Below are positions 1 to 64,000 of a stretch of 64,000 nt of DNA, piece after piece. The stretch comes from a virus. Both the position numbers and the translations under genes were made by a program. Each line of letters starts with the position of its first letter. Within the stretch, counting starts at the first letter, position 1. The stretch spans positions 1 to 64,000 of IMG/VR virus record IMGVR_UViG_3300043446_004613. One strand, given 5' to 3'. The notes below the pieces were generated by a model that was not told the origin of the DNA, ran no database searches, and saw only the letters and a program-made list of their open reading frames with translations.

Positions 1-462
1 ATGCACGCCATAGCTGAATACGAAGACTACCTGATCGAGGTTGATCGCCTCATCGAAGCCTGTACCTGCGACTGGTGCGGTGACGTGGCGGAGAAGCCGA
101 TCAAGAAGGAGTGGCTCTGCCGGAAGACCAAGAAGGATACGGTCAAGCATTACAAGTACTGGCGCGTATGCGCTAAATGCCTTTTTGCGGTGAACGTAAG
201 CAGGATGTACAGCAAGATGGTGTTTGATCTGACCGACATCCTCTCAGTTCAACCCATGAGCGTACCTTCCGGCCAGTTATTCTACATGGACTTTGTCCAT
301 ACGGCGCGGGAACCGATTGAGCGGGTAGTGCGACAAGCCATGCCGGGTGTAGACGCACGAGTCACGCGCATCGACGGGCAGAACGGCGAAATCCAAGTGG
401 ATGTAGAAAGCATACCGCCCAAGACGGCGGAGTACATCACTATCGACTACACTATCCCGTGA
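1..462 (+). CDS. Small Cys-rich protein with capsid-like motif
   Basis: The frame is open to the left edge, so the 153-residue length is a minimum and the true start may lie outside. Two CxxC pairs (CDWC near residue 23, CAKC near 57) suggest one zinc site. A segment near residues 81-96 (VQPMSVPSGQLFYMD) resembles the V-Q-P-M-x-x-P-x-G-x-x-F signature of T4-type major capsid proteins, but the rest is far too short for a capsid protein. Its 3' end overlaps the convergent nuclease gene by 11 nt. Function unknown. Confidence 0.7.
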   Translation: MHAIAEYEDYLIEVDRLIEACTCDWCGDVAEKPIKKEWLCRKTKKDTVKHYKYWRVCAKCLFAVNVSRMYSKMVFDLTDILSVQPMSVPSGQLFYMDFVHTAREPIERVVRQAMPGVDARVTRIDGQNGEIQVDVESIPPKTAEYITIDYTIP

Positions 463-913
463 TCCCAGCCTGCTTGTAGGTCAGTTTGACCAGACCGGCG
501 TCGATGAGACGCTTACGATTGATCAGGTGCTGCGGGCGGACATCCAGCTTGTTTTCACCCATGTACTTCACGGCGAATCCATTCGTGACCAGTTCCTCAT
601 TGAGCACCTTGCCGGTCTTGGGATGGATGACCTCGCCCAGCAGGCGGCCAAACTTTTCGTTGTCATCGTTTAGCTTGTGCGTGCGCAGGACGATCCAGTT
701 GTCCGCGCTCTCGATGAAGTGTTTCACGAAATCCTTGCTGGCCAGCCCGAAGACCTTCTCAACGGCATCAGCGGTGCGACTTTCCGGCGTATCGATACCT
801 AGCAAGCGCACCTTCTGGTCGGCAAGGCGCACGTTGAATCCAAGGTCGATGTCGACTTCAATCGTATCGCCATCCACCACTTTGTTTACTTTCGCGTTGT
901 ATTCGTAAGGCAT
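452..913 (-). CDS. Staphylococcal nuclease-like (thermonuclease) protein
   Basis: 153 residues covering the whole SNase OB-fold. Visible family elements are VVDGDTIEVD (12-21), VRLLGIDTPE (35-44) and EKFGRLLGE (86-94). They supply the expected calcium and catalytic residues: Asp14/Asp16, Arg36, Glu44 and Arg90. The family cleaves DNA and RNA phosphodiester bonds. No signal peptide is seen, so it probably acts in the cytoplasm or is carried in the virion. ATG start at 913, divergent from the tagged gene at 938 with only 24 nt between them. Confidence 0.85.
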   Translation of the reverse strand: MPYEYNAKVNKVVDGDTIEVDIDLGFNVRLADQKVRLLGIDTPESRTADAVEKVFGLASKDFVKHFIESADNWIVLRTHKLNDDNEKFGRLLGEVIHPKTGKVLNEELVTNGFAVKYMGENKLDVRPQHLINRKRLIDAGLVKLTYKQAGITG

Positions 914-926
914 GAACTACATACAT

Positions 927-933
927 GTAGTTA
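927..933 (+). promoter_or_regulatory. GTAGTTA start-proximal motif
   Basis: GTAGTTA lies 4 nt before the GTG start at 938, inside a palindromic divergent spacer (AACTACAT-AC-ATGTAGTT). It is one of about 20 such sites. Confidence 0.5.
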
Positions 934-937
934 AGGC

Positions 938-1282
938 GTGAGCGCGAATATCATCGTAAACCGGCTACTTGAAAGCGATCTCGACGCACCGTCACCGGAC
1001 GTTAGTCCAGCGGAATTGGTCGCACCGAACTATAGACCTAAGCCGCGATCCAACGTCAGCCGGTTTGCAGAACCTTACCTTGAATTGAACGGCAGACTTG
1101 GTGAAGGCAAAGGTTTGACGCTGTCGTCCTATCTGGGCACGCAGCTATCCTTCAGCACCATCGCGAGCTACGGTAAACAGTACAAACTAGCACTTCAGCG
1201 GGCGATGGATGATTACGTCAATACCGGTTTAGCCCGTCAAGGTCGCTCCAGTCGTGGCGGCGTAGCTTACTACCCTGTCTGA
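938..1282 (+). CDS. Tagged protein of unknown function
   Basis: 114 residues from a GTG start; no upstream in-frame start exists because TAA precedes it. The N terminus (residues 2-25) carries the recurrent tag: SANIIVNRLLES, then D-x-D-x-P and an acidic stretch. The remainder (YRPKPRSNVSRF...) is unrecognised and basic. If the tag is a head-targeting propeptide, cleavage after LLE would leave about a 100-residue cargo. Convergent with the gene ending at 1305. Confidence 0.7.
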   Translation: MSANIIVNRLLESDLDAPSPDVSPAELVAPNYRPKPRSNVSRFAEPYLELNGRLGEGKGLTLSSYLGTQLSFSTIASYGKQYKLALQRAMDDYVNTGLARQGRSSRGGVAYYPV

Positions 1283-1304
1283 GCTTCCACAGTTACGCTT
1301 CAAC

Positions 1305-1541
1305 TCATTTACGCCGACTGTAGCTGACGCGCATGCTTGTGATGTACGGACGGCTGATCTCCGGGTCAACGGTGTAGCCTTCCGCTTCAAGGCGAGCGCG
1401 AGCTTCGGCGATGGCGCTGGCCTCATCCTCGAACGGAACGTAGTCCTGCACCACCGGCCCGCAGTAGCCCATGCGGCTGCCGAACAGGGCGATCTTGCCG
1501 TCGCTGATGGCGATCTGGGCTTCTTTGATTTCAGTACTCAT
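1305..1541 (-). CDS. Hypothetical protein
   Basis: 78 residues, no recognised family. The predicted pattern is two short strands (IAISDGKIALFG) followed by an Ala/Glu-rich helix (ASAIAEARARLEAEG) and a final strand. Its ATG overlaps the TGA of the small upstream ORF (ATGA), so translation is probably coupled. Confidence 0.6.
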   Translation of the reverse strand: MSTEIKEAQIAISDGKIALFGSRMGYCGPVVQDYVPFEDEASAIAEARARLEAEGYTVDPEISRPYITSMRVSYSRRK

Positions 1542-1627
1542 ATAGGTAAGTGTTTACATTGTACCCACCACCCGGTCGGCTCTTGGGTTACCTGCGTGAA
1601 CCCGTCCAGCGCAGCTAAACGCTCCAT
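1538..1627 (-). CDS. Small ORF, 29 residues
   Basis: ATG at 1627, ending in an ATGA overlap with the next gene. Reads MERLAALDGFTQV... with a TGWWVQC stretch. Composition and exact junction support coding, and it fills the only gap in this leftward operon. No known family. Confidence 0.5.
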   Translation of the reverse strand: MERLAALDGFTQVTQEPTGWWVQCKHLPI

Positions 1628-1656
1628 CTTCTGTTTTTCGTCGTAGGGCGTAGGTA

Positions 1657-1896
1657 TCAGCTGGGACGGATTTTATCCTTGGACAGATTCATCTGAGCGG
1701 CCACAGCCTGTACGGCGGCGTTCAGTTTGTGCGGTGTGATCTTAGGGTTGCCGTCGTTAGCGACCTGACAGTAACAGAGCAAACTCATCCCGCTCAGCAT
1801 AGCGGCGATGATCTCGCTTCTATGTTCCGGCGCGATCGGCGCGGTGTTGGCGTATTTGTTTACAGCGTCCGTGATTTGTTGTTCAAGGCTATTCAT
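1657..1896 (-). CDS. Hypothetical helical protein
   Basis: 79 residues from the ATG at 1896, which overlaps the upstream stop as ATGA; a longer reading from 1926 would run deep into the upstream gene and is rejected. Mostly helical (EQQITDAVNKYANTA, MLSGMSLLCYCQVA). Function unknown. Confidence 0.6.
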   Translation of the reverse strand: MNSLEQQITDAVNKYANTAPIAPEHRSEIIAAMLSGMSLLCYCQVANDGNPKITPHKLNAAVQAVAAQMNLSKDKIRPS

Positions 1897-2321
1897 GCAA
1901 GGTAGGCGAGCGCGAGTGCGTTGCAAAGTAGGTGGAGAGTGTTGTCGGTAATGATCAGCAACCAGATGCGCATCCAGATCGGCTTGATGTCGGACTTCAG
2001 CTTAGGCTTACCTTCCCATACGGGACAGACTTCCTCGTCGTAATAGCCGGTCATGCGGCACTCGTTCCACGGATAGTAACCGTTCGGCCCGATATGGTTC
2101 TTGGCCCAGATGACGCAGCGGGCCAGCCCGAAGCGGTCGATCAGGAAATGCGTGCCGTAGATGGCGAGCAAAGCCCACACCGAGTGGGTAAGCAGGATGA
2201 ACGGTAACGTGTAACAGAGACAGTGGACAGCGCAGGCTAGCGTGCTGTTGCGCTTGTTGGCTGCCATCCAATCGGACTGAAGAATGTAATCTCCGACGAG
2301 GTGGGCGATGAGTTGGTTCAC
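1893..2321 (-). CDS. DUF3307-like membrane protein
   Basis: 142 residues. The N terminus (LIAHLVGDYILQSDWMAANK) matches the H-L-x-x-D-x-x-x-Q-x-x-x-x-A-x-x-K pattern of DUF3307 integral membrane proteins. Hydrophobic segments lie near residues 30-65 and 117-141. GTG start overlapping the upstream TGA (GTGA). The biochemical role of the family is not established; inner membrane location is inferred. Confidence 0.7.
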   Translation of the reverse strand: MNQLIAHLVGDYILQSDWMAANKRNSTLACAVHCLCYTLPFILLTHSVWALLAIYGTHFLIDRFGLARCVIWAKNHIGPNGYYPWNECRMTGYYDEEVCPVWEGKPKLKSDIKPIWMRIWLLIITDNTLHLLCNALALAYLA

Positions 2322-2509
2322 GTGTTCTTAGGTTTAATCCACGGGTGGTCGGTGTATCTCCAGTTGGTCATTGTGCGCTTCAACGCGCCACAGTCTGGAC
2401 ACCAATACACAACAACTGTACCCATGCCTTCCATAGAACTGCCTACATCAACTTTGTTGGTATGCTTGCAGCTGGGTCGTTGCGTAGGCTTTTTGGTGAG
2501 ATCGCTCAT
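2318..2509 (-). CDS. Small zinc-ribbon protein
   Basis: 63 residues. ATG at 2509 is chosen because the longer reading from 2536 would start inside the -10 box of the promoter upstream. One CPDCG pair plus Cys and His near residue 14 (CKH) could bind zinc. First gene of the operon 2509 to 1305. Confidence 0.6.
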   Translation of the reverse strand: MSDLTKKPTQRPSCKHTNKVDVGSSMEGMGTVVVYWCPDCGALKRTMTNWRYTDHPWIKPKNT

Positions 2510-2527
2510 GACGTAATCAGACTGAAG

Positions 2528-2556
2528 TGTATACACTTTGGCTTCTGATCCGTCAA
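2528..2556 (-). promoter_or_regulatory. sigma70-like promoter with TGTATACA
   Basis: On the minus strand TTGACG (2556-2551), a 17-nt spacer and TATACA (2533-2528), the latter within the palindrome TGTATACA. Drives the leftward operon starting at 2509. Confidence 0.6.
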
Positions 2557-2565
2557 CAAATTATT

Positions 2566-3180
2566 TCAATCTGTGGGGTAGAACGTGCGGTGCAGCCGAC
2601 GCATCTCGTCGGGGCTGAGGTGATGACCGGTCACCATGTCGTTCCGGGGATGGGGCAACGGCTTGTTCTCATGCTGCAAGCGCGGCGTCCAATAGAACTT
2701 GGCCTTGTTCTTCCGGCCCACCTCGCAGGCCCAGCCATCGTCGCAATCCGGGCAAGGTGTACGCGGCGGTGTCTTTACCATGCAATCGACCAGCCGTCGG
2801 CTGAACATCAGTCCGGCTCCGCCTGTGCTCCACTGATGCTCGGACATGATGTCACCGCCGATCATCTCCATTCCCGGCTGCCAGAACAGACTATCGAACC
2901 GTGCCGGTACGGCATAGGTGTCGTCGTCAACCCGGAACATGTAGTCGAACGTGAAATTGGCTGCCGCATAGCTGACTGCTGCGTGCATTTTATGGGGAAG
3001 CGCTTCGTAGTTGTCCTCCACGTACAGCTGGACTGTATTCGGCTCGTCGACCTTAGCGCCGTGCCCGACGTAGAACAGCGGCGTCATGTCTGGCAGCAGC
3101 TTGGTCAGCCACGTCTCCCGCTGCGCGGCCCGCCGGTCGGCGTTCTTGACGCAGGAGGCGATGAGGATCAGATAACGCAT
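2566..3180 (-). CDS. GT31-like glycosyltransferase
   Basis: 204 residues from ATG 3180. It shows the order of elements seen in beta-1,3-galactosyltransferases (GT31): RRAAQRETW (15-23), DNYEALPHK, then FRVDDDTY, whose DDD would be the metal and nucleotide-sugar site. GG-D and an E-x-W region follow. It should transfer a sugar, donor and acceptor unknown. Its start overlaps the end of the small membrane gene 3168-3287, suggesting co-translation and membrane coupling. Confidence 0.75.
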   Translation of the reverse strand: MRYLILIASCVKNADRRAAQRETWLTKLLPDMTPLFYVGHGAKVDEPNTVQLYVEDNYEALPHKMHAAVSYAAANFTFDYMFRVDDDTYAVPARFDSLFWQPGMEMIGGDIMSEHQWSTGGAGLMFSRRLVDCMVKTPPRTPCPDCDDGWACEVGRKNKAKFYWTPRLQHENKPLPHPRNDMVTGHHLSPDEMRRLHRTFYPTD

Positions 3181-3287
3181 TGCAGAAAAGCCAGCAGGAT
3201 CAAGAGCATGCCGATGCCCGCGCAAAGCAGAACGATGAGGATGCTCTGGCGGCGGGAGGGCCGGTTGTAGGAGCGTTCGTATTCCAT
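3168..3287 (-). CDS. Small single-pass membrane protein
   Basis: 39 residues from ATG 3287. A basic N-terminal third (YERSYNRPSRRQS) is followed by one hydrophobic helix (residues 16-39, ILIVLLCAGIGMLLILL). It overlaps the glycosyltransferase start by 13 nt. A role anchoring or assisting the neighbouring enzyme is possible but unproven. TTAGTTA lies 7 nt before its start. Confidence 0.6.
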   Translation of the reverse strand: MEYERSYNRPSRRQSILIVLLCAGIGMLLILLAFLQCVI

Positions 3288-3308
3288 GTTCTATTAACTA
3301 ACAGAACA

Positions 3309-3315
3309 GTATTTA
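3309..3315 (+). promoter_or_regulatory. GTATTTA start-proximal motif
   Basis: GTATTTA 4 nt before the ATG at 3320, a variant of the GTAGTTA motif. No Shine-Dalgarno sequence is present. Confidence 0.45.
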
Positions 3316-3319
3316 GCGC

Positions 3320-4048
3320 ATGATCGTCGCTGTTGGAAACATGAATCGGGGAGTCGATCCCGTCCTGCTGCACCACTTCTACAAGCATTACACGGAGTGG
3401 GGCGTGAGTCGCTTTTACTGGGGTGTATACAGCGGTCGTGACAATCCTCACTGGGACTTGCTGGCTGACTGCTCAAAAGCGTACGACGCGGTGCTGATCC
3501 CGTGGATGGACGGTGTGTTCGAGAACAACAAGGACTTGGCTTTCTTCAACCATGTCCGGCAGCAGCTTGGCCCGGATGACTGGTACGTTCCGCACGACAC
3601 GGATGAGTTTGTCGTCGTACCGGGATACCGTAACTTAAACGACGTAGTAGCGGCTTGTGCCAAGGAGAGCGCGTCATGGGTCACCTCGGAACTGGTCGAC
3701 CGGATAACGATGAACGGTACGATCCCACCGGCTTTGACTATGGAGCCTTCCATCTGGCAGCAGTTCCCGCGCATCGGTACTGTGACCAAGCGGATTCAAC
3801 AATCGTGGACAGTCAAGGTAGCGCTGGCGCGATCAGACATTGCTGTCACCTCGGGTCACCATAAGATTGTCGGGAGCGCGATCCCGTTCAAAAAGACGGC
3901 GCAAACGCATCACTTCAAATGGTATGGTAACCTCTATGAACGCGAAGCGCAGAAGCTCTTGGGTTACGTCCAACAAAAGAAGCCGTGGATCACAGAGATC
4001 GCACGGCTTTTGACGTATATGAACTTGAACGATGGTCGCGTTACTTAG
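3320..4048 (+). CDS. Glycosyltransferase, GT2/GT92-like
   Basis: 242 residues. The N terminus (MIVAVGNMNRGVDPVLLHHFYKHYTEWGV) resembles glycosyltransferases that begin with a 'visit of the acceptor' segment. DDWYVPHDTDEFV near residues 91-103 supplies an acidic D-x-D-E-F metal site typical of GT92/GT2_4 proteins. H-H-F-K-W-Y near the C terminus fits the same group. Convergent with the gene ending at 4041 (8-nt overlap). Sugar and acceptor unknown. Confidence 0.7.
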   Translation: MIVAVGNMNRGVDPVLLHHFYKHYTEWGVSRFYWGVYSGRDNPHWDLLADCSKAYDAVLIPWMDGVFENNKDLAFFNHVRQQLGPDDWYVPHDTDEFVVVPGYRNLNDVVAACAKESASWVTSELVDRITMNGTIPPALTMEPSIWQQFPRIGTVTKRIQQSWTVKVALARSDIAVTSGHHKIVGSAIPFKKTAQTHHFKWYGNLYEREAQKLLGYVQQKKPWITEIARLLTYMNLNDGRVT

Positions 4049-5108
4049 CTGCCGGTAGCATGGTTTTTTGGCCTAACGGCGCGTGCTTCGGCGGAATAAG
4101 GTCGAGCAGTTCCCAGTAGTAGTCAACCACCGCGATACACTCACCCATGCGCGGTTGCCAACCTTCAGGAAGCCCGCGACTGGCGGCATACGCGTTGATG
4201 CAGTGCTTCGGCACAAAATTGTCGCCTAGCAGCTTGTCGGTATTCGCTAACGGAGTGTGGAGTACGAACCCAGCCTGAACAAACGCAGACAGTCCGAATT
4301 TCTTCGCTTCAGGCTGAACGGTGATAAAGTAAGAACCCTCTGATTCAGTCAGTTTGATACCGAGTTCAAGACGATCCAAGTGGCGTAAACGGATAAGACC
4401 GGTGGGCGGTGCAACTTTGTACGGACGACCCATCCAAGCAGTATATTCGTTTAATGCTTGAATGAGCTTGTGCTGCCGATTAGCAGCCAGTTTTGACCAT
4501 GCAAAGCAGAGGAAGGTCAAAGACCACATGGTAGCGTCATTCGCGGCGAAGTAAGTTTTCTTACGGGCGTTACGATTTCCAAGTATCGTGAACAACGTAG
4601 TCAGGTACTTGATGCGACCTTGTTCGCCAGATTGCATCCACTTACAAGACGCCGCACGTACTTCAGGCGTCGTTGCCGTTCTCTTGGGTGCTCTCGGCTT
4701 TAACGTTTCGAACGGCGCATCCGGCGCACTCTCTGACGCAACGACAGGCTCAGGTGCGGCAGGTGCGGCAGGTGCGGCAGGCGCGGAGCTTTCCGCGAGC
4801 GTATCAAACTGAGGAACAGGTGGCCGCTCGTTCAGTGCTAAAACACGCGCACACCCCGGCATAGGCACAGTCGGCGTGTTTATGTTTACCAGTTCTTGTG
4901 CGGCTGATGATGCAGCCCGATCGAAGTCGGCAAGGATACTCTGCAAGCGGTCGATCTTGCCTTCGAGCTTGCCGATGTCCTGATCGTACACCTTGATCTT
5001 TTCTTCAGCAGCCTGCTTTAGACTCTGGATGCCGAGAATGTTTTGTTTCGCCAGTTCAATTTCGGTTTGAACGGCCTTTTGTTGTTTGTCTAATGATAGG
5101 TTCATCAT
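4041..5108 (-). CDS. Coiled-coil protein with A/P linker and globular C-domain
   Basis: 355 residues in three parts: a charged coiled coil (about 5-70), a Pro/Ala-rich linker including three PAA repeats (about 85-150), and a C-terminal domain with basic and aromatic patches (about 150-350; KTYFAANDATMW, YTAWMGRPYK). No family recognised. Start overlaps the upstream stop (ATGATG). It is the last gene of the leftward run 6868 to 4041. Confidence 0.65.
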   Translation of the reverse strand: MMNLSLDKQQKAVQTEIELAKQNILGIQSLKQAAEEKIKVYDQDIGKLEGKIDRLQSILADFDRAASSAAQELVNINTPTVPMPGCARVLALNERPPVPQFDTLAESSAPAAPAAPAAPEPVVASESAPDAPFETLKPRAPKRTATTPEVRAASCKWMQSGEQGRIKYLTTLFTILGNRNARKKTYFAANDATMWSLTFLCFAWSKLAANRQHKLIQALNEYTAWMGRPYKVAPPTGLIRLRHLDRLELGIKLTESEGSYFITVQPEAKKFGLSAFVQAGFVLHTPLANTDKLLGDNFVPKHCINAYAASRGLPEGWQPRMGECIAVVDYYWELLDLIPPKHAPLGQKTMLPAAK

Positions 5109-5317
5109 AATTCGTTAATGTTTAGAACGGCAATTCGATCGGATTTGCTCAAGCCCTTCAGGTACGTTTTACGCCAGCGTACGTCGAGGCTGTTATACTC
5201 TTCCCGCAGCCGCTTGATCCGGGTGCTGTCCCAGTCAGGATCGGTGCGCTCATAGCCACCACCAACGCCGCCACGGTTACTGCCGCGTGCGCGGCTGCTG
5301 CTATTTATTTTAGGCAT
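5105..5317 (-). CDS. Hypothetical basic protein
   Basis: 70 residues: an Arg/Gly-rich N terminus (SSRARGSNRGGVGGGYER) followed by a helical segment (STRIKRLREEYNSLD). It could bind nucleic acid by composition only. Overlaps its upstream neighbour by 8 nt and downstream neighbour by 4 nt. Confidence 0.6.
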   Translation of the reverse strand: MPKINSSSRARGSNRGGVGGGYERTDPDWDSTRIKRLREEYNSLDVRWRKTYLKGLSKSDRIAVLNINEL

Positions 5318-5570
5318 ACCAGCTTATGTTGGTTCCGTGGTTTTTGTCGCGGAGTTCGATGGACTTTTTCATGTCGCTGCGGATGGCCCGCAGGGCCTGC
5401 TCAGCAGACATGCAACGGGCGTACCACTCCTTGTTTTCATCACGTAGCGCGTTCAGCTTTTTGGCCATAGCTTTGTTCTGCTGGAGCAGGTCGGCACGCG
5501 TGGCCGCTAGCTGTGGATGCAGCCGGAGCACGAGCCAGTGAACAAAGCGTTGAAGGTTACTCTCTTTCAT
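5310..5570 (-). CDS. Coiled-coil protein
   Basis: 86 residues, almost entirely a predicted coiled coil between residues 20 and 75 (LLQQNKAMAKKLNALRDENK). Start codon overlaps the upstream stop as TGATG. Function unknown. Confidence 0.6.
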   Translation of the reverse strand: MKESNLQRFVHWLVLRLHPQLAATRADLLQQNKAMAKKLNALRDENKEWYARCMSAEQALRAIRSDMKKSIELRDKNHGTNISWYA

Positions 5571-6172
5571 CAGTTATCCTCCGGTTCGTCACCTGATATT
5601 TTCTTGATCTCTTCAGCGTGCTTTTCATAGACAGCGGCTGCGGCTTCGTGAAGCGTAGGTATATCAGCGCCTTCCGCCATTAACTTTTTGACGATAGTGG
5701 CAAGCTCGGCACGTGCTGCGGCAGGCAAGCGCACGCCAAGCACGCGGCCCGACCCGAACACACCGTCGGTTCTGTCAGTCAGTTTGTCCGGCCAGTTTGC
5801 GATGTATTTGGCTGATTCGATACCGTGCAACTTCAGCTGTTCAGCATTGTCTACAAGCACCTTGTTCCAGCGCTCAGTCGTAGGTTTGTCGAAGAGGTAG
5901 CTCATACCCAACGGAACGGCGTTCATCACGTCAAGCAGGTGAACTTCAAAAACCATCCAGCCACGATGGCGGGTTACGACAGCCGGAATTTTATCGACGC
6001 CGAACACGATGAGGTGTCCTTCCGCTGAGGTGACCGCCGTATCGCCAGCGCCAGTGAGCGCGTACCCGATCAGATCGTCAAACTCCGGCGTGTCACGTTC
6101 ACATTGGTTGTTGCACTCTTCACAGTTGTCTTTGCACTCATCGTGCGGTGACGTTTTATCCATTCTTGCCAT
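5570..6172 (-). CDS. Hypothetical protein with Cys-rich N terminus
   Basis: 200 residues from ATG 6172 (AGGA lies 6 nt upstream, one of the few plausible Shine-Dalgarno sites here). The N terminus has an acidic Cys cluster (CKDNCEECNNQC, residues 13-24). A mixed alpha/beta body follows and ends in a helical acidic tail (EEIKKISGDEPEDN). No family recognised. Confidence 0.6.
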   Translation of the reverse strand: MARMDKTSPHDECKDNCEECNNQCERDTPEFDDLIGYALTGAGDTAVTSAEGHLIVFGVDKIPAVVTRHRGWMVFEVHLLDVMNAVPLGMSYLFDKPTTERWNKVLVDNAEQLKLHGIESAKYIANWPDKLTDRTDGVFGSGRVLGVRLPAAARAELATIVKKLMAEGADIPTLHEAAAAVYEKHAEEIKKISGDEPEDN

Positions 6173-6180
6173 ACGTATTC

Positions 6181-6363
6181 CTAGAGCCAAAGGCGAACAC
6201 ACTCGCCGATGGTGGGGTGTTTGTGGACTTCGGTGTGTTCCACGGTTGTCTCAAAAATCTCAAACTTCTTCTCAGGAAGAACAGAGTGGGTGCAGGTGAC
6301 TTCGATGTCACCATGCTCCTTCTTGATGCGGCGCAGTTCGCGCATGAGGGCACTGATTTTCAT
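6181..6363 (-). CDS. Small hypothetical protein
   Basis: 60 residues: helix (ISALMRELRRIKKEHGD) then alternating strands (IEVTCTHSV, KFEIFETTVE). Similar short phage proteins regulate or inhibit host enzymes, but nothing specific is visible. Sits between genes at 6172 and 6377 in the same operon. Confidence 0.55.
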   Translation of the reverse strand: MKISALMRELRRIKKEHGDIEVTCTHSVLPEKKFEIFETTVEHTEVHKHPTIGECVRLWL

Positions 6364-6376
6364 TTTTATGCGTAGC

Positions 6377-6868
6377 TTATCTGGTCGGTTGACTGCGTTT
6401 ACGGGTTACAACTTCCTCAACCTCAATTAAAGTACTATTAGGGCACACAGCGTGCGCTGCTTCAGCTTTCGCCTTTACGCGGTATACGTAGCCCTTTTTA
6501 CGTAGTTCCTCTGGGTATACAACGATGAAAAAACGGCGTTTATGCTCACGGGTAACCTGCTTTGGCAGGCTGTCGCACGTTTTCCACGTCGTGCACAGTT
6601 CCTTGCTTACAGGGCATGTCAGTTCGCCGACGCGTCTGACGACACCCTGCTTCTCTAGCTCACACAGCCGCGCCACCGTATTGTTGCGATAGCCATCTGG
6701 AAATGTATACATGGACAGAACAAGCTTAGATATTTCATTATGCGTCAACCCAAGGTCTGGACGCTCTTCCTCATGCTTCCAGAGCGCAGAGTAGACCTGC
6801 CAGCGTCGCTCTGACAGCGTGCCGTCATACGTTATCTTCTGATACGTTTCAATGCTTGCTCGACTCAT
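6377..6868 (-). CDS. Winged-helix DNA-binding protein
   Basis: 163 residues from ATG 6868. LSERRWQVYSALWKH, LTHNEISKLVLSM, then NNTVARLCELEKQGVVRRVG form the helix, helix and recognition-helix/wing order of winged HTH proteins seen in many phages. Four Cys in the middle (CPVSKELCTTWKTC) may bind metal. A transcription-regulatory role is inferred. Its start overlaps the stop of a decayed gene fragment (6865-6930). Confidence 0.65.
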   Translation of the reverse strand: MSRASIETYQKITYDGTLSERRWQVYSALWKHEEERPDLGLTHNEISKLVLSMYTFPDGYRNNTVARLCELEKQGVVRRVGELTCPVSKELCTTWKTCDSLPKQVTREHKRRFFIVVYPEELRKKGYVYRVKAKAEAAHAVCPNSTLIEVEEVVTRKRSQPTR

Positions 6869-6930
6869 TGGTATTTCAAGATTACTTCCCACTTCGTGCC
6901 TTCCTTATTATCGCGGGCAGTTCGTTGCCA
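6865..6930 (-). pseudogene. Decayed copy of the 3' end of gene 7993-8268
   Basis: The last 20 codons (reading ...NKEGTKWEVILKYQ) match the C terminus of the gene at 7993-8268 (...NKEGAKWEVTLKAAQ). No start codon remains in frame. It lies on the far side of the NUMOD3 and HIRAN genes, as expected if those were inserted next to, or duplicated with, this end. Confidence 0.65.
6882..6918. repeat. 37-nt direct repeat, copy B
   Basis: 34 of 37 positions match 8013-8049 in the same orientation. The pair brackets 1.1 kb holding the NUMOD3 and HIRAN genes. Confidence 0.75.
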
Positions 6931-6941
6931 TAATTAAACGC

Positions 6942-7706
6942 CTACTCAGCTACAGAATTCCACGTCCATCCGTGCCACGAGCCTTTTGCATGTTTATTAT
7001 GCGGAGACAGTTGCGAAAGTCCTCCCTGCGCTCGTGTACGACCAAATCTGTTAACGACACCAAGTTCATACTCAGTGAATAGCTCAGAGTGGTTTCGGAT
7101 AAAGTGGGCCAAATTCCGAAACTGGTACGTAACATTTGAAGGAGAACGTAAAAACCAAACTATGGCGCGGTTGTTTGTTTCAAATCTGCCTGTAAGCGGA
7201 CTGATGGCTCTTGCTGCCTCAGCTAGTTCGTGCCAGTTGCTTTTTTCACGGGCGTCGGCGGCGACTTTGGAAGACTTCAGGGATTGCGCAATACGTGCCG
7301 CTCTTTCTGGAGTAGCATTTATTTTAGCGTACTTTGCCTGCGTTTGACGTAAGCGCTCTTTTTCAGCTTCTGAGTGTGGCGTTTTCCGTAATACGCGACC
7401 CGAAAGTACCTTTGAAAGATGTGCTTTTCGATCAGCCGTCAAAGGGCCGCGTACAATTCCAGTTAGGGCCGCGCTAATTTTGGGAGCAGCTTTAAGATAG
7501 GCGCTTTTCGGCGTTGGCTTTCTGGTTCCACTGGCCCACTTCGCTTTCAGTGCAGCCGATAGCTTAGCACGCTGCTCAGGAGAGATGCTACGTGTTTTAC
7601 TTTCTAGTGCAGTAGCAGAGCAAACGGCTGAATTTACTTGTCGCTCGTCCACCATAGCATGAGGGCTGGTTTCTTGTTGGGTCATACCTGTTTTAGTCAC
7701 TGACAT
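6942..7706 (-). CDS. NUMOD3-type DNA-binding protein, homing-endonuclease associated
   Basis: 254 residues. Repeated basic helix modules SPEQRAKLSAALKAKW, LTADRKAHLSKVLSGR and HSEAEKERLRQTQAKYA are NUMOD3-like DNA-binding repeats found in GIY-YIG and HNH homing endonucleases. The C-terminal region (GRFETNNRAIVWFL, YQFRNLAHFIRNHSELF, KGSWHGWTW) is also typical of these mobile proteins. No HNH or GIY-YIG catalytic motif is visible, so it may be a nuclease-dead derivative. Overlaps the HIRAN gene by 14 nt. Confidence 0.7.
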   Translation of the reverse strand: MSVTKTGMTQQETSPHAMVDERQVNSAVCSATALESKTRSISPEQRAKLSAALKAKWASGTRKPTPKSAYLKAAPKISAALTGIVRGPLTADRKAHLSKVLSGRVLRKTPHSEAEKERLRQTQAKYAKINATPERAARIAQSLKSSKVAADAREKSNWHELAEAARAISPLTGRFETNNRAIVWFLRSPSNVTYQFRNLAHFIRNHSELFTEYELGVVNRFGRTRAQGGLSQLSPHNKHAKGSWHGWTWNSVAE

Positions 7707-7989
7707 CTTTGATGCTTACAACTACACAACAACCAGCGTGCCACGCCGTTTCAACACAGCAATCTACGTCAGTCGGACGCACCTTTATGGCTTCATGGAT
7801 GTCCTTGTTATAGCTTCTAGGCACATAGCCGATCTGGACACCATCTTTGAGGACAGCGACAGCCCGAGCATCGTACGTGTTTTGCGGCTCAAGTGTGAGC
7901 GTGAGCCGATCACCGCGTTTAACTTGCGCGGTGCTAAACTGAGTTTGTTTATGGCTGATGCCAACGACTTGAAAATTGAACGTTTTCAT
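7693..7989 (-). CDS. HIRAN-domain protein
   Basis: 98 residues, essentially one HIRAN domain: VVGISH (8-13), KRGDRLTLTLEPQNTYDARAV (about 24-44), then IGYVPRSYN. In HLTF/Rad5 helicases the domain binds DNA 3' ends; stand-alone copies occur in phages and restriction-like loci. It lies between the NUMOD3 gene and gene 7993-8268, inside the interval bracketed by a direct repeat. Confidence 0.8.
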   Translation of the reverse strand: MKTFNFQVVGISHKQTQFSTAQVKRGDRLTLTLEPQNTYDARAVAVLKDGVQIGYVPRSYNKDIHEAIKVRPTDVDCCVETAWHAGCCVVVSIKDVSD

Positions 7990-7992
7990 CTG

Positions 7993-8268
7993 TTATTGCG
8001 CAGCTTTTAAGGTTACTTCCCACTTCGCGCCTTCCTTGTTCTCGCGGGCCGGGCGCAGCTTATCAGCCAACTTCTGTGTGAATTCCCAGTCCGGCAGCCG
8101 TACCTTGCCATCACGTTTGACAAGACGAAGACTCTTCCGGTCAAAGTCGATCACACGCACGATGGTAAGGGTATCCACGTGGCACAGTTCATTTTGATCG
8201 TCACGTTGGAAGATCAACACACGATCGCCTTGCAGGGCGAGCATGTCAGCGGGAGATGTGATATTCAT
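7993..8268 (-). CDS. Hypothetical small beta protein
   Basis: 91 residues with alternating strands (DRVLIFQRDDQNELCHVDTL, KVRLPDWEFTQKLADKL) and a basic end. Its last 20 codons are duplicated at 6865-6930. Start overlaps the upstream gene by 23 nt. No family recognised. Confidence 0.6.
   Translation of the reverse strand: MNITSPADMLALQGDRVLIFQRDDQNELCHVDTLTIVRVIDFDRKSLRLVKRDGKVRLPDWEFTQKLADKLRPARENKEGAKWEVTLKAAQ
8013..8049. repeat. 37-nt direct repeat, copy A
   Basis: Intact copy, inside the coding end of gene 7993-8268; partner at 6882-6918. Confidence 0.75.
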
Positions 8269-8497
8269 AAGTTGCTTGGGCTTGAGCCAGAATTAGGTCA
8301 AACATAGCGAAATCAATTTTGTCGGTAGTCGTCTGCACGTATTGGAGCCAAGTGAGCGGACTGCTCACTTGCACGTCTGTCATCGGATAACCGGCTCGAC
8401 ATAGATCATCAATGTATACAACAAGCTGTCTCTTCAGCACTTCCTTTGGCGTTGCCAGTTCGTCGATATAGCGGTCAATGTCCGCGTCCAGATTCAT
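8246..8497 (-). CDS. Hypothetical helical protein
   Basis: 83 residues from ATG 8497, overlapping the upstream membrane gene by 23 nt. It starts MNLDADIDRYIDELATP, echoing the D-x-D-x-x-Y-I-D half of the recurrent tag but lacking the amphipathic LLE half. Otherwise helical and unrecognised. Confidence 0.6.
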   Translation of the reverse strand: MNLDADIDRYIDELATPKEVLKRQLVVYIDDLCRAGYPMTDVQVSSPLTWLQYVQTTTDKIDFAMFDLILAQAQATYEYHISR

Positions 8498-8816
8498 CAC
8501 ATGATGCGCTCTGCTTGTTCCAGTTACGGCACCAGTCAATCCGGTTACGTTTGCACAGCCAGATGGCATGGAAGCCGACGAAGTTTATCCAGAGCAGCAG
8601 GCCGGAGATGCTGGCACCGAACAGCGCTCCACCGTAGTTTTGCCAGCGGTAGCAGCGCCAAGCGAGGTACAGGAACAGGCACAGCGTAGGCACCAGCATG
8701 ATCCATGCGATGCTGTGGACGCGAGCAAGCATGATGGTTGTGTGCCACTCTATTGCCGGACGTCCGCCGATCGTCGTCCGATAGAGCGGCGGGTTGTTGA
8801 TGTTGTTTTTGTTCAT
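8475..8816 (-). CDS. Multi-pass membrane protein
   Basis: 113 residues with two or three hydrophobic segments: about 35-53 (IAWIMLVPTLCLFLYLAW), 62-80 (GALFGASISGLLLWINFVG) and the adjacent stretch. The cytosolic tail is basic and Cys-containing. Adjacent to a second membrane gene (8820-9185), so the two may form a complex. Function unknown. Confidence 0.6.
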   Translation of the reverse strand: MNKNNINNPPLYRTTIGGRPAIEWHTTIMLARVHSIAWIMLVPTLCLFLYLAWRCYRWQNYGGALFGASISGLLLWINFVGFHAIWLCKRNRIDWCRNWNKQSASCDESGRGH

Positions 8817-8819
8817 AGA

Positions 8820-9185
8820 TCAACGCTTTTTCACGGACGCGAGCACCGCATCCAGTTGTTCATTGTGGTACGACCAGCGCGGTTGATCCTCAAACTTCAT
8901 ACGCTCGGCATGGAACTGCGCCTGATGCCAGAGTTCCTGATTGCGCAAGTTCCAGTGGTAGCTGCGGTAGTTGATCCAGCCGATCAAGACGTTGACCAGA
9001 ACACTCAGCACACTGTCGTCGGTCACAGGTAGCAGCCAAAGTTGCGCACTGGCCCAGCCAAACATCAGCAGGCACGCTCCTCCAAAAGCGTACGACATCA
9101 GACGGGCACGACGAGCCGCTTTACGGATTTTGCAGGTAATGGCAGCCCAGCCAGCAGCCGATTCCGCGTCAGCCCAGACACTCAT
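8820..9185 (-). CDS. Membrane protein, two helices
   Basis: 121 residues. Basic N-terminal region, then two hydrophobic segments near 30-53 (LMSYAFGGACLLMFGWASAQLW interrupted here) and 58-70 (VLSVLVNVLIGWI), and a soluble Trp/His-rich tail. ATGA overlap with the gene upstream. No family recognised. Confidence 0.6.
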   Translation of the reverse strand: MSVWADAESAAGWAAITCKIRKAARRARLMSYAFGGACLLMFGWASAQLWLLPVTDDSVLSVLVNVLIGWINYRSYHWNLRNQELWHQAQFHAERMKFEDQPRWSYHNEQLDAVLASVKKR

Positions 9186-9613
9186 GGAACCTCCGGTCTG
9201 TTGGCGTTGCGGTCGAGGGCGGCCAGCATCTCAGCCATGTTCTGGCACAGCTGCCAGCGGGCAGCTAGGTAGGCTTCACGACGTGTAGCATACATTATGC
9301 CGCAGCCTTGAGACGACGCTTCCGTCGTACTGCCTACACTGTGATAGTGTCCGCTTGAGCAGCCTTTGCTGACACAGCTGCCGACGCTCATGGACAGGCT
9401 TCCGTTGGCAAACCAGCCGACGAGTACACTGCCTTTGGCGTAGCGGTCTTTGAATTTGGCGGAGATGAGTTCGATGATCTCTTCGCTTGTATACGGAACC
9501 GGCTTAGGCTCATTCGGCCAGCAAAGCGCACGCTGAAGTTCCAGCTGGCGCTGCTGTGCGTTGAATTCATCTTGTGCCCATTTGGGCAGCTTTTGGAGTT
9601 TAGCGGGTGTCAT
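9182..9613 (-). CDS. Hypothetical protein
   Basis: 143 residues. Helical N terminus (LPKWAQDEFNAQQRQLELQR), a central Ser/Gly/Cys-rich part (SVGSCVSKGCSSGHYHSVGS) and a C-terminal helix. Coupled to both neighbours by ATGA overlaps. Function unknown. Confidence 0.6.
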   Translation of the reverse strand: MTPAKLQKLPKWAQDEFNAQQRQLELQRALCWPNEPKPVPYTSEEIIELISAKFKDRYAKGSVLVGWFANGSLSMSVGSCVSKGCSSGHYHSVGSTTEASSQGCGIMYATRREAYLAARWQLCQNMAEMLAALDRNANRPEVP

Positions 9614-9903
9614 GATTTTGCTTTGCAGCGGTTCATCGCTTCAATCGCGGAATATTTCGGGGTGTGTTCACCGTTAGCTTTGACCGGGTCTTCGGTGAAC
9701 GGTACGATCTTGTAATCAATGCTCCGGCTACCTTCACACTGCCAGACAATCGTCAAAGCATAGCGGGCCAGTTCCATGTCGCGGTAGCAGGTAACGCCTT
9801 TGGCGGTGCCGACCCACCAGCCTTCATGGTGTCTGAGCGCGAACCAGCCGGGCCGGTTGACAGCGATCTTGGCCGCTAGTTCAGGTGGGATGTGATCGGA
9901 CAT
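9610..9903 (-). CDS. Hypothetical protein, first gene of operon
   Basis: 97 residues, IPPELAAKIAVNRPGWFALR at the N terminus and a compact alpha/beta body. It directly follows a TTGACG/TATACA promoter and leads the membrane-protein operon 9903 to about 8246. Confidence 0.6.
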   Translation of the reverse strand: MSDHIPPELAAKIAVNRPGWFALRHHEGWWVGTAKGVTCYRDMELARYALTIVWQCEGSRSIDYKIVPFTEDPVKANGEHTPKYSAIEAMNRCKAKS

Positions 9904-9911
9904 AGTGATGT

Positions 9912-9938
9912 TGTATACGAAGTAGGTTTCATCGTCAA
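9912..9938 (-). promoter_or_regulatory. sigma70-like promoter, 15-nt spacer
   Basis: TTGACG (9938-9933), 15-nt spacer, TATACA (9917-9912), AT-rich upstream tract. Drives the gene starting at 9903. Confidence 0.65.
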
Positions 9939-9951
9939 CATTAAATTTGAA

Positions 9952-10353
9952 CTAAATGATCGGCGTGCTCGTGATCGTAAAATCAAGTTCCGGCCCCGCC
10001 ATGCGCTCCCAGATCACAACACCTTCAGTCCTGTCGACTTCGGTTATGGATACTCCCGGACTGACGTACACTGAATCGTGAATAATTGCAGCGTTCGATT
10101 GCCGCAACGCGGCTGAGAGCAAATTGTCAGCTTGAATTGCGTACATCCGCTGGAGGGCTTGGTCTGCTTCATAACTCCAAGTAGCCTTCAGCTTGCGCGG
10201 GGCAGGTTTAGGTGGAACGTACGTATCAAGCAAATCAGCCACGTATCCGGCGGACGGGTCATCCGACAAGCCGACAGCGTGCTCAGTCCACGTCTTACTC
10301 AAGCGGGCGTGCAGACGGCGCTGGCATGTAACGTGTTTCTTATGGCTATTCAC
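9952..10353 (-). CDS. Paralogue with possible DNA polymerase A motif C piece
   Basis: 133 residues. The N-terminal third has the module shared with the two genes upstream: a basic helix, W, then DDPSAGYVADLLDTYVPP (32-49). The C-terminal part contains NAAIIHDSVYVSP, resembling motif C (hydrophobic-H-D) of family A polymerases, then an E-R-M that could match the following helix. The neighbour two genes upstream holds a motif B-like segment. GTG start overlapping the upstream gene. Confidence 0.55.
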   Translation of the reverse strand: MNSHKKHVTCQRRLHARLSKTWTEHAVGLSDDPSAGYVADLLDTYVPPKPAPRKLKATWSYEADQALQRMYAIQADNLLSAALRQSNAAIIHDSVYVSPGVSITEVDRTEGVVIWERMAGPELDFTITSTPII

Positions 10354-10573
10354 GGCGGCGGTTCTTAATTACGACAAACGTCTTGCATGCAGACTCATTT
10401 GGCAGAAAGCTGATCACTGCGTCAGGTGGGAAGCCGTCCATCAGTGAAAATGTGACCGGCGGCCTGAGATCATCCAGCAAGTCTAAAACGTAGCACTCAT
10501 CCGGGTTTTCCCGGACGCTGTCGTCCAAGTTGCGCCACTTGCGCTTAACGTCAGTACTGCGTTTCAGGTTCAT
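10346..10573 (-). CDS. Paralogue with shared DDP-YV-LLD module
   Basis: 75 residues from ATG 10573, inside the end of the upstream gene. The N-terminal module (KRKWRNLDDSVRENPDECYV, LDLLDDLRPP) matches its two neighbours. The rest is a short strand-rich stretch and no polymerase motif is seen. The function of the module is unknown. Confidence 0.55.
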   Translation of the reverse strand: MNLKRSTDVKRKWRNLDDSVRENPDECYVLDLLDDLRPPVTFSLMDGFPPDAVISFLPNESACKTFVVIKNRRRE

Positions 10574-10883
10574 CAAGATCAACTTCTAGTATTGAGCGGT
10601 AACGGGCTGCGTGTTCCCGCAGTGCTTGCTCAGCTGTATCCAGTCCCGCATTAAAAACCTGCTGTCCCAGTTGCGTGCTGCTCATGCCGTACAGAAGGCC
10701 GAAATTCAGAATCTTGTTCAGCTGATGATACGCATCTTTCGGCGGCTTCAGCGTATCAAGCAGTTCGGCGACGTACGTTTCGTCCGGGTCGTCCTTGATG
10801 CCATAGCCAAAGCGCGTCCAGTGCTGGCGCATCCGAGCGCGGAACATAGTGCGCTTATCGCGTCTTTGTCTACGAGTTGACAT
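10551..10883 (-). CDS. Paralogue carrying a DNA polymerase A motif B-like segment
   Basis: 110 residues. Shared N-terminal module (basic helix, W, DDPDETYVAELLDTLKPP at 32-49), then NKILNFGLLYGMSSTQLGQQ (57-76) with a following A-x(7)-A-x-Y helix. This copies the K-x-x-N-F-G-x-x-Y-G O-helix of family A DNA polymerases. The protein is far too short to be an active polymerase. Downstream lies a motif C-like piece in a second paralogue, so the gene order matches a polymerase broken into parts. Confidence 0.6.
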   Translation of the reverse strand: MSTRRQRRDKRTMFRARMRQHWTRFGYGIKDDPDETYVAELLDTLKPPKDAYHQLNKILNFGLLYGMSSTQLGQQVFNAGLDTAEQALREHAARYRSILEVDLDEPETQY

Positions 10884-10893
10884 ATTAAAAAGC

Positions 10894-10987
10894 GAGCCTG
10901 CCTAATGCGCACTGCTGACGCGGTTCTGCTTCGCAGGGCGTTTAGAGTCAGGAAACCGCAAAAATTGACTCTGCATCAGGCAGGCTC
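10894..10987 (-). ncRNA. Pseudoknotted structured RNA or attenuator
   Basis: A 10-bp closing stem (10894-10903 with 10978-10987) continues after one mismatch for 4 bp. Inside are a 7-bp hairpin (10944-10950 with 10966-10972), a small CTGC/GCAG hairpin, and a 6-bp GCGGTT/AACCGC pairing (10920-10925 with 10954-10959) into the hairpin loop, forming a pseudoknot. On the minus strand the closing stem is followed by TTTTT, 11 nt before the ATG at 10883. It could be an attenuating leader, a terminated small RNA or a ribozyme. Strand is inferred from the T run and gene direction. Confidence 0.5.
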
Positions 10988-10994
10988 AGATTGA

Positions 10995-11069
10995 TCAACG
11001 TTCTACTTCGCGCTCATAGTCGATTTCCGCCATGAGTTGCGCTAACAAGGTGTCAGTGTAGTTGCTCAC
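10995..11069 (-). CDS. Very small ORF, 24 residues
   Basis: GTG at 11069 overlaps the upstream TGA (GTGA). Reads MSNYTDTLLAQLMAEIDYER with a short Glu/Arg tail: one amphipathic helix. It ends 8 nt before the structured RNA. Coding is inferred from the exact overlap and composition. Confidence 0.45.
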   Translation of the reverse strand: MSNYTDTLLAQLMAEIDYEREVER

Positions 11070-11227
11070 AGCGGTTTGCGGCGAAGGAGTCCACGAACGG
11101 TTGCAGCGGCCTGCTTGCTGGGATTCGCGAGTGCGTAAAGCGAGTGCTTCAGCCGGGCCATCGGTTTGGGGCTTTTGTTGTGCGCTTTGAGCTTGAGATC
11201 GTTAGGATTGAATTCGGTGACTTTCAT
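11066..11227 (-). CDS. Small basic protein
   Basis: 53 residues from ATG 11227; the longer reading from 11266 would begin within the promoter. Lys/Arg-rich throughout (LKLKAHNKSPKPMARLKH; VRGLLRRK at the end), suggesting nucleic acid or protein binding. First gene after the promoter at 11250-11276. Confidence 0.55.
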   Translation of the reverse strand: MKVTEFNPNDLKLKAHNKSPKPMARLKHSLYALANPSKQAAATVRGLLRRKPL

Positions 11228-11249
11228 GGTGTTTAGCTTTCGTAGACGT

Positions 11250-11276
11250 TGTATACAATTTTTCAAGTGCCGTCAA
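11250..11276 (-). promoter_or_regulatory. sigma70-like promoter, 15-nt spacer
   Basis: TTGACG (11276-11271), 15-nt spacer, TATACA (11255-11250) in the TGTATACA palindrome. Drives 11227 leftward. Confidence 0.65.
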
Positions 11277-11285
11277 CTTTATTCG

Positions 11286-11873
11286 TCAATTAGCTTCTGA
11301 AGATAGCTGAACAATCCGCTTCTTGAGCGTATCAAGGCGCGGATCAGTCGCGGTCATGCCCATCTCGCGGTTGATGAATTCGTAAAGCGCTGTGTTCTCG
11401 GCACGCATCCGATTCACCAGTTCCGGTACTTTGAGCATGATAGGTGAATCCATCAGTGAACCGTCATCGGCAGTACAGGCTTCGTCGCCAAACGGATAAG
11501 CAATCCGCTTCAATAGCCCGAAGTAGTAGTCGGAGTTGCGACCGTACTGCTGGGCTGTTTCTTCCCAGCGAGCCGATTTTTCTTCCAGCTGCCGGATCAG
11601 ATCGTCACGCTTATGGAAGCCGCACAGGTAAGCCACAGTCAGGTCAGGGTCTTCTTCACGGGTAACGTGCTCGTAGTCGGTCGCAAAGAGCTTGGCAACC
11701 TCGCGCCAAGCCACGACCTGTTTGAGCTTCTTCTCGTCCGATACAAAGTCTTTCCACGCTGGCAGTGGATCACCGTTGAAGGCTTTGCCGCCGACTGCTT
11801 CACAGTACTTCGTGTACATCTTCTCCGCCATCTCGTCGACTTGCCGGAGGTATTTGGTGTCGATGGCACTCAC
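11286..11873 (-). CDS. Hypothetical protein with YCEAVGG N-terminal domain
   Basis: 195 residues. The N-terminal 55 residues (YCEAVGGKAFNGDPLPAWKD, then WREVAK) match a small helical domain common in phage proteins that join a variable tail. A coiled region (about 85-120) and a further helical part follow. GTG start overlapping the upstream TGA. Function unknown. Confidence 0.6.
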   Translation of the reverse strand: MSAIDTKYLRQVDEMAEKMYTKYCEAVGGKAFNGDPLPAWKDFVSDEKKLKQVVAWREVAKLFATDYEHVTREEDPDLTVAYLCGFHKRDDLIRQLEEKSARWEETAQQYGRNSDYYFGLLKRIAYPFGDEACTADDGSLMDSPIMLKVPELVNRMRAENTALYEFINREMGMTATDPRLDTLKKRIVQLSSEAN

Positions 11874-12043
11874 GCGGTGATTTCTTTTGTTTCAATAACG
11901 CGGATGAAAGGTGTTTCCACCACGGTGAGCAGCTTAGTGTCCGGGTAGCGGTCGCGCTGATCAGCTTGAGCGCACTCCAGACGGCGGTAAACGTGCCCGG
12001 TTTTACCGGACTCTGGCGGGTAGACAAGGATGTGATATTCCAT
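11870..12043 (-). CDS. Small hypothetical protein
   Basis: 57 residues from ATG 12043 (MEYHILVYPPESGKTGHVYR...), ending in a GTGA overlap with the next gene. A mixed strand/helix pattern and the exact junction support it. The overlapping frame in the same interval is treated as a shadow. Confidence 0.6.
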   Translation of the reverse strand: MEYHILVYPPESGKTGHVYRRLECAQADQRDRYPDTKLLTVVETPFIRVIETKEITA

Positions 12044-12049
12044 ACGGCA

Positions 12050-12148
12050 TTAAGAACAGATGTTGATGATAATGACGGCGATCAAAGAACCGACGGCGAA
12101 GAAAATGACCGTGGCAGCAAATTCAGCGATGGCGTTTGGATTTAGCAC
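12050..12148 (-). CDS. Small membrane protein
   Basis: 32 residues from a GTG at 12148, overlapping the end of the preceding gene by 26 nt. One hydrophobic helix (AATVIFFAVGSLIAVIIINI) ends in CS. Similar tiny single-helix proteins are common phage membrane effectors. Start choice is uncertain. Confidence 0.45.
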   Translation of the reverse strand: MLNPNAIAEFAATVIFFAVGSLIAVIIINICS

Positions 12149-12281
12149 GGGGTTTACGTTTGGCGGCGGCAGCAAGAATCTCAACGTCACTCAGCACTTT
12201 ACGTTGTCGGGCGAGTTCATCGGCATCGATGCCGCAGAAGTGCATAATGACTTTGTCGTCTTTAGCGGATGTTTTATTCAT
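12123..12281 (-). CDS. Small basic protein
   Basis: 52 residues from ATG 12281. Contains MHFCGIDADELARQRKVLSD, then a strongly basic tail (AKRKPRAKSKRHR) suited to nucleic acid binding. Start overlaps the end of the glycosyltransferase gene by 4 nt. Confidence 0.6.
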   Translation of the reverse strand: MNKTSAKDDKVIMHFCGIDADELARQRKVLSDVEILAAAAKRKPRAKSKRHR

Positions 12282-13243
12282 AGCGATTTGAGCAGTGTTA
12301 CATAGCGGTCAACAAACGTTTCAAGTCGACGTTCCTGCACCAATGTACGGTGCGCGTAAAGGCGGTCAATGCCGGTCGAAAGCGCAAGTGCTTTGTCGAT
12401 TACTTCCGGCAGGTCAGACCAGTCAGGCTTGCAGTAGAATACCGTTTTATCAGGTATGAAAGCTTCCGAACTGACTTCGGAAAAAGACGTATCAGGTTTG
12501 ATCAGGATACACATTGAGAGCAGAGCCTCAAAATCCCGGTAACACGTTTCGCCAAAACCCCACGGTGACACGCAGATTTTAGCCTGAATCATGCGTTTAG
12601 CGTACGCGTTCCAACTTGCCGGAGGTTTTCCTGACTTACCCAAGCAGGCATCCACGCGAAGGTTTTTGATTTCAGCCAGTTTCTGCATCAACAGGCTTCG
12701 ATGCGCAGTAAGCGACGACGTGCCTGCGAAGAAAATGTCAACGGGACGTTGTTTAACGCTAGGGCCACGCTTCGCCAGTTCGCTTTGACCGTACTGCTCG
12801 CTGCGACTGACCTGCTGAAGCATGCCGAAATGTACAAGTGATCGTATCTTGTGATACAGCGAGAGGACGGTTTTTTGGTAGCTGCCAAAATCCGGCTTAG
12901 TCAGAAGATCAGCGTGGCGCTCACGTACCCACTGATTTTCTGCCATACCTTTGTAGCCTTCAGGAGTAAACTTGGAGTATTTGTCGTACGATAAGACGTT
13001 AGACTGGCTCAATACATCAGTAACGACTAAAGCGCCGCTGTCGCACAGATGCGCCACGACGGTCGGTCGCGTATACGTAGCGGAGGGCCGCTTACAAATA
13101 ACGATGTCAAGGTCAGCCGCAGTTTCCGGCGCGGGATTGATGTTCAGCTGAATTCCACGAGCATCGAATAAACACAGACTGCGCTCAAAAAGGCTCAAAT
13201 ACAAGCTCAGCTGAATGTCTCTAGCGTATACGTTTATGCGCAT
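12278..13243 (-). CDS. Exostosin-like glycosyltransferase
   Basis: 321 residues from ATG 13243, overlapping the methyltransferase stop by 10 nt. The C-terminal half shows the pattern of exostosin/GT47-type or Glyco_trans_1 proteins: KICVSPWGFGETCYRDFEAL followed by MCILIKPDTSFSEV. Here a conserved Glu and Asp contact the nucleotide sugar. The N-terminal half is divergent. Linked with a methyltransferase and an acyl carrier protein, which suggests glycan or lipid modification. Confidence 0.65.
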   Translation of the reverse strand: MRINVYARDIQLSLYLSLFERSLCLFDARGIQLNINPAPETAADLDIVICKRPSATYTRPTVVAHLCDSGALVVTDVLSQSNVLSYDKYSKFTPEGYKGMAENQWVRERHADLLTKPDFGSYQKTVLSLYHKIRSLVHFGMLQQVSRSEQYGQSELAKRGPSVKQRPVDIFFAGTSSLTAHRSLLMQKLAEIKNLRVDACLGKSGKPPASWNAYAKRMIQAKICVSPWGFGETCYRDFEALLSMCILIKPDTSFSEVSSEAFIPDKTVFYCKPDWSDLPEVIDKALALSTGIDRLYAHRTLVQERRLETFVDRYVTLLKSL

Positions 13244-13812
13244 TTTTGGTAAACAGTGTAAAGACAAGCTACACGTGGCACTAGGCACATCGATTTAGTC
13301 TCACTAGGCAACGGCTCAGTCCAGTTCTGACGGAGGATCAGATAGCCTTTCGGCACAAGATGCGTGGCCATGTCCTCGATAAAGTATATCCAGTCATCGG
13401 CTGTCCAGCCCTTACTGTAGACAATACGGATGGATGTAATCGCAGCGTAAGTCCCGTTCAGTTCCAGCGGTGTTTGGGCCTTAACGGCGGCGATCTGTGT
13501 ATCAGCTATGCCGCAAGTTTCGCGGATAATCTGGAATCGTGGATCAGGCACATCAACCCCGGTAACCGTGCAACCTTTTAGCTCGCGCAACAGCCATAGC
13601 GTATAACCGGGGCCGCAGCCGATGTCACATACACGGCTGCCGTCACGGATGAACTTGGCAAGGATTTGGTGATCTTTTAGGTATTCGTCGTAAATCGATG
13701 TCCTCCAAGCCGTAGGGTCTACCCACTTGTCTACAACGTAGTCTTGCTGCACATAGGCAGCCCGCGCTTTGGCAACAATAGACAGGAAGGCACAGCGTAT
13801 GTCGTGCGTCAT
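13234..13812 (-). CDS. SAM-dependent methyltransferase
   Basis: 192 residues from ATG 13812 (MTHDIRCAF). Motif I is VCDIGCGPGYTL (61-72), with an acidic residue after the second strand (VTGVDVPD). WIYFIEDMATHLVPKGYLIL matches the late strand of class I methyltransferases. A start at 13830 is less likely: CTAGTTA plus 5 nt precedes the ATG at 13812. Substrate unknown; the neighbour is a glycosyltransferase. Confidence 0.75.
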   Translation of the reverse strand: MTHDIRCAFLSIVAKARAAYVQQDYVVDKWVDPTAWRTSIYDEYLKDHQILAKFIRDGSRVCDIGCGPGYTLWLLRELKGCTVTGVDVPDPRFQIIRETCGIADTQIAAVKAQTPLELNGTYAAITSIRIVYSKGWTADDWIYFIEDMATHLVPKGYLILRQNWTEPLPSETKSMCLVPRVACLYTVYQKCA

Positions 13813-13817
13813 GACTC

Positions 13818-13824
13818 TAACTAG
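13818..13824 (-). promoter_or_regulatory. CTAGTTA start-proximal motif
   Basis: CTAGTTA, with the upstream TAG stop inside it, 5 nt before the ATG at 13812. Variant of GTAGTTA. Confidence 0.4.
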
Positions 13825-14048
13825 CGACACAACGGCATAAGTCCACGCTGCTTCAGAAAGGTCGAACTACTGACAAGAGCTTCCTGTAGCTTGTTCGCTC
13901 TGAGACTTTCAACGCAGACGTGCAGGGCAGTCCGGGTTGCTTGAAGTTCGGCGGCTAGATCGGCGGCGTTGTTTTCGGCGTTGTACGCCCGGTGCAAGGT
14001 GTTGGCGAGCCGTTCGCGCAGTTCAGTACTGTTGTCAAAGTTATTCAT
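13821..14048 (-). CDS. Coiled-coil protein
   Basis: 75 residues, helical with repeated hydrophobic and acidic positions (RLANTLHRAYNAENNAADLA). Start overlaps the ACP stop (ATGAATAA). Unknown function. Confidence 0.55.
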   Translation of the reverse strand: MNNFDNSTELRERLANTLHRAYNAENNAADLAAELQATRTALHVCVESLRANKLQEALVSSSTFLKQRGLMPLCR

Positions 14049-14286
14049 GACCAGTCAGGCGGTCGACGAGGTTAGCGATGTCTTTGACGGTTTTGCACTC
14101 ATCTGCCTCACCATCAGTGATCTCGATGCGGTAGTGGTCTTCGATGGCCATAAGTGCTTCCAACCGGTCAAGTGAGTCGGAGATAACGTCGGCAAACAAG
14201 GCGTCATCGGCGATGCGTTCCGGTTTGCCGCTGATGTCGCATGAATGTACGGCGATGATTTCTTTAATGCGCTCGATGGTCTTCAT
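14041..14286 (-). CDS. Acyl carrier protein-like
   Basis: 81 residues, full ACP length. The phosphopantetheine site is DSLD (37-40, Ser38), followed by the acidic recognition helix (RLEALMAIEDHYRIEITDGE) and the last helix (TVKDIANLVDRL). ACPs carry acyl chains on a 4'-phosphopantetheine arm added by host AcpS. Linked to methyl- and glycosyltransferase genes. ATGA overlap with the upstream gene. Confidence 0.85.
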   Translation of the reverse strand: MKTIERIKEIIAVHSCDISGKPERIADDALFADVISDSLDRLEALMAIEDHYRIEITDGEADECKTVKDIANLVDRLTGHE

Positions 14287-14918
14287 GCTTGTTTAGAACT
14301 TGCTGTTTCGTGTTTGGCGATAAAGTCACGTGTTTCCTGAACGTTGATTTCCAGAGCCTTTAAGCGTTGCGACAACGGCACCTGCGTATCATCCGGTAGC
14401 ACGAAGCCGCCCAGTAAGCGCAAAGCTTCCGCAAGAACGGCCTTGTCTAAAATGGTCACGACCTGATTCAACGCGTCGCGGTCGGCAGCCTGTTCGGGCG
14501 TCAAGTCGTAGCCGTCAGCTTTCCTGATCTCTTTGTACAGGTTGCTGAGCGAATCGAATAACTCACGGCGGACAAGCACGTAGTCGATCCCGTCAGTAGT
14601 AGTATCGGCATCGACCGGGCCGCCGTTCAAGGCGAGAATGGTGCTGACGATCTGGTTGTAGCTGTGACAGTGGGACGCTTTCTGAAAACTTGCCCGAGCG
14701 AGCGCCGGTAAATCAAGCGGTAGCGCTGTGTCGTGTTGACCGAGCGCATTTTTGATCTGGTGCAGCACGCTGGTGTACTCGCTGCGGATGCTGTCCAGCT
14801 GCTCCTGAATCTTGGTAGCCGCTGTAAGCATGTCAACGTCACCCGCTTTAAGCTGGGCGATCAGCCGTCCGATCTCTTTGTCTTGGGGTGCGTAGGAAAT
14901 AAGCATAACATCAGCCAT
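14283..14918 (-). CDS. Helical protein upstream of ACP
   Basis: 211 residues. Helical and coiled-coil rich (LTAATKIQEQLDSIRSEYTS; LKALEINVQETRDFIAKHE). No enzyme motif recognised. Overlaps ACP by 4 nt and the upstream gene by 8 nt. Confidence 0.55.
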   Translation of the reverse strand: MADVMLISYAPQDKEIGRLIAQLKAGDVDMLTAATKIQEQLDSIRSEYTSVLHQIKNALGQHDTALPLDLPALARASFQKASHCHSYNQIVSTILALNGGPVDADTTTDGIDYVLVRRELFDSLSNLYKEIRKADGYDLTPEQAADRDALNQVVTILDKAVLAEALRLLGGFVLPDDTQVPLSQRLKALEINVQETRDFIAKHETASSKQA

Positions 14919-15192
14919 TCAGTTTGTACCGGGTCAGCCAGTACGGGTCTTTCTCGCGGCGCGGTTCGACCGCGATCTTCTTTTTGTTCCGCAGCGAACT
15001 GACAACGTTCATGCTTACATTTTTGGTTTCGCCGCCTTTGCACAGGCCATCCTTCTGCAACCACGTGCGCGGATTCAATCCGTTGTTCAGGCCCAGTTCC
15101 CAGCCTTCGCGCATGTGCTGAAGGATTGCTTCGCCATTAAGAACGGCGCGTTTAACGATACCAACGCGTACATTTTGCTCGGTCATGCTCAT
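14911..15192 (-). CDS. Hypothetical basic protein
   Basis: 93 residues; either ATG (15192 or 15186) could start it. An N-terminal helix (ILQHMREGWELGLN), a Cys/Lys middle and a basic C-terminal part (LRNKKKIAVEPRREKD). No family recognised. Confidence 0.55.
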   Translation of the reverse strand: MSMTEQNVRVGIVKRAVLNGEAILQHMREGWELGLNNGLNPRTWLQKDGLCKGGETKNVSMNVVSSLRNKKKIAVEPRREKDPYWLTRYKLNG

Positions 15193-15195
15193 AAG

Positions 15196-15471
15196 CTATT
15201 TGGTTGAAACTTCCCAGTCGAGGTAATCGCTCTTGATCAGCGCGATGCCTTTCTTGACGCAGTCACCCATCGTGTCCCACGAGTAAACATGAAGTTTGCG
15301 TGCGCCGAGAGTACCTTCCGCAGGCAGCGTACCCCAAGCGTCCCAGCGGCAGACATCCCGATAGGCTACTTCCAGATTACTGTTCTGGTATATCATGTGC
15401 GCCTCGAACAGCGCACCTGTCTCCCGACAGAGCACTGTAGCTAGGCGTTCGCGTGTGGTTGGCTTGGGCAT
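15196..15471 (-). CDS. Hypothetical protein
   Basis: 91 residues, compact alpha/beta pattern: N-terminal helix (TTRERLATVLCRETGALFEA), strands around VYSWD, and a C-terminal helix/strand. Not recognised. Third gene of the operon from the promoter at 15875. Confidence 0.55.
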   Translation of the reverse strand: MPKPTTRERLATVLCRETGALFEAHMIYQNSNLEVAYRDVCRWDAWGTLPAEGTLGARKLHVYSWDTMGDCVKKGIALIKSDYLDWEVSTK

Positions 15472-15473
15472 GG

Positions 15474-15863
15474 TCAGACGCTCTCGATGCTGACTGCATC
15501 TTTCGGCGTATAGGTGACTTTATACAGCTTGCCGTCGCGCACCATGTGGGCAATAACGGTGATACCGGACGGCAGCACCTGATAGTTGAAGCAGCTGCGC
15601 AGCGGCTGAAAACCTTCGTTCGCCAGTCTGGTGATCAGCATCTGACTGCGCTCAACAAACTTGTCGTAGTCGGCTTTTTCTTTTGCCGCTACCTTCTGTG
15701 CCTTAGCCTTAGCGTGGGCTTCGCGCTCCGCCGCCCATGCCATTTTCCAGCGGGCAAGCAAGCTGAGCTTTTTTGGCTGGGCGCTCGGGCCGGGATGCTG
15801 ATCACAGTTACCGTCGTGGTTATGGTCGCGGGAGCAGCATTGGGTTTTCTTTTCGGGATTCAT
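15474..15863 (-). CDS. Hypothetical Cys/His-rich basic protein
   Basis: 129 residues from ATG 15863. An alternative TTG start at 15902 overlaps the promoter and is rejected. The N terminus has a C-C-S-R-D-H-N-H-D-G-N-C cluster that could bind metal or calcium. A basic Ala/Lys helix (about 50-75) and a small strand-rich end follow. Confidence 0.6.
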   Translation of the reverse strand: MNPEKKTQCCSRDHNHDGNCDQHPGPSAQPKKLSLLARWKMAWAAEREAHAKAKAQKVAAKEKADYDKFVERSQMLITRLANEGFQPLRSCFNYQVLPSGITVIAHMVRDGKLYKVTYTPKDAVSIESV

Positions 15864-15874
15864 GTTGGTAATAC

Positions 15875-15902
15875 TGTATACACTGTTGGTATTGTCGGTC
15901 AA
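15875..15902 (-). promoter_or_regulatory. sigma70-like promoter, 16-nt spacer
   Basis: TTGACC (15902-15897), 16-nt spacer, TATACA (15880-15875) in TGTATACA, AT-rich tract upstream. Confidence 0.65.
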
Positions 15903-15911
15903 CTGTAAATT

Positions 15912-15974
15912 TTAATAGTCGCGCTCAGGCTTGAATTTAGGCGCAGTCGGCTTCCATTTGTCAGCACCTTCCAA
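15912..15974 (-). CDS. Possible small ORF, 20 residues
   Basis: A TTG-started frame overlapping the end of gene 15961-16341 reads EGADKWKPTAPKFKPERDY. The composition is gene-like, and a frameshift near the end of the larger gene would also reach it. Low certainty. Confidence 0.25.
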   Translation of the reverse strand: MEGADKWKPTAPKFKPERDY

Positions 15975-16341
15975 ACAGAAAACGTTCGCAGGCGAGCAAC
16001 TGAGGTGCCCATTCCAGATAGGCACCTTTCAGCGCGGCATCGCACAAGAACATCTCGTAGTCGCCGACGTGGTAGGCGTTCACATTCAGCACCTGATCCA
16101 TGTCGACAACCTGATTGCCAAATCCAAGATGCTTTTTAGTGTCATGCGGTGACTGGTAATAGTAGTTCGGCTTGTTCGGCACCGGACGGCTGTAATCGAT
16201 GCGCCAGTCGGTATTCACTTTTTCACCCAAGTCCCAGCGCAGCGTGACTTTCTTACGGTCTTTGCTGATCTTGGAGACGGTGCAGAACAACGGGCGTCGA
16301 GCAGCATCGCAGCGCATGGGTGATGCTCCAAATTTGCTCAT
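15961..16341 (-). CDS. Hypothetical protein
   Basis: 126 residues. A basic strand-rich N-terminal half (FCTVSKISKDRKKVTLRWDL) suggests an OB- or SH3-like barrel. A helical Cys-containing end follows. ATGA overlap with the upstream gene. Confidence 0.55.
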   Translation of the reverse strand: MSKFGASPMRCDAARRPLFCTVSKISKDRKKVTLRWDLGEKVNTDWRIDYSRPVPNKPNYYYQSPHDTKKHLGFGNQVVDMDQVLNVNAYHVGDYEMFLCDAALKGAYLEWAPQLLACERFLFGRC

Positions 16342-16586
16342 ACTGCTGCACCTTTCTTGGCGATTAGCTTCTGCATGTATTGCTGCCGGAAAGCAAAGCC
16401 ATAGGCGTTGGTAAGGATACTGACGTGATAATTCCGAAGCTTGAGGCCATCCAATGTGACTTCATCGAGGGCGTCTAGGAGAGCTTTGCCGCTTAAACGC
16501 TTTTTGCCGCTCGCAACATGGGTAAATCCCAAGCGCACAGCTGCGTTGATGTAATTCTCCAGTGCTGCGTTGTCGTCTAAAGTCAT
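16338..16586 (-). CDS. Hypothetical protein, first gene of operon
   Basis: 82 residues from ATG 16586 (MTLDDNAALENYINAAVRLG...); a TTG at 16592 is possible. Alpha/beta with a basic C terminus (QKLIAKKGAA). Directly follows the promoter at 16595-16621. Confidence 0.55.
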   Translation of the reverse strand: MTLDDNAALENYINAAVRLGFTHVASGKKRLSGKALLDALDEVTLDGLKLRNYHVSILTNAYGFAFRQQYMQKLIAKKGAAV

Positions 16587-16594
16587 GGCCAAAC

Positions 16595-16621
16595 TGTATA
16601 CACAAGGTCTAAAGCAGTAAA
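16595..16621 (-). promoter_or_regulatory. sigma70-like promoter, 15-nt spacer
   Basis: TTTACT (16621-16616), 15-nt spacer, TATACA (16600-16595). The rest of the 111-nt divergent gap holds only an AT-rich tract and the GTAGTTA site. Confidence 0.55.
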
Positions 16622-16683
16622 CACTATATTTTAACTAAATGCTTTACACGGCCAATCCACCAGCAGCACGCCAATCTTGAACT

Positions 16684-16690
16684 GTAGTTA
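16684..16690 (+). promoter_or_regulatory. GTAGTTA start-proximal motif
   Basis: GTAGTTA 7 nt before the ATG at 16698, at the head of the rightward block 16.7-23.0 kb. A further copy at 17120-17126 lies 25 nt before the next gene. Confidence 0.5.
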
Positions 16691-16697
16691 GTAGTGC

Positions 16698-17114
16698 ATG
16701 AAAGGCGACACGATCAAATATAGCGAAGGCTACAAGTACCGCACGGAACAGACTTATACCGTCCAGACCGGGATTACCGGCTATTCGGTTTTTAATGCCT
16801 TTTACTCTCTTACCGCCAGCGGTCTGCTGACCATCGGCACCGGTTACGCATGGGACGGCCCAAGCGGCCCCTGCCCAGACTGGAAGTGTTTTCAGCGTTC
16901 GTCTCTGATCCATGATGTCCTGTATCAGATGATGCGCCGTGAACAGCTGCCGATCACCTGCTTTCACCCGGCAAATGTCGAATTCAAGGTCGCCAGTCTG
17001 GAAGACTGCAAGTTCTACGAGAAACCGGCGGTTTACATTGCATACGCGGCAGTCGAAAAATTCGGCATGCAGTTTGCCAAGGAACAGCCGGACATTATCC
17101 TGATTGCTCCGTAG
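16698..17114 (+). CDS. DUF1353-family protein
   Basis: 138 residues. GTGYAWDGPSGPCPDWKCF followed by SSLIHDVLYQMM is the family signature (Gly-Tyr-x-Trp/Phe-Asp-Gly-x-Ser then a H-D pair). DUF1353 proteins are common in phage structural and lysis regions but have no assigned activity. First gene of the rightward fibre block. Confidence 0.75.
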   Translation: MKGDTIKYSEGYKYRTEQTYTVQTGITGYSVFNAFYSLTASGLLTIGTGYAWDGPSGPCPDWKCFQRSSLIHDVLYQMMRREQLPITCFHPANVEFKVASLEDCKFYEKPAVYIAYAAVEKFGMQFAKEQPDIILIAP

Positions 17115-17151
17115 GCCAAGTAGTTAGAGCGCAGTAACACCGCAAAACGCT

Positions 17152-17610
17152 ATGATTTTTAACGACAATCCGATAACGACGTCCGTATTCAACGGCTATT
17201 GGATTACGACCGCCATCCTCGCTTTTCCAACTGGCACTAATAACAAAGGCTACATCCGCGCTGAATTCGCGCCGTACGATGGTACGCACGTACTTGCTTC
17301 AGGCGAGAAAGTGGAAAACATCTACCCGCTGACGGAAAAGATGACCGCCACGCCGTCACTGGCGGCAGCTGTCAATGCAGCCAAAGCGACCGCCACCCGT
17401 TTGTCCAAAAAGTCAGCTACCTGTACGCGCATCGGCGTAAGCGCTCCGGCTCCGGGTAAACAGGCGCGTGTTACGTTCATGTTTGATGACAAGAGCGTCT
17501 ATGCCGTACCGGATGCGTTCGACTTGATGACCAAGGACGCTGACTTTGCGTCAGTGTTCACGAACACAATGAACGAGATTGCCAAGCAGGCAGGTCTTCA
17601 GATTGGTTGA
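17152..17610 (+). CDS. Hypothetical beta-rich protein
   Basis: 152 residues: an N-terminal beta part (ITTSVFNGYWITTAILAFP), an Ala/Thr-rich helix (LAAAVNAAKATATRLSKK), then strands (ARVTFMFDDKSVYAVPD). It could be a minor structural protein from context. No family recognised. Confidence 0.55.
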   Translation: MIFNDNPITTSVFNGYWITTAILAFPTGTNNKGYIRAEFAPYDGTHVLASGEKVENIYPLTEKMTATPSLAAAVNAAKATATRLSKKSATCTRIGVSAPAPGKQARVTFMFDDKSVYAVPDAFDLMTKDADFASVFTNTMNEIAKQAGLQIG

Positions 17611-17690
17611 CTGCTGCTGACCTCAACAGCCCATGCTGACGGCGCACAGGTTGTTGGAACTAATAAACGGAAGCCGTAAAAAGATACGTT

Positions 17691-18014
17691 ATGAAACTGA
17701 CTTTAGACCACGTCAACGCGATTGAGACAGCAACCACAGCTTTCGGCGAAGCAGGCTTCAGCGCACTGCGCCGGGCAGTCGACCAGTACGACAAGATTTG
17801 CTGCGAGCAGTGCAAAGATAACTGGATGATCCGGCTGGCGAAGCTCAAACGCACCAACGAGGTGGCGTTTGCAAAAGTCTACGCCGTGCTGGAATCTGGA
17901 AAGCAACAGCAGCTGGACACGTTTATCGCCCAATACGCCGGAACAGACCTGCCGGAACCTGTCGAAGAGAAGAAGCTGAGCGAATTGATCGCTTCTGGCG
18001 CAGTAACCCTTTAA
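17691..18014 (+). CDS. Hypothetical helical protein
   Basis: 107 residues, mostly helical, with CCEQCKDNW near residue 42 that could form half a zinc site. No family recognised. A weak 29-residue frame lies just upstream (17633-17722). Confidence 0.55.
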   Translation: MKLTLDHVNAIETATTAFGEAGFSALRRAVDQYDKICCEQCKDNWMIRLAKLKRTNEVAFAKVYAVLESGKQQQLDTFIAQYAGTDLPEPVEEKKLSELIASGAVTL

Positions 18015-18028
18015 CAAAAAAAAAGATT

Positions 18029-18769
18029 GTGCAACGCTACGCATCAAACACATACCTACCCGGCTATCCCGGCGTGCGCATAATCCGTCGGCTCGACCCT
18101 CCGCCGCCGCAGGCTTCACCCTACATCCGGCCCAATGCCAGCATCTTCATGGCAGGTACTCCGCCGGAAGATTATATCTGGCAGAACAACACGCCGGACT
18201 TTTACGAGTACGTATCGCTGGATTTGTACACGTCGGGAATCGCAGAACCTTACAGCTTGGTGTGCTATGTTTCCGCGCTTCGGAGTAACTCCTACTTTTC
18301 AGACGCCGAACTGATAGCGCTGAGCTTTCCAAGTTTGACGTATATTGGTGATAACGTGTTCTTTGAAGGAAGTAACCTTGAGTCGCTTGATATGCCGAAT
18401 CTGGTTGCTTGCGGCGACATCACTTTTGATATTACCAGCACAAAACTTACCAGTGTGGTGCTGCCTTCGCTTGTTCAACCACCTACGATATTCGCTATCT
18501 CAAACAACTATAACGGACTGGAGACAATCAGTTTGCCGAGTTTGCAGGCTACCGACTACTGGTACCGAGCGCTGTTTACAGAGAATTCGCTTACGCAGGA
18601 GTGTGTTGATGCTTTGCTTGCCCAGTGGGTCAGCATCGGTCAAGACTTCGGCGAACTCTGGCTGTGCTACGGCAGCAACGCCGCACCTTCTGTCCAAGGA
18701 GAAATCGACGCCCAAACGTTGCGTGATCGTGGCATGCTTGTTTACACCAACCCTGATCACCTGCCATAA
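18029..18769 (+). CDS. Leucine-rich-repeat-like surface protein
   Basis: 246 residues from a GTG at 18029 (an ATG lies further in). The middle has degenerate repeats of the L-x-S-L/x-F-P-S-L kind (LSFPSLTYIGDNVFFEG, LESLDMPNLVACG, LTSVVLPSLVQ), as in BspA-like or receptor-L domains. The C-terminal 60 residues (S-x-E-C-V-D-A-L-L to QTLRDRGMLVYTN) are shared with the next gene. Probably an exposed virion or host-facing adhesin. Confidence 0.65.
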   Translation: MQRYASNTYLPGYPGVRIIRRLDPPPPQASPYIRPNASIFMAGTPPEDYIWQNNTPDFYEYVSLDLYTSGIAEPYSLVCYVSALRSNSYFSDAELIALSFPSLTYIGDNVFFEGSNLESLDMPNLVACGDITFDITSTKLTSVVLPSLVQPPTIFAISNNYNGLETISLPSLQATDYWYRALFTENSLTQECVDALLAQWVSIGQDFGELWLCYGSNAAPSVQGEIDAQTLRDRGMLVYTNPDHLP

Positions 18770-18770
18770 C

Positions 18771-19496
18771 ATGCAAAACTCACCCTACAGCTGGAGTCCA
18801 GAAACAATCGATTTTGCCGGTGCAGCCGGTTGGAATCTTGATACTGAGGGCAGTGGTATTGTAAACCTGCTTTATATTCCAACGACGCTTCGTTATCTGT
18901 ACTTCTATGGACAAAACAGTCTTGAGTCGTTTGAGGCACTTAACCTTGTACACGTAACGGATGGACTCTACATCTACTCAAATTCAGCGCTCACTACGAT
19001 TGCATTGCCCGAGCTTGTACTGGTAGAGGGTTATTTTGAACTTGATGCCTGTCCTTTGGTGACATCGCTAAGTTTGCCAAAGCTCGTAAGCGTCTACGAC
19101 TTCTACGTCTACGTCTCAAACGTGACAACGCTAAGTTTGCCAGAGCTTACTGAATCGCCGAACGAGTTTTCTGTCACCAGCTGTCCGAGTCTAACTTCGG
19201 TTGACTTACCGAAACTTACGACGTGCGACGCTTTTTACCTGAGCTATAATCCAGCACTGACCACGCTGAACGTTCCAGAGCTTGTTCCCAACAGCTGGTT
19301 CTATTTCTCAGCGTACGGCAGCGCTCTTTCTTCTGAATCCGTAAATGCCGTGCTGGCCCGCTGCGTAGCTTCGCTTGCTTGCGTTTCAGGTATTATGGAC
19401 TTCAGTGGCGGCACGAATCAGCTGCCGACAGGTCAAGGCTTGATCGACATGCAAACGCTTATCGATCGCGGTGTAGCAGTCAACATAAACACCTAG
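18771..19496 (+). CDS. Leucine-rich-repeat-like surface protein, paralogue
   Basis: 241 residues from ATG 18771. About eight short repeats ending in L-P-E/K-L (IALPELVLVEGYFELDAC, LSLPKLVSVYDFYVYVS). The C-terminal module (SSESVNAVLARCVASLA, DMQTLIDRGVAVNINT) matches the upstream paralogue. The longer reading from 18345 lies inside the first gene and is rejected. Tandem duplication of an adhesin is likely. Confidence 0.65.
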   Translation: MQNSPYSWSPETIDFAGAAGWNLDTEGSGIVNLLYIPTTLRYLYFYGQNSLESFEALNLVHVTDGLYIYSNSALTTIALPELVLVEGYFELDACPLVTSLSLPKLVSVYDFYVYVSNVTTLSLPELTESPNEFSVTSCPSLTSVDLPKLTTCDAFYLSYNPALTTLNVPELVPNSWFYFSAYGSALSSESVNAVLARCVASLACVSGIMDFSGGTNQLPTGQGLIDMQTLIDRGVAVNINT

Positions 19497-19508
19497 GCGG
19501 ACTGTACC

Positions 19509-19946
19509 ATGACCGCGCCACAGCAGATTGTAGGACGGCTTCTTGAAGACGAAGTAAATCCGCAAGATTACATCGACGCACTGCCATTCAGTTTAGAAAT
19601 AAATCGTCTCGTCAAAGGGATCATGCGTGAAGCGCCGTACTGCATGGACGTGCCAGAAGAGAAGCAGAATTTTCTTAACTGGCTGGATAACAATTCGCAA
19701 TTATTACCGGACTTGGAGCGAGCCAAGGACATCATAACGGCGAATCAGTCGTGGTGCTTTGACAACGTCGAAGACGTAGCCCTGTTCATTTCGATGCTGA
19801 CCGGTAAAGTCCATACCGAAAATCCGTGCGAGCGCTGCGATGGTACCGGGGATGATCCAAATGATGTCGGCTACCTGTGCCCAGCGTGCTACGGGTGGGG
19901 CTACCAGCTTATCTCCGATCTCGGCTCCAAGGAACCTACACAATGA
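19509..19946 (+). CDS. Tagged protein with DnaJ-like zinc module
   Basis: 145 residues. N-terminal tag IVGRLLEDEVNPQDYIDAL (7-25). The body is helical, and a CERCDGTG...CPACYGWG pair near residues 108-132 is a DnaJ-type zinc module. Head-targeted cargo is a possibility given the tag. Stop overlaps the next start (ATGA). Confidence 0.65.
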   Translation: MTAPQQIVGRLLEDEVNPQDYIDALPFSLEINRLVKGIMREAPYCMDVPEEKQNFLNWLDNNSQLLPDLERAKDIITANQSWCFDNVEDVALFISMLTGKVHTENPCERCDGTGDDPNDVGYLCPACYGWGYQLISDLGSKEPTQ

Positions 19947-20347
19947 AACCTAGATCAATCATATCCCGGATGCTTGAGGACGAAGAAGTCGATCGCTACG
20001 TCGACCAGTTGAAGTCCAGACCGAACATCAAGGATGTATTCGCAGCACTGGAAGCTGCGTTCGGTTTGGTAGACGGTTGGTGGCAGTACGTCAACGACCG
20101 CTGGCACGGCGGCCCGGTGCTAGTTGTGCTCGGAATCCCGACAACAAATACCGAAGACGTAAACGCTACGGCGATTGAGACACTGAGTCCGTTCGGTATT
20201 AAACCAGTAGACGTCTCGTATGACTTAGAGTTTGAGCAACTTTCCGTGTTTCTGCCGTTGGACAGTATCAACGCACCACCGCCAAAAACCAAAGAAGAGG
20301 CGGAAGAGGCTGACCTGTTCAGCGGTCGAGAGGAAGAAGGTAGTTAG
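19943..20347 (+). CDS. Tagged protein of unknown function
   Basis: 134 residues from ATG 19943 (AAGGA about 9 nt upstream). Tag IISRMLEDEEVDRYVDQL (6-23), a strand-rich body (GPVLVVLGIPTT, LSVFLPLDSI) and an acidic tail. Ends GGT AGT TAG, which forms the GTAGTTA motif of the next gene. Confidence 0.6.
   Translation: MKPRSIISRMLEDEEVDRYVDQLKSRPNIKDVFAALEAAFGLVDGWWQYVNDRWHGGPVLVVLGIPTTNTEDVNATAIETLSPFGIKPVDVSYDLEFEQLSVFLPLDSINAPPPKTKEEAEEADLFSGREEEGS
20340..20346 (+). promoter_or_regulatory. GTAGTTA start-proximal motif
   Basis: GTAGTTA 9 nt before the ATG at 20356, overlapping the last codons of the upstream gene. Confidence 0.4.
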
Positions 20348-20355
20348 ACTGGAAC

Positions 20356-21003
20356 ATGAACATTCCGGTCACATACGTACCCGATCCACTCAAAGTGGAC
20401 GGCGGAGGAACGGTAGTGCCTCAAGCGCTGCCGAGCGCAGACATGCCTATCACCGTAATACCTGCGCCGGTCTTGCCTCCCGTGCCGCTTCCGCAGTTCT
20501 CGTGTACGTTGGTACCTGATCCGAACAAAGTCGATGGCGGTGGTATCGTCGAACCGCAGCCCGAACCTGTCTCCAACATTCCGGTGACCTATGTCCCTCC
20601 GCGTTCGACCACACTGCCGACAGTTTACTTCACAGCCGCGCCGACAAGCGGTGAAGCTCCGTTGAGTGTCGTGTTCACAAACGAAAGTACGCTAGGCGTC
20701 TATTTCACGTGGGATTTTGGTGATGGCACAACCAGTAACAGCGTATCGCCGACACACATCTATACCGGAACAGGTACGTACACGGTTGAATTAGCCGGTA
20801 TCGATGCAAGCGGTACGACGTACTACACCCGCGAGAACTACATCGCAGCAGTGAACAGCGCACCGCCAGCCCCGGTTGCTGACTTTACTGCTACGCCGTT
20901 AACCGGCGATGCTCCTTTGAGTGTTACGTTTACCAACCTGAGTACGAACGGAACGTACTTCACATGGGATTTCGGCGACGGCACCATCGTCAATAATCCT
21001 TGA
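20356..21003 (+). CDS. PKD-domain surface protein, N-terminal part
   Basis: 215 residues. A repeated VPDP-x-KVDGGG-x-V segment (8-20 and 53-65) is followed by one complete PKD domain (about 92-160, with FTWDFGDGTTS) and the first half of a second, ending at WDFGDGTIVNNP. The stop TGA at 21001 is followed in the same frame by CTA CGC GCT ACC ATG, and the missing half of the domain begins at 21016. Split or readthrough fibre/adhesin. Confidence 0.75.
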   Translation: MNIPVTYVPDPLKVDGGGTVVPQALPSADMPITVIPAPVLPPVPLPQFSCTLVPDPNKVDGGGIVEPQPEPVSNIPVTYVPPRSTTLPTVYFTAAPTSGEAPLSVVFTNESTLGVYFTWDFGDGTTSNSVSPTHIYTGTGTYTVELAGIDASGTTYYTRENYIAAVNSAPPAPVADFTATPLTGDAPLSVTFTNLSTNGTYFTWDFGDGTIVNNP

Positions 21004-21015
21004 CTACGCGCTACC

Positions 21016-22758
21016 ATGAATCCGACTCACCTCTATATCAGCGCTGGAACGTACACGGTCGTACTCACAGCTACCGGCCCTAGCGGAACCAGTACAAAAA
21101 CACGCACGAATTACGTTGTGGTCGCTGAACCGCCAGTGATCTACTGGAAAGGTATAAATTCGGACTGGAACGATCCGAATAACTGGTATCTAGATTCAGC
21201 TGGTACAGTTCCGTCGCCGTATGCCCCTTGGCTTGCTTCTGACGCTCACTATCTAGCTTCAGACTTGGCGCTGTGTGATTCAGCCATTGAAACGCCCGGA
21301 ATCACGAGCGTTTTAAGTGCTAATGTTACCGGTACGTGCAACCTGCACGTTGAGCTTAGTGGTGGTTCTGTATACAGCGGTAAATGGCAGAGCAACGATT
21401 TTTACGCTTACAGCGGATCAATTTACGGAGGTATGTACGAGTCGCTGTTGTTCGTCGATGGCGCTACGATTTATTCAGGTACGTTCAACTCGGAAGTTAA
21501 TTTAAGCAGCGGTGAAATATACGGCGGCACCTTCAACGGAATCGTATACACATCCGGTGAAATCTACGGTGGTACGTTTAACGATTACGTAGAAAACTCA
21601 AATAACATTTGGGGTGGAACATTCAACTCTGATTTCGTAAACGGCAGCGGCAGCTTCGTGTATGACGGCAATTTCAACGGTGCCGTCACCAATAACGCAG
21701 GTGCCGGATTCTACGGTGGATTTGTTACATCGTCCTCGTTTACAAACTACGGTACCGTATCTGGGCCTGATGTAGATTATCTGAGCATCACTGTAACAGC
21801 GTTGATGAACTATGGCTTCATTTGGGGAGGCTACTGGGCGATGACCAGTATATCGACGGAAAGCGGTGAAGTACATGGTGGCACTTTCTTGACGGCGGAT
21901 GCTAGTTTTACCGTATACAATACCGACTTCAGTTCGCAGGATTATCCGCTCGTATCAGACGGAGGTACTATCTACATCGATCTAGCAACATGCCTCAATG
22001 CCTACGATCCGACATTTCCGTTTAGCGGCATAAATGGAGGTCAAGTCGTATTAGTCGAACCGCCTAACGGGTTGCTCAATTCGCTGGAAGCTTACTGGAC
22101 ATTCAGCGCACCACCCGTAAACGGAGTCTATTATTACGATGTTACCGGTAACCACACGCTCGATGTAGCCGCTAATCAGCCATCAGATGCAACAGGTATT
22201 GTCGATACCGCGCTTGTTTTTGGACAAAACAGCCCTGATTACTTGGTCGGCGACGCTATCTTTGTCGGTATGGACTACGGGCACGACGCAGTGACAATCA
22301 ACTATTGGGCACAGTACCAGTCGACGATTATCGATAGCTCGTCGGCAGCTTATCAGCTATTAAACGTTGACCAGAACTCAGGTATTGCTACTTATCAAGC
22401 GTACTGCGACCCATCCGGTGATTTTGGATACTTCAAAAATGACGAAATCGGAACCGTTAACCTCAACGGCGATGTCTATGATCGCTGGATAATGTTTACA
22501 GCCGTTCGCTTATACATTGACAATAATGGCGGATACTGGCTGTTCTACGTTGATGGTGCTTTGGTGCTTGAAGGCTACGATAACGGCATATACAGTTACA
22601 CATCTACGCACTACTTAGGAAACGATTCATCTGAAGGTTATGGTTGGATTGGTTCTGTCTGCGGCTTAGGGATATGGTCAACAGCACTGAGCGTAACGCA
22701 GATAAATCAGCTGTACAACAACGGCAATGGTTTGTCGTACTCGCATTTTACTACTTGA
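21016..22758 (+). CDS. PKD half-domain plus repeat and lectin-like surface protein
   Basis: 580 residues in the same frame as the upstream gene. It starts with the second half of a PKD domain (NPTHLYISAGTYTVVLTA). A Gly/Tyr-rich beta-solenoid-like repeat zone follows (about 110-330; YGGTFN, GEIYGGTFN, GGTFNSDF). The C terminus (about 350-580) resembles a LamG/concanavalin-like fold (YWTFSAPPVNGVYYYDVTGN, NYWAQYQ, WIGSVCGLGIW). Likely fibre or virion adhesin. Confidence 0.7.
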   Translation: MNPTHLYISAGTYTVVLTATGPSGTSTKTRTNYVVVAEPPVIYWKGINSDWNDPNNWYLDSAGTVPSPYAPWLASDAHYLASDLALCDSAIETPGITSVLSANVTGTCNLHVELSGGSVYSGKWQSNDFYAYSGSIYGGMYESLLFVDGATIYSGTFNSEVNLSSGEIYGGTFNGIVYTSGEIYGGTFNDYVENSNNIWGGTFNSDFVNGSGSFVYDGNFNGAVTNNAGAGFYGGFVTSSSFTNYGTVSGPDVDYLSITVTALMNYGFIWGGYWAMTSISTESGEVHGGTFLTADASFTVYNTDFSSQDYPLVSDGGTIYIDLATCLNAYDPTFPFSGINGGQVVLVEPPNGLLNSLEAYWTFSAPPVNGVYYYDVTGNHTLDVAANQPSDATGIVDTALVFGQNSPDYLVGDAIFVGMDYGHDAVTINYWAQYQSTIIDSSSAAYQLLNVDQNSGIATYQAYCDPSGDFGYFKNDEIGTVNLNGDVYDRWIMFTAVRLYIDNNGGYWLFYVDGALVLEGYDNGIYSYTSTHYLGNDSSEGYGWIGSVCGLGIWSTALSVTQINQLYNNGNGLSYSHFTT

Positions 22759-22759
22759 T

Positions 22760-23002
22760 ATGAACATGAACATTGTAAACGTAATCCCAAAAGCTGTGGA
22801 AATCGTTTCGGCACGTACTGAAACGTTCAGCACCATTAAATGGACGACGCTCGACGACGCTTTTAACTCCAAGCTGTTGATCATCGTCAACGGTCAAATC
22901 CGTATAACTGTTACGGGCCAAGACTACATCAGCCTCGGTGACTGGACAGATGCTACGATCAAGCAGCTGGTTTTAACGCGCTTGGGTCTTACGGAAGCGT
23001 AA
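22760..23002 (+). CDS. Small beta-rich protein after fibre gene
   Basis: 80 residues from ATG 22760. Strand-rich N-terminal half (NIVNVIPKAVEIVSARTETF) and Thr/Leu-rich end (TIKQLVLTRLGLTEA). Probably a fibre accessory from position; unrecognised. Ends before the terminator hairpin at 23033. Confidence 0.5.
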   Translation: MNMNIVNVIPKAVEIVSARTETFSTIKWTTLDDAFNSKLLIIVNGQIRITVTGQDYISLGDWTDATIKQLVLTRLGLTEA

Positions 23003-23032
23003 GGACGAGTAAGTTCTGAAGCCTGATAGCGC

Positions 23033-23058
23033 CCTGACTGCTTAAAGCAGCGGTCAGG
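23033..23058. terminator. Hairpin between convergent genes
   Basis: CCTGAC/GTCAGG outer stem and TGCT/AGCA inner stem around TAA, with a 3-nt bulge. It separates the rightward block ending at 23002 from the leftward block ending at 23059. No long T run, so efficiency is uncertain. Confidence 0.5.
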
Positions 23059-23226
23059 TCATCCCGCGCTGCCCATTTCTGCCTCGGTCTTGACCCATTC
23101 GGCACCGTTCTCATCGACGATGACGTACATGCCGTTTTCAAGGACAACATCGCCTTCCGGGGTTGTAACGGTAACAGGATCGCCGTCATGCTTGATGACT
23201 TGGCATTTGGATAGGTCAAGAGCCAT
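23059..23226 (-). CDS. Small beta protein
   Basis: 55 residues from ATG 23226, just after the upstream stop (a longer reading to 23259 overlaps it). Alternating strands (CQVIKHDGDPVTVTTPEGDV, GMYVIVDENGAEWVK) suggest a small barrel. Unrecognised. Confidence 0.5.
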   Translation of the reverse strand: MALDLSKCQVIKHDGDPVTVTTPEGDVVLENGMYVIVDENGAEWVKTEAEMGSAG

Positions 23227-23230
23227 AAAA

Positions 23231-23626
23231 TCAAAGGTCACGCTGCCGCCTAACGTCATACACCTCGTAGCTGTACTTGAAACCCATGCGTTCAGCCACT
23301 ACCCACATCGGATCGCAGCTGCCGTTCTTGGAACGTTCGCGCTTGATGTACCCGTTATCTTCCAGCCACTGGGCAGCTGTCCACTGGAACTGATCACCGT
23401 AACCGTATTCCATCGGTGTTGTGTGGACAAGCTTGTCGTTAACGTAGATGTCTGCGACGTGATAGGTGTTGCCATACGTGCGCTGGAACCAGCGCCGACC
23501 GACTACGTGAATGGAGTCGATCTTATGGTGTTTGTTCTCGATCTCGTGATAGATGAACGCCATCGGATCATTCGGATCAAACGAATCATCTTCCAGCAGT
23601 GTTTTGGCAATAGTGCTCGCGTTCAT
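23231..23626 (-). CDS. Tagged protein of unknown function
   Basis: 131 residues. Tag STIAKTLLEDDSFDPNDPMA (4-23), then F-I-Y. The body has Trp/Tyr-rich strands (VVGRRWFQRTYGNTYHVADI) and a helix with QWLEDNGYI, a pattern also seen in the modules of the long polyprotein-like genes. The start follows a TAA immediately. Confidence 0.65.
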   Translation of the reverse strand: MNASTIAKTLLEDDSFDPNDPMAFIYHEIENKHHKIDSIHVVGRRWFQRTYGNTYHVADIYVNDKLVHTTPMEYGYGDQFQWTAAQWLEDNGYIKRERSKNGSCDPMWVVAERMGFKYSYEVYDVRRQRDL

Positions 23627-23829
23627 CTTAAAGCAAGGCCGCCGAGGCCCTTGATCAGTTCCTCTATTACATACGGAAGATCAAGCGGGTCTAGCGTCAT
23701 AGCCCGGTGCCCGCTGGCCGTGACGTAGTAGCTCAAGCGCTGACCATTGAACGGTGTGACGTAAATCCAGCCCTCACAACAGGCAATCTTGGTCTTACGG
23801 TTGCGTGAAATCGGCGGGGTCATACTCAA
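23623..23829 (-). CDS. Small hypothetical protein
   Basis: 68 residues. Cys pair in a strand (KIACCEGWIYVTPFNGQRL) and C-terminal helix (LPYVIEELIKGLGGLALR). Overlaps both neighbours slightly. Unknown. Confidence 0.5.
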   Translation of the reverse strand: MSMTPPISRNRKTKIACCEGWIYVTPFNGQRLSYYVTASGHRAMTLDPLDLPYVIEELIKGLGGLALR

Positions 23830-24070
23830 CTAGCTGGCCGGACGTTTCCGGGTTCATTGAAACGAAGCACTCCGCCATGCCTAACTGCCAAGCGACTTCT
23901 GACGGATAGAGAAACTGCGCGGAAAGAAGCTGTTGGATGACACGGCTTGTCGCGCCCGGCTGCTCACTGTCCTGTACCAATGTCACACTGGGAGTCGATG
24001 AAGAATAGCGCAAGGCCGGGCGATTGCGCAGCAGTGCCTTGTTGACGGCGGTTTGGCGGGTGACAGTCAT
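23795..24070 (-). CDS. Hypothetical protein
   Basis: 91 residues. Ser/Thr-rich N-terminal half, then a helix (SRVIQQLLSAQFLYPSEVAW). Contains a weak IQQLLSAQ match to the tag helix, not counted as a tag. Overlaps the upstream gene by 4 nt. Confidence 0.5.
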   Translation of the reverse strand: MTVTRQTAVNKALLRNRPALRYSSSTPSVTLVQDSEQPGATSRVIQQLLSAQFLYPSEVAWQLGMAECFVSMNPETSGQLVEYDPADFTQP

Positions 24071-24249
24071 ATACGTTTCACTTTGTGGGCATCGACTTGC
24101 AACCAGACTTCGCCACGGGCCGGATTGCGTACGAGAACGCTCTCCTGACTGTGACTATCGACTTTGACTACGTAGCCACGCTCGCGCCCACCGGTAGAGC
24201 TTTCGTATTCGACCGGGTCGCCGGGTTGTAGAGGTTGCGGCTTGTTCAT
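24067..24249 (-). CDS. Small SH3/KOW-like protein
   Basis: 60 residues. LQPGDPVEYESSTGGRERG, then YVVKVD, VLVRNP, VWLQVDAHKV: a strand order typical of small SH3-like barrels such as KOW or chromatin-binding folds. Nucleic acid or protein binding is inferred only. Confidence 0.5.
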   Translation of the reverse strand: MNKPQPLQPGDPVEYESSTGGRERGYVVKVDSHSQESVLVRNPARGEVWLQVDAHKVKRI

Positions 24250-24252
24250 AGC

Positions 24253-24567
24253 TTAATTACGGCTCCAGTTGTCACTGATACCCGGCATACGCTCTGTCAA
24301 TTTACCGGAACCAGCATCGGCAGCGGTGAGCACGGTGGCATTTGAAGCCGCAGCGTACTCGGTTGTGTAGCCCAGATGCTGGCAGACAATCGTGATGCGA
24401 TCATACATGTCATCCTTTGGGCCGCTGGTGCAGACCAGCTTTTTGTCGGTATGGTTTATCCGCCAGATGCTGCCGTTCATCGGGATGATCCAAGTCCCGC
24501 CGTTGTTGATGCGGGCGATATGCGAACGCGTCCATTCAATATCAGATGCGCGAGGTTTCCAGTTCAT
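24253..24567 (-). CDS. Hypothetical protein, first gene of operon
   Basis: 104 residues, strand-rich middle (GTWIIPMNGSIWRINHTDKK) and polar end. Directly follows the promoter at 24576-24602. Unrecognised. Confidence 0.55.
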   Translation of the reverse strand: MNWKPRASDIEWTRSHIARINNGGTWIIPMNGSIWRINHTDKKLVCTSGPKDDMYDRITIVCQHLGYTTEYAAASNATVLTAADAGSGKLTERMPGISDNWSRN

Positions 24568-24575
24568 GTGGACAC

Positions 24576-24602
24576 TGTATACAGCATCGATTAGAGCGTC
24601 AA
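24576..24602 (-). promoter_or_regulatory. sigma70-like promoter, 15-nt spacer
   Basis: TTGACG (24602-24597), 15-nt spacer, TATACA (24581-24576) in TGTATACA. Upstream TTTAGTAAAATTTTAG forms an UP-element-like AT tract. A clear example of this promoter class. Confidence 0.7.
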
Positions 24603-24624
24603 CCTAAAATTTTACTAAATGTGC

Positions 24625-27600
24625 TCACGGCTCAAAACGCATGGCGCTGAGCACTTCATCGTACCATTTGCTGTAATGGATACCGATCCGCTCGATCACT
24701 TTTGCCTCTTCTTCTGGCGGGACACTGCTGGCCGCACAGCGCTCAAGGGCTGAGTCGAGATCACGAAGCATGGCCGCCGCGCTGTTCGGTGTCTCACAGT
24801 TGACGTCCTGAGCCGCGTTGAGCCAAGTCTTGTCGCGATAGTTGTACACCCGCACAACAGCTTCTACAGTGTTTCCGCCAAACAGCCAGAGATGGATGGC
24901 GTGCTGATTTCCGTCCGGCGCTTTGATGCCTTTGATCCAGCTGCGCGTCATTGCCGACTCGGTGTTGTTGAAGATAAAAACTTCATGTTTTTCACCGTTC
25001 TTGGGTACGCTCCAACCAAGCCGCTGAAGCTCTGTCAGCAGCGGATTCGCATCCAAGTTGCCGATAATTCCTTCGGGATCGTCAGGATCAGAAGATTCAG
25101 CTACCGGCCCTTTGGCCAGCGCTTTAGCACGGGCTTCTAGTGCGTCAATGCCGTTGATTAAATCGTAAAATGACAGGCTGTGCTCGTGCTCCATATCGCG
25201 CCAAGCCATACCATCAGCCAGCCAGAACGTGACATCGTAGATCGTATTCGCGTCGTCTGTTGCTATGGAGCCGCGACGGCTGATACCGAGCATTACCTCG
25301 CGCTGACGTCCGCTGAGTTCATTTCGCGGCCCGCAGAATATCTTGTAGATGAGATCAGCTTCGCGGGTGTAGCCGCGCTGTTTTAGCATGTCGCGCAAGT
25401 TCAGTAGGTGCTCAGCCCCCTCAGCAGATGGTTCATCAAATGATTCTGCGTTCTCGACGATGCGCGGTTGCGTCCAACGCTTTATGCAGGCGTTCAATGT
25501 ATCCGCCAGTTGTGGCAGGTCGCAGGTAACTTCAAAATGTGTCGGCATGTACGCCGAGTCGAAGAAGTACGCTAAGTAGATGTGATAGGCGTACTCGCCA
25601 GCCGCTGGTTTTGTGCGGCGGTCACGATCCACGTAAATGTAGCGAGCCGGATCGTTCTTGCCACGGCCCTGATAAATCAGTTTTTTCCACTCAAGCGTAA
25701 AGCGATCATCATAGTAGCGCACCGGCTCGAACCCAAGCCGAGTAAGCAGCGCACTGGCTTCCTCTTCCTGCGAAAATTGCTCCTTGTAGCGTTCAAGGTC
25801 GCCAGTGTCATCGACGTCAGCAGCGCTCTCTTCGACGGCTTCTTCGTAATCTGCCGGGAATAGTTCAGCGGAGCGCTGGTACACGAGCGATCGGATGTGT
25901 TCAGCCTCCGGGCTTTCGTAGGAGATGTCGTTGTTGTCGATGTACTGGGAGGACACTTCAGATGCAAGTTCGTCCGCCCGGCGCGGCGTGAGATCACCGC
26001 GTTTGTTCGCCTGTCGGTCAAATTCAGCAACGGCCTGCTGGGCCAGCAGCTTGTACGCGTTAGCCACTTCGGCTGCGTAGGCATCAACACTGGCCTGTGC
26101 GTCTACATCCTCACTTTCCGTGACGCTCACCTCTGGAGGCACAGTGAAGTACAAACCGAAATCGCCATCGCTGAACGGAGCGTAAAACTCGAATTTACGT
26201 GCTTGAGGGCATGCAGAACGGATAGCCAGTACACCGTCTTTTTTGGCTTTATCCGCAATAGCGTCATACTCTTTGTCCGGCATATCATACGTAAGTTCAA
26301 GCGGACTGTTCCACTCCATAAGATATATCGTGCTGGGAGTCGGGTTGCTTTCACTGTTCGGCGGAAACGCCGCTCGGCAGTAAACATACTCGTAGCCTGC
26401 TTGTTTCAGGTTACCGGCAGCCTCTTTCAGCGAAAATGCAACGGGAAGTTTGTCGATGTAGCCAGCTACATCGTCATCAGGAAGCTCAAAGCTTTCACGA
26501 ACCGGCTTGCGCGGAAAACGGACAAGTTCGTCACGCATGCTCGTGTCCCAGCGGCGAATTTCTTCTTCAGGCTCGTCATGTAAAAAGGCTAGTGACTCGA
26601 TGTCCGTTTCCCACCCGGCATCACGCATTGTCTTGATCCACTTCTGGTGAAACTTAGACTTACTGCCTTCATCCGGTAACGCAGTACCGGTTAGCTTTGT
26701 GGAGGTCTGGTCGGCGAGTTCACCAAGCTTTGCCAGCCATTTCCGGGCTACACCGGCTTTGCGCATCGATTTTGGCACGTACAGGCGGTCTATGTGAAAC
26801 GAGTCTTTGTTCGGTGTACCGCTGATCTTAACCCCGTTAGGCAGCGTCCAGTGATAATCTATCTGCACGGTGCCAGCGTTGTCTATTTCCTCAGCGTCCG
26901 TGCGCGTGGCCATAGCGGACATGGCCTCAATAAAAGGACTCTGGTAAACACTCATCTGGCGCTGAATGAACGGCTCGGGATCATCTTCTGATTCTTTGAT
27001 GTGCGCAACCATGCCGGGATGTTCGTTGAATACATCGGCACGCTTAGACGCGACAGTTGTATTCTGACTGATGAGCCACTCTTTAGGCGGAGGCTCTGAT
27101 GGTTGGAACAGTCGCTCTACATCATCAACATCTGTCTGCGTGAAACGATAAACGCCGATACGTTGGTCAACCGCAAAACCCTTCAGATCAATCATCTCGA
27201 TATTGAAATTAGGATAACGGTCGATTCGATGGGTGATACGTGTCGGGTAATAGTAGCAAACACCTCTACGATCGAGCTTAGGTGCTACGTACCAGCGATT
27301 CAAAAACTTCTGCGCCCGCTTATATTCATCCTTGTTTACGACGTCAACTGGAACCTCTGTATCGACATATTCCTGCGCATTGACGTCATCTTCCTGCGAC
27401 TCGTAGGTATTCACGTAGTTCATCCGAGACTCAGGCGTCAGCTGTGCTTTTGAGATCAGAAGAGAAAAGCCGGTTCCGGTAACATGCTTCCACGGCTCCA
27501 TCTTAATTCTATACGATGTAAGCTTGTGATCGGTACAAAACTTTTCCAGCTGATTGCGGAAAAACTCAGTTTCAAGCGGCTTGCCGTTTTCATCTTCCGC

Positions 27601-28728
27601 CCAGTAGCTGAAACCTTCGACCATAACCCATTCGACATAGCTGCTGACACGCTTGTGCGCCAAGCCGTAGTTGGTCAAGTCGTTGAGCAAGTCACCAAGG
27701 TCATGGACGTTCTCGATGTAAGTGTCCGGCGCGTCCAAATCCGCACTCTCTTGTACCACGTCGTTCGTCATCTCAATGGTGCCTGTGATACCAGTGTACT
27801 CACGGAGCGCCGCACAAAACTTCTTGAAATGCGCCTTACAGGCAGGCATGTCTTCCACAGGCGGCGCTTCGTCCGTCCAGCCCCGGTCAGGCGCGTTTAG
27901 ATAGTAGCCGCCGTAAAGTTTCAATGTCGGCTTAGGGAGCGCACCAATGTCGACATCTTCTGGATACTCAGGAAACTCAACCGTAAAGCGCCAGCCTGAG
28001 TAAGAGTCGTCCTCGTGTCGCACGACATAGCTGTCAAAATCAACGTAATGATCATTCTGACCTGCGAAGGTGCGGGTCAGGATGCTTTTAGGATCGTTGA
28101 TTTCATGCAAAAAGTTGCTCAACTGATTGGGTGTCTTGAAATCCAGCGTATGGCTGTCGACGTAGTCCTGCGCATCGACGTCATCTTCAGACTCGATTAT
28201 GTTAAGCTTGAACCACTCTTTAAGCGCATCCGTGCCGGTAAATTCGATCGACACGTCCAAGACGCGTTTACCAAGCTCGCTGACAAACTGGTAAGGATCA
28301 ATGCGAGGCTTGAAGTCTTTGAAGAACGGCTCCAGTGTACCGCTTGTGGTGCTGAGCCATTCATCAGTGCAGTCGATGATCCGTTGCGCCATCTGGGTAT
28401 TGCGGGCCGGGGCGTCGTTGGATAGGTAAACACTGCATACACGTTCACCACTGTCACCGTGGCCCTCGTCATTTACGTATAGACCGGCGTTGGTCAGCAT
28501 CATGATGACGTTTGTTTCAATATTTTCAACATCGCGGGCCAGCTGATTCCAGTCGACGCCTATCTGCGCCTCAGCAGCGTTTTGTTGAATCGTGTCTTCA
28601 TCTGACGTGTGGATGTGACAGCCAAAGCGGATGCGTGATAGATCGCCGATCCGTGTTTTGGCTTTAAGCCACGACACGTACTGATCAGGATCATCAAAGT
28701 TGTTTACAACATTTCCGCCGTCATCCAT
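24625..28728 (-). CDS. Modular tagged protein, candidate virion polyprotein
   Basis: 1367 residues from ATG 28728 (a TTG at 28737 is possible). Nine copies of the tag core, hydrophobic-x-Glu-Ser then acidic-DDP-x-x-Y/F-I/V-D, occur near residues 182, 330, 446, 582, 748, 874, 970, 1097 and 1214, cutting it into ten modules of about 96-180 residues. Example: VVQESADLDAPDTYIENV. Modules share a helix with L-x-x-L-G-W/F, several strands and a closing helix. One (about 620-712) looks GNAT-like (RLYVPKSMRKAGVARKWLAK). Cleavage after each Glu by a prohead protease would release about ten small proteins; that is inference. Confidence 0.7.
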   Translation of the reverse strand: MDDGGNVVNNFDDPDQYVSWLKAKTRIGDLSRIRFGCHIHTSDEDTIQQNAAEAQIGVDWNQLARDVENIETNVIMMLTNAGLYVNDEGHGDSGERVCSVYLSNDAPARNTQMAQRIIDCTDEWLSTTSGTLEPFFKDFKPRIDPYQFVSELGKRVLDVSIEFTGTDALKEWFKLNIIESEDDVDAQDYVDSHTLDFKTPNQLSNFLHEINDPKSILTRTFAGQNDHYVDFDSYVVRHEDDSYSGWRFTVEFPEYPEDVDIGALPKPTLKLYGGYYLNAPDRGWTDEAPPVEDMPACKAHFKKFCAALREYTGITGTIEMTNDVVQESADLDAPDTYIENVHDLGDLLNDLTNYGLAHKRVSSYVEWVMVEGFSYWAEDENGKPLETEFFRNQLEKFCTDHKLTSYRIKMEPWKHVTGTGFSLLISKAQLTPESRMNYVNTYESQEDDVNAQEYVDTEVPVDVVNKDEYKRAQKFLNRWYVAPKLDRRGVCYYYPTRITHRIDRYPNFNIEMIDLKGFAVDQRIGVYRFTQTDVDDVERLFQPSEPPPKEWLISQNTTVASKRADVFNEHPGMVAHIKESEDDPEPFIQRQMSVYQSPFIEAMSAMATRTDAEEIDNAGTVQIDYHWTLPNGVKISGTPNKDSFHIDRLYVPKSMRKAGVARKWLAKLGELADQTSTKLTGTALPDEGSKSKFHQKWIKTMRDAGWETDIESLAFLHDEPEEEIRRWDTSMRDELVRFPRKPVRESFELPDDDVAGYIDKLPVAFSLKEAAGNLKQAGYEYVYCRAAFPPNSESNPTPSTIYLMEWNSPLELTYDMPDKEYDAIADKAKKDGVLAIRSACPQARKFEFYAPFSDGDFGLYFTVPPEVSVTESEDVDAQASVDAYAAEVANAYKLLAQQAVAEFDRQANKRGDLTPRRADELASEVSSQYIDNNDISYESPEAEHIRSLVYQRSAELFPADYEEAVEESAADVDDTGDLERYKEQFSQEEEASALLTRLGFEPVRYYDDRFTLEWKKLIYQGRGKNDPARYIYVDRDRRTKPAAGEYAYHIYLAYFFDSAYMPTHFEVTCDLPQLADTLNACIKRWTQPRIVENAESFDEPSAEGAEHLLNLRDMLKQRGYTREADLIYKIFCGPRNELSGRQREVMLGISRRGSIATDDANTIYDVTFWLADGMAWRDMEHEHSLSFYDLINGIDALEARAKALAKGPVAESSDPDDPEGIIGNLDANPLLTELQRLGWSVPKNGEKHEVFIFNNTESAMTRSWIKGIKAPDGNQHAIHLWLFGGNTVEAVVRVYNYRDKTWLNAAQDVNCETPNSAAAMLRDLDSALERCAASSVPPEEEAKVIERIGIHYSKWYDEVLSAMRFEP

Positions 28729-28740
28729 AATAAACAAAAG

Positions 28741-29052
28741 TTAGTCCCAAATTGAAGCCATGTTCCGTTTGAGGCGCTTTATGGCGGTGTCCACCTGAAC
28801 CTCGTCATCAAGTTCTTCACAGGCAATGCGGAGCAAGGCGCGGTTGATCACGTGATCGGGAATATTGCCGATCACGGATTGAGACAAAGCTCCGGCCTGT
28901 TGCGCCTGTTCCCGCAGGAATTTGGCATGATCGAGAATATCACGGACATCGGCGATAAGCCACGCGTCATTGGTGAAATGTTCCATGCCAATGGCGCTTG
29001 GGTCATCAAGAGCGTCGTTCTCGACCAGTTTACGGACATATAGCGAACTCAT
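28741..29052 (-). CDS. Tagged helical protein
   Basis: 103 residues. N-terminal tag SSLYVRKLVENDALDDPSAI (2-21), then helical segments (VRDILDHAKFLREQAQQAG; EDEVQVDTAIKRLKRN region). Divergent from the HTH gene at 29067. ATAGTTA lies 4 nt before its ATG. Confidence 0.65.
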   Translation of the reverse strand: MSSLYVRKLVENDALDDPSAIGMEHFTNDAWLIADVRDILDHAKFLREQAQQAGALSQSVIGNIPDHVINRALLRIACEELDDEVQVDTAIKRLKRNMASIWD

Positions 29053-29056
29053 GTTC

Positions 29057-29063
29057 TAACTAT
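29057..29063 (-). promoter_or_regulatory. ATAGTTA start-proximal motif
   Basis: ATAGTTA 4 nt before the ATG at 29052, in a 14-nt divergent spacer. Confidence 0.45.
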
Positions 29064-29066
29064 CGT

Positions 29067-29537
29067 ATGGACACAGAAATTAACGTGGATGAGGTGATGC
29101 GCCTGCTTCGTGGCGGCGTCAAGGCTAAGAACACCAAAAAACGGTGGGAACGCATCTTTGAGATGTACCACGAGGGTAAGTCCTTCGAGGAGATCGCAGA
29201 ATGGTACGGGCGGAGTGAGTCGACTGTCCGTCGCCTGCTTAAACGGGCGGCGATTGAGCGTGCCAAACAGCCCGGATTCGCATGGCCGATCGATGCGTCT
29301 GGTCGTAAAATCTGCGACATCCCGCACCCAATGCCGTTAGGTCAACATCCCGGCGAGTGGGAACATCCACGTGCCCGTCCACTGCTCAGAAAGCGGTTTT
29401 TGAAGACATTTAATCCGAAGACGCGCTTGATTGAGCGTAGTAAGCCTAAAATAAAGCACATGTGGTGTCCGGTGTGCCGTCGCCCGTTTCAGCGTTCACT
29501 TACGTTGGCTGAAGTATTCTCGGCTGAAACGTCATGA
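29067..29537 (+). CDS. Helix-turn-helix regulator with zinc-binding tail
   Basis: 156 residues from ATG 29067. KRWERIFEMYHEGKSFEEIA, then WYGRSESTVRRLLKRAAIER (about 26-65), is a resolvase/sigma-region-4-like HTH. The C-terminal half is basic, with MWCPVCRRPF as one CxxC. Probably a DNA-binding transcription regulator. Placed between tagged genes, where control of the GTANTTA class is conceivable but untested. Confidence 0.65.
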   Translation: MDTEINVDEVMRLLRGGVKAKNTKKRWERIFEMYHEGKSFEEIAEWYGRSESTVRRLLKRAAIERAKQPGFAWPIDASGRKICDIPHPMPLGQHPGEWEHPRARPLLRKRFLKTFNPKTRLIERSKPKIKHMWCPVCRRPFQRSLTLAEVFSAETS

Positions 29538-29882
29538 AGACGGCGGCTGCCACTTTTCAATCTGCATGATGGCCGCGTTGTAGTCTTCATGGGTTCCTAC
29601 CCAGCGCCAGTACCACGTATCAGGGTAGGCGTAGCAGATGGCTCGATAGCGTCGACCGAGACGGATAGACCACCAGCTTTTAGCCCGAGTGAGCTTCTTA
29701 AACTCAAGGCTGGGATCGAAAGGATTGGCACGCCACTGGGCAAATACCTCACGGGCTAGGTTTTGCACATCGCTGGGCAGTTTTGACAGGAGCTTGTCAA
29801 ATTCGCGGCTGCGCTTGGAGGCTTTGCCTGCGACTACGACAGTGTCATCAAGAAGCAGGTTTACGATCAGGTTCGCGTTCAT
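29532..29882 (-). CDS. RelE/ParE-like toxin fold with N-terminal tag
   Basis: 116 residues. The N terminus NANLIVNLLLDD (2-13) matches the amphipathic half of the tag. The body follows the RelE/ParE-HigB plan: helices (REFDKLLSKLPSDVQNLARE), NPFDPSLEFKKL (53-64), WSIRLGRRYRAICY (71-84) and a final W-R-W-V-G-T-H-E-D-Y (92-101). Such proteins cleave mRNA or poison gyrase. No recognisable antitoxin is adjacent. The tag suggests virion packaging and injection. Confidence 0.65.
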   Translation of the reverse strand: MNANLIVNLLLDDTVVVAGKASKRSREFDKLLSKLPSDVQNLAREVFAQWRANPFDPSLEFKKLTRAKSWWSIRLGRRYRAICYAYPDTWYWRWVGTHEDYNAAIMQIEKWQPPSS

Positions 29883-30015
29883 AGGTGTCTTCTGTCAATA
29901 CAGGCGGCAGCGGAAACAAGTCCTTCGCCTCACTCAGACGGGGCTGTTCCGGGGTCAAACCGAACGCTTCACATACGACTGCGTCCGGCACGTTGTTCGA
30001 CTGCTTTGTGCTCAT
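29848..30015 (-). CDS. Small acidic/Pro-rich protein
   Basis: 55 residues from ATG 30015; the longer reading from 30030 starts within the promoter. No DNA-binding motif is visible, so an antitoxin role for the downstream RelE-like gene (35-nt overlap) is only a possibility. Confidence 0.5.
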   Translation of the reverse strand: MSTKQSNNVPDAVVCEAFGLTPEQPRLSEAKDLFPLPPVLTEDTYEREPDRKPAS

Positions 30016-30021
30016 GGCCGT

Positions 30022-30049
30022 AATGTACATACAAGCGTAATTCGGTCAA
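30022..30049 (-). promoter_or_regulatory. sigma70-like promoter, 16-nt spacer
   Basis: TTGACC (30049-30044), 16-nt spacer, TACATT (30027-30022); the -10 box departs from TGTATACA. The AT tract AAAATTTTAA lies upstream. Confidence 0.5.
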
Positions 30050-30107
30050 CTTAAAATTTTAATAAAAAGCTTGTGCGAAAAAGCGGATCATGCTGTTCTT
30101 TTAGTAG

Positions 30108-30437
30108 ATGTCAGCACAATCAACATTGTTGTCGCGGTTTCGCAGCCTGCTTGGTGTACAACCGCATGTCCACATCGAGCCTATACGCTCATGGCCGAAA
30201 GGCGAGCACACTATGACCACCACCATGTCTAATCCAACTGTCGAACAGATCAAAGAAGTCCACGCCGCCGTCGCCAACATCTATGGTGAAGGTTTTGCCC
30301 GGAAAAACCCAGCAGTCGTCGCCCAGTTCATGCAGGCGCTCGCCACCGATAAGTTGGCGACCGAAGTCGGCGCTGTTCGTGCAATGCTTGAAGCAGGGAC
30401 AGGTGGAATCAACGTTGCACTCGAACATTCAGCGTAA
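30108..30437 (+). CDS. Hypothetical helical protein
   Basis: 109 residues from ATG 30108; an internal ATG at 30213 with AAAGG upstream is an alternative giving 74 residues. Helices VEQIKEVHAAVANIYGEGFA, then PAVVAQFMQALATD. Unrecognised. Confidence 0.5.
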   Translation: MSAQSTLLSRFRSLLGVQPHVHIEPIRSWPKGEHTMTTTMSNPTVEQIKEVHAAVANIYGEGFARKNPAVVAQFMQALATDKLATEVGAVRAMLEAGTGGINVALEHSA

Positions 30438-30664
30438 TGAAGTGGCCGGAACCAGCCTCATACCAGCTGTTTGATGGTACGAACTGCGGGAATGTGCTCG
30501 TGATCCGTGGCCGGGTAGTTCATACTACCTGTGACGCGTTCAAGCGCTTTTTAGGGCGCAAGTTCGACGCGGTTCCGCTGGAATTCAAAGCGGGTAGTTA
30601 CAACGATGGCTGTCAATCCGAGCAATCTGAAGAAAAGCACGCCGATACCGGAAGACCCAACTGA
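30437..30664 (+). CDS. Hypothetical small protein
   Basis: 75 residues. Strands then a basic helix (VLVIRGRVVHTTCDAFKRFL). The last 20 codons overlap the next gene, which starts at 30606. Unknown; the C-terminal end is less certain. Confidence 0.45.
   Translation: MKWPEPASYQLFDGTNCGNVLVIRGRVVHTTCDAFKRFLGRKFDAVPLEFKAGSYNDGCQSEQSEEKHADTGRPN
30594..30600 (+). promoter_or_regulatory. GTAGTTA start-proximal motif
   Basis: GTAGTTA 5 nt before the ATG at 30606, inside the upstream reading frame. Confidence 0.45.
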
Positions 30665-33503
30665 CATCTCACAAGATGCGTTGGATACGGTATTGGATCG
30701 CGTTACTACCGTATGCTACCCGAAAGGAACTCGGGTTCGTATCTCTTCAAAAGTCCCGTCGCAGCGTCTGCGCGGAAAGACCGGCACAGTTACCGGCGCA
30801 TCCCAAACCATGTGCTGGGTGGCTATCGACGATTTTGTCGCTGCTGGTGACCCCGATCCATTTTACTTCGTGGATTCAGACGTTGAGCCGCTGAACGAAG
30901 CAGAAACTACAGACGCTCCAGAGAACTATTTGCCGAGCAACGATTACATCAGCGTGCTGGGCAACCTCGGCTACAAGTTTAACGGCTGGCGCTGGGAGAA
31001 GCTGCTGCCTTTTGGCCCTGCCACGCTGTTCATTTCGGTCAAAGACAACAGCAGCGAACTGTTTGGTGCTCAGGCTTTCATCGATGTCCGCTACGTCAGA
31101 TACGGCGTGTGTGAACGGGTGCAGAGCATGAGCGTGGATGTCTACGACGTTGTAGACGTGTTGCGCCAGATCGAACAGTTTGCGCTCAGCGGTGATGTTC
31201 AGACCTTTACCGACAAGCTCAAGGCCGCCAAGTTTAGCGACATACCCGTGACGGAACCAAACCGGCTGTTGAATCTGTTTGGCGAGTCGATCATGGAAGC
31301 TATCGACCCGGATGACCCGGAGAGCTACATCGATACGCTAAAGCAGCACGAAAGCGTGATTGATGCTTTCGTGCAGAAGGGCTGCACACTAAGTCGGCGC
31401 ATGTCTGCCGACCGTCCGAGTTATGAACTAGGGCTGATCCACGAACCAGACAAGACAAAGCCTTGGGTCTATTACACCGTGGTGCTTGAACCTGACAGCC
31501 CGACACGGTGGAACGTTTATGCAGGCGGTTACCGAGAATACACTGACTCACCTGATGACACTTACAGTCAAGGTTTTGACATCGACGGCACATGTTCGAT
31601 TGATGTCACTGCCCCGCTTGAGCCGCAGGTAGCCTCAATTCTAGCTGAAATCACAAAGCACGACGGCGAACTCAAGGATCGCGCTGTAGACGAGTCCGCA
31701 CCAGATAATCTCGACGCCACACCGGAGACTATCCAGCACGTCGTTGATACGACAGTCCTGATTCCTGATGAGAGCGATCCAAGTTCAGAAGACTGTCGCG
31801 AGTGCAAGGAACACGGCGGTGCGCCGGAAGGTGACAGACCATTCAAAGGTGATAACCTGTGCTGGGATTGTTACCGGCATCTGTATCCTGAGCCTGATGC
31901 AGAAGATGACGCCGTAGTTGAGAGTACTGAAACATGCCCTGATTGTGCCGGATCGGACGGTCGGCAAATCAATGGTACGTGGTACGTCAGCAGTCCTTGT
32001 GATGACTGCGGTGGTAGCGGCTTTGATGCGTCTGTCGATGGAGAATGTGCCCACTGTAAAGGTGTAGGTGAGCTACCCTGCTGTCGCTGTGAAGGTACAG
32101 GCAGCATAGCAGAATCAGTCGAGAAAGACCCCGACGTTGTAGATTACACGACGTACGCAGATAGCACACCCGACTTCAACTTTGTCCAGCTGATTGATCC
32201 GCAGAAAGTGCGCAAGCTGCTGCTCTCTTTTGGTTACCGGGCCGTCAACCTATCGCGCAGTCCGCGCACAACCGGTCTATGTGGGAGCGCGATCCCGAGG
32301 ACGCAAGAACGCCAGCAGGCGCTACAACGTGAAGAGCATCACGAAGAAGCGTACTTTCGCCATCACCTTGAACAAGGGTTGTTGAAACTTTACCCCAATC
32401 AGGCCGAGGAAGTATACAAGCCATTTGTCGGTAACATCTACAAGCTGTACCACAGTGTCATCATACATGTCTGGTGCATGGCGGAAAAACAGGCGATCTA
32501 CTTCGACATCCTGCCGGTCGACTCCAACATCTGGAAAAAAGGTAAGCGCACGCTTCCGTCTGATGACGTAAGTCGCTACGTGCGTGAAACTGAATCGGAG
32601 GACGATCCGCAGACTTACGTCGATGCCGCTAAACCGAACGTATACACTCTCTACGGACAAGTGGAGAACTACGACGCGCCGGTTGCACTGGGCGTGTTTA
32701 CCAGCTTACAGGCTGCGGTCGACCGTGCTCGCGAGCGGGATGCCTACGCAGAATTCGCTACCGTATGGGCGGACGAAGAGGTCATCAACTCGCTTGAAGA
32801 CTGGGATAAGCCGACCGTAAAAGCGGTACGCTACAGCGGCGTCAAGTACCTCATCACTCCAAACTGGCAAGTGATCCGCTCAGAAACACCTGACCGTATC
32901 ATCAGCGGTGTGCGCTACAGCAATCCTCCCGTGCAGGAAAGTGCAGACGATAACGTTGATCTCGACGCAGAGCAGTACGTTCAAACCACGGCAAATATAG
33001 ATGAATTCCTATCTGGCCTAGGCTGGTCACGGGATGCCGGATCATCGTACTACCGCAAACGGTTCCAGCTGCCTACCATTTACCGACTCGGTGGCCTTGT
33101 TTTTACAGCTATTGAGTTCATTCTAGCTGTTGATCTGGAAAACGATCTGGCTGCACCGTGGTTGACCCTCTACTTTGACAACGAGCAGGGGAATAATCTC
33201 ATGTCGCGTTCGTGGCGACTTCCGATGCAGGAAGTGAAGGGTGAAACTGAAGACGATGAGGATTGGTTAAACCGTGATGTCACGCTTCGGCGCTTCGCAC
33301 ACGCGCTTCCAAGTGTCATCGCTAACGTTGACTGGCCGCGTACGAATAAGCGGCTTGCCCGCGAGATCGAACAGGACATCCAGCCAACCGCAGCTGTCAT
33401 GGGACGTCACCTTACGCTTAAAGCCAGCAGCCGCGTGGAGCAGGCTGTGCAAGAACTAATCGATTGCCTCAGCCACAAGGCAAAAACACTCTACGGTACT
33501 TAG
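30606..33503 (+). CDS. Modular tagged protein with DnaJ-like zinc module
   Basis: 965 residues. Tag-core sites lie near 227 (FGESIMEAIDPDDPESYID), 363 (VDESAPDN), 439, 503 (IAESVEKDPD), 663 (ETESEDDPQTYVDA) and 778 (VQESADDNVD). They separate modules: a KOW/SH3-like start (TRVRISSKV...GKTGTVTG), LGY/LGW strand modules at about 115-190 and 797-910, and a Cys-rich DnaJ-type module (about 397-498, repeated CxxCxG). Same organisation as the leftward modular proteins; candidate virion polyprotein. Confidence 0.7.
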   Translation: MAVNPSNLKKSTPIPEDPTDISQDALDTVLDRVTTVCYPKGTRVRISSKVPSQRLRGKTGTVTGASQTMCWVAIDDFVAAGDPDPFYFVDSDVEPLNEAETTDAPENYLPSNDYISVLGNLGYKFNGWRWEKLLPFGPATLFISVKDNSSELFGAQAFIDVRYVRYGVCERVQSMSVDVYDVVDVLRQIEQFALSGDVQTFTDKLKAAKFSDIPVTEPNRLLNLFGESIMEAIDPDDPESYIDTLKQHESVIDAFVQKGCTLSRRMSADRPSYELGLIHEPDKTKPWVYYTVVLEPDSPTRWNVYAGGYREYTDSPDDTYSQGFDIDGTCSIDVTAPLEPQVASILAEITKHDGELKDRAVDESAPDNLDATPETIQHVVDTTVLIPDESDPSSEDCRECKEHGGAPEGDRPFKGDNLCWDCYRHLYPEPDAEDDAVVESTETCPDCAGSDGRQINGTWYVSSPCDDCGGSGFDASVDGECAHCKGVGELPCCRCEGTGSIAESVEKDPDVVDYTTYADSTPDFNFVQLIDPQKVRKLLLSFGYRAVNLSRSPRTTGLCGSAIPRTQERQQALQREEHHEEAYFRHHLEQGLLKLYPNQAEEVYKPFVGNIYKLYHSVIIHVWCMAEKQAIYFDILPVDSNIWKKGKRTLPSDDVSRYVRETESEDDPQTYVDAAKPNVYTLYGQVENYDAPVALGVFTSLQAAVDRARERDAYAEFATVWADEEVINSLEDWDKPTVKAVRYSGVKYLITPNWQVIRSETPDRIISGVRYSNPPVQESADDNVDLDAEQYVQTTANIDEFLSGLGWSRDAGSSYYRKRFQLPTIYRLGGLVFTAIEFILAVDLENDLAAPWLTLYFDNEQGNNLMSRSWRLPMQEVKGETEDDEDWLNRDVTLRRFAHALPSVIANVDWPRTNKRLAREIEQDIQPTAAVMGRHLTLKASSRVEQAVQELIDCLSHKAKTLYGT
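33496..33502 (+). promoter_or_regulatory. GTACTTA start-proximal motif
   Basis: GTACTTA 4 nt before the ATG at 33507, overlapping the upstream stop. Confidence 0.45.
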
Positions 33504-33506
33504 AAT

Positions 33507-34220
33507 ATGCAGCTGAGCGAAGGTTTTAAGCAGCCAGAGAATTTTGACCCCGTAGCGGACGGTTCCGGGTGGGTCATGTATGCCGGTGCGAATGATTGGG
33601 AAGTCGGCACCACGGCAGTCAGCGTCATTTTTCCGAGCGACGAACAGAATCAGCGTGTCTGGATGACCGTCAAGCAGCGCTTCGACGGCGATGCCGAAGC
33701 ACCGGTTAAAGAGCATCCCGCGATCAAGGAGCATGGCGATAAGGCATGGCGTACGTGGAAGCGCGAAGCGATTGCCGCCTACCGTAACAAGAACAACGGG
33801 ACGCGCACATGGATGGACGCCTTCAAAGCGGCGTTGAAAACCAAGGCCATGAGTCCTTACGTCAAGGACTGGGGTATTGAGCGTACCAAGTGGGATAACG
33901 TCAAGGAGCACGCAGGGGTGATCGTCGCCAAGCTTTTGGAATCGGATGTCGATGATCCGTCGCCTAACCCCGACGAGATTGACCGACTTCTGCCGACCAA
34001 GACTTTCACCATGAAAGGCAGTAGCTTGCTGCATGCTCCCGGCCTGATTGATTTTGCCAAACGGCGCTGGCGCGAGCGCAGCCGTAAAGCTAAGCAGAAC
34101 GCGCTCGACATCTTGAAGGCATGGCAGCTACCACAAGAGGACGCCGAAGCGATTCTCAACGGAAAAGCAACGATAGAGACGCAAGGCGACGATGCCGTCG
34201 TGACCATTCAAAAGTATTAA
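33507..34220 (+). CDS. Protein with internal tag
   Basis: 237 residues. The first about 125 residues form one domain (GWVMYAGANDWEVGTTAVSV). A complete tag lies at about 133-152 (VIVAKLLESDVDDPSPNPDE). The C-terminal domain is basic and helical (FAKRRWRERSRKAKQNALDI). The tag between two domains suggests cleavage into two proteins. Unrecognised families. Confidence 0.6.
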   Translation: MQLSEGFKQPENFDPVADGSGWVMYAGANDWEVGTTAVSVIFPSDEQNQRVWMTVKQRFDGDAEAPVKEHPAIKEHGDKAWRTWKREAIAAYRNKNNGTRTWMDAFKAALKTKAMSPYVKDWGIERTKWDNVKEHAGVIVAKLLESDVDDPSPNPDEIDRLLPTKTFTMKGSSLLHAPGLIDFAKRRWRERSRKAKQNALDILKAWQLPQEDAEAILNGKATIETQGDDAVVTIQKY

Positions 34221-34229
34221 AGGATTTTG

Positions 34230-34256
34230 TTGACTTAGTCACGGTGTTTGTATACA
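34230..34256 (+). promoter_or_regulatory. sigma70-like promoter, 15-nt spacer
   Basis: TTGACT (34230-34235), 15-nt spacer, TATACA (34251-34256) in TGTATACA. The only rightward member of this class seen; it drives 34266 onward. Confidence 0.65.
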
Positions 34257-34265
34257 CATAAGCCG

Positions 34266-34784
34266 ATGACGGACACTGAACTGCAAATTGAACGCGCAAC
34301 TTGGGTCGTAAAGCTCAAGGGCGACATCATCAGCGCCGGTTTCCTTGTAACTGAATCTTCCACCGCCACGCAGACACTGATCACCATAAATCATCCTTCT
34401 GTTCCACACTGGAATAGCGAAATGATTGTTGAATCCGTACGTGGACGTAACCGCATCCTGCTGGATAGATCATCTTTTAGTACATGTAGCGACAACAACC
34501 GGCATAAAATTCGTGAGTATGTCAAGCTGACGATGGTGCTTTACCGGTTCAAGGAGGACAGCGCAAAAATGTGGTCAGAACGGCAGGACAAAGAAATCGG
34601 TAACCTGTCAGAGATTCCGGGTATCGATGCACAAATCATCACCAGCGGCCCGAACAAGGGCTGCTACAGTATAAAACTATCACCGGGCAACCCGCTGGAA
34701 CGTCTGACTCTGGATCAGTACAAGGCGTTGCACGTATTCATCATAGGACTCCAAAAATGCTCCCTTACAATCCAGAAAGTCTAA
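34266..34784 (+). CDS. Hypothetical protein
   Basis: 172 residues from ATG 34266; a GTG at 34248 falls on the promoter and is rejected. Mixed alpha/beta (WVVKLKGDIISAGFLVTESS, HKIREYVKLTMVLYRF). Not recognised. Confidence 0.6.
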   Translation: MTDTELQIERATWVVKLKGDIISAGFLVTESSTATQTLITINHPSVPHWNSEMIVESVRGRNRILLDRSSFSTCSDNNRHKIREYVKLTMVLYRFKEDSAKMWSERQDKEIGNLSEIPGIDAQIITSGPNKGCYSIKLSPGNPLERLTLDQYKALHVFIIGLQKCSLTIQKV

Positions 34785-35143
34785 GCGCAATGCGTGAACG
34801 CGTACAGCACGCGATTGATCGTGTATACGACGCTACCAGTCAGTTTGATACGCTTCGTCCCGGAGAACAGCGCGAGAACGTGTTTGATTTTGAAGATGGT
34901 GTGCGTGCTATCATCTCCATCGACAGTGTAAAAGATAATCCTTTCCTTCACTGCTCTTACAGCCTCAGTTCAGAGTCAAAGTTGACGATGTGGCAGTTCG
35001 TCGACCACGTGGAAACAATTCCAAACCAGCTGTGGCCGGATACTGTTTTGACGCTGATGCACTGTTTTGCGACTCAGCGTGCTTTCCACTTCATCTACAG
35101 CATCCCGCAGGCGTGGAAAAATCACCTGACCTGCGTGGTCTAG
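34757..35143 (+). CDS. Hypothetical protein
   Basis: 128 residues, overlapping the upstream gene by 28 nt. N-terminal helix (MRERVQHAIDRVYDATSQFD), strands, then TVLTLMHCFATQRAFHF. Pattern resembles the modules of the tagged proteins, but there is no tag. Unknown. Confidence 0.5.
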   Translation: MLPYNPESLSAMRERVQHAIDRVYDATSQFDTLRPGEQRENVFDFEDGVRAIISIDSVKDNPFLHCSYSLSSESKLTMWQFVDHVETIPNQLWPDTVLTLMHCFATQRAFHFIYSIPQAWKNHLTCVV

Positions 35144-35150
35144 CTTTGCA

Positions 35151-35807
35151 GTGAACAACGTCAACACCGCTTCTCGGTACGATGACATCGACTCACCGTC
35201 GGTGGTTATCCCACGTGTCATGGATGTCGAAGGCATGTTGAAACGCATGGGGTTCAAACAGTTTCCGGGCGAGCACCGTTGGAATAACAGCGCATGGATC
35301 AACAACGTGCCTCTATTTGGCGGCGGCTGCCCTGCCCGCATTGGTGTGCGGAACATCAGCCACATGGGTATTTCTGCCACACTATCGGATTCGTGGAACA
35401 ACCTGTCACTTAGAATAAGGTTCGGTTACCCGGTGAGTAAACCTAGAAAATCCAAGATAATTCTAGGTTTTAAGGAGATGCTTGACGGAGTAAGCAAACA
35501 CTACTCTCTGACTGATGACGATTACCTGCTGAAGTTTGAGCGCTTGATGACTAAGGTGATCGGTAATTTCAGCACAAAACGCCTTAGCCTTTATGAAGCT
35601 GTAGATTCAGAAGGTGGTATCGCTTTGTATAAGCACGTTCCGTGCTGGGAGGCTTTACCGCGTGCGCTAGAGTGTGCTCTAGGTGACCTTAGTGAACCGG
35701 CTGATCCTGATCGCTGGTTTGGGCTTGATCCGGTAAAGCCTGTGAAGCGAGCAGAACGCTCTACGGCTCTTCTGCCTGCAACCCGCCGGGGACTTGTAAC
35801 CAGATAG
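35151..35807 (+). CDS. Hypothetical protein, tagged-module-like
   Basis: 218 residues from GTG 35151. Contains VEGMLKRMGFKQFPGEHRW and two beta stretches (ARIGVRNISHMGISATLSD), the same L-x-x-L/M-G-F/W plus strands layout as the polyprotein modules. No complete tag. The 3' end overlaps the convergent glycosyltransferase-like gene by 47 nt. Confidence 0.55.
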   Translation: MNNVNTASRYDDIDSPSVVIPRVMDVEGMLKRMGFKQFPGEHRWNNSAWINNVPLFGGGCPARIGVRNISHMGISATLSDSWNNLSLRIRFGYPVSKPRKSKIILGFKEMLDGVSKHYSLTDDDYLLKFERLMTKVIGNFSTKRLSLYEAVDSEGGIALYKHVPCWEALPRALECALGDLSEPADPDRWFGLDPVKPVKRAERSTALLPATRRGLVTR

Positions 35808-36468
35808 CTTTATTCCTGATTACGGCATTACAGGCGTCGTAGTTGCACCGTACCTTTTTGTAAAGCGCTGCGGGCTTGAACCCAGTGCCGGTCGAAATCC
35901 AAGTTTCATAGTAGCTGCGGGTAACCGTATCGGGCCGTTCGGGCGCTTGAATGGTTCGGATGTAGCTTGCACTAGCCCACCAGAAGTTACCGGAAAAGAA
36001 CTGACCGTTGAAATTTATGCCGCAGCAGTTGGCAGCACTTAACCGGCGCAGGCACGTTTGATAATCGGTAAGGCAGGCAAAATTCATCAGATCGCGCCAG
36101 CCTTTGACGCCAGCAGCACTAGGACGTGTTAAACCTGTCTCAGACACTACACCTTTTGAGTGGAAATATAGAACACGAGCGTCATGTAGTAAGCAGTAGT
36201 CGTGAAGCAGCTTTAGCGTAGGGTACTCGAACTTGTTGCCTCTACCAGAGTGTATACGCAATTTATCGTAGCCGCTAAACATCTGGCCGAATTCCACTAA
36301 AGCAGAGGCGTCTTTTGCCTGAACCCCGCAGACTACTGTCGAAGCTTCGTCATACAGACCGCTCTCTTGCATTAAACGGAACTGTTCAGAGACTATTTCT
36401 TTCCAGTTGTTTACAAGATACACGTGGTAGAAAACAGCAATAGGCTCATGTATACTCAGGCTTATCAT
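35761..36468 (-). CDS. Glycosyltransferase-like protein
   Basis: 235 residues. Elements of a family of putative glycosyltransferases: IAVFYHVYLVNNWKEIVSEQ at the N terminus, ARVLYFHSKGV, KGWRDLMNFACL, FSGNFWWASASYI and a late ETWI. The reaction is not established for this family. Start lies inside the end of the upstream modular gene (23-nt overlap). Confidence 0.6.
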   Translation of the reverse strand: MISLSIHEPIAVFYHVYLVNNWKEIVSEQFRLMQESGLYDEASTVVCGVQAKDASALVEFGQMFSGYDKLRIHSGRGNKFEYPTLKLLHDYCLLHDARVLYFHSKGVVSETGLTRPSAAGVKGWRDLMNFACLTDYQTCLRRLSAANCCGINFNGQFFSGNFWWASASYIRTIQAPERPDTVTRSYYETWISTGTGFKPAALYKKVRCNYDACNAVIRNKAIWLQVPGGLQAEEP

Positions 36469-38419
36469 CTGGAAAATTCTTCAGATTTACGGAAAGGTTA
36501 ACGTACCAACGCGGGTACGTCTTGTCTGCTGCTTCACCTACCCAAAGTTTGGAAGACGTGACTTTCATCACCCCGTTTTCTTCCAGCCATTGGATAACGA
36601 ACGCTTTGAATCGCCGGGCAAAGTCGTCCTTATCGTACGGAAAATAGAGGGTCGCTGTGACTAAGCCACCCTTGCCGCTGATGTCGATCGCATCGTAACG
36701 TACGCCGGTTGGGTGCCACTTCCAGAGCGCTTCGCAGACGTCTTTATCCCAGTCGGTTTGAGCCACCACCTGCGAGATCACGCTATCTGGATCGTCAAGG
36801 CTCTCTCCCATCGCTAGTGCCGACTTGAACGTATTGAACTCAATCGTTGGATTCTTACGCAGAACCCCGATGATCTTCACGCTACCCATCTGAACAAATC
36901 CTTTGTCCTCTAGCCACTGTTCAACGTAGTCAACAAGTTGCTTACGCCAGTCAATAAAACCGTAGCGACCATTCTGCATACCAGTCAAACGCGGCAAGCG
37001 TAGGCTTTCGTCGCGCTGGCATTGAAGTGTCCAATGGTACGCCCCTTTTAGAGCCATGAACGGTTCGCGATGGACTGAAACGCTACTGTAAAACGGCGTG
37101 AGCATCCGGCGCAGTTCACCTTCCAAGCGCTCGTACTTGGGCTGTTTGCTGTCATCTTCGGGATGAATGTAGGCAGTGACATCGTCAACATCTTCGGACT
37201 CGTTCACGTAAGGAAAAGAGTCTTCAAATTTAGAGACATCGACGTAAAGATAGATTGGAGCTTCCAGCTGGCTTGCTTGTACAAGAGTGGTCGCTGCTAT
37301 GCCGTTTGTGCGTAAGGCGCTGAAGACTGCTGGACTTTTAATGTTCAGCGGAAACCGGTACGTATTGAGCGGCATCATGCTGGTTTGCTCGCGCTTGCGC
37401 TTGTACAGCATCGCATGTCGAAAAGCGTCGGCCTGCTGATAAGGCGTCAGAGCTACCCACAGCGCAGCCGCGTCATTAACGGTAGTGATTACATTAGACT
37501 GATTAGGGTTTATAGCGCGGAAATCGATGCGGATTTGACCCCGAAAGCTGTTCAAAAAACTACCCAGAGTTGCATCCGGTGAATCAACATCCAAACTCTC
37601 GTAATTGTAACCTAAATACTTATCGGGCGTCAGCTTCAGCTTACGCTTGCTTTCAAGCTCGCGGCGGATAAAGGCCCGAACTTGATCCATTGCGTTGTCC
37701 GCAACTTTCCAAACGTCAATACCGCCATACAGATCAAGGCCGCCCGGTGACCACCAAGGCCCGCCGTCCGTAGGCCGTTCCATAAGTGTGGACGCGTAGT
37801 AGCTGGATACAAACTGACCTTCATCGAATTTCGTGATGTCGTAAAAATCGACAAGAGGCTTAGGTTTGCCTTCGGCGTAGCTATCTTTCCAATGGAGCAC
37901 AACACGGAATTTCCGCTTATCGTACGCTGTGCCGGGTGCTTCGTTCGTCACTTCGATGGAAGGTTCGTAATCTTCCAGAAAAGCACTTGGATCATCCAAG
38001 TCCTCCGACTCGCGCACCGGACGACCTGTTTTAGCGACGTGGATCGCTAGGATGAACTCAAGGGCTTCGTCAAACGACTTGCACGCCTTGGATTCACTGT
38101 CGCGGAATCCGGCAACAGCCACCCACGGGTAATCCTGCCAGTTTTTACGCGCCTCTTCGGACGGAGCATCCGCAGCATCTGTCGTGTAAATTTCACCAAT
38201 GAACGTTTGGTAACTTTGCGTACCAAATGTTATCTCGTTTGGCTTACCGGCAGGAGCAGGTGTTCCGGGTACCTTTCTGTAGACGTTCCAGTGCTGACCT
38301 TCCTGTTCTAATTCAATGTCTGGATAGCGCGTTTTGGCCAAACGATCGATTTCGCCCAACGGGTCAAAATCATCGTCGGCGCTCTCAAGGATGCGGTTTG
38401 CAAGTATACGTCCAGTCAC
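36446..38419 (-). CDS. Modular tagged protein, regular 130-residue modules
   Basis: 657 residues from a GTG at 38419. Five tag sites at about 12 (ANRILESADDDFDPLGEIDR), 137 (PVRESEDLDDPSAFLED), 274 (NYESLDVDSPDATLG), 407 (VNESEDVDDVTAYI) and 539 (MGESLDDPDSVI), spaced 125-137 residues. Each tag is followed by a similar alpha/beta module, so a leader plus five equal-sized products would result from cleavage. The N-terminal tag makes it a good candidate for processing. Confidence 0.7.
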   Translation of the reverse strand: MTGRILANRILESADDDFDPLGEIDRLAKTRYPDIELEQEGQHWNVYRKVPGTPAPAGKPNEITFGTQSYQTFIGEIYTTDAADAPSEEARKNWQDYPWVAVAGFRDSESKACKSFDEALEFILAIHVAKTGRPVRESEDLDDPSAFLEDYEPSIEVTNEAPGTAYDKRKFRVVLHWKDSYAEGKPKPLVDFYDITKFDEGQFVSSYYASTLMERPTDGGPWWSPGGLDLYGGIDVWKVADNAMDQVRAFIRRELESKRKLKLTPDKYLGYNYESLDVDSPDATLGSFLNSFRGQIRIDFRAINPNQSNVITTVNDAAALWVALTPYQQADAFRHAMLYKRKREQTSMMPLNTYRFPLNIKSPAVFSALRTNGIAATTLVQASQLEAPIYLYVDVSKFEDSFPYVNESEDVDDVTAYIHPEDDSKQPKYERLEGELRRMLTPFYSSVSVHREPFMALKGAYHWTLQCQRDESLRLPRLTGMQNGRYGFIDWRKQLVDYVEQWLEDKGFVQMGSVKIIGVLRKNPTIEFNTFKSALAMGESLDDPDSVISQVVAQTDWDKDVCEALWKWHPTGVRYDAIDISGKGGLVTATLYFPYDKDDFARRFKAFVIQWLEENGVMKVTSSKLWVGEAADKTYPRWYVNLSVNLKNFPDDKPEYT

Positions 38420-38423
38420 AGAA

Positions 38424-38430
38424 TAAGTAC
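38424..38430 (-). promoter_or_regulatory. GTACTTA start-proximal motif
   Basis: GTACTTA 4 nt before the GTG at 38419; back to back with the site at 38435. Confidence 0.45.
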
Positions 38431-38434
38431 CTAC

Positions 38435-38441
38435 GTAGTTA
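38435..38441 (+). promoter_or_regulatory. GTAGTTA start-proximal motif
   Basis: GTAGTTA 7 nt before the ATG at 38449, within CTACGTAGTTAGAAC. Divergent with 38424-38430. Confidence 0.5.
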
Positions 38442-38448
38442 GAACATA

Positions 38449-39003
38449 ATGAATAAGAAAGCAGCCCAAATTGTAAGCAACCTTCTTGAGTACGGTGTCG
38501 ATCCCGACGCGCCCCGTCCGGGCGGCCCGGAAGACCCGTGGCGTCAGTCCAGCGGCCCGCTGCCGCCGTTCACCGTAAAAGCCCGCCCCGGTCACGAAGA
38601 TGAAGTGATTGACGAGATTCCAGCAGAAGAAGATGAAGCTCCGGTCAAGCCTGCACCAAAGCCTAACAAGCACTTGGGGCGCTTCAACATCACTTTTCCG
38701 CCGTCAATGGAATCGGTGCCAAGTGCCCGCTCTTTGCTGCATGAACTGGGCGGCCACTACTGCACCACGTGCCGCAAGCCGACGGAAGGCTCATTCGACC
38801 CCAAGAGCAAAAAGGTCGTCTGTAAACACTGCGGTAACGAACTTGTCTATCCCAAGTCTTCGTCACTTCGTTCACGCGAGGTCGTTCACGGAAAATCTGC
38901 CAATGAATCGTTGAAGAAAGCCTGCTGGAAAGGTTACGAGGCTGTCGGCACCAAAAAGAAAGGCGGGCGCACGGTGCCAAACTGCGTCCCGAAAAAGAAA
39001 TGA
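38449..39003 (+). CDS. Tagged protein with zinc ribbon
   Basis: 184 residues. Tag KAAQIVSNLLEYGVDPDAP (4-22), Pro/Glu-rich linker, a zinc ribbon (CTTC...CKHCG, about 105-127), then ESLKKACWKGYEAVGTKKKG near the C terminus, a motif common at the ends of phage proteins. Function unknown; a cargo domain is inferred. Confidence 0.65.
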   Translation: MNKKAAQIVSNLLEYGVDPDAPRPGGPEDPWRQSSGPLPPFTVKARPGHEDEVIDEIPAEEDEAPVKPAPKPNKHLGRFNITFPPSMESVPSARSLLHELGGHYCTTCRKPTEGSFDPKSKKVVCKHCGNELVYPKSSSLRSREVVHGKSANESLKKACWKGYEAVGTKKKGGRTVPNCVPKKK

Positions 39004-39254
39004 AGACTATTCTTACCGCCGCTGTAGCGCTGACCTTGCTGATCTCAGCAGGCTGCGCATCACACAACGCTGTCCTTGAGACAGACGGCAAGTACCTGTA
39101 CCGGCTGGCTAGTGCCAAGCCCGGCGAGGTAAAGCTGTACGTGCGCGTAGGTTCGGAGTCAAAAACGAATCGCTACTACATGAAGACGCTGGAGTCAGAG
39201 ATTCACACAAACCAGCTTCCCATGTTCCGGTCAACGCCGTGGCCTATTGAATGA
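39000..39254 (+). CDS. Putative lipoprotein
   Basis: 84 residues. Signal peptide with lipobox LISAGC (Cys about 19): K near the start, hydrophobic core, then SAGC. The mature part is small and charged. Probably attached to a membrane of the infected cell, possibly for lysis or superinfection exclusion. Overlaps both neighbours by 4 nt. Confidence 0.7.
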   Translation: MKTILTAAVALTLLISAGCASHNAVLETDGKYLYRLASAKPGEVKLYVRVGSESKTNRYYMKTLESEIHTNQLPMFRSTPWPIE

Positions 39255-40486
39255 TGGAAACGCGCCACCAGCGCCTCATGGCGATATTGACGCCACTTCA
39301 GCGAGTCATGCTCGATCTGGACGTGGCCGTCACTGGTGTACCGATAGAGCAGGCCGTCACGCAATACCACCATTACCCGAAAACGGTTGAAGACTGGCTC
39401 AACGAACCCGGCGGTAACCCGGAGTGGTACTTGTCTGACGGAGGGTATAGCCGGATAATCTGGATGCCCTACGCGGATAACGTGAACGACAACCACCTAT
39501 TTTTGACAGACAACAGCACGACTAAAGCAAAAGCTCGCTGGGAGAACGCGCTGACTCAACGCAAAGCTGCCTTAAACCTGCTTCACGCTGAACTAGGCAG
39601 ACTAGAAGAAAGCAGTGATGACGATCCAAATACTTTCCTAACGCATTACCGGCCACTTCCGACGGTCAGGCTGCATACCGGCGAGGTTGTTCCAAAGTAC
39701 TGGCGGTGCTTAGACACCATTTGGTACTGCGGTGGTCAGGATGACGATGACTGTATACGTGAAGATGAAATCGTAACTGTCGATCCTAGTGAATATGAAA
39801 GTTTCAGGTTCAAGGCCGACGAGTTGGCGTTCAACGAGCACGCTTCACGCTACGGCCCGTGGAACCGGGATGACTTTGAACCGCTGACGTTGGAAGAGAT
39901 TGACGCTATGAACTTAAAAGAGTCAACTGAACGTCCTGAATTTAAGCCCGGTGCTTTTGGTCGCCCCAAGCGCAAAGACCCGCGCTATCCGACTGATTTG
40001 CGCTATCCTAACGATCCGCACGCACAGGTAGTTCATGAGCTTGGCGGCAAGCTGGTTTACGCGCCGCTTCCGTCACGCGCCAAGTGGAACGCCATGCTTG
40101 CAGCCTACGCACCCGGCTGTGGCTCACCAACACCCTATCCCGGCACCGGCGGCACCGCCCCATGCGGTTCTAAGGTGGAAGGTAAACTGTTTCTGTGCCC
40201 GCACTGTGAGTCATCAAACCTAACAACGGAATCGATCACGAGCGTGCTCTGCGAAGATGGCGCTTCACCTTTCAGCAAGCAGCGCGTCAAGCTCCAGTAC
40301 CGGCCCTATACGTTCGGAGAGGATTGGAAATGGTTTTGGGTGCTACTGCCGGAAGACGGACGGGCTGCGCTGGCTAACGGCGAAGCTGACACGCGGGCAG
40401 CTGCCTCAGTGCAGGCACGGCTAAAGGCACGTCAACTGCGTATGATCGTTGATAAGGTCGAGGTTGTTTTCTCGCACAAAGACTAA
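39251..40486 (+). CDS. Tag-containing protein with Cys motifs
   Basis: 411 residues. Tag core about residue 119 (LEESSDDDPNTFLTHY) and a weaker NLKESTERPEF at about 225. Cys pairs in WRCLDTIWYCGGQDDDDC and in a C-terminal ribbon (CGSPTPYPGTGGTAPCG, FLCPHCESS) suggest metal binding. C-terminal helix rich in Ala/Arg. Unknown families; a multi-domain tagged protein. Confidence 0.55.
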   Translation: MMETRHQRLMAILTPLQRVMLDLDVAVTGVPIEQAVTQYHHYPKTVEDWLNEPGGNPEWYLSDGGYSRIIWMPYADNVNDNHLFLTDNSTTKAKARWENALTQRKAALNLLHAELGRLEESSDDDPNTFLTHYRPLPTVRLHTGEVVPKYWRCLDTIWYCGGQDDDDCIREDEIVTVDPSEYESFRFKADELAFNEHASRYGPWNRDDFEPLTLEEIDAMNLKESTERPEFKPGAFGRPKRKDPRYPTDLRYPNDPHAQVVHELGGKLVYAPLPSRAKWNAMLAAYAPGCGSPTPYPGTGGTAPCGSKVEGKLFLCPHCESSNLTTESITSVLCEDGASPFSKQRVKLQYRPYTFGEDWKWFWVLLPEDGRAALANGEADTRAAASVQARLKARQLRMIVDKVEVVFSHKD

Positions 40487-40752
40487 GTCAGCAAGTCGGT
40501 ATCGGCACTGAACTGAACAGTACGGTTCACTTTGCCTTTAACCTCTGGGCCGGGAACCACAGAGAGCTTTCGAGCCGATAGTCCGTGAAGCTCCAGCAAT
40601 GCTTCGATTTCAGCCTTTGCTTTCAAGTACGTGGTGTTGTTGTGGATCACTTTGAAGTGTACAAGCTGACCCTGCGGGCGCGGCCACGCTGTTCCATACT
40701 GATCATGGAGATCGATGATAAAATCCGCTAGGTTGGCTTCTTGTAAAATCAC
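40483..40752 (-). CDS. Hypothetical protein
   Basis: 89 residues from the GTG at 40752, which overlaps the upstream TGA (GTGA) and has GTAGTTA 4 nt before it. A longer frame to 40827 would lie inside the methyltransferase. Alpha/beta pattern (ADFIIDLHDQYGTAWPRPQ, AKAEIEALLELHGLSARK). Unknown. Confidence 0.55.
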   Translation of the reverse strand: MILQEANLADFIIDLHDQYGTAWPRPQGQLVHFKVIHNNTTYLKAKAEIEALLELHGLSARKLSVVPGPEVKGKVNRTVQFSADTDLLT

Positions 40753-41312
40753 AGCATAACTACGGCCATGTTGGAGGCTACGGCGTATTTTGGCTGCGAG
40801 AGGTCGATCTTTAGGTCGACTAGCCAAGAACCATCCATAAACACGTAGTGCGGGCGAGCGAAAGCTTCAAACACAGCACGGATTACCCCGCTTTTATTGT
40901 AGTTGTAGTCGTGACCGCCGATGTAGCGCCGAGTTTTGCTACTCCACGCTTGGATGTCAGCAACAATATTTTCATACTTATGGCTGGCATCGATGTAAAC
41001 AAGATCAAATGACTGTGCGGCAAACGTTGCGGCGGCATCCGTAGACTTTGCCTTAACTTTGCGCATTTTTGGGTGAATATTTAGGTCAAATAGCATCTCT
41101 GCATCGTCCTTGTTGCTCCAAGAATCAACGCAAGTAACAGAACGAACACGATCACATGACGCAAACAAGTTGGCAGACTCTCCGATCCATGATCCGACTT
41201 CTACGATGTCTAGTTCAGTTCCTTCAAGGCGCTCAATCAGATCAAGAAGTCCGCAGCGTCCACGTTGACCGCCACGTTGCAGTTTCAGCTTAGAGTCTGA
41301 CTTGATTATCAC
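40749..41312 (-). CDS. Class I methyltransferase (Methyltransf_24-like)
   Basis: 187 residues from GTG 41312. VEVGSWIGES (37-46) is the SAM-binding loop. VTCVDSW, FDLVYIDASHKYENIVADI and YIGGHDYN fit the Methyltransf_24/cephalosporin hydroxylase-like group, whose members often act on sugars. Substrate unknown; could support glycan modification along with the glycosyltransferases. Confidence 0.7.
   Translation of the reverse strand: MIIKSDSKLKLQRGGQRGRCGLLDLIERLEGTELDIVEVGSWIGESANLFASCDRVRSVTCVDSWSNKDDAEMLFDLNIHPKMRKVKAKSTDAAATFAAQSFDLVYIDASHKYENIVADIQAWSSKTRRYIGGHDYNYNKSGVIRAVFEAFARPHYVFMDGSWLVDLKIDLSQPKYAVASNMAVVML
40757..40763 (-). promoter_or_regulatory. GTAGTTA start-proximal motif, intragenic
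   Basis: GTAGTTA 4 nt before the GTG at 40752, inside the last codons of the upstream gene. Confidence 0.45.
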
Positions 41313-41316
41313 AGCA

Positions 41317-42618
41317 CTATTGTTGATTAGACGGCACTTCGCAGCGGTGTGACCCGGTTTCTATGTCATCGTGTGAAATTAGCTTACCACAATTTTCGCA
41401 CGGATACGTAGGTGTTGAGTCGAGATGTCTGTACTCCAGCTTATGTCCGTTAGGGCACTCGTAGCAGTCGAGATCGTCAGGGTCACCGGCTTCAATACCG
41501 TCGAAACCTGCGCGTAGATAGCTGAAATCATTCAGCAAGCTACCTGTTTCGCCGCAAGCAGGGCAGCGAACAATAGGAAAACTGACACCACCGTCTACGT
41601 CTGGCTCAACAAATTCCAGTCTATGCGGAACTTCAAGCGTCCTTACGTCAATATTTTCAATATCACGCTCGCTAGGATCGTCAATATCTTCCAACAAGCC
41701 TGAACGGTAGACAGCTTCTTTCAATTTTGTATACGTCGCCGCATCAAAAGCGTCGCCAACATCAAGGGTAAGCGCTGCTACCGGCATTTTTGAGCGAAGA
41801 TGATCCAAAATATCCAGAGGGACGCCGCGCAATCGTAGAGCATCCCAGTCAATGTCTGCTCCGGCTTCGAGCACGTGTCGGTTTTCCTTCAGTGCCGGTA
41901 GAATAAGGCTTTCATAGCGCCACATTGCGTCTGAAACGCGCAAAAGGCACTCTAAAACCGGGGTAAGCTGCCGTCGATTGTGCGCTCTTTCCAGAGCCGA
42001 GCTAGTGCTCTCAAAAATTTTAGCCGTGATGCTTGCTGCTTTAGGTAGATTTTCGGCTAGGCGTTTGGCAAAGGCAGGTGCCGCAGCGCCGGTTAACCGG
42101 ATATGGTGACCGTAAACTGCATCTGGAGCTTGAAGAACGTTGCTTGTGGGGTAACCAAGTGCTTCGGCTTCCTCAATCAACTCTTCAACGATGCCGCCGA
42201 CGTCGTGTACACGGCTCGCTGCTGCCGCGATGGCGAGGCGGTCGGTACCGTTCAAGCTGCCCAGTGCGTTTACAGGCGTCCATTCGACCTTAGTGACGTC
42301 ACCACCACCCGGTTTGGCCTTGGTGTTAGGTTCAACGATGGCGTAGTAGAGCGTGACCGGCAGTTTCCGCGCCGCATGGCTGGCCAAAAAGAGCGGTTGA
42401 GGGTCGACATCCATGCCTGTCTCTTCTCTGACTTCACGCTTGCAGGATTCGACACCTGATTCGGCACCGTTGGCATGACCTCCCGGTATGCTCCAACGTC
42501 CGATTTCATCGGCAACCAGTGCAACTTCCAGTCTGTCGTTTGTTTTGCGCAGGACAACGCATAGGTACGATTGATCGTCCGTATCGGTCATCTTCTGGAT
42601 CAAAGCTTCTGCGCTCAT
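41317..42618 (-). CDS. Nudix hydrolase fused to helical domain and zinc ribbons
   Basis: 433 residues. A complete Nudix box at 47-69 (G-x5-E-x7-REVREETGMD) indicates hydrolysis of a nucleoside diphosphate linked to another moiety. A helical middle (about 160-310) follows. LLEDIDDPSERDIENID is tag-like. Two zinc ribbons (CPACG..CYEC, CENCG..C) make the C terminus. Far longer than a normal 150-residue Nudix enzyme. If the tag is cut, the ribbons are released. Confidence 0.75.
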   Translation of the reverse strand: MSAEALIQKMTDTDDQSYLCVVLRKTNDRLEVALVADEIGRWSIPGGHANGAESGVESCKREVREETGMDVDPQPLFLASHAARKLPVTLYYAIVEPNTKAKPGGGDVTKVEWTPVNALGSLNGTDRLAIAAAASRVHDVGGIVEELIEEAEALGYPTSNVLQAPDAVYGHHIRLTGAAAPAFAKRLAENLPKAASITAKIFESTSSALERAHNRRQLTPVLECLLRVSDAMWRYESLILPALKENRHVLEAGADIDWDALRLRGVPLDILDHLRSKMPVAALTLDVGDAFDAATYTKLKEAVYRSGLLEDIDDPSERDIENIDVRTLEVPHRLEFVEPDVDGGVSFPIVRCPACGETGSLLNDFSYLRAGFDGIEAGDPDDLDCYECPNGHKLEYRHLDSTPTYPCENCGKLISHDDIETGSHRCEVPSNQQ

Positions 42619-43751
42619 ATCATGTAAAGGTCTATGGTGGTAGAACCGGTTACCGTGAATGTGTAAGGGTTCGAGGTGATCGTTACACCGTTGATGATCC
42701 AGTGATCAAACTGCCACGACAACGCCCCTACGATCTGTGCCGTCAATACCGCAGTAAATGCGTTTGAAAACGCTGTTGCATAGAGGCCGCCGTTTCGCAA
42801 AATCTCTAAATCCCACACACTACCGCCATGAGTATCGGTTAGATTGCAGTAGTCAGCTATTACGTTAGCGGTTTGGCTGTCCGTCGATGGGGTATAATGA
42901 TCAAATGTCCCTAGTGTATAGTATGGACTAGAAGCGCTGTACAGGTACAAGGCTGTTCCATATTTTCCGATTCCGTCTACGTTTGAAACGTTACGTATAC
43001 GAGCATTGATGCAGGAGGCAAGAATGACGTTATACGAACCCAGTTCAGCGAGCATCGAAGCGTAGGTCAGGCTGTGACCGGGAAGGGTATTAGGCCCTTG
43101 ACGGTCAGAATCAGTCACCAGTACGAACACGACGGCGGCTCCGACTCTGAACGTGTATGGGCCGTGCCCTGTAGCAGTATCACCTGCACCAGTCAGTGCA
43201 GCGTCCATCGCTTGGTAACCATCTTCAATGTTACCGAGAGTATTAAGGTTAAGCGCAGCTGCTTGTAGCTGAACAGCTGTTCCCCAATCACCGGTTCCAA
43301 CGACAAGTTTGTAGGCACGATCAGAATTAGTGGTGCTGGCATATCCCATGAGCGCGTACTTGTTTTGCGTTACTGTTCCAATTCCAGCCGCTAAAAGAGC
43401 AGCTTCCAGCTGACTCGGCATTGTTGTAAGCCAACTGTGCTCAGTTGACATAGAGCCAGACTCGTCGACTAGAAACACAATATCGACGTAATTGTCACCA
43501 GCCGGTTTTGGCTCACCGATAGCTGTCAGCGTGACGGATGTACCGGCAGGGTATTCACCCAACCCGGTTACGACCGCAGAATCTGTCGGATGAATTGTTG
43601 CGGTCAAAACGTACGTGGGATTGTACGCTGTGATGTAGTTCGTTTTAACAACCGTATCCGTGTTGTAGCGCCCAACGCCTGTTAGCGACACGGTGAATAT
43701 ACCAGCGGCGCTGTACGTGTGGATCGGATTTCTGTCGTGACTGGTTGACAT
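42615..43751 (-). CDS. vWA-domain surface protein with PKD half-domain
   Basis: 378 residues. It starts with the second half of a PKD domain (NPIHTYSAAGIFTVSLTG) whose first half ends the upstream gene. A bacterial repeat-like beta domain, then a vWA domain (about 88-290) with the MIDAS motif DESGS (96-100) and a later T/D pair (VLVTDSD). C-terminal InlB-like repeat (WQFDHWIINGVTITSNPYTF). Likely virion adhesin. Same frame as the upstream gene across TAA CTT ATG. Confidence 0.7.
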   Translation of the reverse strand: MSTSHDRNPIHTYSAAGIFTVSLTGVGRYNTDTVVKTNYITAYNPTYVLTATIHPTDSAVVTGLGEYPAGTSVTLTAIGEPKPAGDNYVDIVFLVDESGSMSTEHSWLTTMPSQLEAALLAAGIGTVTQNKYALMGYASTTNSDRAYKLVVGTGDWGTAVQLQAAALNLNTLGNIEDGYQAMDAALTGAGDTATGHGPYTFRVGAAVVFVLVTDSDRQGPNTLPGHSLTYASMLAELGSYNVILASCINARIRNVSNVDGIGKYGTALYLYSASSPYYTLGTFDHYTPSTDSQTANVIADYCNLTDTHGGSVWDLEILRNGGLYATAFSNAFTAVLTAQIVGALSWQFDHWIINGVTITSNPYTFTVTGSTTIDLYMI

Positions 43752-43754
43752 AAG

Positions 43755-46400
43755 TTAATCGCCAAAGTCCCAAGTCCACGAAGCGCCGCCTCCGTTGGTT
43801 GAGAGGTTTGTGAAATTGACTACCAAAGGTAGTGTGCCTGCGGTCGGCGCGGCCACAAAATCAACGTCAAGGTACGGGATCGGCACTGCGTCAGACGGCA
43901 GCGTGAAACCCAAGCACTCAGGCATCCAGAACTCCGCCTGAGCAACGTAAAGTCCGTACTGAACCATCCAAGGCTGGCAGGTAACGACAATCGGTACGGA
44001 CTGGGCCGTATCGTACGCTGCCAGTACGGTGTCGGTGGCGTCATCGTAGTACAGTCCACGAGGCATCAGTACGGGTTTGCCGACATGGCCTGCTTGACTG
44101 AGCTTGAACGCTCCGACCTGCGCTACTGAACCGCCAGAGTAGTCTGTACCGGCAGACACGACGCCGTAGAACTTCTGTCCGTCAGTGTACGTCGTACCGT
44201 TGTACGTTACCGGCCCGACTGTCACTTCGTACTGATGTCCAGCGGTAATGCCGTCAGTAGGAATAGACGGCATTGAGCGTAAACGCGGATTGTAGATTTC
44301 GCAGAAGGCCATCCAGTTTTCGGTGCTCTCGTTTGACCAGACCGAACCGGTACCGCTAAATGTGGGTACGTCCGTACCGTAGGCTTTGACCGCCATCGTG
44401 TAGCCTTGCTGGATAGCCCGCTCAGCCCGATCAAGACATTCCTGACGCCAACCCTGAAAGCCTGCACTTAGCGGGGTAGTGTCGTACTCGTACATGCGCT
44501 GAACCTGAATCTGCTCGATGCGTACGGGCAAGGAAGGCTCATCGGTATAGTTCAGCACAAGGCTCTGTGCGCCGCTGCTCGAGGAAGCGACGGAGAACTG
44601 CCAACGGAATACGGAGGGCGTACGGTTTTCACCGAGAGCGTCCATCACGGCGTGGCTGCCTGCAAATGTACCGCTGATTGCGTAACGTCCGTACTGGGCC
44701 TTGCTCTCAAACACCAGCTTGCGGATATGCAACTGGCCTGTACCGCCTGTCCACTGGATAGGGTATTGGAACTGGCCGTTGTCGCGTACATCCATGACGG
44801 CAATCGGGCTGGTTACAACATCACCGTTCTGACCGCTAAAGGGAAGCGGCGCTACGTTCTGAACAACCGGTACAGCTTCAGAACCGGTTGCGATGTAATC
44901 CGCTTTGACGCGGAAGCCTGTTGTTTCGCCCGAGATATTGGTGTACTCCATCCACGTGTAGTACGGGCCTGCCGGAAGCGAAACGAGAAAGTTTATGGCA
45001 CTTTGGCGCACACTGCTATCCGTTGCACCGTACTGCGAGTACGTCGTGACAGCAGAAGTACCGGCAAACACCTCTCCGGGCAGATACAGTGATCCGCTGT
45101 AGTAAATGCCGTCACCGCCATCGACCATGTACAACTTGTCAGCAATACTGCCGCTTGGCACGTTGATCTCAAAGGTAGCGCCGCCGAGTGTACCGGTCGT
45201 ACTGGAGATGTTGGCGATACCTGCAAGCTCTACCCGGCCATTCGGCTGGGCGAGCACGCTCAACCGGTACGCGCCCGGCGTTACCGACCCGTCCAGCGTG
45301 ATGTCCATGACGGCTGGTACGGTGAAGCTGGCGCAGTCGTACTGCATCACTCCGCCGTAGACAGCGTCATTATTGGTGTAATTCAGGTACATCTCAGTGT
45401 CCTGCAAACCGACGCCCTTCGGCGCAAGCTGCCCAGCTTTGCCGCGCCAGTACTGCGCGTCTTTACGGTCAGGAATTTGCGTGAGAGTTTCAACGGTTTG
45501 ACCTACCTCGATACCCGGAATCGCTAGAGCATAGATTTGCGGAACATGTACTTCGTCCACACGTTCGCGCTGCCACTGGAGCGTCTTTTCGGCGATGTTG
45601 TAGATGATCTGATTTGCGCCGGGGAGCGCTGGTTCGGTCTGAAATACCCGGTGTGTACCGTCATCGTTGATGAGCGCGTAAATGTCCGGCTCACGCTGTA
45701 CCGTCCCGTACGATTCAATCTGGGTGTACAGACGGAGAGCGTGCTCAAATGGATTCTTCAGCACCTGACATAACTGGGCCACGTAACCGGCCAGCTGGTT
45801 ATCGCGGTCAGCGAGATTGCGGTCAGGTGTCTTGAAAAGATCGCGATTAAGAGGCAACGCCGGATTTATGTCGGCGCGGGCAGGCGTGCCTTCGCCCAAT
45901 GACCAGATGCTGGTGGATGGGATGATGGTGCCGGTTGCGTCTGAAAGCGGAATAGACGGATCGGCAAATGTAGCGTTGCAGGCCCGCGCCAGCACTTCGT
46001 ACACGATAGCGTCACGGCCATAAAGGTCAGCATCAGCGTAGCGGGCAGCGTCGTACGGGACGCTGACATTCGTGACGTGCCGCAGCTGAGTATTGAGTTG
46101 ACCAGCTTGATCCTCTGAAAAAGGCAGATTTGTTTCCGCCGGGCCTTGTAAAGTCGGCTTCAGTACGGAGTAGTTCCAAACGTCGCCTACTTGAACGGAT
46201 ACCTCAACGACAGCAGCGCCGACCATTAGGTCGCGGTAAGCCAGCTGACGGTCGCGCTGCTGGTACACCTTGGCGTCAAACGGCAGGTCAGGATTGACCG
46301 GCGCGAGGGTGCCGCTCAACGGTGCGACGTGCGTACCGGATTCCCATTTGATGGTGTTCCGTAACGCGAGTACTAAAGCGCTCTCTAGCTGATCAGACAT
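43755..46400 (-). CDS. Large tail/baseplate or fibre protein ending in a split PKD
   Basis: 881 residues, beta-rich, with repeated jelly-roll-like segments (about 380-620) and a last 40 residues that are the first half of a PKD domain (FVAAPTAGTLPLVVNFTN...WTWDFGD). It stops exactly after FGD. Position near baseplate and terminase genes suggests a large structural protein. No named family. Confidence 0.6.
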   Translation of the reverse strand: MSDQLESALVLALRNTIKWESGTHVAPLSGTLAPVNPDLPFDAKVYQQRDRQLAYRDLMVGAAVVEVSVQVGDVWNYSVLKPTLQGPAETNLPFSEDQAGQLNTQLRHVTNVSVPYDAARYADADLYGRDAIVYEVLARACNATFADPSIPLSDATGTIIPSTSIWSLGEGTPARADINPALPLNRDLFKTPDRNLADRDNQLAGYVAQLCQVLKNPFEHALRLYTQIESYGTVQREPDIYALINDDGTHRVFQTEPALPGANQIIYNIAEKTLQWQRERVDEVHVPQIYALAIPGIEVGQTVETLTQIPDRKDAQYWRGKAGQLAPKGVGLQDTEMYLNYTNNDAVYGGVMQYDCASFTVPAVMDITLDGSVTPGAYRLSVLAQPNGRVELAGIANISSTTGTLGGATFEINVPSGSIADKLYMVDGGDGIYYSGSLYLPGEVFAGTSAVTTYSQYGATDSSVRQSAINFLVSLPAGPYYTWMEYTNISGETTGFRVKADYIATGSEAVPVVQNVAPLPFSGQNGDVVTSPIAVMDVRDNGQFQYPIQWTGGTGQLHIRKLVFESKAQYGRYAISGTFAGSHAVMDALGENRTPSVFRWQFSVASSSSGAQSLVLNYTDEPSLPVRIEQIQVQRMYEYDTTPLSAGFQGWRQECLDRAERAIQQGYTMAVKAYGTDVPTFSGTGSVWSNESTENWMAFCEIYNPRLRSMPSIPTDGITAGHQYEVTVGPVTYNGTTYTDGQKFYGVVSAGTDYSGGSVAQVGAFKLSQAGHVGKPVLMPRGLYYDDATDTVLAAYDTAQSVPIVVTCQPWMVQYGLYVAQAEFWMPECLGFTLPSDAVPIPYLDVDFVAAPTAGTLPLVVNFTNLSTNGGGASWTWDFGD

Positions 46401-46402
46401 AG

Positions 46403-46834
46403 TCAGTAATAAAATTTGGCAGCACCGCTGGCGGCGATTGCTAGATCAATGTTGCTGGTGTTGTTGCTGACGACCACCGCGTAAATTCCGGGAGTTTCAA
46501 TAACGCATGGAGCGAACGGATTCACAGTACAGCTGGATTCGGTGACACCTGCGAAAGCCAGCGGGCTGGTGATTGGCGGATAATTGACACTGGAAGCGCG
46601 GTAGATTCCGACAGAGCAGCTACCCAACGCACTGTTCAAGTATGCAGGCGTGACACCGGGCGTCAGCACGGCAATCAGTGAACAAGTCAATGACCGGATG
46701 ACAAGGCGCTGATTAAGCCCAAGCTCGTAGCGGCACACGACCATCTGCTTGCCGCTGCGCACTTCGGTTTGCGCGAAGGCCATCGGCAGGTCAAATACCC
46801 GATTAAACCGGTTAGTTGTGATGAATCCGTTCAT
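46403..46834 (-). CDS. Structural protein, paralogue of next gene
   Basis: 143 residues. Its N terminus (TTNRFNRVFDLPMAFAQTEV) and overall layout (strands, then TPGIYAVVVSNN) match gene 46831-47319. Probably a small baseplate or fibre decoration protein. ATGA overlap with the upstream paralogue. Confidence 0.6.
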   Translation of the reverse strand: MNGFITTNRFNRVFDLPMAFAQTEVRSGKQMVVCRYELGLNQRLVIRSLTCSLIAVLTPGVTPAYLNSALGSCSVGIYRASSVNYPPITSPLAFAGVTESSCTVNPFAPCVIETPGIYAVVVSNNTSNIDLAIAASGAAKFYY

Positions 46835-47319
46835 GCGCTGTCTAGTTCAAGGCGGGCACTGCCGCTCACAGAAATACGAAAATCGATCGATGTCGTGAGC
46901 GGGATGACCGGCGACGTATCAGTGGACGGCTGCATATTACTGGAAATGATCCAAGAATACACGCCGGGAGTTGTCAGTAGCACAGCGGACGACGGATCGC
47001 GAGTGTAGACACCGAGGTCATAAGCGACCAGCACGTCCAGACCGCCAGCGGCACCGGGTGAGCCGGTGATGTAATCGCGCCGGAGGGCTAGATAAGCTAA
47101 TCCGAGGTTGCCGTAGATCAAGTTACCGCTGGTGATGTTTGCCGTGTTTACGGTCGAGCCGGAGATGGCGATGTTGGCCATTCGGTAGCTCAGGCGCATC
47201 GGTGCTTCGATTTTGACCGTAGCAGCAACAATCCAGTCGCCCATGCGCAAGTCAGTCGATGACAGCGCGATTGGAATATCAACCACGTTGTTCAGCTGGT
47301 TTTCAGTTAAGTAGGCCAT
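46831..47319 (-). CDS. Structural protein, paralogue of previous gene
   Basis: 162 residues. N-terminal LTENQLNNVVDIPIALSSTD and late TPGVYSWIISSN align with the downstream paralogue, indicating tandem duplication. Beta-rich with no known family. Confidence 0.6.
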   Translation of the reverse strand: MAYLTENQLNNVVDIPIALSSTDLRMGDWIVAATVKIEAPMRLSYRMANIAISGSTVNTANITSGNLIYGNLGLAYLALRRDYITGSPGAAGGLDVLVAYDLGVYTRDPSSAVLLTTPGVYSWIISSNMQPSTDTSPVIPLTTSIDFRISVSGSARLELDSA

Positions 47320-47322
47320 AAA

Positions 47323-48438
47323 TTAAACAGCAGGCGGTCGCTTCACGATCGCGTTCCAAATTTGCTTTTCCTGCTCTTCGGTAAAGCCGTGCAGGTGGTA
47401 CGCTAACTCTGTCTCCACCCCCGTGCGGTAATCCTGACTTACGCCGTCGGAATACCATACGCCGACGTGAAAGTGACTGGATGACTGGCGCGTCGCGCAT
47501 TCTTTCTTTAAGAACTTGATCGCTTTATCGGCGGCAGTGATACCTTCAGAATAATCAAATTCATCCGGCTCCATGCTGACACCTTCCTCGTCTATCCAAC
47601 CCGTTTCTTCATAATCTCCGTTCGCCGCACTTTCGGGGCTTACTTTATAGTACGAAATAGTGATACGCGGGCCGGGTAAATCTGGCATGCTGGCGACAAA
47701 CTCAGCCGGGTCGTCGGGATCAGCGCTCTCGCCGATAAATGAATCGACATGCCAGCTTGAAGCCAGTCCGCGCAGCGGCTCACACAGACGCATGAAGTCA
47801 TCTAGGTACGCCTGACGGGATTTGCGCCGCTTCATCATAACACATACCTGTTTGGCAACAGCGTAGACGGCGTCCCGACGCGGGATGTAGTCCGCATCGC
47901 TCTCGAACGGCACTATGACAACAGCGTCACCGTAGTATCCGACCGTGAAGATCAATTTCAATTCGCCACCCGCGACATAGTCACGTGGATTACCGGTATT
48001 ATGATTCGTGTGGGACGAAAGCCGGAACTCGTTGTAGCGCGTACCGTAGTCAATGAGCAGCCGCCAGCTTTCGCTTCCGTAGTGCCCGCGTGAGTATTCT
48101 TCCTCCTCCATACCCCAGTTGGAAGGTAGTTCTAGGTCGTGAATATAGTCAATCGGGCTGACGTCTTCTTCCGACTCGCCAAGGTTATTCGGATGCAGCG
48201 GGTCAAACCAGATGCCGCAGTCGCCGCAATCAACCAAGCCTTCATCATCCGGCTCGGTCACCTTAGTGCTCTTGCATGCCGGGCAGTGACCGGGAAAAAT
48301 CCGGTCAAGGGCGGCCTGCGGATCGAACGCATCGACCGCGTTGTCGAGCAAACTGCGCACAACGTCGCGAGCTTCAGCAATCGTCACCGAACGCTGAATC
48401 GAAGCTAGAAAATCGAGATTGGCAGGTGTCTTAGACAT
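47323..48438 (-). CDS. Tagged modular protein with zinc ribbon
   Basis: 371 residues. Tag-like start (EARDVVRSLLDNAVDAFDPQ, about 19-38), zinc ribbon CPACK...CGDCG (about 53-76), tag NLGESEEDVSPIDYIHDLEL (about 86), a module, then FIGESADPDDPAEFVASM (about 230) and a last module. Same logic as the long modular genes. Overlaps the baseplate gene by 8 nt. Confidence 0.65.
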   Translation of the reverse strand: MSKTPANLDFLASIQRSVTIAEARDVVRSLLDNAVDAFDPQAALDRIFPGHCPACKSTKVTEPDDEGLVDCGDCGIWFDPLHPNNLGESEEDVSPIDYIHDLELPSNWGMEEEEYSRGHYGSESWRLLIDYGTRYNEFRLSSHTNHNTGNPRDYVAGGELKLIFTVGYYGDAVVIVPFESDADYIPRRDAVYAVAKQVCVMMKRRKSRQAYLDDFMRLCEPLRGLASSWHVDSFIGESADPDDPAEFVASMPDLPGPRITISYYKVSPESAANGDYEETGWIDEEGVSMEPDEFDYSEGITAADKAIKFLKKECATRQSSSHFHVGVWYSDGVSQDYRTGVETELAYHLHGFTEEQEKQIWNAIVKRPPAV

Positions 48439-48754
48439 TCAAGATACCTTCGGCAGCCAGCCGTGTTTTGGTTGGGATACGGAGTTCAGTACCTTCCGGC
48501 ACCGCCACTAACGGGTCGATGATGTTGTTTACACTCGCGATGACCCACCACAGCGCCGGAGTGTTGTAGAAAGAGTTGGCCAGCAGGTCTAGGCGCGGCA
48601 CACCAGCAGAAGGCATCACCCAAAGCTCGTCCGTGTAATTCTGGACGACTGCGGGGTGCATAAGGCCAAACACGACGTTTTCACCACCCAAGTCATAGAC
48701 CGGGGTCTTTGAAAACATCGAGTACTGCGGTAGTTCTATGCGTTGACCAGCCAT
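48431..48754 (-). CDS. Baseplate wedge/LysM-like tail protein
   Basis: 107 residues. PRLDLLANSFYNTPALWWVI followed by ASVNNIIDPL and EGTELRIPT is the R-x-D-x-[IL]-A-x-x-F-Y-x-x-P-x-L-W-W-x-I pattern of T4 gp53-like and LysM-type tail proteins that join baseplate parts. Full length. Preceded by GTAGTTA. Confidence 0.75.
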   Translation of the reverse strand: MAGQRIELPQYSMFSKTPVYDLGGENVVFGLMHPAVVQNYTDELWVMPSAGVPRLDLLANSFYNTPALWWVIASVNNIIDPLVAVPEGTELRIPTKTRLAAEGILNV

Positions 48755-48760
48755 ACGCTT

Positions 48761-48767
48761 TAACTAC
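48761..48767 (-). promoter_or_regulatory. GTAGTTA start-proximal motif
   Basis: GTAGTTA 6 nt before the ATG at 48754; the 13-nt spacer between terminase stop and this start is nothing but the motif and linker. Confidence 0.55.
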
Positions 48768-50945
48768 CTAAGCCCTGAATACCTTAGTGCTGGTGTACCC
48801 TTTGCTTGGTAACGGGATGTCCACAGGCGGTGCTTCCGACGACAACTGCACCTGTTGGCCGGTGTAAAGTGTCGGAGAATTCTGGCTCATGATCGTCATT
48901 TTCTCATCCGCGTTGACCGCGTTGAAGAAAGCTCCGGCGGCGGCGTCGGTTGTATCTTTTGACCCGTCTGGCGGATGATCGAACTTCTTATCCATCTCCA
49001 GCAGGTTTTCCGCCTCACGGATCATCTGAGGATTGCGGTGCAGCCGGATGCGGTGTTCTTCAAATCCGGCACGCCAAGCAGTATACACTGACTTGTCCCG
49101 GTCGAGTGACAGCTTGTCGGTAGCAAAGTTTTTAGCCTGAAGTTCCTGAAGGGGAAGTTCGGACTGGTACATGTCCGCCGTAATCAACCCGAAGCGGTAT
49201 CCGCAGACGTCGCGGAGCCAGAAGAAAAAGTCGCGTATCTTGGCGATGCTGATCGGCTTGTTCTGCCCGGCGCAGATTGTCAGGATGAAATCATATTCAA
49301 CGACAAGCCGGTAATCGGAAAAAGGCTGACCGTCGCGTACCAAGCCGTCGACCTTCTGGCTGCCTGCAAGATGGCAGATCGCCACCCCGGCCAGTGTTTG
49401 GGTCGCCAAGTCGATGTGCGCATAACGAAGCGCCTGCGGGTGACGGATCGGTTGGATACGTGAGGATACGCGGGTTAGAAACGTCTTGTGGTTCAGGTAG
49501 TCCCACGCGTGCTTTTTGTCCTCCATGCTCAACGGAATGTGACCGACACCGGGCATGAGCGGATCAGGCACCTTCTCTTCAACCGATACCGCTAGGCAGT
49601 GCTCGATGTCGATTAGGCTTGGGAATAAGCGGTGAGCACCTCCAACGCTGATACCTGACAGGTTTTGCAGCTGCGCTTTGCAGTTACGCCGAAAAGCTTC
49701 GATGTAAAACTTAGGCACCAGTTCCGTCCGTGCGCCGTTAGGCGGCTCTTCGTGGATGTCGGTTCCTATCTTGGAGCCGTCTTCTTTATACCAGCCGCTC
49801 AACATGTACGGCTCCATGTTTTTCAAGCCATACGCGACACGGAACCAGTGATGATCCGGGCCGATACCCGGTAGTGCGTGCCGTTTGATCTTGTAGACGG
49901 CGTTGCGGATGACCAGCTGACTGACCTCTTCTTCGGCGACGCCGGGAGCCAGTGTGCGGTTGTTGATTTCGCGCACGCGATTAGCTTCGTCGATTTCGGA
50001 TACAACCTTTTCAGTGAAGCTCGATTCGTCCGCCGCTGAAGAGGCGATGATGGAGAGCGCCGGAAGAAACGTGGCTACCTTCTGGAAACGGTTGGCGATA
50101 CGTGTGCGCACTTGATCGTAAAGCTCGTACGCTTTCAAGTCCGGGTCTTTTTCCAGACGGAAGTTACCTTCGTCCAGCCCGATACCGACAAGGTTACGAC
50201 CCAGCACGTGCTGGCCTTTTGAACCGGCAGTCAGCCAGATACGCGAGCTTCCGCCGTCAGGCAGGGTATGCTGCATCGGGATGCGGTAGCTGCTGTAATC
50301 GCTTTCCGGGTCAAACCCGCAGATTTCGATGAAATAGGCGCTATCAGCCATGAAGCTCATCGCGGTACCAAACGCGGTATCTTTCACAGCTTCTTTCGTA
50401 ACGGACAGCAGGTTGTATACGATATTGGAGTTACGGTTCAGACCGAAATAGTTCTGCGGATTCTTCAAGAGCGTAGACAGCATCAAACGGTACAGAATCA
50501 GCGTCACCATGATGACAGTCTTTCCGATACCGAGTGATCCGGTGATGACCATGTTATGGATTTTGCTCTCCAAATCCATGTGTTCGTTCAGCAGGCTTAT
50601 CCATGCAGGCCACATGCCTTCGTTTTCACCGGGCACGTGTCGCCACGTCTTTCCGAGGTAAAAATCGTCTTCAATGAACTCCTTGATCGTTGGCGGTTTT
50701 CGGATGTAGTCGAAGTGCCACAGCTGCTGGATCACCGCTTGATCCATCCGCTGGTTCTTGGCAGCCGCTTCCAGCATAGCCTTAGCAATACCTTGCAGGC
50801 GCTGCCATTCAAGGTCGGTCAGCGACGGATCACGCCTATCAAAGATAAACGGGCGCTCGCCTGCCAAGACTTGCTCAGCATGCCGTTCGGCGCGTTCCGT
50901 GGGCATAGGGTGAACCACGGTTTTCTTCTCGTTCGTACCAGTCAT
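48768..50945 (-). CDS. terL: Terminase large subunit
   Basis: 725 residues. Walker A GSLGIGKT (136-143), Walker B LVGIGLDEGNF (252-262, Asp258-Glu259), and an RNase H-like nuclease half with RYAHIDLATQ (about 510), LITADMYQS and DTTDAAAG supplying the three acidic positions. It packages phage DNA into the prohead and cuts it. A long N-terminal extension and a C-terminal tail are unusual. The preceding genes include a TerS candidate. Confidence 0.9.
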   Translation of the reverse strand: MTGTNEKKTVVHPMPTERAERHAEQVLAGERPFIFDRRDPSLTDLEWQRLQGIAKAMLEAAAKNQRMDQAVIQQLWHFDYIRKPPTIKEFIEDDFYLGKTWRHVPGENEGMWPAWISLLNEHMDLESKIHNMVITGSLGIGKTVIMVTLILYRLMLSTLLKNPQNYFGLNRNSNIVYNLLSVTKEAVKDTAFGTAMSFMADSAYFIEICGFDPESDYSSYRIPMQHTLPDGGSSRIWLTAGSKGQHVLGRNLVGIGLDEGNFRLEKDPDLKAYELYDQVRTRIANRFQKVATFLPALSIIASSAADESSFTEKVVSEIDEANRVREINNRTLAPGVAEEEVSQLVIRNAVYKIKRHALPGIGPDHHWFRVAYGLKNMEPYMLSGWYKEDGSKIGTDIHEEPPNGARTELVPKFYIEAFRRNCKAQLQNLSGISVGGAHRLFPSLIDIEHCLAVSVEEKVPDPLMPGVGHIPLSMEDKKHAWDYLNHKTFLTRVSSRIQPIRHPQALRYAHIDLATQTLAGVAICHLAGSQKVDGLVRDGQPFSDYRLVVEYDFILTICAGQNKPISIAKIRDFFFWLRDVCGYRFGLITADMYQSELPLQELQAKNFATDKLSLDRDKSVYTAWRAGFEEHRIRLHRNPQMIREAENLLEMDKKFDHPPDGSKDTTDAAAGAFFNAVNADEKMTIMSQNSPTLYTGQQVQLSSEAPPVDIPLPSKGYTSTKVFRA

Positions 50946-51225
50946 TGATTGTAAAGCCTTTGTCGGTCAGCAGGTATACCAGCTTCGGCTTGGGAAGTCC
51001 GGGTATCATACGAAATGTGTTTGTACGCCGCAGCATCCCACGTTTTACCAAGAAGCTCAGCTTCATAGCTGCCAGCATCTGCATCGATCGAACGGGTTTG
51101 TGCGGCCACATTATCGCAGCGAACTCCCGAGCCGATAGCTGCACGTGCTGTGCAATTATCCGTAGTGTTTTTATGACAAACGGAGTGCATGGATAAGGTA
51201 TTCTTGGATCGCGACGTCTACACAT
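50875..51225 (-). CDS. Winged-helix-like protein
   Basis: 116 residues overlapping terL by 71 nt. IKTLRIIAQHVQLSAREFAA, MLAAMKLSFLVKRGMLRR and LVYLLTDKGFTIN follow a winged-helix layout. A DNA-binding role next to the terminase (pac recognition or regulation) is conceivable. The overlap length makes the 3' end less certain. Confidence 0.5.
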   Translation of the reverse strand: MCRRRDPRIPYPCTPFVIKTLRIIAQHVQLSAREFAAIMWPHKPVRSMQMLAAMKLSFLVKRGMLRRTNTFRMIPGLPKPKLVYLLTDKGFTINDWYEREENRGSPYAHGTRRTAC

Positions 51226-51664
51226 TCCAGTTGTTCAGTAACGCTTTTTGTTCAGCAGCGCGGCGTTCGGCCTCGGAACGAAACAGATAAACCGCACACT
51301 GGCCTGCATATACTTTGGCTAACTCGCCCAGCGCAGGTAAAATCTTTGCGCCGTTCACCAGCTGCCAGCTGTAGTGGCTGGTGAAAGCGATAGCTAGTTC
51401 GTATACGTGGTAGTCGCGCAGAGCACGCACCGCACGTTCACCTGCTGTATACGTCAAATAGGGCAGCACGTCGTTGCTTTTCTGCGTCGATTTCTTCGAC
51501 GTTCCGAGCATGAGCATGTGCTGGTCGAACCAAGTATCGGGCGGAAACGTCTCGACACGGTTTGGCTCTTCAAGGGAATAGCCAACCATCTGGCCGTCCA
51601 TGAAATGGAACCAGAGGCTGGTTGTGCTTCCAAAGCCTGCCAAACATTCTTTGCTTGCTGTCAT
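51218..51664 (-). CDS. Hypothetical protein in packaging region
   Basis: 148 residues, mixed fold (LWFHFMDGQMVGYSLEEPNR) with a C-terminal helix (FRSEAERRAAEQKALLNNW). Not recognised. Confidence 0.5.
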   Translation of the reverse strand: MTASKECLAGFGSTTSLWFHFMDGQMVGYSLEEPNRVETFPPDTWFDQHMLMLGTSKKSTQKSNDVLPYLTYTAGERAVRALRDYHVYELAIAFTSHYSWQLVNGAKILPALGELAKVYAGQCAVYLFRSEAERRAAEQKALLNNWNV

Positions 51665-51683
51665 TACAACAAAGAACGGAAAA

Positions 51684-52523
51684 TCAGGTCGTATGCGCGG
51701 GAGTTACTTCAATTTTCGCAGGAGCCGTGTCTTCCTCGAAATCTTCCGGCGGGTCTGGTGGCGGTTCTGGTGGAACAGCTTGGGCCAGCTGCGCATCAAG
51801 CTGCTTCTGGAGCTTGTGCAACGTCTTACGGATGATTTCGCGACCTTGCGGCGTTGTGCCTTCCCACATCTTTTTGGACTCTTCGTCGGAAACCTTACGA
51901 GCCGAATCCGCTTTTTCAAGAGTCGAGTTGATGTCTACAGCTTTAGCGTTTGAATCGATAGAATCCATCAGCTTAGGCAGGTCTTCGTTTACGGTGCGCC
52001 ACAACACGATCGACTCACTGGTGGAAATCTTGCCGTACGTGGAAGCGTTGTTGATGGCTCGCAAAGACCGGTCACGCACCGTCAGGTAGGTTTGAACAGC
52101 TTCAAGATCAGAGTAGAGCTTCAGTGTCTTAACGATGTCGACCTTTTCCAGCACGCCGGTAGCGATCAGCTTCAAGAACGGTACGGCCTTCTCGATGCTT
52201 TCTCCGGTGATGAACGCGTTCAACGCGTGCTTGAGATGCTCATTGACGACGCTCGGAGGCTCCGGCGGCGGTATCTTAGGATCAAGCGCCGCCTTGGCGA
52301 TGACATTATTCAGTACGTCGTCAGGTGACGTAGGCAGGACAAGAGAAGGCGTGCCCATCTCAGCCTTGCGGGCAGAGATTACTTCGCAGTTCGTCCCAGA
52401 CATTTTAACTTCCGGCGGTTTAACCTCCGGTGCGGCGATGTCTTTTGTAACCGCTGGCTGTTTAGGCTTGCGGGTTTTTGGTCTTGGGTGAACTTTCGGT
52501 TTTTGCTTATCCGCGTCAGCCAT
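51684..52523 (-). CDS. Helical protein, small-terminase candidate by position
   Basis: 279 residues. Basic Pro/Lys-rich start (PKVHPRPKTRKPKQPAVTK), a helical core (about 90-250; LKLYSDLEAVQTYLTVRDRS) and a Pro/Glu tail (PPEPPPDPPEDFEEDTAP). Size and location two genes before terL fit a small terminase or connector-associated protein, but no HTH is clear. Function inferred by position only. Confidence 0.45.
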   Translation of the reverse strand: MADADKQKPKVHPRPKTRKPKQPAVTKDIAAPEVKPPEVKMSGTNCEVISARKAEMGTPSLVLPTSPDDVLNNVIAKAALDPKIPPPEPPSVVNEHLKHALNAFITGESIEKAVPFLKLIATGVLEKVDIVKTLKLYSDLEAVQTYLTVRDRSLRAINNASTYGKISTSESIVLWRTVNEDLPKLMDSIDSNAKAVDINSTLEKADSARKVSDEESKKMWEGTTPQGREIIRKTLHKLQKQLDAQLAQAVPPEPPPDPPEDFEEDTAPAKIEVTPAHTT

Positions 52524-52711
52524 TAGCCACAGAGGTTCTGTTTGACTGCGGCGCGGCGATTTTCAGGAACCGGCTGGCCGTTGCTTTCAGCAAGCTGGTT
52601 GCGCTTGGCTGCTTCAGACGCAGCTTCGTGCTGCGATACCGGGGCAGTCACACGCTGTCCATTTTGGATGACGACGAATTTACCGTCTGTCGGGTTGTTT
52701 ACGTTTTCCAT
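52523..52711 (-). CDS. Small hypothetical protein
   Basis: 62 residues, start of the leftward packaging operon. FVVIQNGQRVTAPVSQHEAA, then Lys/Asn-rich. Possibly a decoration or scaffold-like peptide; unknown. Confidence 0.5.
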   Translation of the reverse strand: MENVNNPTDGKFVVIQNGQRVTAPVSQHEAASEAAKRNQLAESNGQPVPENRRAAVKQNLCG

Positions 52712-52772
52712 ACAGGTCTATAGAACAGAATATCGCGGTTACTTTGGGCCATCAACAGCGAAGACCCTCACA

Positions 52773-52779
52773 GTAGTTA
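52773..52779 (+). promoter_or_regulatory. GTAGTTA start-proximal motif
   Basis: GTAGTTA 4 nt before the GTG at 52784. The 20 nt around the start match those at 55691 except one base. Confidence 0.5.
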
Positions 52780-52783
52780 CAGC

Positions 52784-53035
52784 GTGAACGCGACACCGCT
52801 TGATATGTTCAGAACCAAACCCGCCGTTGATACGGAGGATTTGGCCTTGTCGTTCATTGAGGAAGAAGTCGGACGTTTCGACTGGGTCAACAACTGGCCT
52901 AAGATAAAGGAGTCAGGTAATGCCCGCTGGCGCGTGCAGAACTGGCTGGACGCCTTGGGAGTCGAACACAGCGCCGACGAGATTGTTTCCTACTTGGATA
53001 AGCTCGTGGCCGAGCGGACAGGTCGTTGGCTCTGA
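52784..53035 (+). CDS. Hypothetical protein
   Basis: 83 residues from GTG 52784. Helical: LALSFIEEEVGRFDWVNNW, ARWRVQNWLDALGVEHSAD. No tag despite a start region nearly identical to tagged gene 55691. Unknown. Confidence 0.6.
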   Translation: MNATPLDMFRTKPAVDTEDLALSFIEEEVGRFDWVNNWPKIKESGNARWRVQNWLDALGVEHSADEIVSYLDKLVAERTGRWL

Positions 53036-53058
53036 CCGGGTCGCCTCATCCGTAAACA

Positions 53059-53514
53059 ATGACGAAAAGACTAACTCCGCTGGGGCTGGCGCTATTGCTG
53101 GCCGTAACCCTCGTTCCAATCACCGGCTGTGAAACCACACAAGACGCGGTTCAACGTGCGCAGATCATTGACGATACAGCCATTCTGTTGCGTAGCGCTG
53201 CTCGTAACGGCGCGATGCTGGCAATCGAAGATCACCCGGAATCAGCAAAGTACTTTGAACTGGCGCGTGCAGTCATTGCCGATTTTGCCACAGGCACGGA
53301 CTATTCACCTGATGCGTTCAAAGCGGCCATGCAGGCAAATATCAAGCAGTTGAACGACAAGTGGGTTAAGTTTGGCGTATACAACGTCACTGACTTGTAC
53401 GAGCTTTACTATGGTCGCTATGTGCGCGATCAGGTCAACGGTAACGTTGTCGCGAATAAATTCCTGAACGCTATTCAGGAAGGCTTTAAGCAGGCGCTAG
53501 AATCTAAGCCGTAA
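53059..53514 (+). CDS. Putative lipoprotein
   Basis: 151 residues. Signal peptide (KRLTPLGLALLLAVTLVPITGC) interrupted here at Cys about 24; lipobox ITGC. The mature part is helical (AQIIDDTAILLRSAARNGAM; YGRYVRDQVNGN). Likely lipid-anchored in the periplasm. Followed by a hairpin. Confidence 0.7.
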   Translation: MTKRLTPLGLALLLAVTLVPITGCETTQDAVQRAQIIDDTAILLRSAARNGAMLAIEDHPESAKYFELARAVIADFATGTDYSPDAFKAAMQANIKQLNDKWVKFGVYNVTDLYELYYGRYVRDQVNGNVVANKFLNAIQEGFKQALESKP

Positions 53515-53533
53515 GTATACAGCACTGGCTATT

Positions 53534-53576
53534 GACGCTAACTGCTGGCGCTTACAGGACGACAGCAGTTAGCGTC
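53534..53576. terminator. 14-bp perfect hairpin between convergent genes
   Basis: GACGCTAACTGCTG (53534-53547) pairs perfectly with 53563-53576; loop 15 nt. It lies between the genes ending at 53514 (+) and 53538 (-), with one arm in the coding end of the latter. Likely bidirectional terminator; no T tract. Confidence 0.55.
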
Positions 53577-54365
53577 GATATGGTGGGAATCACTCACCAC
53601 TGTCCATTTTTTGTGGTCAATGATGTGCTTGATGTACGGTTGGTATTCTGCGCTTGGCCGATTGTTGTTTTTACCCTTGCACTGAATGATACCGCCATCG
53701 TGTACTTCGAGCGTCACGTGCGGTTTGTTGTGCAGGTCACGCAGGCTGTAGTAGTCGTAGTTTTCAGCCGTACGGAAGCGGTTAAAATAGGTGCCATTAC
53801 CGATGCAATGGTTCATAAGGCGACCTTCGCGCTCAAACTGAAGTGTGCTGACCAGCTTAACCCAGCTGATGTGATCGTCGTAGCGGAAAATCGTAACGGG
53901 CTTGTCGGTCACATAATTCCATACGTTTTCCGATACATCCTTATACCAGAGGATAGAAGCATCAACCGCAACAGGGAAAGCGATGCGGTCAAGACGGCGC
54001 AACCGTGTATCGGTCGGCTTTAAGCTGTTAAACCAGATGACGATAATGTCCAAGCACTGCCACAGGTTGCGGCGGCGAACTTGAATCGGGTCAAACCAGT
54101 ATATCAGCTGTCCGGCAGCGAGACTGCTTACTGCCCATGCAGGAAGACTAGCAGCAGGAAAGTATTTGTAGGCCGAGTCTTCTTTTTCAAAGCGCTCGTC
54201 GTCAGTCAACAGCCGGTAATTGGCGTTTACGTCCTTTTCCGGCAATTTGCTGATGATGTGATTACGTGCTACCGACATGACCCAGCGGCTGGCCGGTTCA
54301 TGTACGCAGCGGGCCGCGTAGCGGCGAAGTTCGCGTTCAATGTCAGCGACGTTGAGTACATTCAT
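53538..54365 (-). CDS. PcfJ-like protein
   Basis: 275 residues. The C-terminal half has RLMNHCIGNGTYF (182-194), SLRDLHNKPHVTLEV (207-221) and IIQCKGKNNN (226-235), the signature order of PcfJ-like domains seen in plasmid and phage proteins. WFDPIQVRRRNL (90-101) is shared with gene 54435-55691. Activity is not established. Driven by its own promoter. Confidence 0.65.
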   Translation of the reverse strand: MNVLNVADIERELRRYAARCVHEPASRWVMSVARNHIISKLPEKDVNANYRLLTDDERFEKEDSAYKYFPAASLPAWAVSSLAAGQLIYWFDPIQVRRRNLWQCLDIIVIWFNSLKPTDTRLRRLDRIAFPVAVDASILWYKDVSENVWNYVTDKPVTIFRYDDHISWVKLVSTLQFEREGRLMNHCIGNGTYFNRFRTAENYDYYSLRDLHNKPHVTLEVHDGGIIQCKGKNNNRPSAEYQPYIKHIIDHKKWTVVSDSHHIDANCCRPVSASS

Positions 54366-54372
54366 GCCGGAA

Positions 54373-54402
54373 TGTATACATTACGGCAGGCAGCCAGTTC
54401 AA
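54373..54402 (-). promoter_or_regulatory. sigma70-like promoter, 18-nt spacer
   Basis: TTGAAC (54402-54397), 18-nt spacer, TATACA (54378-54373) in TGTATACA, AT tract AAAATTTTA upstream. Start codon at 54365. Confidence 0.5.
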
Positions 54403-54434
54403 GTAAAATTTTATGATGACTGTTAAAAACGTGT

Positions 54435-55691
54435 CTACGCAGGCTGAGGCTGACCGATAACGCCACGCAAACGAGCTTCACCTTGATTACCGTTACGATA
54501 TGCCTGAACAGCGCGGGCAAGTTCGCTGCTGCCGCGTTTAAGCAATTCCATAGGGAAACGCTGCGCATCAGCAAAAAGAGGCGCGACATTGCGGGCTTCT
54601 TCCGCAGTGATCTGGCTGTTGTAAGGATTGCGCACCTGTCCTGACTCGAAATGCGCCAGCACATAGGGACGGTCGTTTCGATCGGCAAAATAAAGTGGGC
54701 CTTGGTTTGCGTAAGTGTCCGCATGGCTACCTTTAGTACACCAAGTAGGCCAGTACCCTTCACCGTTTTCAGCGGGTGTTAGATTGCCCATTCGCCACAA
54801 CGCAGCGTCAACAGCACGACGGCTGAACGCTTTGACTGTTTCCGGGAAAATGGTTTTGCGCAACGTATATTCGCCATGCTGTGCAATCGTCTTGCCGTCT
54901 TTGGTGAACACCCACGGCTTTTCTTTCACTTCAACCGTGAAGTCAGCTGACTTTTTAAGGACGTCACGGAAACCGGCAACATCGTCGGCTTTCATGCCTT
55001 TGAGGCGGTCAAGCAGAGCATCCGCTTCCTGACCGTTGATGATCTCAACCTGCTCTTCACGGTTCATGGTCGCCATGTTCTTGTTGCGGTTGTTCTGATA
55101 GAAATTTGACAACACCGCCTGATAATTCAGGAAATTAACGACATTGTTTAGCCTAATGAAAAGCTCACGGCGGCGTGTTTGGATTGGATCAAAATGATGC
55201 AGTTCCTTCTCGTCGTTTCCTGCTGCCGTCATCCACGGCTGGAGTTCGCTCTTGGTCGGCGGTTCGCCAAAAGCACGCTTGGCTTTAGCCTTGGTCGGCT
55301 TGAATTTTTGGAACGACTGCTCGATGTCTTTCTGCACGACTGGCTCGTGCAGCGCCGTCGTGTAAGTGCGCTTCTCAGGATCGTACTCTTCGCGCACAGG
55401 CAGCGGGCTTTTCGGTGATTCAGATTCCGGCTTTCCGTGCGCCATCCAACCGCCCTTCGGAGAGTAGTAATACTTGCTTGAACCATGAGGGCGAGGCTCG
55501 GCTTTCGCCACATACGGTTCTTTAAGGAGACGGTCAATGTTTACAAGAAAATAGCGGGGTACGCGCTTGAACCATCCCTGAGCGCGTGGGTCGCTGAGCT
55601 TGGCAGCAAGCTTGTTGATCTCGTTATCAATGTCTTTGACGTTGATCACGTTCAATTCCAGCAGCAAATCGACAAGTATATTAGCGTTCAC
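54435..55691 (-). CDS. Tagged paralogue of PcfJ-like protein
   Basis: 418 residues from the GTG at 55691 with GTAGTTA 4 nt before it. N-terminal tag-like NANILVDLLLELNVINVKDI (2-21). HFDPIQTRRRELF parallels the gene downstream. WPTWCTKGSHADTY, then NQGPLYFADRNDRPYVL is the C-T...G-P-L-Y module found in phage proteins related to PcfJ. The longer frame to 55790 is rejected. Candidate tagged virion protein. Confidence 0.65.
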   Translation of the reverse strand: MNANILVDLLLELNVINVKDIDNEINKLAAKLSDPRAQGWFKRVPRYFLVNIDRLLKEPYVAKAEPRPHGSSKYYYSPKGGWMAHGKPESESPKSPLPVREEYDPEKRTYTTALHEPVVQKDIEQSFQKFKPTKAKAKRAFGEPPTKSELQPWMTAAGNDEKELHHFDPIQTRRRELFIRLNNVVNFLNYQAVLSNFYQNNRNKNMATMNREEQVEIINGQEADALLDRLKGMKADDVAGFRDVLKKSADFTVEVKEKPWVFTKDGKTIAQHGEYTLRKTIFPETVKAFSRRAVDAALWRMGNLTPAENGEGYWPTWCTKGSHADTYANQGPLYFADRNDRPYVLAHFESGQVRNPYNSQITAEEARNVAPLFADAQRFPMELLKRGSSELARAVQAYRNGNQGEARLRGVIGQPQPA

Positions 55692-55695
55692 GCAG

Positions 55696-55702
55696 TAACT
55701 AC
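55696..55702 (-). promoter_or_regulatory. GTAGTTA start-proximal motif
   Basis: GTAGTTA 4 nt before the GTG at 55691, in a 15-nt divergent spacer that is palindromic (CAGTA-AC-TACTG). Confidence 0.5.
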
Positions 55703-55706
55703 TGAT

Positions 55707-56165
55707 ATGATTGATAGTTCCACGTTTGATGCTCGGTTGAATACCTGCCGGGCCTGTGAATTTTGGCGCGGGGTATGCGTAAAAGGGCACGCTTTGCGGG
55801 GCGACCTAGGCTGTCCCGACAAGAAGTTTGAGGGCATAAATGGTGCCGGTTACGTAGTAAGCCTGCCTTTTGCAGAACGGCAGCTACCGGCAGTAAGCGC
55901 GTCAGGCTGCTGCGGTTCGGTAGCGGAGCAGGAGATAAAACCAATGTCGTGGCGACAGGTTTGGGATCATTTTACAGCGTCGATGAAGACGTGGTCAGCT
56001 TCTGGGTTTGAGCTTGCCGACAATAGCTTGTATCTGCACCGCTTGAGCGTTTGCCACAACTGTCCTAAAAGCCAGTACCAGTGGTATCAATGTCGTCAGT
56101 GTAAATGCCTTGTTTACACAAAAACAAAGTTGAGTACAGAAAGCTGCCCGCTTGGTTTCTGGTAG
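55707..56165 (+). CDS. Cys-rich zinc-binding protein
   Basis: 152 residues from ATG 55707. CRACEFWRGVCVKG with GDLGCP near the N terminus and C-terminal C-x2-C / C-x2-C-x2-C (CHNCPKS, CRQCKCL, then SCPLG) make two zinc-ribbon-like units common in phage proteins. Its stop TAG is part of the GTAGTTA before the next gene. Function unknown. Confidence 0.65.
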   Translation: MIDSSTFDARLNTCRACEFWRGVCVKGHALRGDLGCPDKKFEGINGAGYVVSLPFAERQLPAVSASGCCGSVAEQEIKPMSWRQVWDHFTASMKTWSASGFELADNSLYLHRLSVCHNCPKSQYQWYQCRQCKCLVYTKTKLSTESCPLGFW

Positions 56166-56168
56166 TTA
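56162..56168 (+). promoter_or_regulatory. GTAGTTA start-proximal motif
   Basis: GTAGTTA 5 nt before the ATG at 56174, overlapping the upstream TAG stop. Confidence 0.5.
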
Positions 56169-56173
56169 AAAGC

Positions 56174-56533
56174 ATGAAGTTTTACACATTTGCTGCTGTC
56201 ATCGCCGCGCTCGTTGTAGCGGCCATCTATTCCCACAACTGGGACTTGGCTATCAGCATCGTAACGCCAGTCATCGTTACGTCTATCGCGAAATACATCC
56301 CAAAACTTCCTAAATGGGCGCTTCCCGTGAGCACGCCGCTGATCGGAATGGTGCTCGGTATCGTGCTGGATAAGCTCGGAGCAGCTAGTCTCAGCTGGTT
56401 CGATACCGCCAAAGCTGGTGCGCTGGCGGTTTTTATACGTGAATCTTGGAACCAAGCTGTCACAAAGCAGATGGCTGAGCCTGACGCGCCTGCCCAAGTT
56501 CCCACCGTCACTTCGTCAGGTAGCAACGGCTGA
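56174..56533 (+). CDS. Holin-like membrane protein
   Basis: 119 residues. Hydrophobic N-terminal helix (FYTFAAVIAALVVAAIYSH), a second around 25-42 (LAISIVTPVIVTSIAKYI) and a third near 52-70 (ALPVSTPLIGMVLGIVLD), then a polar tail. Size and topology fit a holin or other small phage membrane protein. No endolysin is recognised nearby. Confidence 0.55.
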   Translation: MKFYTFAAVIAALVVAAIYSHNWDLAISIVTPVIVTSIAKYIPKLPKWALPVSTPLIGMVLGIVLDKLGAASLSWFDTAKAGALAVFIRESWNQAVTKQMAEPDAPAQVPTVTSSGSNG

Positions 56534-57166
56534 AGTCAATATGCCATTGATAAACGTAAGCTGGTAGTGGGTTTGGCCGTTACGCGAATCACCGGCCCAA
56601 ACTGTGTATGTTCCGCTGAGGCCTATGCTCAATCTATTCATGGCTTGTTGAGCTACAGAACCAGCAGAAGTTGCAGTTACCTGTGCTTGTTGAGCTAAAT
56701 TCGTACCGGTAACAGCAATCTCATAAGCGGACTGAGCTAAATTCGTACCGGTAACAGCAATCTCATAAGCGGACTGAGCTAAATTCGTACCGGTAACAGC
56801 AATCTCATAAGCGGACTGAGCTAAATTCGTACCGGTAACAGCAATCTCATAAGCGGACTGAGCTAAATTCGTACCGGTAACAGCCAGTTCGTAGGCCAAG
56901 TCAGCGGTTGTTGTTCCGTTACTATCGCACGACGAGTACTCGTAAAGCAGCGACAGGATCGACCACTTGGATGACGTCTGCGGATTCTCGTTGGTGTTGT
57001 CTACAACGCAGATGTACATGGCACTACCGTAAGTGACAACGTCCATCTGGGATGCGCTGTATGCGGTAGAACCTGACCAAAGGCCGGTGTAGTTGTAATC
57101 ACCGACGTTGTCGACGTAACGCGTGGTCTTACTCGCGTCTGCAAAGCTGTATACACAGATGTTCAT
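56516..57166 (-). CDS. Fibre-like protein with 14-residue repeats
   Basis: 216 residues. N-terminal WSGSTAYSASQMDVVTYG... is a CBM5/12-like carbohydrate-binding pattern. Five near-identical 14-residue repeats (AQSAYEIAVTGTNL) follow, encoded by a 42-nt tandem DNA repeat, probably a trimeric coiled coil. C-terminal TYTVWAGDSRNGQTHYQLTF. Likely a fibre or adhesin. ATGA overlap upstream. Confidence 0.65.
   Translation of the reverse strand: MNICVYSFADASKTTRYVDNVGDYNYTGLWSGSTAYSASQMDVVTYGSAMYICVVDNTNENPQTSSKWSILSLLYEYSSCDSNGTTTADLAYELAVTGTNLAQSAYEIAVTGTNLAQSAYEIAVTGTNLAQSAYEIAVTGTNLAQSAYEIAVTGTNLAQQAQVTATSAGSVAQQAMNRLSIGLSGTYTVWAGDSRNGQTHYQLTFINGILTSAVAT
56691..56884. repeat. 42-nt tandem repeat, about 4.6 copies
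   Basis: Exact 42-nt units (phase TGAGCTAAATTCG...) at 56691, 56733, 56775 and 56817, then a partial unit. Divisible by three, so copy changes keep the frame. Confidence 0.85.
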
Positions 57167-57324
57167 AAGCGCTGGAAAATCAATACAAGGTTGTTTAGGT
57201 GTACGAAAGTAGACGCAAGCGTATAACCAGCTACGGCGTTAATGTGGCACAGATCAGCAATCGCTTTATCAAGCTCAATTCCTGTCTTAGCCATATCGAT
57301 GCGTTGGACAACTACGTCGGTCAT
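57163..57324 (-). CDS. Small helical protein
   Basis: 53 residues from ATG 57324 (MTDVVVQRIDMAKTGIELDK...), coupled by ATGA overlaps to both neighbours (57166 and 57321). Helical and amphipathic. Likely accessory to the fibre or lipoprotein operon. Confidence 0.6.
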   Translation of the reverse strand: MTDVVVQRIDMAKTGIELDKAIADLCHINAVAGYTLASTFVHLNNLVLIFQRL

Positions 57325-57890
57325 TGGATAGCTCCTGTGCCTTTCAAAGCAGATTTGACGGTTTCAAGCTTAACCATCGAGGTATTGGCTTCCATCAGGA
57401 ACGCTACGAAATCGGCATATCCTGCCTGCTTAGCCGCCTCGTCAAATTTGGCGCGGTCAGTTGCATTTTTGTAGGCGTCAGACAGTTCGGCCTTGCTGGA
57501 CAGCGTCGAGGTGTTTACCGCAGGTATGCTATTCACTGATGAGGTAACGGCTTTGGCTACCGCCGGATCAAGCGCTCCATCAGCATCCTTGGCAAACATC
57601 AGCACGGACTGCTCAACCGCTTTCCGGCCTACCGCCATGCGTTGGTATAGGCCGCCATTGCCGGTGACGTTCCGGTAGTTGATCTCTGTGATCACGTCCG
57701 GGCCGTTGGTCGGTACGAGCGCAAATTCATTGCGGGCGTAGCCGAACTTCAGCTGATACATCTGAGTGCTTGGATTTTGAGACAGGTCAAAGCCAAGCAC
57801 AGTCTGGGTGCTGACCATCACTTTATTCTGAAGGGCTGAACAGCCGATCAGAAGCGCTGCGCCAACGCATGCAATCGCGGTTTTTACCAT
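57321..57890 (-). CDS. Putative lipoprotein
   Basis: 189 residues. Signal peptide with lipobox LLIGC (Cys 17). Mature part beta then helical (KFDEAAKQAGYADFVAFLME). ATGA-coupled to the small helical gene. Function unknown. Confidence 0.7.
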   Translation of the reverse strand: MVKTAIACVGAALLIGCSALQNKVMVSTQTVLGFDLSQNPSTQMYQLKFGYARNEFALVPTNGPDVITEINYRNVTGNGGLYQRMAVGRKAVEQSVLMFAKDADGALDPAVAKAVTSSVNSIPAVNTSTLSSKAELSDAYKNATDRAKFDEAAKQAGYADFVAFLMEANTSMVKLETVKSALKGTGAIQ

Positions 57891-57891
57891 G

Positions 57892-58137
57892 TTACTTAAA
57901 ATCTTGAAACACGTAGCGGGTTTTTACTTCAGTGACCTCACTGGTTGCGTACCCGACGACACAGTTCACGGTAGGCTTTGTTAAAAAACCAAAACCGACG
58001 ACAGTCGTTTTTGTATTCACTACGTCGTACTGATTCGTTTTAATATCCGTCCAGCCGATGCCGACGATAGGCAGGCAGCGCTTGGAGGCGCACCCGCATA
58101 TAAGCAGGGATGCAGCACATATCAAAATCAGTCTCAC
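57892..58137 (-). CDS. Putative lipoprotein
   Basis: 81 residues from GTG 58137. Lipobox LLICGC (Cys 16), short Cys-containing mature part (KRCLPIVGIGWTDIKTNQYD). GTACTTA 4 nt before the start. Forms a pair with the lipoprotein downstream. Confidence 0.65.
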   Translation of the reverse strand: MRLILICAASLLICGCASKRCLPIVGIGWTDIKTNQYDVVNTKTTVVGFGFLTKPTVNCVVGYATSEVTEVKTRYVFQDFK

Positions 58138-58141
58138 AACC

Positions 58142-58148
58142 TAAGTAC
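58142..58148 (-). promoter_or_regulatory. GTACTTA start-proximal motif
   Basis: GTACTTA 4 nt before the GTG at 58137; back to back with 58150. Confidence 0.45.
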
Positions 58149-58149
58149 G

Positions 58150-58156
58150 GTAGTTA
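58150..58156 (+). promoter_or_regulatory. GTAGTTA start-proximal motif
   Basis: GTAGTTA 5 nt before the ATG at 58162. Confidence 0.5.
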
Positions 58157-58161
58157 TCTCG

Positions 58162-58578
58162 ATGAAACGCGTGTACACAGACAATCGGATGCCCGGTGTT
58201 GAGATCGTGAACCACGGAAAGGCCGTGTTTGAGGTCTATAAAGACAACCGACTCCACTCAGCTTTTGACTCGTATGAGCGCCCAGACGGCACGGTAACCG
58301 AAGAGTTTGCTTTCCGCCGTGCGACCAAATGGTTTGACCGTGTCTGTGAAACCGGCGAATTCAAGCGTGTTCAGATTCCAGACGATCTGGATCATACGGA
58401 TATTCTCAACTCAGCTGAGAAGGCTACTTCTCGTCAGATTGACGCGCTCATGGCGCAGGAAAAAGCTGAAACCGATCCCAACCGGAAAAGTCAGCTGCGG
58501 AAACGCTTATTGCAGATGATGGCGCAAGAAGAGTCATTGGCTGAATCCGTCGTCAGCCATCTACTCGAAGAGCGCTGA
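58162..58578 (+). CDS. Protein with C-terminal tag
   Basis: 138 residues. Beta-rich start (PGVEIVNHGKAVFEVYKDNR), charged helix (about 95-118) and a C terminus EESLAESVVSHLLEER (123-138) that repeats the amphipathic half of the tag at the opposite end of the protein. Convergent with the PUR gene (26-nt overlap). Confidence 0.6.
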   Translation: MKRVYTDNRMPGVEIVNHGKAVFEVYKDNRLHSAFDSYERPDGTVTEEFAFRRATKWFDRVCETGEFKRVQIPDDLDHTDILNSAEKATSRQIDALMAQEKAETDPNRKSQLRKRLLQMMAQEESLAESVVSHLLEER

Positions 58579-58777
58579 GTTTTTCAAGAAACGCGGCATA
58601 CGCACTGGCAGGTATAATAACGGAACTGCGTGTTCCACCGGTAAACTCGGTGATCCTAATAAAGCGTCCGCGATGATTTTCTTTAAGCGCGAACGTTAGC
58701 GTCTTGCGGTCAACCACAAGCTCCAGCACTTCCAAAGTGTGCTCTTGAGCGCTGTATTTATGCTGTTTACTCGACAT
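58553..58777 (-). CDS. PUR-alpha-like single-repeat nucleic acid-binding protein
   Basis: 74 residues from ATG 58777. TLTFALKENHRGRFIRITEF (about 28-47) and RSSVIIPASAYAAFLEKLS match the PUR repeat (K-x-x-x-F-x-x-x-E-N-x-R-G-R...I-P-x-x-x-x-x-x-F), a ssDNA/RNA-binding fold that needs dimers. One repeat, so it probably dimerises. GTATTTA 4 nt before the start. Confidence 0.75.
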   Translation of the reverse strand: MSSKQHKYSAQEHTLEVLELVVDRKTLTFALKENHRGRFIRITEFTGGTRSSVIIPASAYAAFLEKLSALRVDG

Positions 58778-58781
58778 AAGA

Positions 58782-58788
58782 TAAATAC
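58782..58788 (-). promoter_or_regulatory. GTATTTA start-proximal motif
   Basis: GTATTTA 4 nt before the ATG at 58777 in a 19-nt divergent spacer. Confidence 0.4.
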
Positions 58789-58796
58789 ACCAAAAC

Positions 58797-59399
58797 ATGA
58801 AACAAATAGCCCTAGTATGCGTTGCAGCGATTTCACTGGTCGGCTGTACAACCTCAACCAAGAAAGTGGGTAACGTCGGCAGCACCGAATTTTACTCACT
58901 TCATTCTGGCAACTTTGACGGGCCTAACTTTACGGCGCTGGTCAGCAAGAACGCGGACGGTACCGTGGTCGTGAACTACGTATTCGGCAGCGCTGGTATC
59001 GGTTCATCCATCGTGTCCGCAGGCGGCCAGATTGCATCTTCAGCGGCTATGGGTGTATCGATGCCGCGCAGCGGAGACAACATCAGCGTAAACGGAGGCA
59101 CTGTAAACACCACGGCCAACGGCGGCAGTTCAACATCGTCATCAACATCAAGCAGCCACAGTTCAAGCCACAACAATAACTCAAACAACAGCAGTGCAAC
59201 CGGCGGTGCCGGTGGCTCTGGTGGCAACGGAGGATCAGGCGGTGCCGGTGGCTCTGGTGGCAACGGAGGATCAGGCGGTGCCGGTGGCTCTGGTGGCAAC
59301 GGCAATGGCGGTAATGGCAATGCAGGCGGCAATGGTAACAACGGTATTGGAAACGGTACCGATCCACAGCCTCCCGGCAACCCACCTCAGAACGATTAG
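58797..59399 (+). CDS. Lipoprotein with Gly/Ser-rich repeat tail
   Basis: 200 residues. Lipobox LVGC (Cys 17). A beta-rich part (about 25-95) is followed by Ser/Asn and Gly-rich tracts (from about 102) encoded partly by a 36-nt tandem repeat (GGAGGSGGNGGS). The tail is probably disordered. Likely exposed at a membrane; role unknown. Confidence 0.7.
   Translation: MKQIALVCVAAISLVGCTTSTKKVGNVGSTEFYSLHSGNFDGPNFTALVSKNADGTVVVNYVFGSAGIGSSIVSAGGQIASSAAMGVSMPRSGDNISVNGGTVNTTANGGSSTSSSTSSSHSSSHNNNSNNSSATGGAGGSGGNGGSGGAGGSGGNGGSGGAGGSGGNGNGGNGNAGGNGNNGIGNGTDPQPPGNPPQND
59205..59300. repeat. 36-nt tandem repeat, about 2.7 copies
   Basis: Units start at 59205, 59241 and 59277 (partial), encoding GAGGSGGNGGSG. 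Frame-preserving. Confidence 0.8.
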
Positions 59400-59926
59400 T
59401 GTTGTATCACGTGGCCCGGAATAGCGTGTCCGTGCTCGTCAAAGTATAGGCCGACTGTAGGCGGTACGATTGACGGACGATTTTCGTTAGCTACCGGCGC
59501 GGACTGAATGACTAAGATATTCGTAGTCACTACCGGCTGGAATAGCTGCACAACATTTGTAACCGTTACAGTGTGCGCTTCTACCGTTACATTCGTTATG
59601 TACGACATCACTGTATTCGTGGTGTAAACAGTTACGACGTTGGTTGATACGGTTGCCGCGCTAGGCACCGGTTTAAGTAGATCGGTTAGTGCGGTTAAAG
59701 GCAGTCCGTGGGTTCCTAGAAGCCATGAAAGTAGGCCGGTACCGAGCGCACCGGCAAGGCTACCGAGCAGCCGTTTAGGACTGGATGTGATCCAGAGCCA
59801 AAGACGTTTGATCCGCCGGAAAAGGAACTGCCAGAGATTGATTATGCTGTCCAGAAGCGCGTTGATGCGCGGGCAGACGAATGGACAAATTTGTTTACGC
59901 CGATTTGCAAGCCAGTTAAGGATCAT
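59396..59926 (-). CDS. Membrane-associated protein
   Basis: 176 residues. Amphipathic/basic N terminus (FLFRRIKRLWLWITSSPKRL), a hydrophobic segment (about 52-70, LLGSLAGALGTGLLSWLLG), then a Thr/Val-rich beta region (VVTVYTTNTVMSYITNVTVE). Possibly a membrane-anchored stalk. Unknown. Confidence 0.55.
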   Translation of the reverse strand: MILNWLANRRKQICPFVCPRINALLDSIINLWQFLFRRIKRLWLWITSSPKRLLGSLAGALGTGLLSWLLGTHGLPLTALTDLLKPVPSAATVSTNVVTVYTTNTVMSYITNVTVEAHTVTVTNVVQLFQPVVTTNILVIQSAPVANENRPSIVPPTVGLYFDEHGHAIPGHVIQH

Positions 59927-60333
59927 TGCGGTTCTTGTGGTTTATACAGGCGAGTCACAGTCCAGTTCTCTGGGCTGCTCCACATATATGTCCACGAACT
60001 CGCGCCAACATAACTACCGTTGCTGTCGTAACCGGTCACGCTGACCAGCGTTTTGTCGTAACACGGTTCCAGCGAAAAGTGCGGCATGCTGTACAATCCG
60101 TACTGATTATACCCGTAAGCCGGGCCAGACGGAAAATAGCTGTTACTGTTTTTGACCACCATAACACAGCCATTCGTCAGATCGCACACGTAGTCGCCAT
60201 TTTGGTAGACTTTAAGCGTGTAACCGCTGTTGTTTACCAGCGTCGACTTTGGCAGTTCCAGCACGGTAGACGTATACTTGAATGAAGCGCATCCAGTCAG
60301 CAGGACAAGCGGCAGTAGCAGTAGTGTTTTCAC
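59923..60333 (-). CDS. Putative lipoprotein
   Basis: 136 residues from the GTG at 60333 (GTGA overlap). Lipobox LLTGC (Cys 15). Tyr/Ser-rich beta mature part (YQNGDYVCDLTNGCVMVV). ATGA overlap with the membrane gene downstream. Unknown. Confidence 0.7.
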   Translation of the reverse strand: MKTLLLLPLVLLTGCASFKYTSTVLELPKSTLVNNSGYTLKVYQNGDYVCDLTNGCVMVVKNSNSYFPSGPAYGYNQYGLYSMPHFSLEPCYDKTLVSVTGYDSNGSYVGASSWTYMWSSPENWTVTRLYKPQEPQ

Positions 60334-60530
60334 CGACGAACCTTTCCAGTGCCTTGGCACATGTCGCACGTATGCGGCGTGTCGCCGTAGCGTGCCATGA
60401 CCTCAGTAGAATAACGGCCTTCTCCGGCGCACTGAGGGCAGCGCCGACGGAAGGGCCAGCCGGTTAGTTCCCACATGACCCACATGCGGAACCGGTCGCG
60501 TAAATTTGAGATGGTGTAGCTGATGTTCAA
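60330..60530 (-). CDS. DnaJ-type zinc-finger protein
   Basis: 66 residues from a TTG at 60530 overlapping the upstream TGA. Basic N-terminal helix, then CPQCAGEG and CDMCQGTG (two CxxCxGxG motifs), together one DnaJ-like zinc site. May bind unfolded protein or RNA. Confidence 0.65.
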   Translation of the reverse strand: MNISYTISNLRDRFRMWVMWELTGWPFRRRCPQCAGEGRYSTEVMARYGDTPHTCDMCQGTGKVRR

Positions 60531-60979
60531 GAATGGTGTTTATGCTCGATGTCGACCACGGCCCCAGCTAAGCGCTGCGACTTTGCAGCCAGCCGGATGC
60601 GCCGGTCTGCCGCCGCGATTGCCCGACGTTCGCGACTGACTTTGAGTTTTTCTTTGCGTTCACGCGCACGCTCAAGCTGGGCACGCAGAGCGCGGTTACG
60701 GAGTCCCCATGCGTAGATGTCCTTCAGATTTAAGCGTACTTCTTGCCGCGTGCCTTTGGGGTAAAGCACCAGCTGGTCAACGGCGACAAGACCGACAACA
60801 AGTTTGCGGTGTTTATCACGGCCATACTGGCCTCCGAGCGTGTCGCGGGTTTGACGCCAGACATCGCTGGTAGCGACTTTGGTTTCAGGAGAGCCTTCAG
60901 CCGTGCGTTTGATGGTAAGTTTGCCGTTCGGGCCTTTGACCCGGACAGCGATAATTTTGGTTTTGCCGATCTCAATCAT
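60527..60979 (-). CDS. Hypothetical basic protein
   Basis: 150 residues from ATG 60979; the frame to 61021 runs through the promoter. Strand N terminus (KTKIIAVRVKGPNGKLTIKR), DNA-binding-like basic helices (about 100-140, ALRAQLERARERKEKLKVSR). Unrecognised. Confidence 0.6.
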   Translation of the reverse strand: MIEIGKTKIIAVRVKGPNGKLTIKRTAEGSPETKVATSDVWRQTRDTLGGQYGRDKHRKLVVGLVAVDQLVLYPKGTRQEVRLNLKDIYAWGLRNRALRAQLERARERKEKLKVSRERRAIAAADRRIRLAAKSQRLAGAVVDIEHKHHS

Positions 60980-60988
60980 GCCGCATAG

Positions 60989-61015
60989 TGTATACAGCGG
61001 CATATAACGAGTCAA
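60989..61015 (-). promoter_or_regulatory. sigma70-like promoter, 15-nt spacer
   Basis: TTGACT (61015-61010), 15-nt spacer, TATACA (60994-60989) in TGTATACA, AT tract upstream. Confidence 0.65.
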
Positions 61016-61024
61016 CACCAAAAT

Positions 61025-61321
61025 TTAATTATCCTCAAGCAGCACAGCAACAATCGACTGGGCGGACTCGCGCATGGACTTTTCACCACGACACTTCCAC
61101 TTCTTACGGGAAAGTGCGTTGGGGCTGTTGGGATCGTTGCGCCAGTTGCCCTTGATGTGTGCGGAGCGTGCGCAGTAGGCGTCACCCTTGCTCGTGCCGG
61201 GACGGATGCGGTCGCCGCCGTCCTTGGCCTTACCAGCCTGTCCGTAGCGGACAGTCTTAGTGCGACCTGTTTCCGGGTTTTTGACGACTTTCTTAAAACG
61301 TTTTTTGACGGTGTCAGCCAT
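61025..61321 (-). CDS. DUF6321-like protein with C-terminal tag
   Basis: 98 residues. KKVVKNPETGRTKTVRYGQA, then KDGGDRIRPGTSKGDAYCAR and KGNWRNDPNSPN are nearly invariant in DUF6321-type proteins found in many phages. Here an extra tail, ESAQSIVAVLLEDN (85-98), repeats the amphipathic half of the tag. Function unknown; the tail suggests virion targeting. GTAGTTA 7 nt before the start. Confidence 0.75.
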   Translation of the reverse strand: MADTVKKRFKKVVKNPETGRTKTVRYGQAGKAKDGGDRIRPGTSKGDAYCARSAHIKGNWRNDPNSPNALSRKKWKCRGEKSMRESAQSIVAVLLEDN

Positions 61322-61327
61322 AGCGCT

Positions 61328-62155
61328 CTAACTACGTATGGCCGATAATATTTTAATCACCCGGTCGATAATGTCCGCATCACCCGAGGTGGCGTAATCA
61401 TCTGCGTAGAGGACGTCGCAGATACGGTTATAGGCTGCCGTGGTCAGGCGACGCTCACCGTTTCGAGCAGGATATTCCGGCGAATTGGTGTAGTACTCCA
61501 GTTCGCGCAGGCGCTCGGCAATACGGCCCAGTCCGGCGACAGCATCGTCACGTCGATCGAGCGTGGATTGCCGACTTAAACGGCGCAGCTTTCGGGCAAT
61601 GACTTTCAAAAGCTGGATTATTTCCTGCCGAGCTTCGGCGTTATTCAGCGCTATTGCGTTCCAGCTTTCCGCGTTTCTTTTGGCTACGGAATCAGCAAAG
61701 TCACTTACGTAGTTCTCAGCGTCCACTTCATCTTCCAACAAGGTATTAGCCAATGACTCGACGTTGAAACGTTTACGTATGCCAGAAACGTGCTCCTGCT
61801 CTTTGGCAATCTCCATATCGCGACGCTCCGCGTATTTTTGGGCTAAGCGCTGGATAGCGGTTTTTATCGTAGCCTGTATACCGGCGGGCAGCTTGGCGGC
61901 ATGCAGCTTGCCGCCGATAAGACCGACGAAAGCTTCGTAAGCTTGCTCCGGCTCCAGTTCAAGGATGCGTTCAACAGTGGCCGGTTTAACTTCGACCTGC
62001 TTGCTTCCGAGATAGTTGTACAGCGCCTGTAGCACATTATCCGGGCGATCATCACGATCCAGCGCCTGTTTGAGCGCAAGGTACTGTGGCGTCCAAATAC
62101 CTGTTGGATTTGTCGGGCCGGACAAATCGCTAAAATTGGCAGCAAAAGCTTTCAT
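61328..62155 (-). CDS. Helical protein with internal tag
   Basis: 275 residues. Helical N-terminal domain (about 20-120), a full tag NVESLANTLLEDEVDAENYV (131-150), then a second helical domain (AIALNNAEARQEIIQLLKVI...). Two-domain cargo separated by a tag, like gene 33507-34220. Preceded by GTAGTTA plus 6 nt. Confidence 0.65.
   Translation of the reverse strand: MKAFAANFSDLSGPTNPTGIWTPQYLALKQALDRDDRPDNVLQALYNYLGSKQVEVKPATVERILELEPEQAYEAFVGLIGGKLHAAKLPAGIQATIKTAIQRLAQKYAERRDMEIAKEQEHVSGIRKRFNVESLANTLLEDEVDAENYVSDFADSVAKRNAESWNAIALNNAEARQEIIQLLKVIARKLRRLSRQSTLDRRDDAVAGLGRIAERLRELEYYTNSPEYPARNGERRLTTAAYNRICDVLYADDYATSGDADIIDRVIKILSAIRS
61329..61335 (-). promoter_or_regulatory. GTAGTTA start-proximal motif
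   Basis: GTAGTTA 7 nt before the ATG at 61321, made from the last codons of the upstream gene. Confidence 0.5.
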
Positions 62156-62161
62156 CTGGTG

Positions 62162-62168
62162 TAACTAC
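62162..62168 (-). promoter_or_regulatory. GTAGTTA start-proximal motif
   Basis: GTAGTTA 6 nt before the ATG at 62155, overlapping the upstream TAG stop. Confidence 0.5.
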
Positions 62169-62353
62169 CAGTTCAGCGCATCTTCGTACTTGCGCATCAA
62201 CTGCTCGATATAGCCGCGTTCATCGTCAGTGTAATGCTCCTTGTCGAGGCTTTTAGCTATAAATTGCTGTTCAGATTCGGTCAACTCAAGCTCTGAGTCG
62301 GAGAGCTTTATCAAAAAGTTGCCGCGAATCTGGTCGGTGTCGTAGTAGCTCAT
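62165..62353 (-). CDS. Small helical protein
   Basis: 62 residues, acidic and helical (ELELTESEQQFIAKSLDKEH, YIEQLMRKYEDALNW). Coupled to the GT25 gene by a 4-nt overlap. Unknown. Confidence 0.55.
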   Translation of the reverse strand: MSYYDTDQIRGNFLIKLSDSELELTESEQQFIAKSLDKEHYTDDERGYIEQLMRKYEDALNW

Positions 62354-62868
62354 TTTCGGATACTGCCGCTAATGTAGGACTTCAAGCCCGGTTTTTGGCG
62401 AACGTACATCTGATCTGTCACTGGCCGCCAGACCCGCAACTTAAAGCGGTGCTCAACCCGATTCCACATATCATCAAAAGGCGGCGTGCTGGCAGGATCG
62501 GTGTACTGCTTCGCCCATTCAGTCATGCGCCCGCGTGCGTAAGGTGAAACCCACATGGCGTGTGTACCCCATGATCCGGTTGGCCCGCAGCGACAAAGCA
62601 CGCCGATGTACACAAGATCGTGATCGTGACAGTGCTTCAGTGGGGCTAGAAAGTTATCGGCAACAATCAGGCAGTCATCCTCGAAAACAAGAACGTCTTC
62701 GTCTGGAGCTAGGCTATTGTAGATGCCGAAATGACTGCGGCGACAGCCTTCCCGGCCATCATCCATCATCACGGCAGGCCAGATTTGAGCGTTCGCACGT
62801 TGCACCAGTTGCTGCACCATGTCGGAACGCTCAGTACACTTAGTATCGTGTATAACGTACGTTTTCAC
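62350..62868 (-). CDS. GT25-like glycosyltransferase
   Basis: 172 residues. GREGCRRSHFGIYNSL, then VLVFEDDCLI is the G-x-x-G-C-x-x-S-H...E-D-D pattern of GT25 (LPS galactosyltransferase-type) enzymes. A late Q-M-Y-V region follows. Donor and acceptor unknown. Fits a host surface glycan or phage glycosylation role. Confidence 0.7.
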   Translation of the reverse strand: MKTYVIHDTKCTERSDMVQQLVQRANAQIWPAVMMDDGREGCRRSHFGIYNSLAPDEDVLVFEDDCLIVADNFLAPLKHCHDHDLVYIGVLCRCGPTGSWGTHAMWVSPYARGRMTEWAKQYTDPASTPPFDDMWNRVEHRFKLRVWRPVTDQMYVRQKPGLKSYISGSIRK

Positions 62869-62889
62869 AGGGTCTTCGATGTGACGTCG

Positions 62890-63126
62890 TCAAGACCAGT
62901 CAATAACGCACGGGCCGATGGCGTATACAGCCACTTTAGCTTTACGCTCTTGCGCGTCTGCGATGTAGGCAAACACGTCGGCGGATTTAAGCACAACACA
63001 CACCGGCTCATCACCCGGCGCAATACCTGTGTAGTCTTTGGCTATAAATCCGTTGGCTTCGCACATGCGCCAACGTGAAAGATCAGCGGCGGCGGCACTC
63101 AGTTTATTTTCAGTTTCTTTGTTCAT
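62890..63126 (-). CDS. Hypothetical protein
   Basis: 78 residues from ATG 63126. Helical start (ENKLSAAAADLSRWRMCEAN), then strands (CVVLKSADVFAYI, KVAVYAIG). Unknown. Confidence 0.5.
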   Translation of the reverse strand: MNKETENKLSAAAADLSRWRMCEANGFIAKDYTGIAPGDEPVCVVLKSADVFAYIADAQERKAKVAVYAIGPCVIDWS

Positions 63127-63166
63127 GTTTGATAGAACAGCATCTGGTTGATTTATTTCGTGCTTG

Positions 63167-63328
63167 TCAATGATTGACGTCAGGTTGAGCCATGAACGCG
63201 GCACCCTCGGCAGTTTTCATCCAGCGATCTAACCGGCTAAAATAGACCGGCACTTTCAACGGACGCTGAGGACGCTTAACTTTACGAAAAAATTCGCGCT
63301 CTGTTAGAGGTTTACGCTTGCGGGACAT
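63167..63328 (-). CDS. Small basic protein
   Basis: 53 residues from ATG 63328, overlapping the upstream gene by 17 nt. Arg/Lys-rich (SRKRKPLTEREFFRKVKRPQ). Coding supported by composition and the operon overlap. Confidence 0.55.
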   Translation of the reverse strand: MSRKRKPLTEREFFRKVKRPQRPLKVPVYFSRLDRWMKTAEGAAFMAQPDVNH

Positions 63329-64000
63329 TTTCCACCTCCGGGGCGTTGATCAAGACCGGTTCGATCCAAGTCAAACGTTTTGGTGACGCATCGTTCCAAG
63401 GCTTCGGGCCGAAGGGTTGATTACGCATGTGGCCGCGCCGCCAGTGCATGCGAGGAGATGCGTGAGCGCCGGGTGCTCCTGAACTTTCGACACGCTGCGC
63501 CTTGTAGTCCCAACCGATGCAGTTCGGCTGCCAAAGTGCTTCCTGTTCAATCGCACCTTTACGGTTGCGCTTTTCCGGGCGCTGCAAGGCTCCAAGCTTG
63601 ATGACATGAGGCCGGGCAGTCATGGCCAACAACAGCTTGATCGCAAACATCTGAACTTTTGCGTTGAACTGCTTATCTTCGGCGTCGGTCGGAAAGCCGT
63701 CACGGCATGCGTTTAGCGTATCCGGTGAAAGTTGCTCTTCAAGATACGTTGCATCTTCAAACGGAGCGCTATCCATGTCGCGGATGTTCATGTGCGTCGG
63801 AAAACTTCCGACATAGTCCATAGGAATAGCGCCGTCGTTTCCAACCACGATACTGACAATATTGATGCGCTCTGACTGGTTATCGATCTTGTTGAGCGCG
63901 TCCAGCGGGATGTCACAGGCAGGCATGTTTTTAAGGCACTGCGGATAAATGCCGATCGGACTGCGCGTAACGCTGATAAATGGCACGGCATAGCCAAAGT
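63312..64000 (-). CDS. Conserved hypothetical protein, 5' end off window
   Basis: The frame continues upstream past 64000 (FGYAVPFISV before the internal GTG at 63986), so this is partial, at least 229 residues. The C-terminal HASPRMHWRRGHMRNQPFGP, then LTWIEPVLI motif recurs in phage and bacterial hypothetical proteins. No function known. Confidence 0.65.
   Translation of the reverse strand, partial: FGYAVPFISVTRSPIGIYPQCLKNMPACDIPLDALNKIDNQSERINIVSIVVGNDGAIPMDYVGSFPTHMNIRDMDSAPFEDATYLEEQLSPDTLNACRDGFPTDAEDKQFNAKVQMFAIKLLLAMTARPHVIKLGALQRPEKRNRKGAIEQEALWQPNCIGWDYKAQRVESSGAPGAHASPRMHWRRGHMRNQPFGPKPWNDASPKRLTWIEPVLINAPEVENVPQA

Follow-up and report, generated by a model that had tools for sequence, protein, structure and literature searches.

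Repeated bipartite tags suggest head-cargo polyproteins in an uncultivated T4-type giant phage

Why should a single phage gene carry the same short sequence nine times, at fairly regular distances, between stretches of protein that have little else to identify them? The gene in question, ORF A, lies in a 64,000-nucleotide stretch of viral DNA (the window; positions 1 to 64,000 of IMG/VR record IMGVR_UViG_3300043446_004613). Phage T4 loads its head with a few internal proteins marked by a targeting peptide that can be removed, and in eukaryotic RNA viruses one chain gives many products through a virus protease acting at repeated short sites; the latter parallel is drawn here as an analogy only, for a DNA phage and proposed head cargo, with no common descent. 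A first-pass annotation had read ORF A as a virion polyprotein, and its nine sites are indeed all present in a genuine reading frame of 1,367 amino acids starting at ATG 28728. From an alternative TTG at 28737 the product is 1,370 amino acids long, which is the numbering used in that annotation; residue numbers below follow the 1,367-residue form, in which the Glu residues at P1 fall at 179, 327, 443, 579, 745, 871, 967, 1094 and 1211. The gene and its tags are as follows (↓, predicted cut).

24625–28728, minus strand: ORF A, 1,367 aa, ten modules between nine tags
28147–28200, minus strand: tag A1, IIE↓SEDDVDAQDYVDSHT
27703–27756, minus strand: tag A2, VQE↓SADLDAPDTYIENVH
27355–27408, minus strand: tag A3, TYE↓SQEDDVNAQEYVDTE
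26947–27000, minus strand: tag A4, IKE↓SEDDPEPFIQRQMSV
26449–26502, minus strand: tag A5, VRE↓SFELPDDDVAGYIDK
26071–26124, minus strand: tag A6, VTE↓SEDVDAQASVDAYAA
25783–25836, minus strand: tag A7, VEE↓SAADVDDTGDLERYK
25402–25455, minus strand: tag A8, (IVE↓)NAE↓SFDEPSAEGAEHLL, the most degenerate of the nine
25051–25104, minus strand: tag A9, VAE↓SSDPDDPEGIIGNLD
26494–26991, minus strand: module A5, GNAT-like on weak Pfam and structure-model evidence
28741–29052, minus strand: 103-aa ORF with leader tag MSSLYVRKLVE↓NDALDDPSA

The tags take the form [VI]xE↓S-acidic-D[PA]xx[YF][IV]. The [VI]xES core described earlier holds at most sites and fails at 443 (TYES) and near 1094 (NAES/IVEN). ORF A as a whole has no match in Pfam or PHROG; its module A5 gives a Pfam hit to Acetyltransf_10 under the cut-off (E 0.017) and a low-confidence single-sequence model (pLDDT 59), the weak PDB matches of which are mostly GNATs (best GNAT E 0.028). 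At its own N-terminus ORF A has no leader of about 10–20 residues ending in [LI]xE. The 103-aa ORF, which does carry a leader tag, shares its frame and is separated from it by a single TAA.

The tags are well in excess of chance. The analysis worked from stretches that cover all but about 67 kb of this genome. When the search rule was fixed as [VILMF]xE[SAND] with three or more acidic residues in the next eight, ORF A contained 8 sites, compared with a mean of 1.44 and a maximum of 6 in 2,000 shuffles, and all 148 proteins from the window and the 107–147 kb region contained 42, compared with 13.7 (maximum 22); a stricter two-part pattern gave 12 matches in 193 proteins against 1.3 in shuffled sequences (maximum 4, 200 shuffles). 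When tags were picked blind to P1, that residue was Glu in 26, Asp in 1 and another residue in 7. Tags had also been claimed for two further long frames, ORFs B and C, and are present in both; five more ORFs (D to H) and many small ORFs with an N-terminal tag extend the earlier list.

30606–33503, plus strand: ORF B, 965 aa, about seven tags (P1 Glu 98, 231, 363, 439, 503, 663, 778)
36446–38419, minus strand: ORF C, 657 aa, leader tag at the N-terminus, MTGRILANRILE↓SADDDFDP; internal tags at 137, 274, 407 and 539
39308–40486, plus strand: ORF D, tag at 101, LEE↓SSDDDPNTFLTHY
41317–42618, minus strand: ORF E, NUDIX module, tag at 310, zinc module
47323–48438, minus strand: ORF F, 371 aa, tags at 88 and 237
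33507–34220, plus strand: ORF G, full-length leader tag in an internal position, at 145, IVAKLLE↓SDVDDPSP
61328–62155, minus strand: ORF H, 275 aa, tag at 141
23231–23626, minus strand: 131-aa free protein, leader tag MNASTIAKTLLE↓DDSFDPNDPMAFI
938–1282, plus strand: 114-aa free protein, leader tag MSANIIVNRLLE↓SDLDAP
38449–39003, plus strand: 184-aa free protein, leader tag MNKKAAQIVSNLLE↓YGVDPDAP

In free-standing proteins the tag is preceded by a hydrophobic leader of 10–14 residues, MxAxxIVxxLLE↓, and the leader of about 10–20 residues ending in [LI]xE that is missing from ORF A is found on many small ORFs, on ORF C and on homologues. Such N-terminal leader tags outnumber those in shuffled sequences in this phage (14 versus 2.3) and in its relatives G001 (21 versus 3.6) and G009 (11 versus 1.8). 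Modules and free tagged proteins are of similar size (median length 131 versus 144 residues).

The first-pass annotation had made its reading depend on a prohead protease gene in the same genome, sought as one of the S21/U9 type. The gene is present, from position 127514 of the genome onwards (PF03420 Peptidase_S77, 64.7 bits with a cut-off of 27; phrog_207, 110.6 bits), but the family is S77, that of T4 gp21, and the S21 assignment was dropped in its favour. The protease is fused to a scaffold and adjoined by a gp23-type capsid gene (MCP; PF07068, 106.8 bits), in which [LM]xE, the predicted cleavage site, lies near residue 73 in 43 of 43 aligned sequences. The scaffold part carries 3–12 [VILM]xE[SA] sites, compared with about 1–2 in shuffles (33 sequences), and the core [VIL]xE↓S is common to the tags and the scaffold.

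Long proteins of related uncultivated T4-type giant phages likewise have their modules separated by a tag, and modules that are internal in this phage occur in relatives as separate proteins whose gene ends fall at tags. Module 3 of ORF F corresponds to a free tagged protein in G001 (E 4e-34) and module 1 weakly to another (E 0.002); module 1 of ORF H corresponds to a free G001 protein (E 6e-17), with the match stopping 5 residues before the tag; the zinc module of ORF E matches a different tagged protein of G001 (E 4e-15). For a metalloprotease module, the internal tag and the end of the free homologue coincide exactly. A formal test placed the boundary at a tag in 4 of 4 cases where 2.0 were expected, four cases being the whole sample. 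Cleavable units would be expected to show this pattern, with tags where genes of relatives end and also at the head of free proteins. This coincidence rests on other ORFs of this phage and its relatives; homologues of ORF A were found neither in cultured phages nor in 20 related records, and in IMG/VR only in an identical contig, which was also the sole match for ORF B, ORF C and the GNAT-like module, each searched singly. Since its modules have no homologue outside that contig, the boundaries in ORF A are drawn by analogy with the other ORFs. The tag searched as a DNA pattern in IMG/VR gave one match, L005, and its consensus matched cultured phages only at E values of 2 and 9.

Greater variability of tagged than of untagged genes could not be established: in the sampled stretches, relatives were found for 10 of 17 tagged and 105 of 169 untagged genes, an overall result without difference, and among proteins of at least 250 aa for 4 of 7 (protease excluded) and 41 of 47, respectively.

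Could the long proteins be packaged uncut, with the tags serving as head-targeting sites or flexible fusion linkers? Phage polyvalent proteins with 2–15 domains are known and the N4 vRNAP is packaged unprocessed (PMC5512222), and the tags are acidic and resemble linkers. However, a linker leaves unexplained both the preference for Glu over Asp at P1 (26:1) and the sharing of [VIL]xE↓S with the scaffold, and the genome encodes a capsid protease of apparently matching specificity. The downstream half of the tag is, moreover, a phage-specific dialect (DPxxYI or KDL) carried alike by N-terminal and internal tags within one phage; dialects rewritten phage by phage in both kinds of copy are evidence against a neutral linker. 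We consider the uncut chain unlikely. Polyvalent proteins, known from phages and from conjugative elements, may resemble the present ones in combining many unrelated domains per chain, with injection alongside DNA proposed; their release is proposed to occur through embedded peptidase domains, whereas a Pfam search of A, B and C revealed no self-cleaving peptidase within them (an HExxH module occurs only in polyproteins of G009), and the parts of that account drawn on here do not describe a tag that recurs between modules for a separate prohead protease to act on (PMC5512222).

A binding motif with a function away from the head, for example localization in the infected cell, would account for a conserved, phage-specific downstream box that begins some proteins alone, without a leader, and would make the likeness to a protease site incidental. 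Against this, Glu hardly ever varies at the site, which the scaffold shares, and N-terminally tagged small proteins include those encoded by genes flanking the protease and MCP, the homologues of which retain the leader in relatives; this reading seems improbable. The first-pass annotation envisaged expansion by duplication, but descent of the modules in A, B and C from a single ancestral one is very hard to credit: the tags do recur at fairly even spacing and one paralogous pair is known, a metalloprotease module in two polyproteins of G009, but phmmer detected no similarity among the modules of A, B and C beyond the tags, and the recognizable modules differ in kind (a weak GNAT hint in A; a DnaJ-type zinc module at about 440–487 of B, PF00684 18.8 bits, under the cut-off; NUDIX, PF00293 39.8 bits, and zinc modules in E). 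As judged from sequence, the data instead point to small, unlike genes that were fused and reshuffled with a tag kept at every joint.

We regard ORFs A to C, together with several shorter ones, as probable head-cargo polyproteins with bipartite targeting and cleavage tags, cut by the prohead protease. Each module would start with a two-part tag. The first part would be a cut site, [VIL]xE↓S; free-standing proteins have LLE↓ here, behind a 10–14-residue hydrophobic leader that resembles the capsid-targeting sequence of T4. The second, an acidic box with D[PA]xx[YF][IV] at its end (in a relative, KDL), would be kept on the mature N-terminus. Tagged proteins would enter the prohead core, where the phage's own T4 gp21-type (S77) protease would cut behind each Glu, turning A into about ten small proteins; these would be packed with the DNA and probably ejected with it. 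The targeting role is suggested by likeness to T4, and either half of the tag may confer it.

The T4 internal proteins IPI, IPII, IPIII and Alt have much in common with this system: a short hydrophobic leader at the N-terminus finishes with [LI]xE↓, varied cargo follows a common leader, and the genome also encodes a protease of the gp21 type and a capsid of the gp23 type; at the T4 site, Asp in place of Glu stops cutting but not targeting (PMC9026906). Unlike T4, this phage chains tagged modules in polyproteins, has a conserved box after the cut site that varies between phages, and often has Val at P3 of internal sites, which lies outside the T4 rule [LI]xE. Giant phages of the phiKZ-like/SPN3US type resemble the proposed system in having many head proteins and several post-Glu cuts per precursor, but their motif is S/A-x-E without a repeated tag, and the extra cuts fall within propeptides, not between separate mature proteins (PMC5694885, PMC10052503). 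No description of a polyprotein strategy of this kind for DNA phages was found in the literature searched.

More broadly, we lean towards the view that a T4-type giant-phage lineage uses its capsid-maturation protease for polyproteins; that dozens of head-delivered proteins, single or in chains of up to about ten, share the bipartite tag; that a phage-specific partner may read the retained half; and that cargo genes could swap, fuse and split provided that they adopt the tag dialect. If so, this uncultivated lineage would have made the T4 targeting trick into a general cargo system, in which a tag on a gene means loading and the capsid protease frees long chains of tagged modules, such that a single gene could put an entire set of proteins into the virion. 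The tag would then allow head cargo to be predicted by a sequence rule directly from metagenomes, including likely host-takeover or anti-defence proteins without a recognizable domain, and would open to testing what reads the capsid-targeting sequence and why the sequence behind the cut is kept.

Nine tags, each a putative cut site (hydrophobic-x-E|S) with an acidic box, had been proposed in the first-pass annotation to divide one long protein into ten modules, and inspection of the sequence confirmed all nine positions. The frame (ORF A) is open for 1367 codons from an ATG, or for 1370 from the TTG on which that annotation's numbering was based. With a fixed motif rule, eight sites are counted; 2000 shuffles that keep the composition average 1.4 and reach at most 6. 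The same tag text occurs in ORFs B and C, and in five more ORFs of the window; the suggested duplication of modules found no support, and most ORF A modules have no recognisable domain.

Long tagged ORFs
24625-28728, minus strand: ORF A, ten modules, nine tags
30606-33503: ORF B, long ORF with the same tag text
36446-38419: ORF C, long ORF with the same tag text

Many small proteins, among gene calls from the window and 80 kb elsewhere in the genome, begin with a hydrophobic leader that runs through LLE into the same acidic box.

Leader tags in this phage (leader|box)
MNASTIAKTLLE|DDSFDPNDPMAFI
MLSAAFIVKRLLE|NDDDDIGRYIDAA
MSANIIVNRLLE|SDLDAP

N-terminal leader tags number 14 in this phage (2.3 in shuffles), 21 in the related uncultivated phage G001 (3.6) and 11 in another, G009 (1.8). 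Because ORF C has a complete leader tag at its start and internal tags further on, the N-terminal and internal forms are one element. At 131524-132500 of the genome, two neighbouring genes have near-identical leaders (MLSAAFIVNRLLE and MLSAAFIVKRLLE) and unlike bodies: one leader, two cargoes. Some long proteins open directly with the box, with neither leader nor Glu, namely ORF A (MDDGGNVVNNFDDPDQYVSWL) and proteins of G001 (MDDVNPRQYLSDV) and G009 (MQLENLDDDVSVKDLADY and MALGDFETKDLMDDF), which may mean that the box is a signal kept after maturation, with a Glu site required only where something precedes it. Upstream of ORF A lies an in-frame, leader-tagged ORF of 103 aa, separated from it by one TAA (28741-28743) that is also present in an identical contig under another IMG/VR number (L002); this could reflect a split gene, coupled restart at the TTG at 28737, or readthrough.

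A search of IMG/VR with the major capsid protein (MCP) returned 56 contigs at 60-95% identity, and no match above about 33% was obtained among cultured phages, which leaves the lineage with no closely related cultured phage in that collection. G001, G003, G004 and G009 show the tag system, of which little or nothing is seen in the sampled stretches of G005, G013 and G012. G009, whose MCP identity is 83%, also encodes long tagged proteins (1190, 1509 and 1145 aa), each bearing about 4-8 tags. The box takes the form D[PA]xx[YF][IV] in this phage and G001, and [FV][DE]xKDL in G009; within this phage, and likewise within G009, N-terminal and internal tags have a common dialect (D[PA]xx[YF][IV] to KDL, 13:0 internal and 3:0 N-terminal here, 2:6 and 0:6 in G009). 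A module shared between phages takes the dialect of the one that carries it: ahead of one such module, the tag is LVE|SLDDDDESIKDILGG in G009 and LLE|ADPDEVDPQHYVDAV in G001. Rewriting of this kind would not be expected of a neutral linker; the box is probably read by something phage-specific.

Tags also lie at module boundaries. Module 3 of 47323-48438 starts three residues past its tag and matches a whole free leader-tagged G001 protein (E 4e-34), with module 1 weakly matching another free tagged one (E 0.002); the match of module 1 of 61328-62155 to a free G001 protein (E 6e-17) stops five residues before the tag. In 41317-42618 a tag is followed by a zinc module, and the same arrangement recurs in a different G001 protein with multiple tags (E 4e-15). 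The C-terminal module of one G009 protein matches free tagged proteins in G001, G003 and G004, and another G009 module matches free proteins of this phage and G001. Within the 1145-aa G009 protein, an HExxH metalloprotease module ends ...KYAYQYAQQLPE|SVEDD, its free homologue in L045 stops at the same point (...RYAYAYAQKLPG*), and a paralogue forms the C-terminus of the 1190-aa protein. The free G001 version, a metalloprotease-like protein (L069/L070 region, 87879-88517 of the joined stretch), carries a C-terminal leader and putative cut site, AQRIVTNLLES*, as though a stop had removed the next module. In a formal test, all four usable boundaries fell within 26 aa of a tag (2.0 expected); the boundary evidence owes its weight to how close the boundaries fall to the tags (3, 5 and 6 aa, with an exact coincidence in the HExxH case), not to the number of cases.

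The window is part of a 211-kb virus record, and the prohead protease whose presence the first-pass annotation had proposed to check lies at genome 127514-129178: a T4 gp21-type protein (PF03420, 64.7 bits) that runs on into a scaffold-like region and is followed by a gp23-type MCP (PF07068, 106.8 bits). By these two genes the head system is classed as T4-type. Tagged small genes flank the pair on both sides; for some of these genes, the homologues in relatives likewise open with a leader whose last residue is Glu or, in the case of one gene, mostly Asp. The MCP has [LM]xE near residue 73 in 43/43 aligned sequences, and the scaffold half holds 3-12 [VILM]xE[SA] sites, where shuffled versions have about 1-2 (33 sequences compared). 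In T4, the protease cuts gp23, the scaffold (into many pieces) and internal proteins behind a 10-residue capsid-targeting sequence, in each case after [LI]xE; Asp at this position stops cutting and leaves targeting intact (PMC9026906). Among N-terminal tags chosen blind to the residue before the cut, that residue is Glu in 26, Asp in 1 and other in 7, and xE precedes nearly all listed internal KDL boxes of G009. Such a preference for Glu amid acidic surroundings points to a Glu-specific step.

That ORF A is a polyprotein matured by the prohead protease is better supported than the alternatives, although not proven. The tagged proteins would resemble T4 capsid targeting in how they work, and RNA-virus polyproteins in their style of processing; lacking a leader, ORF A is not classed as a T4-type internal protein. 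During prohead assembly, tagged proteins and polyproteins would enter the core, and the gp21-type (S77) protease would cut after each Glu.

A leader-tagged protein at L003:2515-3867 (genome 109515-110867) combines a module that G004 has as a separate protein with a phage lysozyme domain (PF00959, 43 bits) C-terminal to it. A conserved 881-aa protein (window 43755-46400) has a short C-terminal stretch in common with the repeats of the 20356-21003 ORF (E 5e-7); these may be PKD-type repeats from proteins of the virion surface. On sequence alone, the N-termini at window 2566-4048 resemble glycosyltransferases.

Domains in the lineage's tagged proteins include NUDIX, 2H phosphoesterase (2'-5' RNA ligase superfamily), phage lysozyme, thymidylate kinase and HExxH metalloprotease; below threshold, there are hints of a GNAT module in ORF A and a DnaJ-type zinc module in ORF B. 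The modules would remain in the head and be delivered along with the DNA, and the predicted cargo domains would be consistent with host take-over or counter-defence, which PMC5512222 and PMC9503650 discuss for phage-head effectors.
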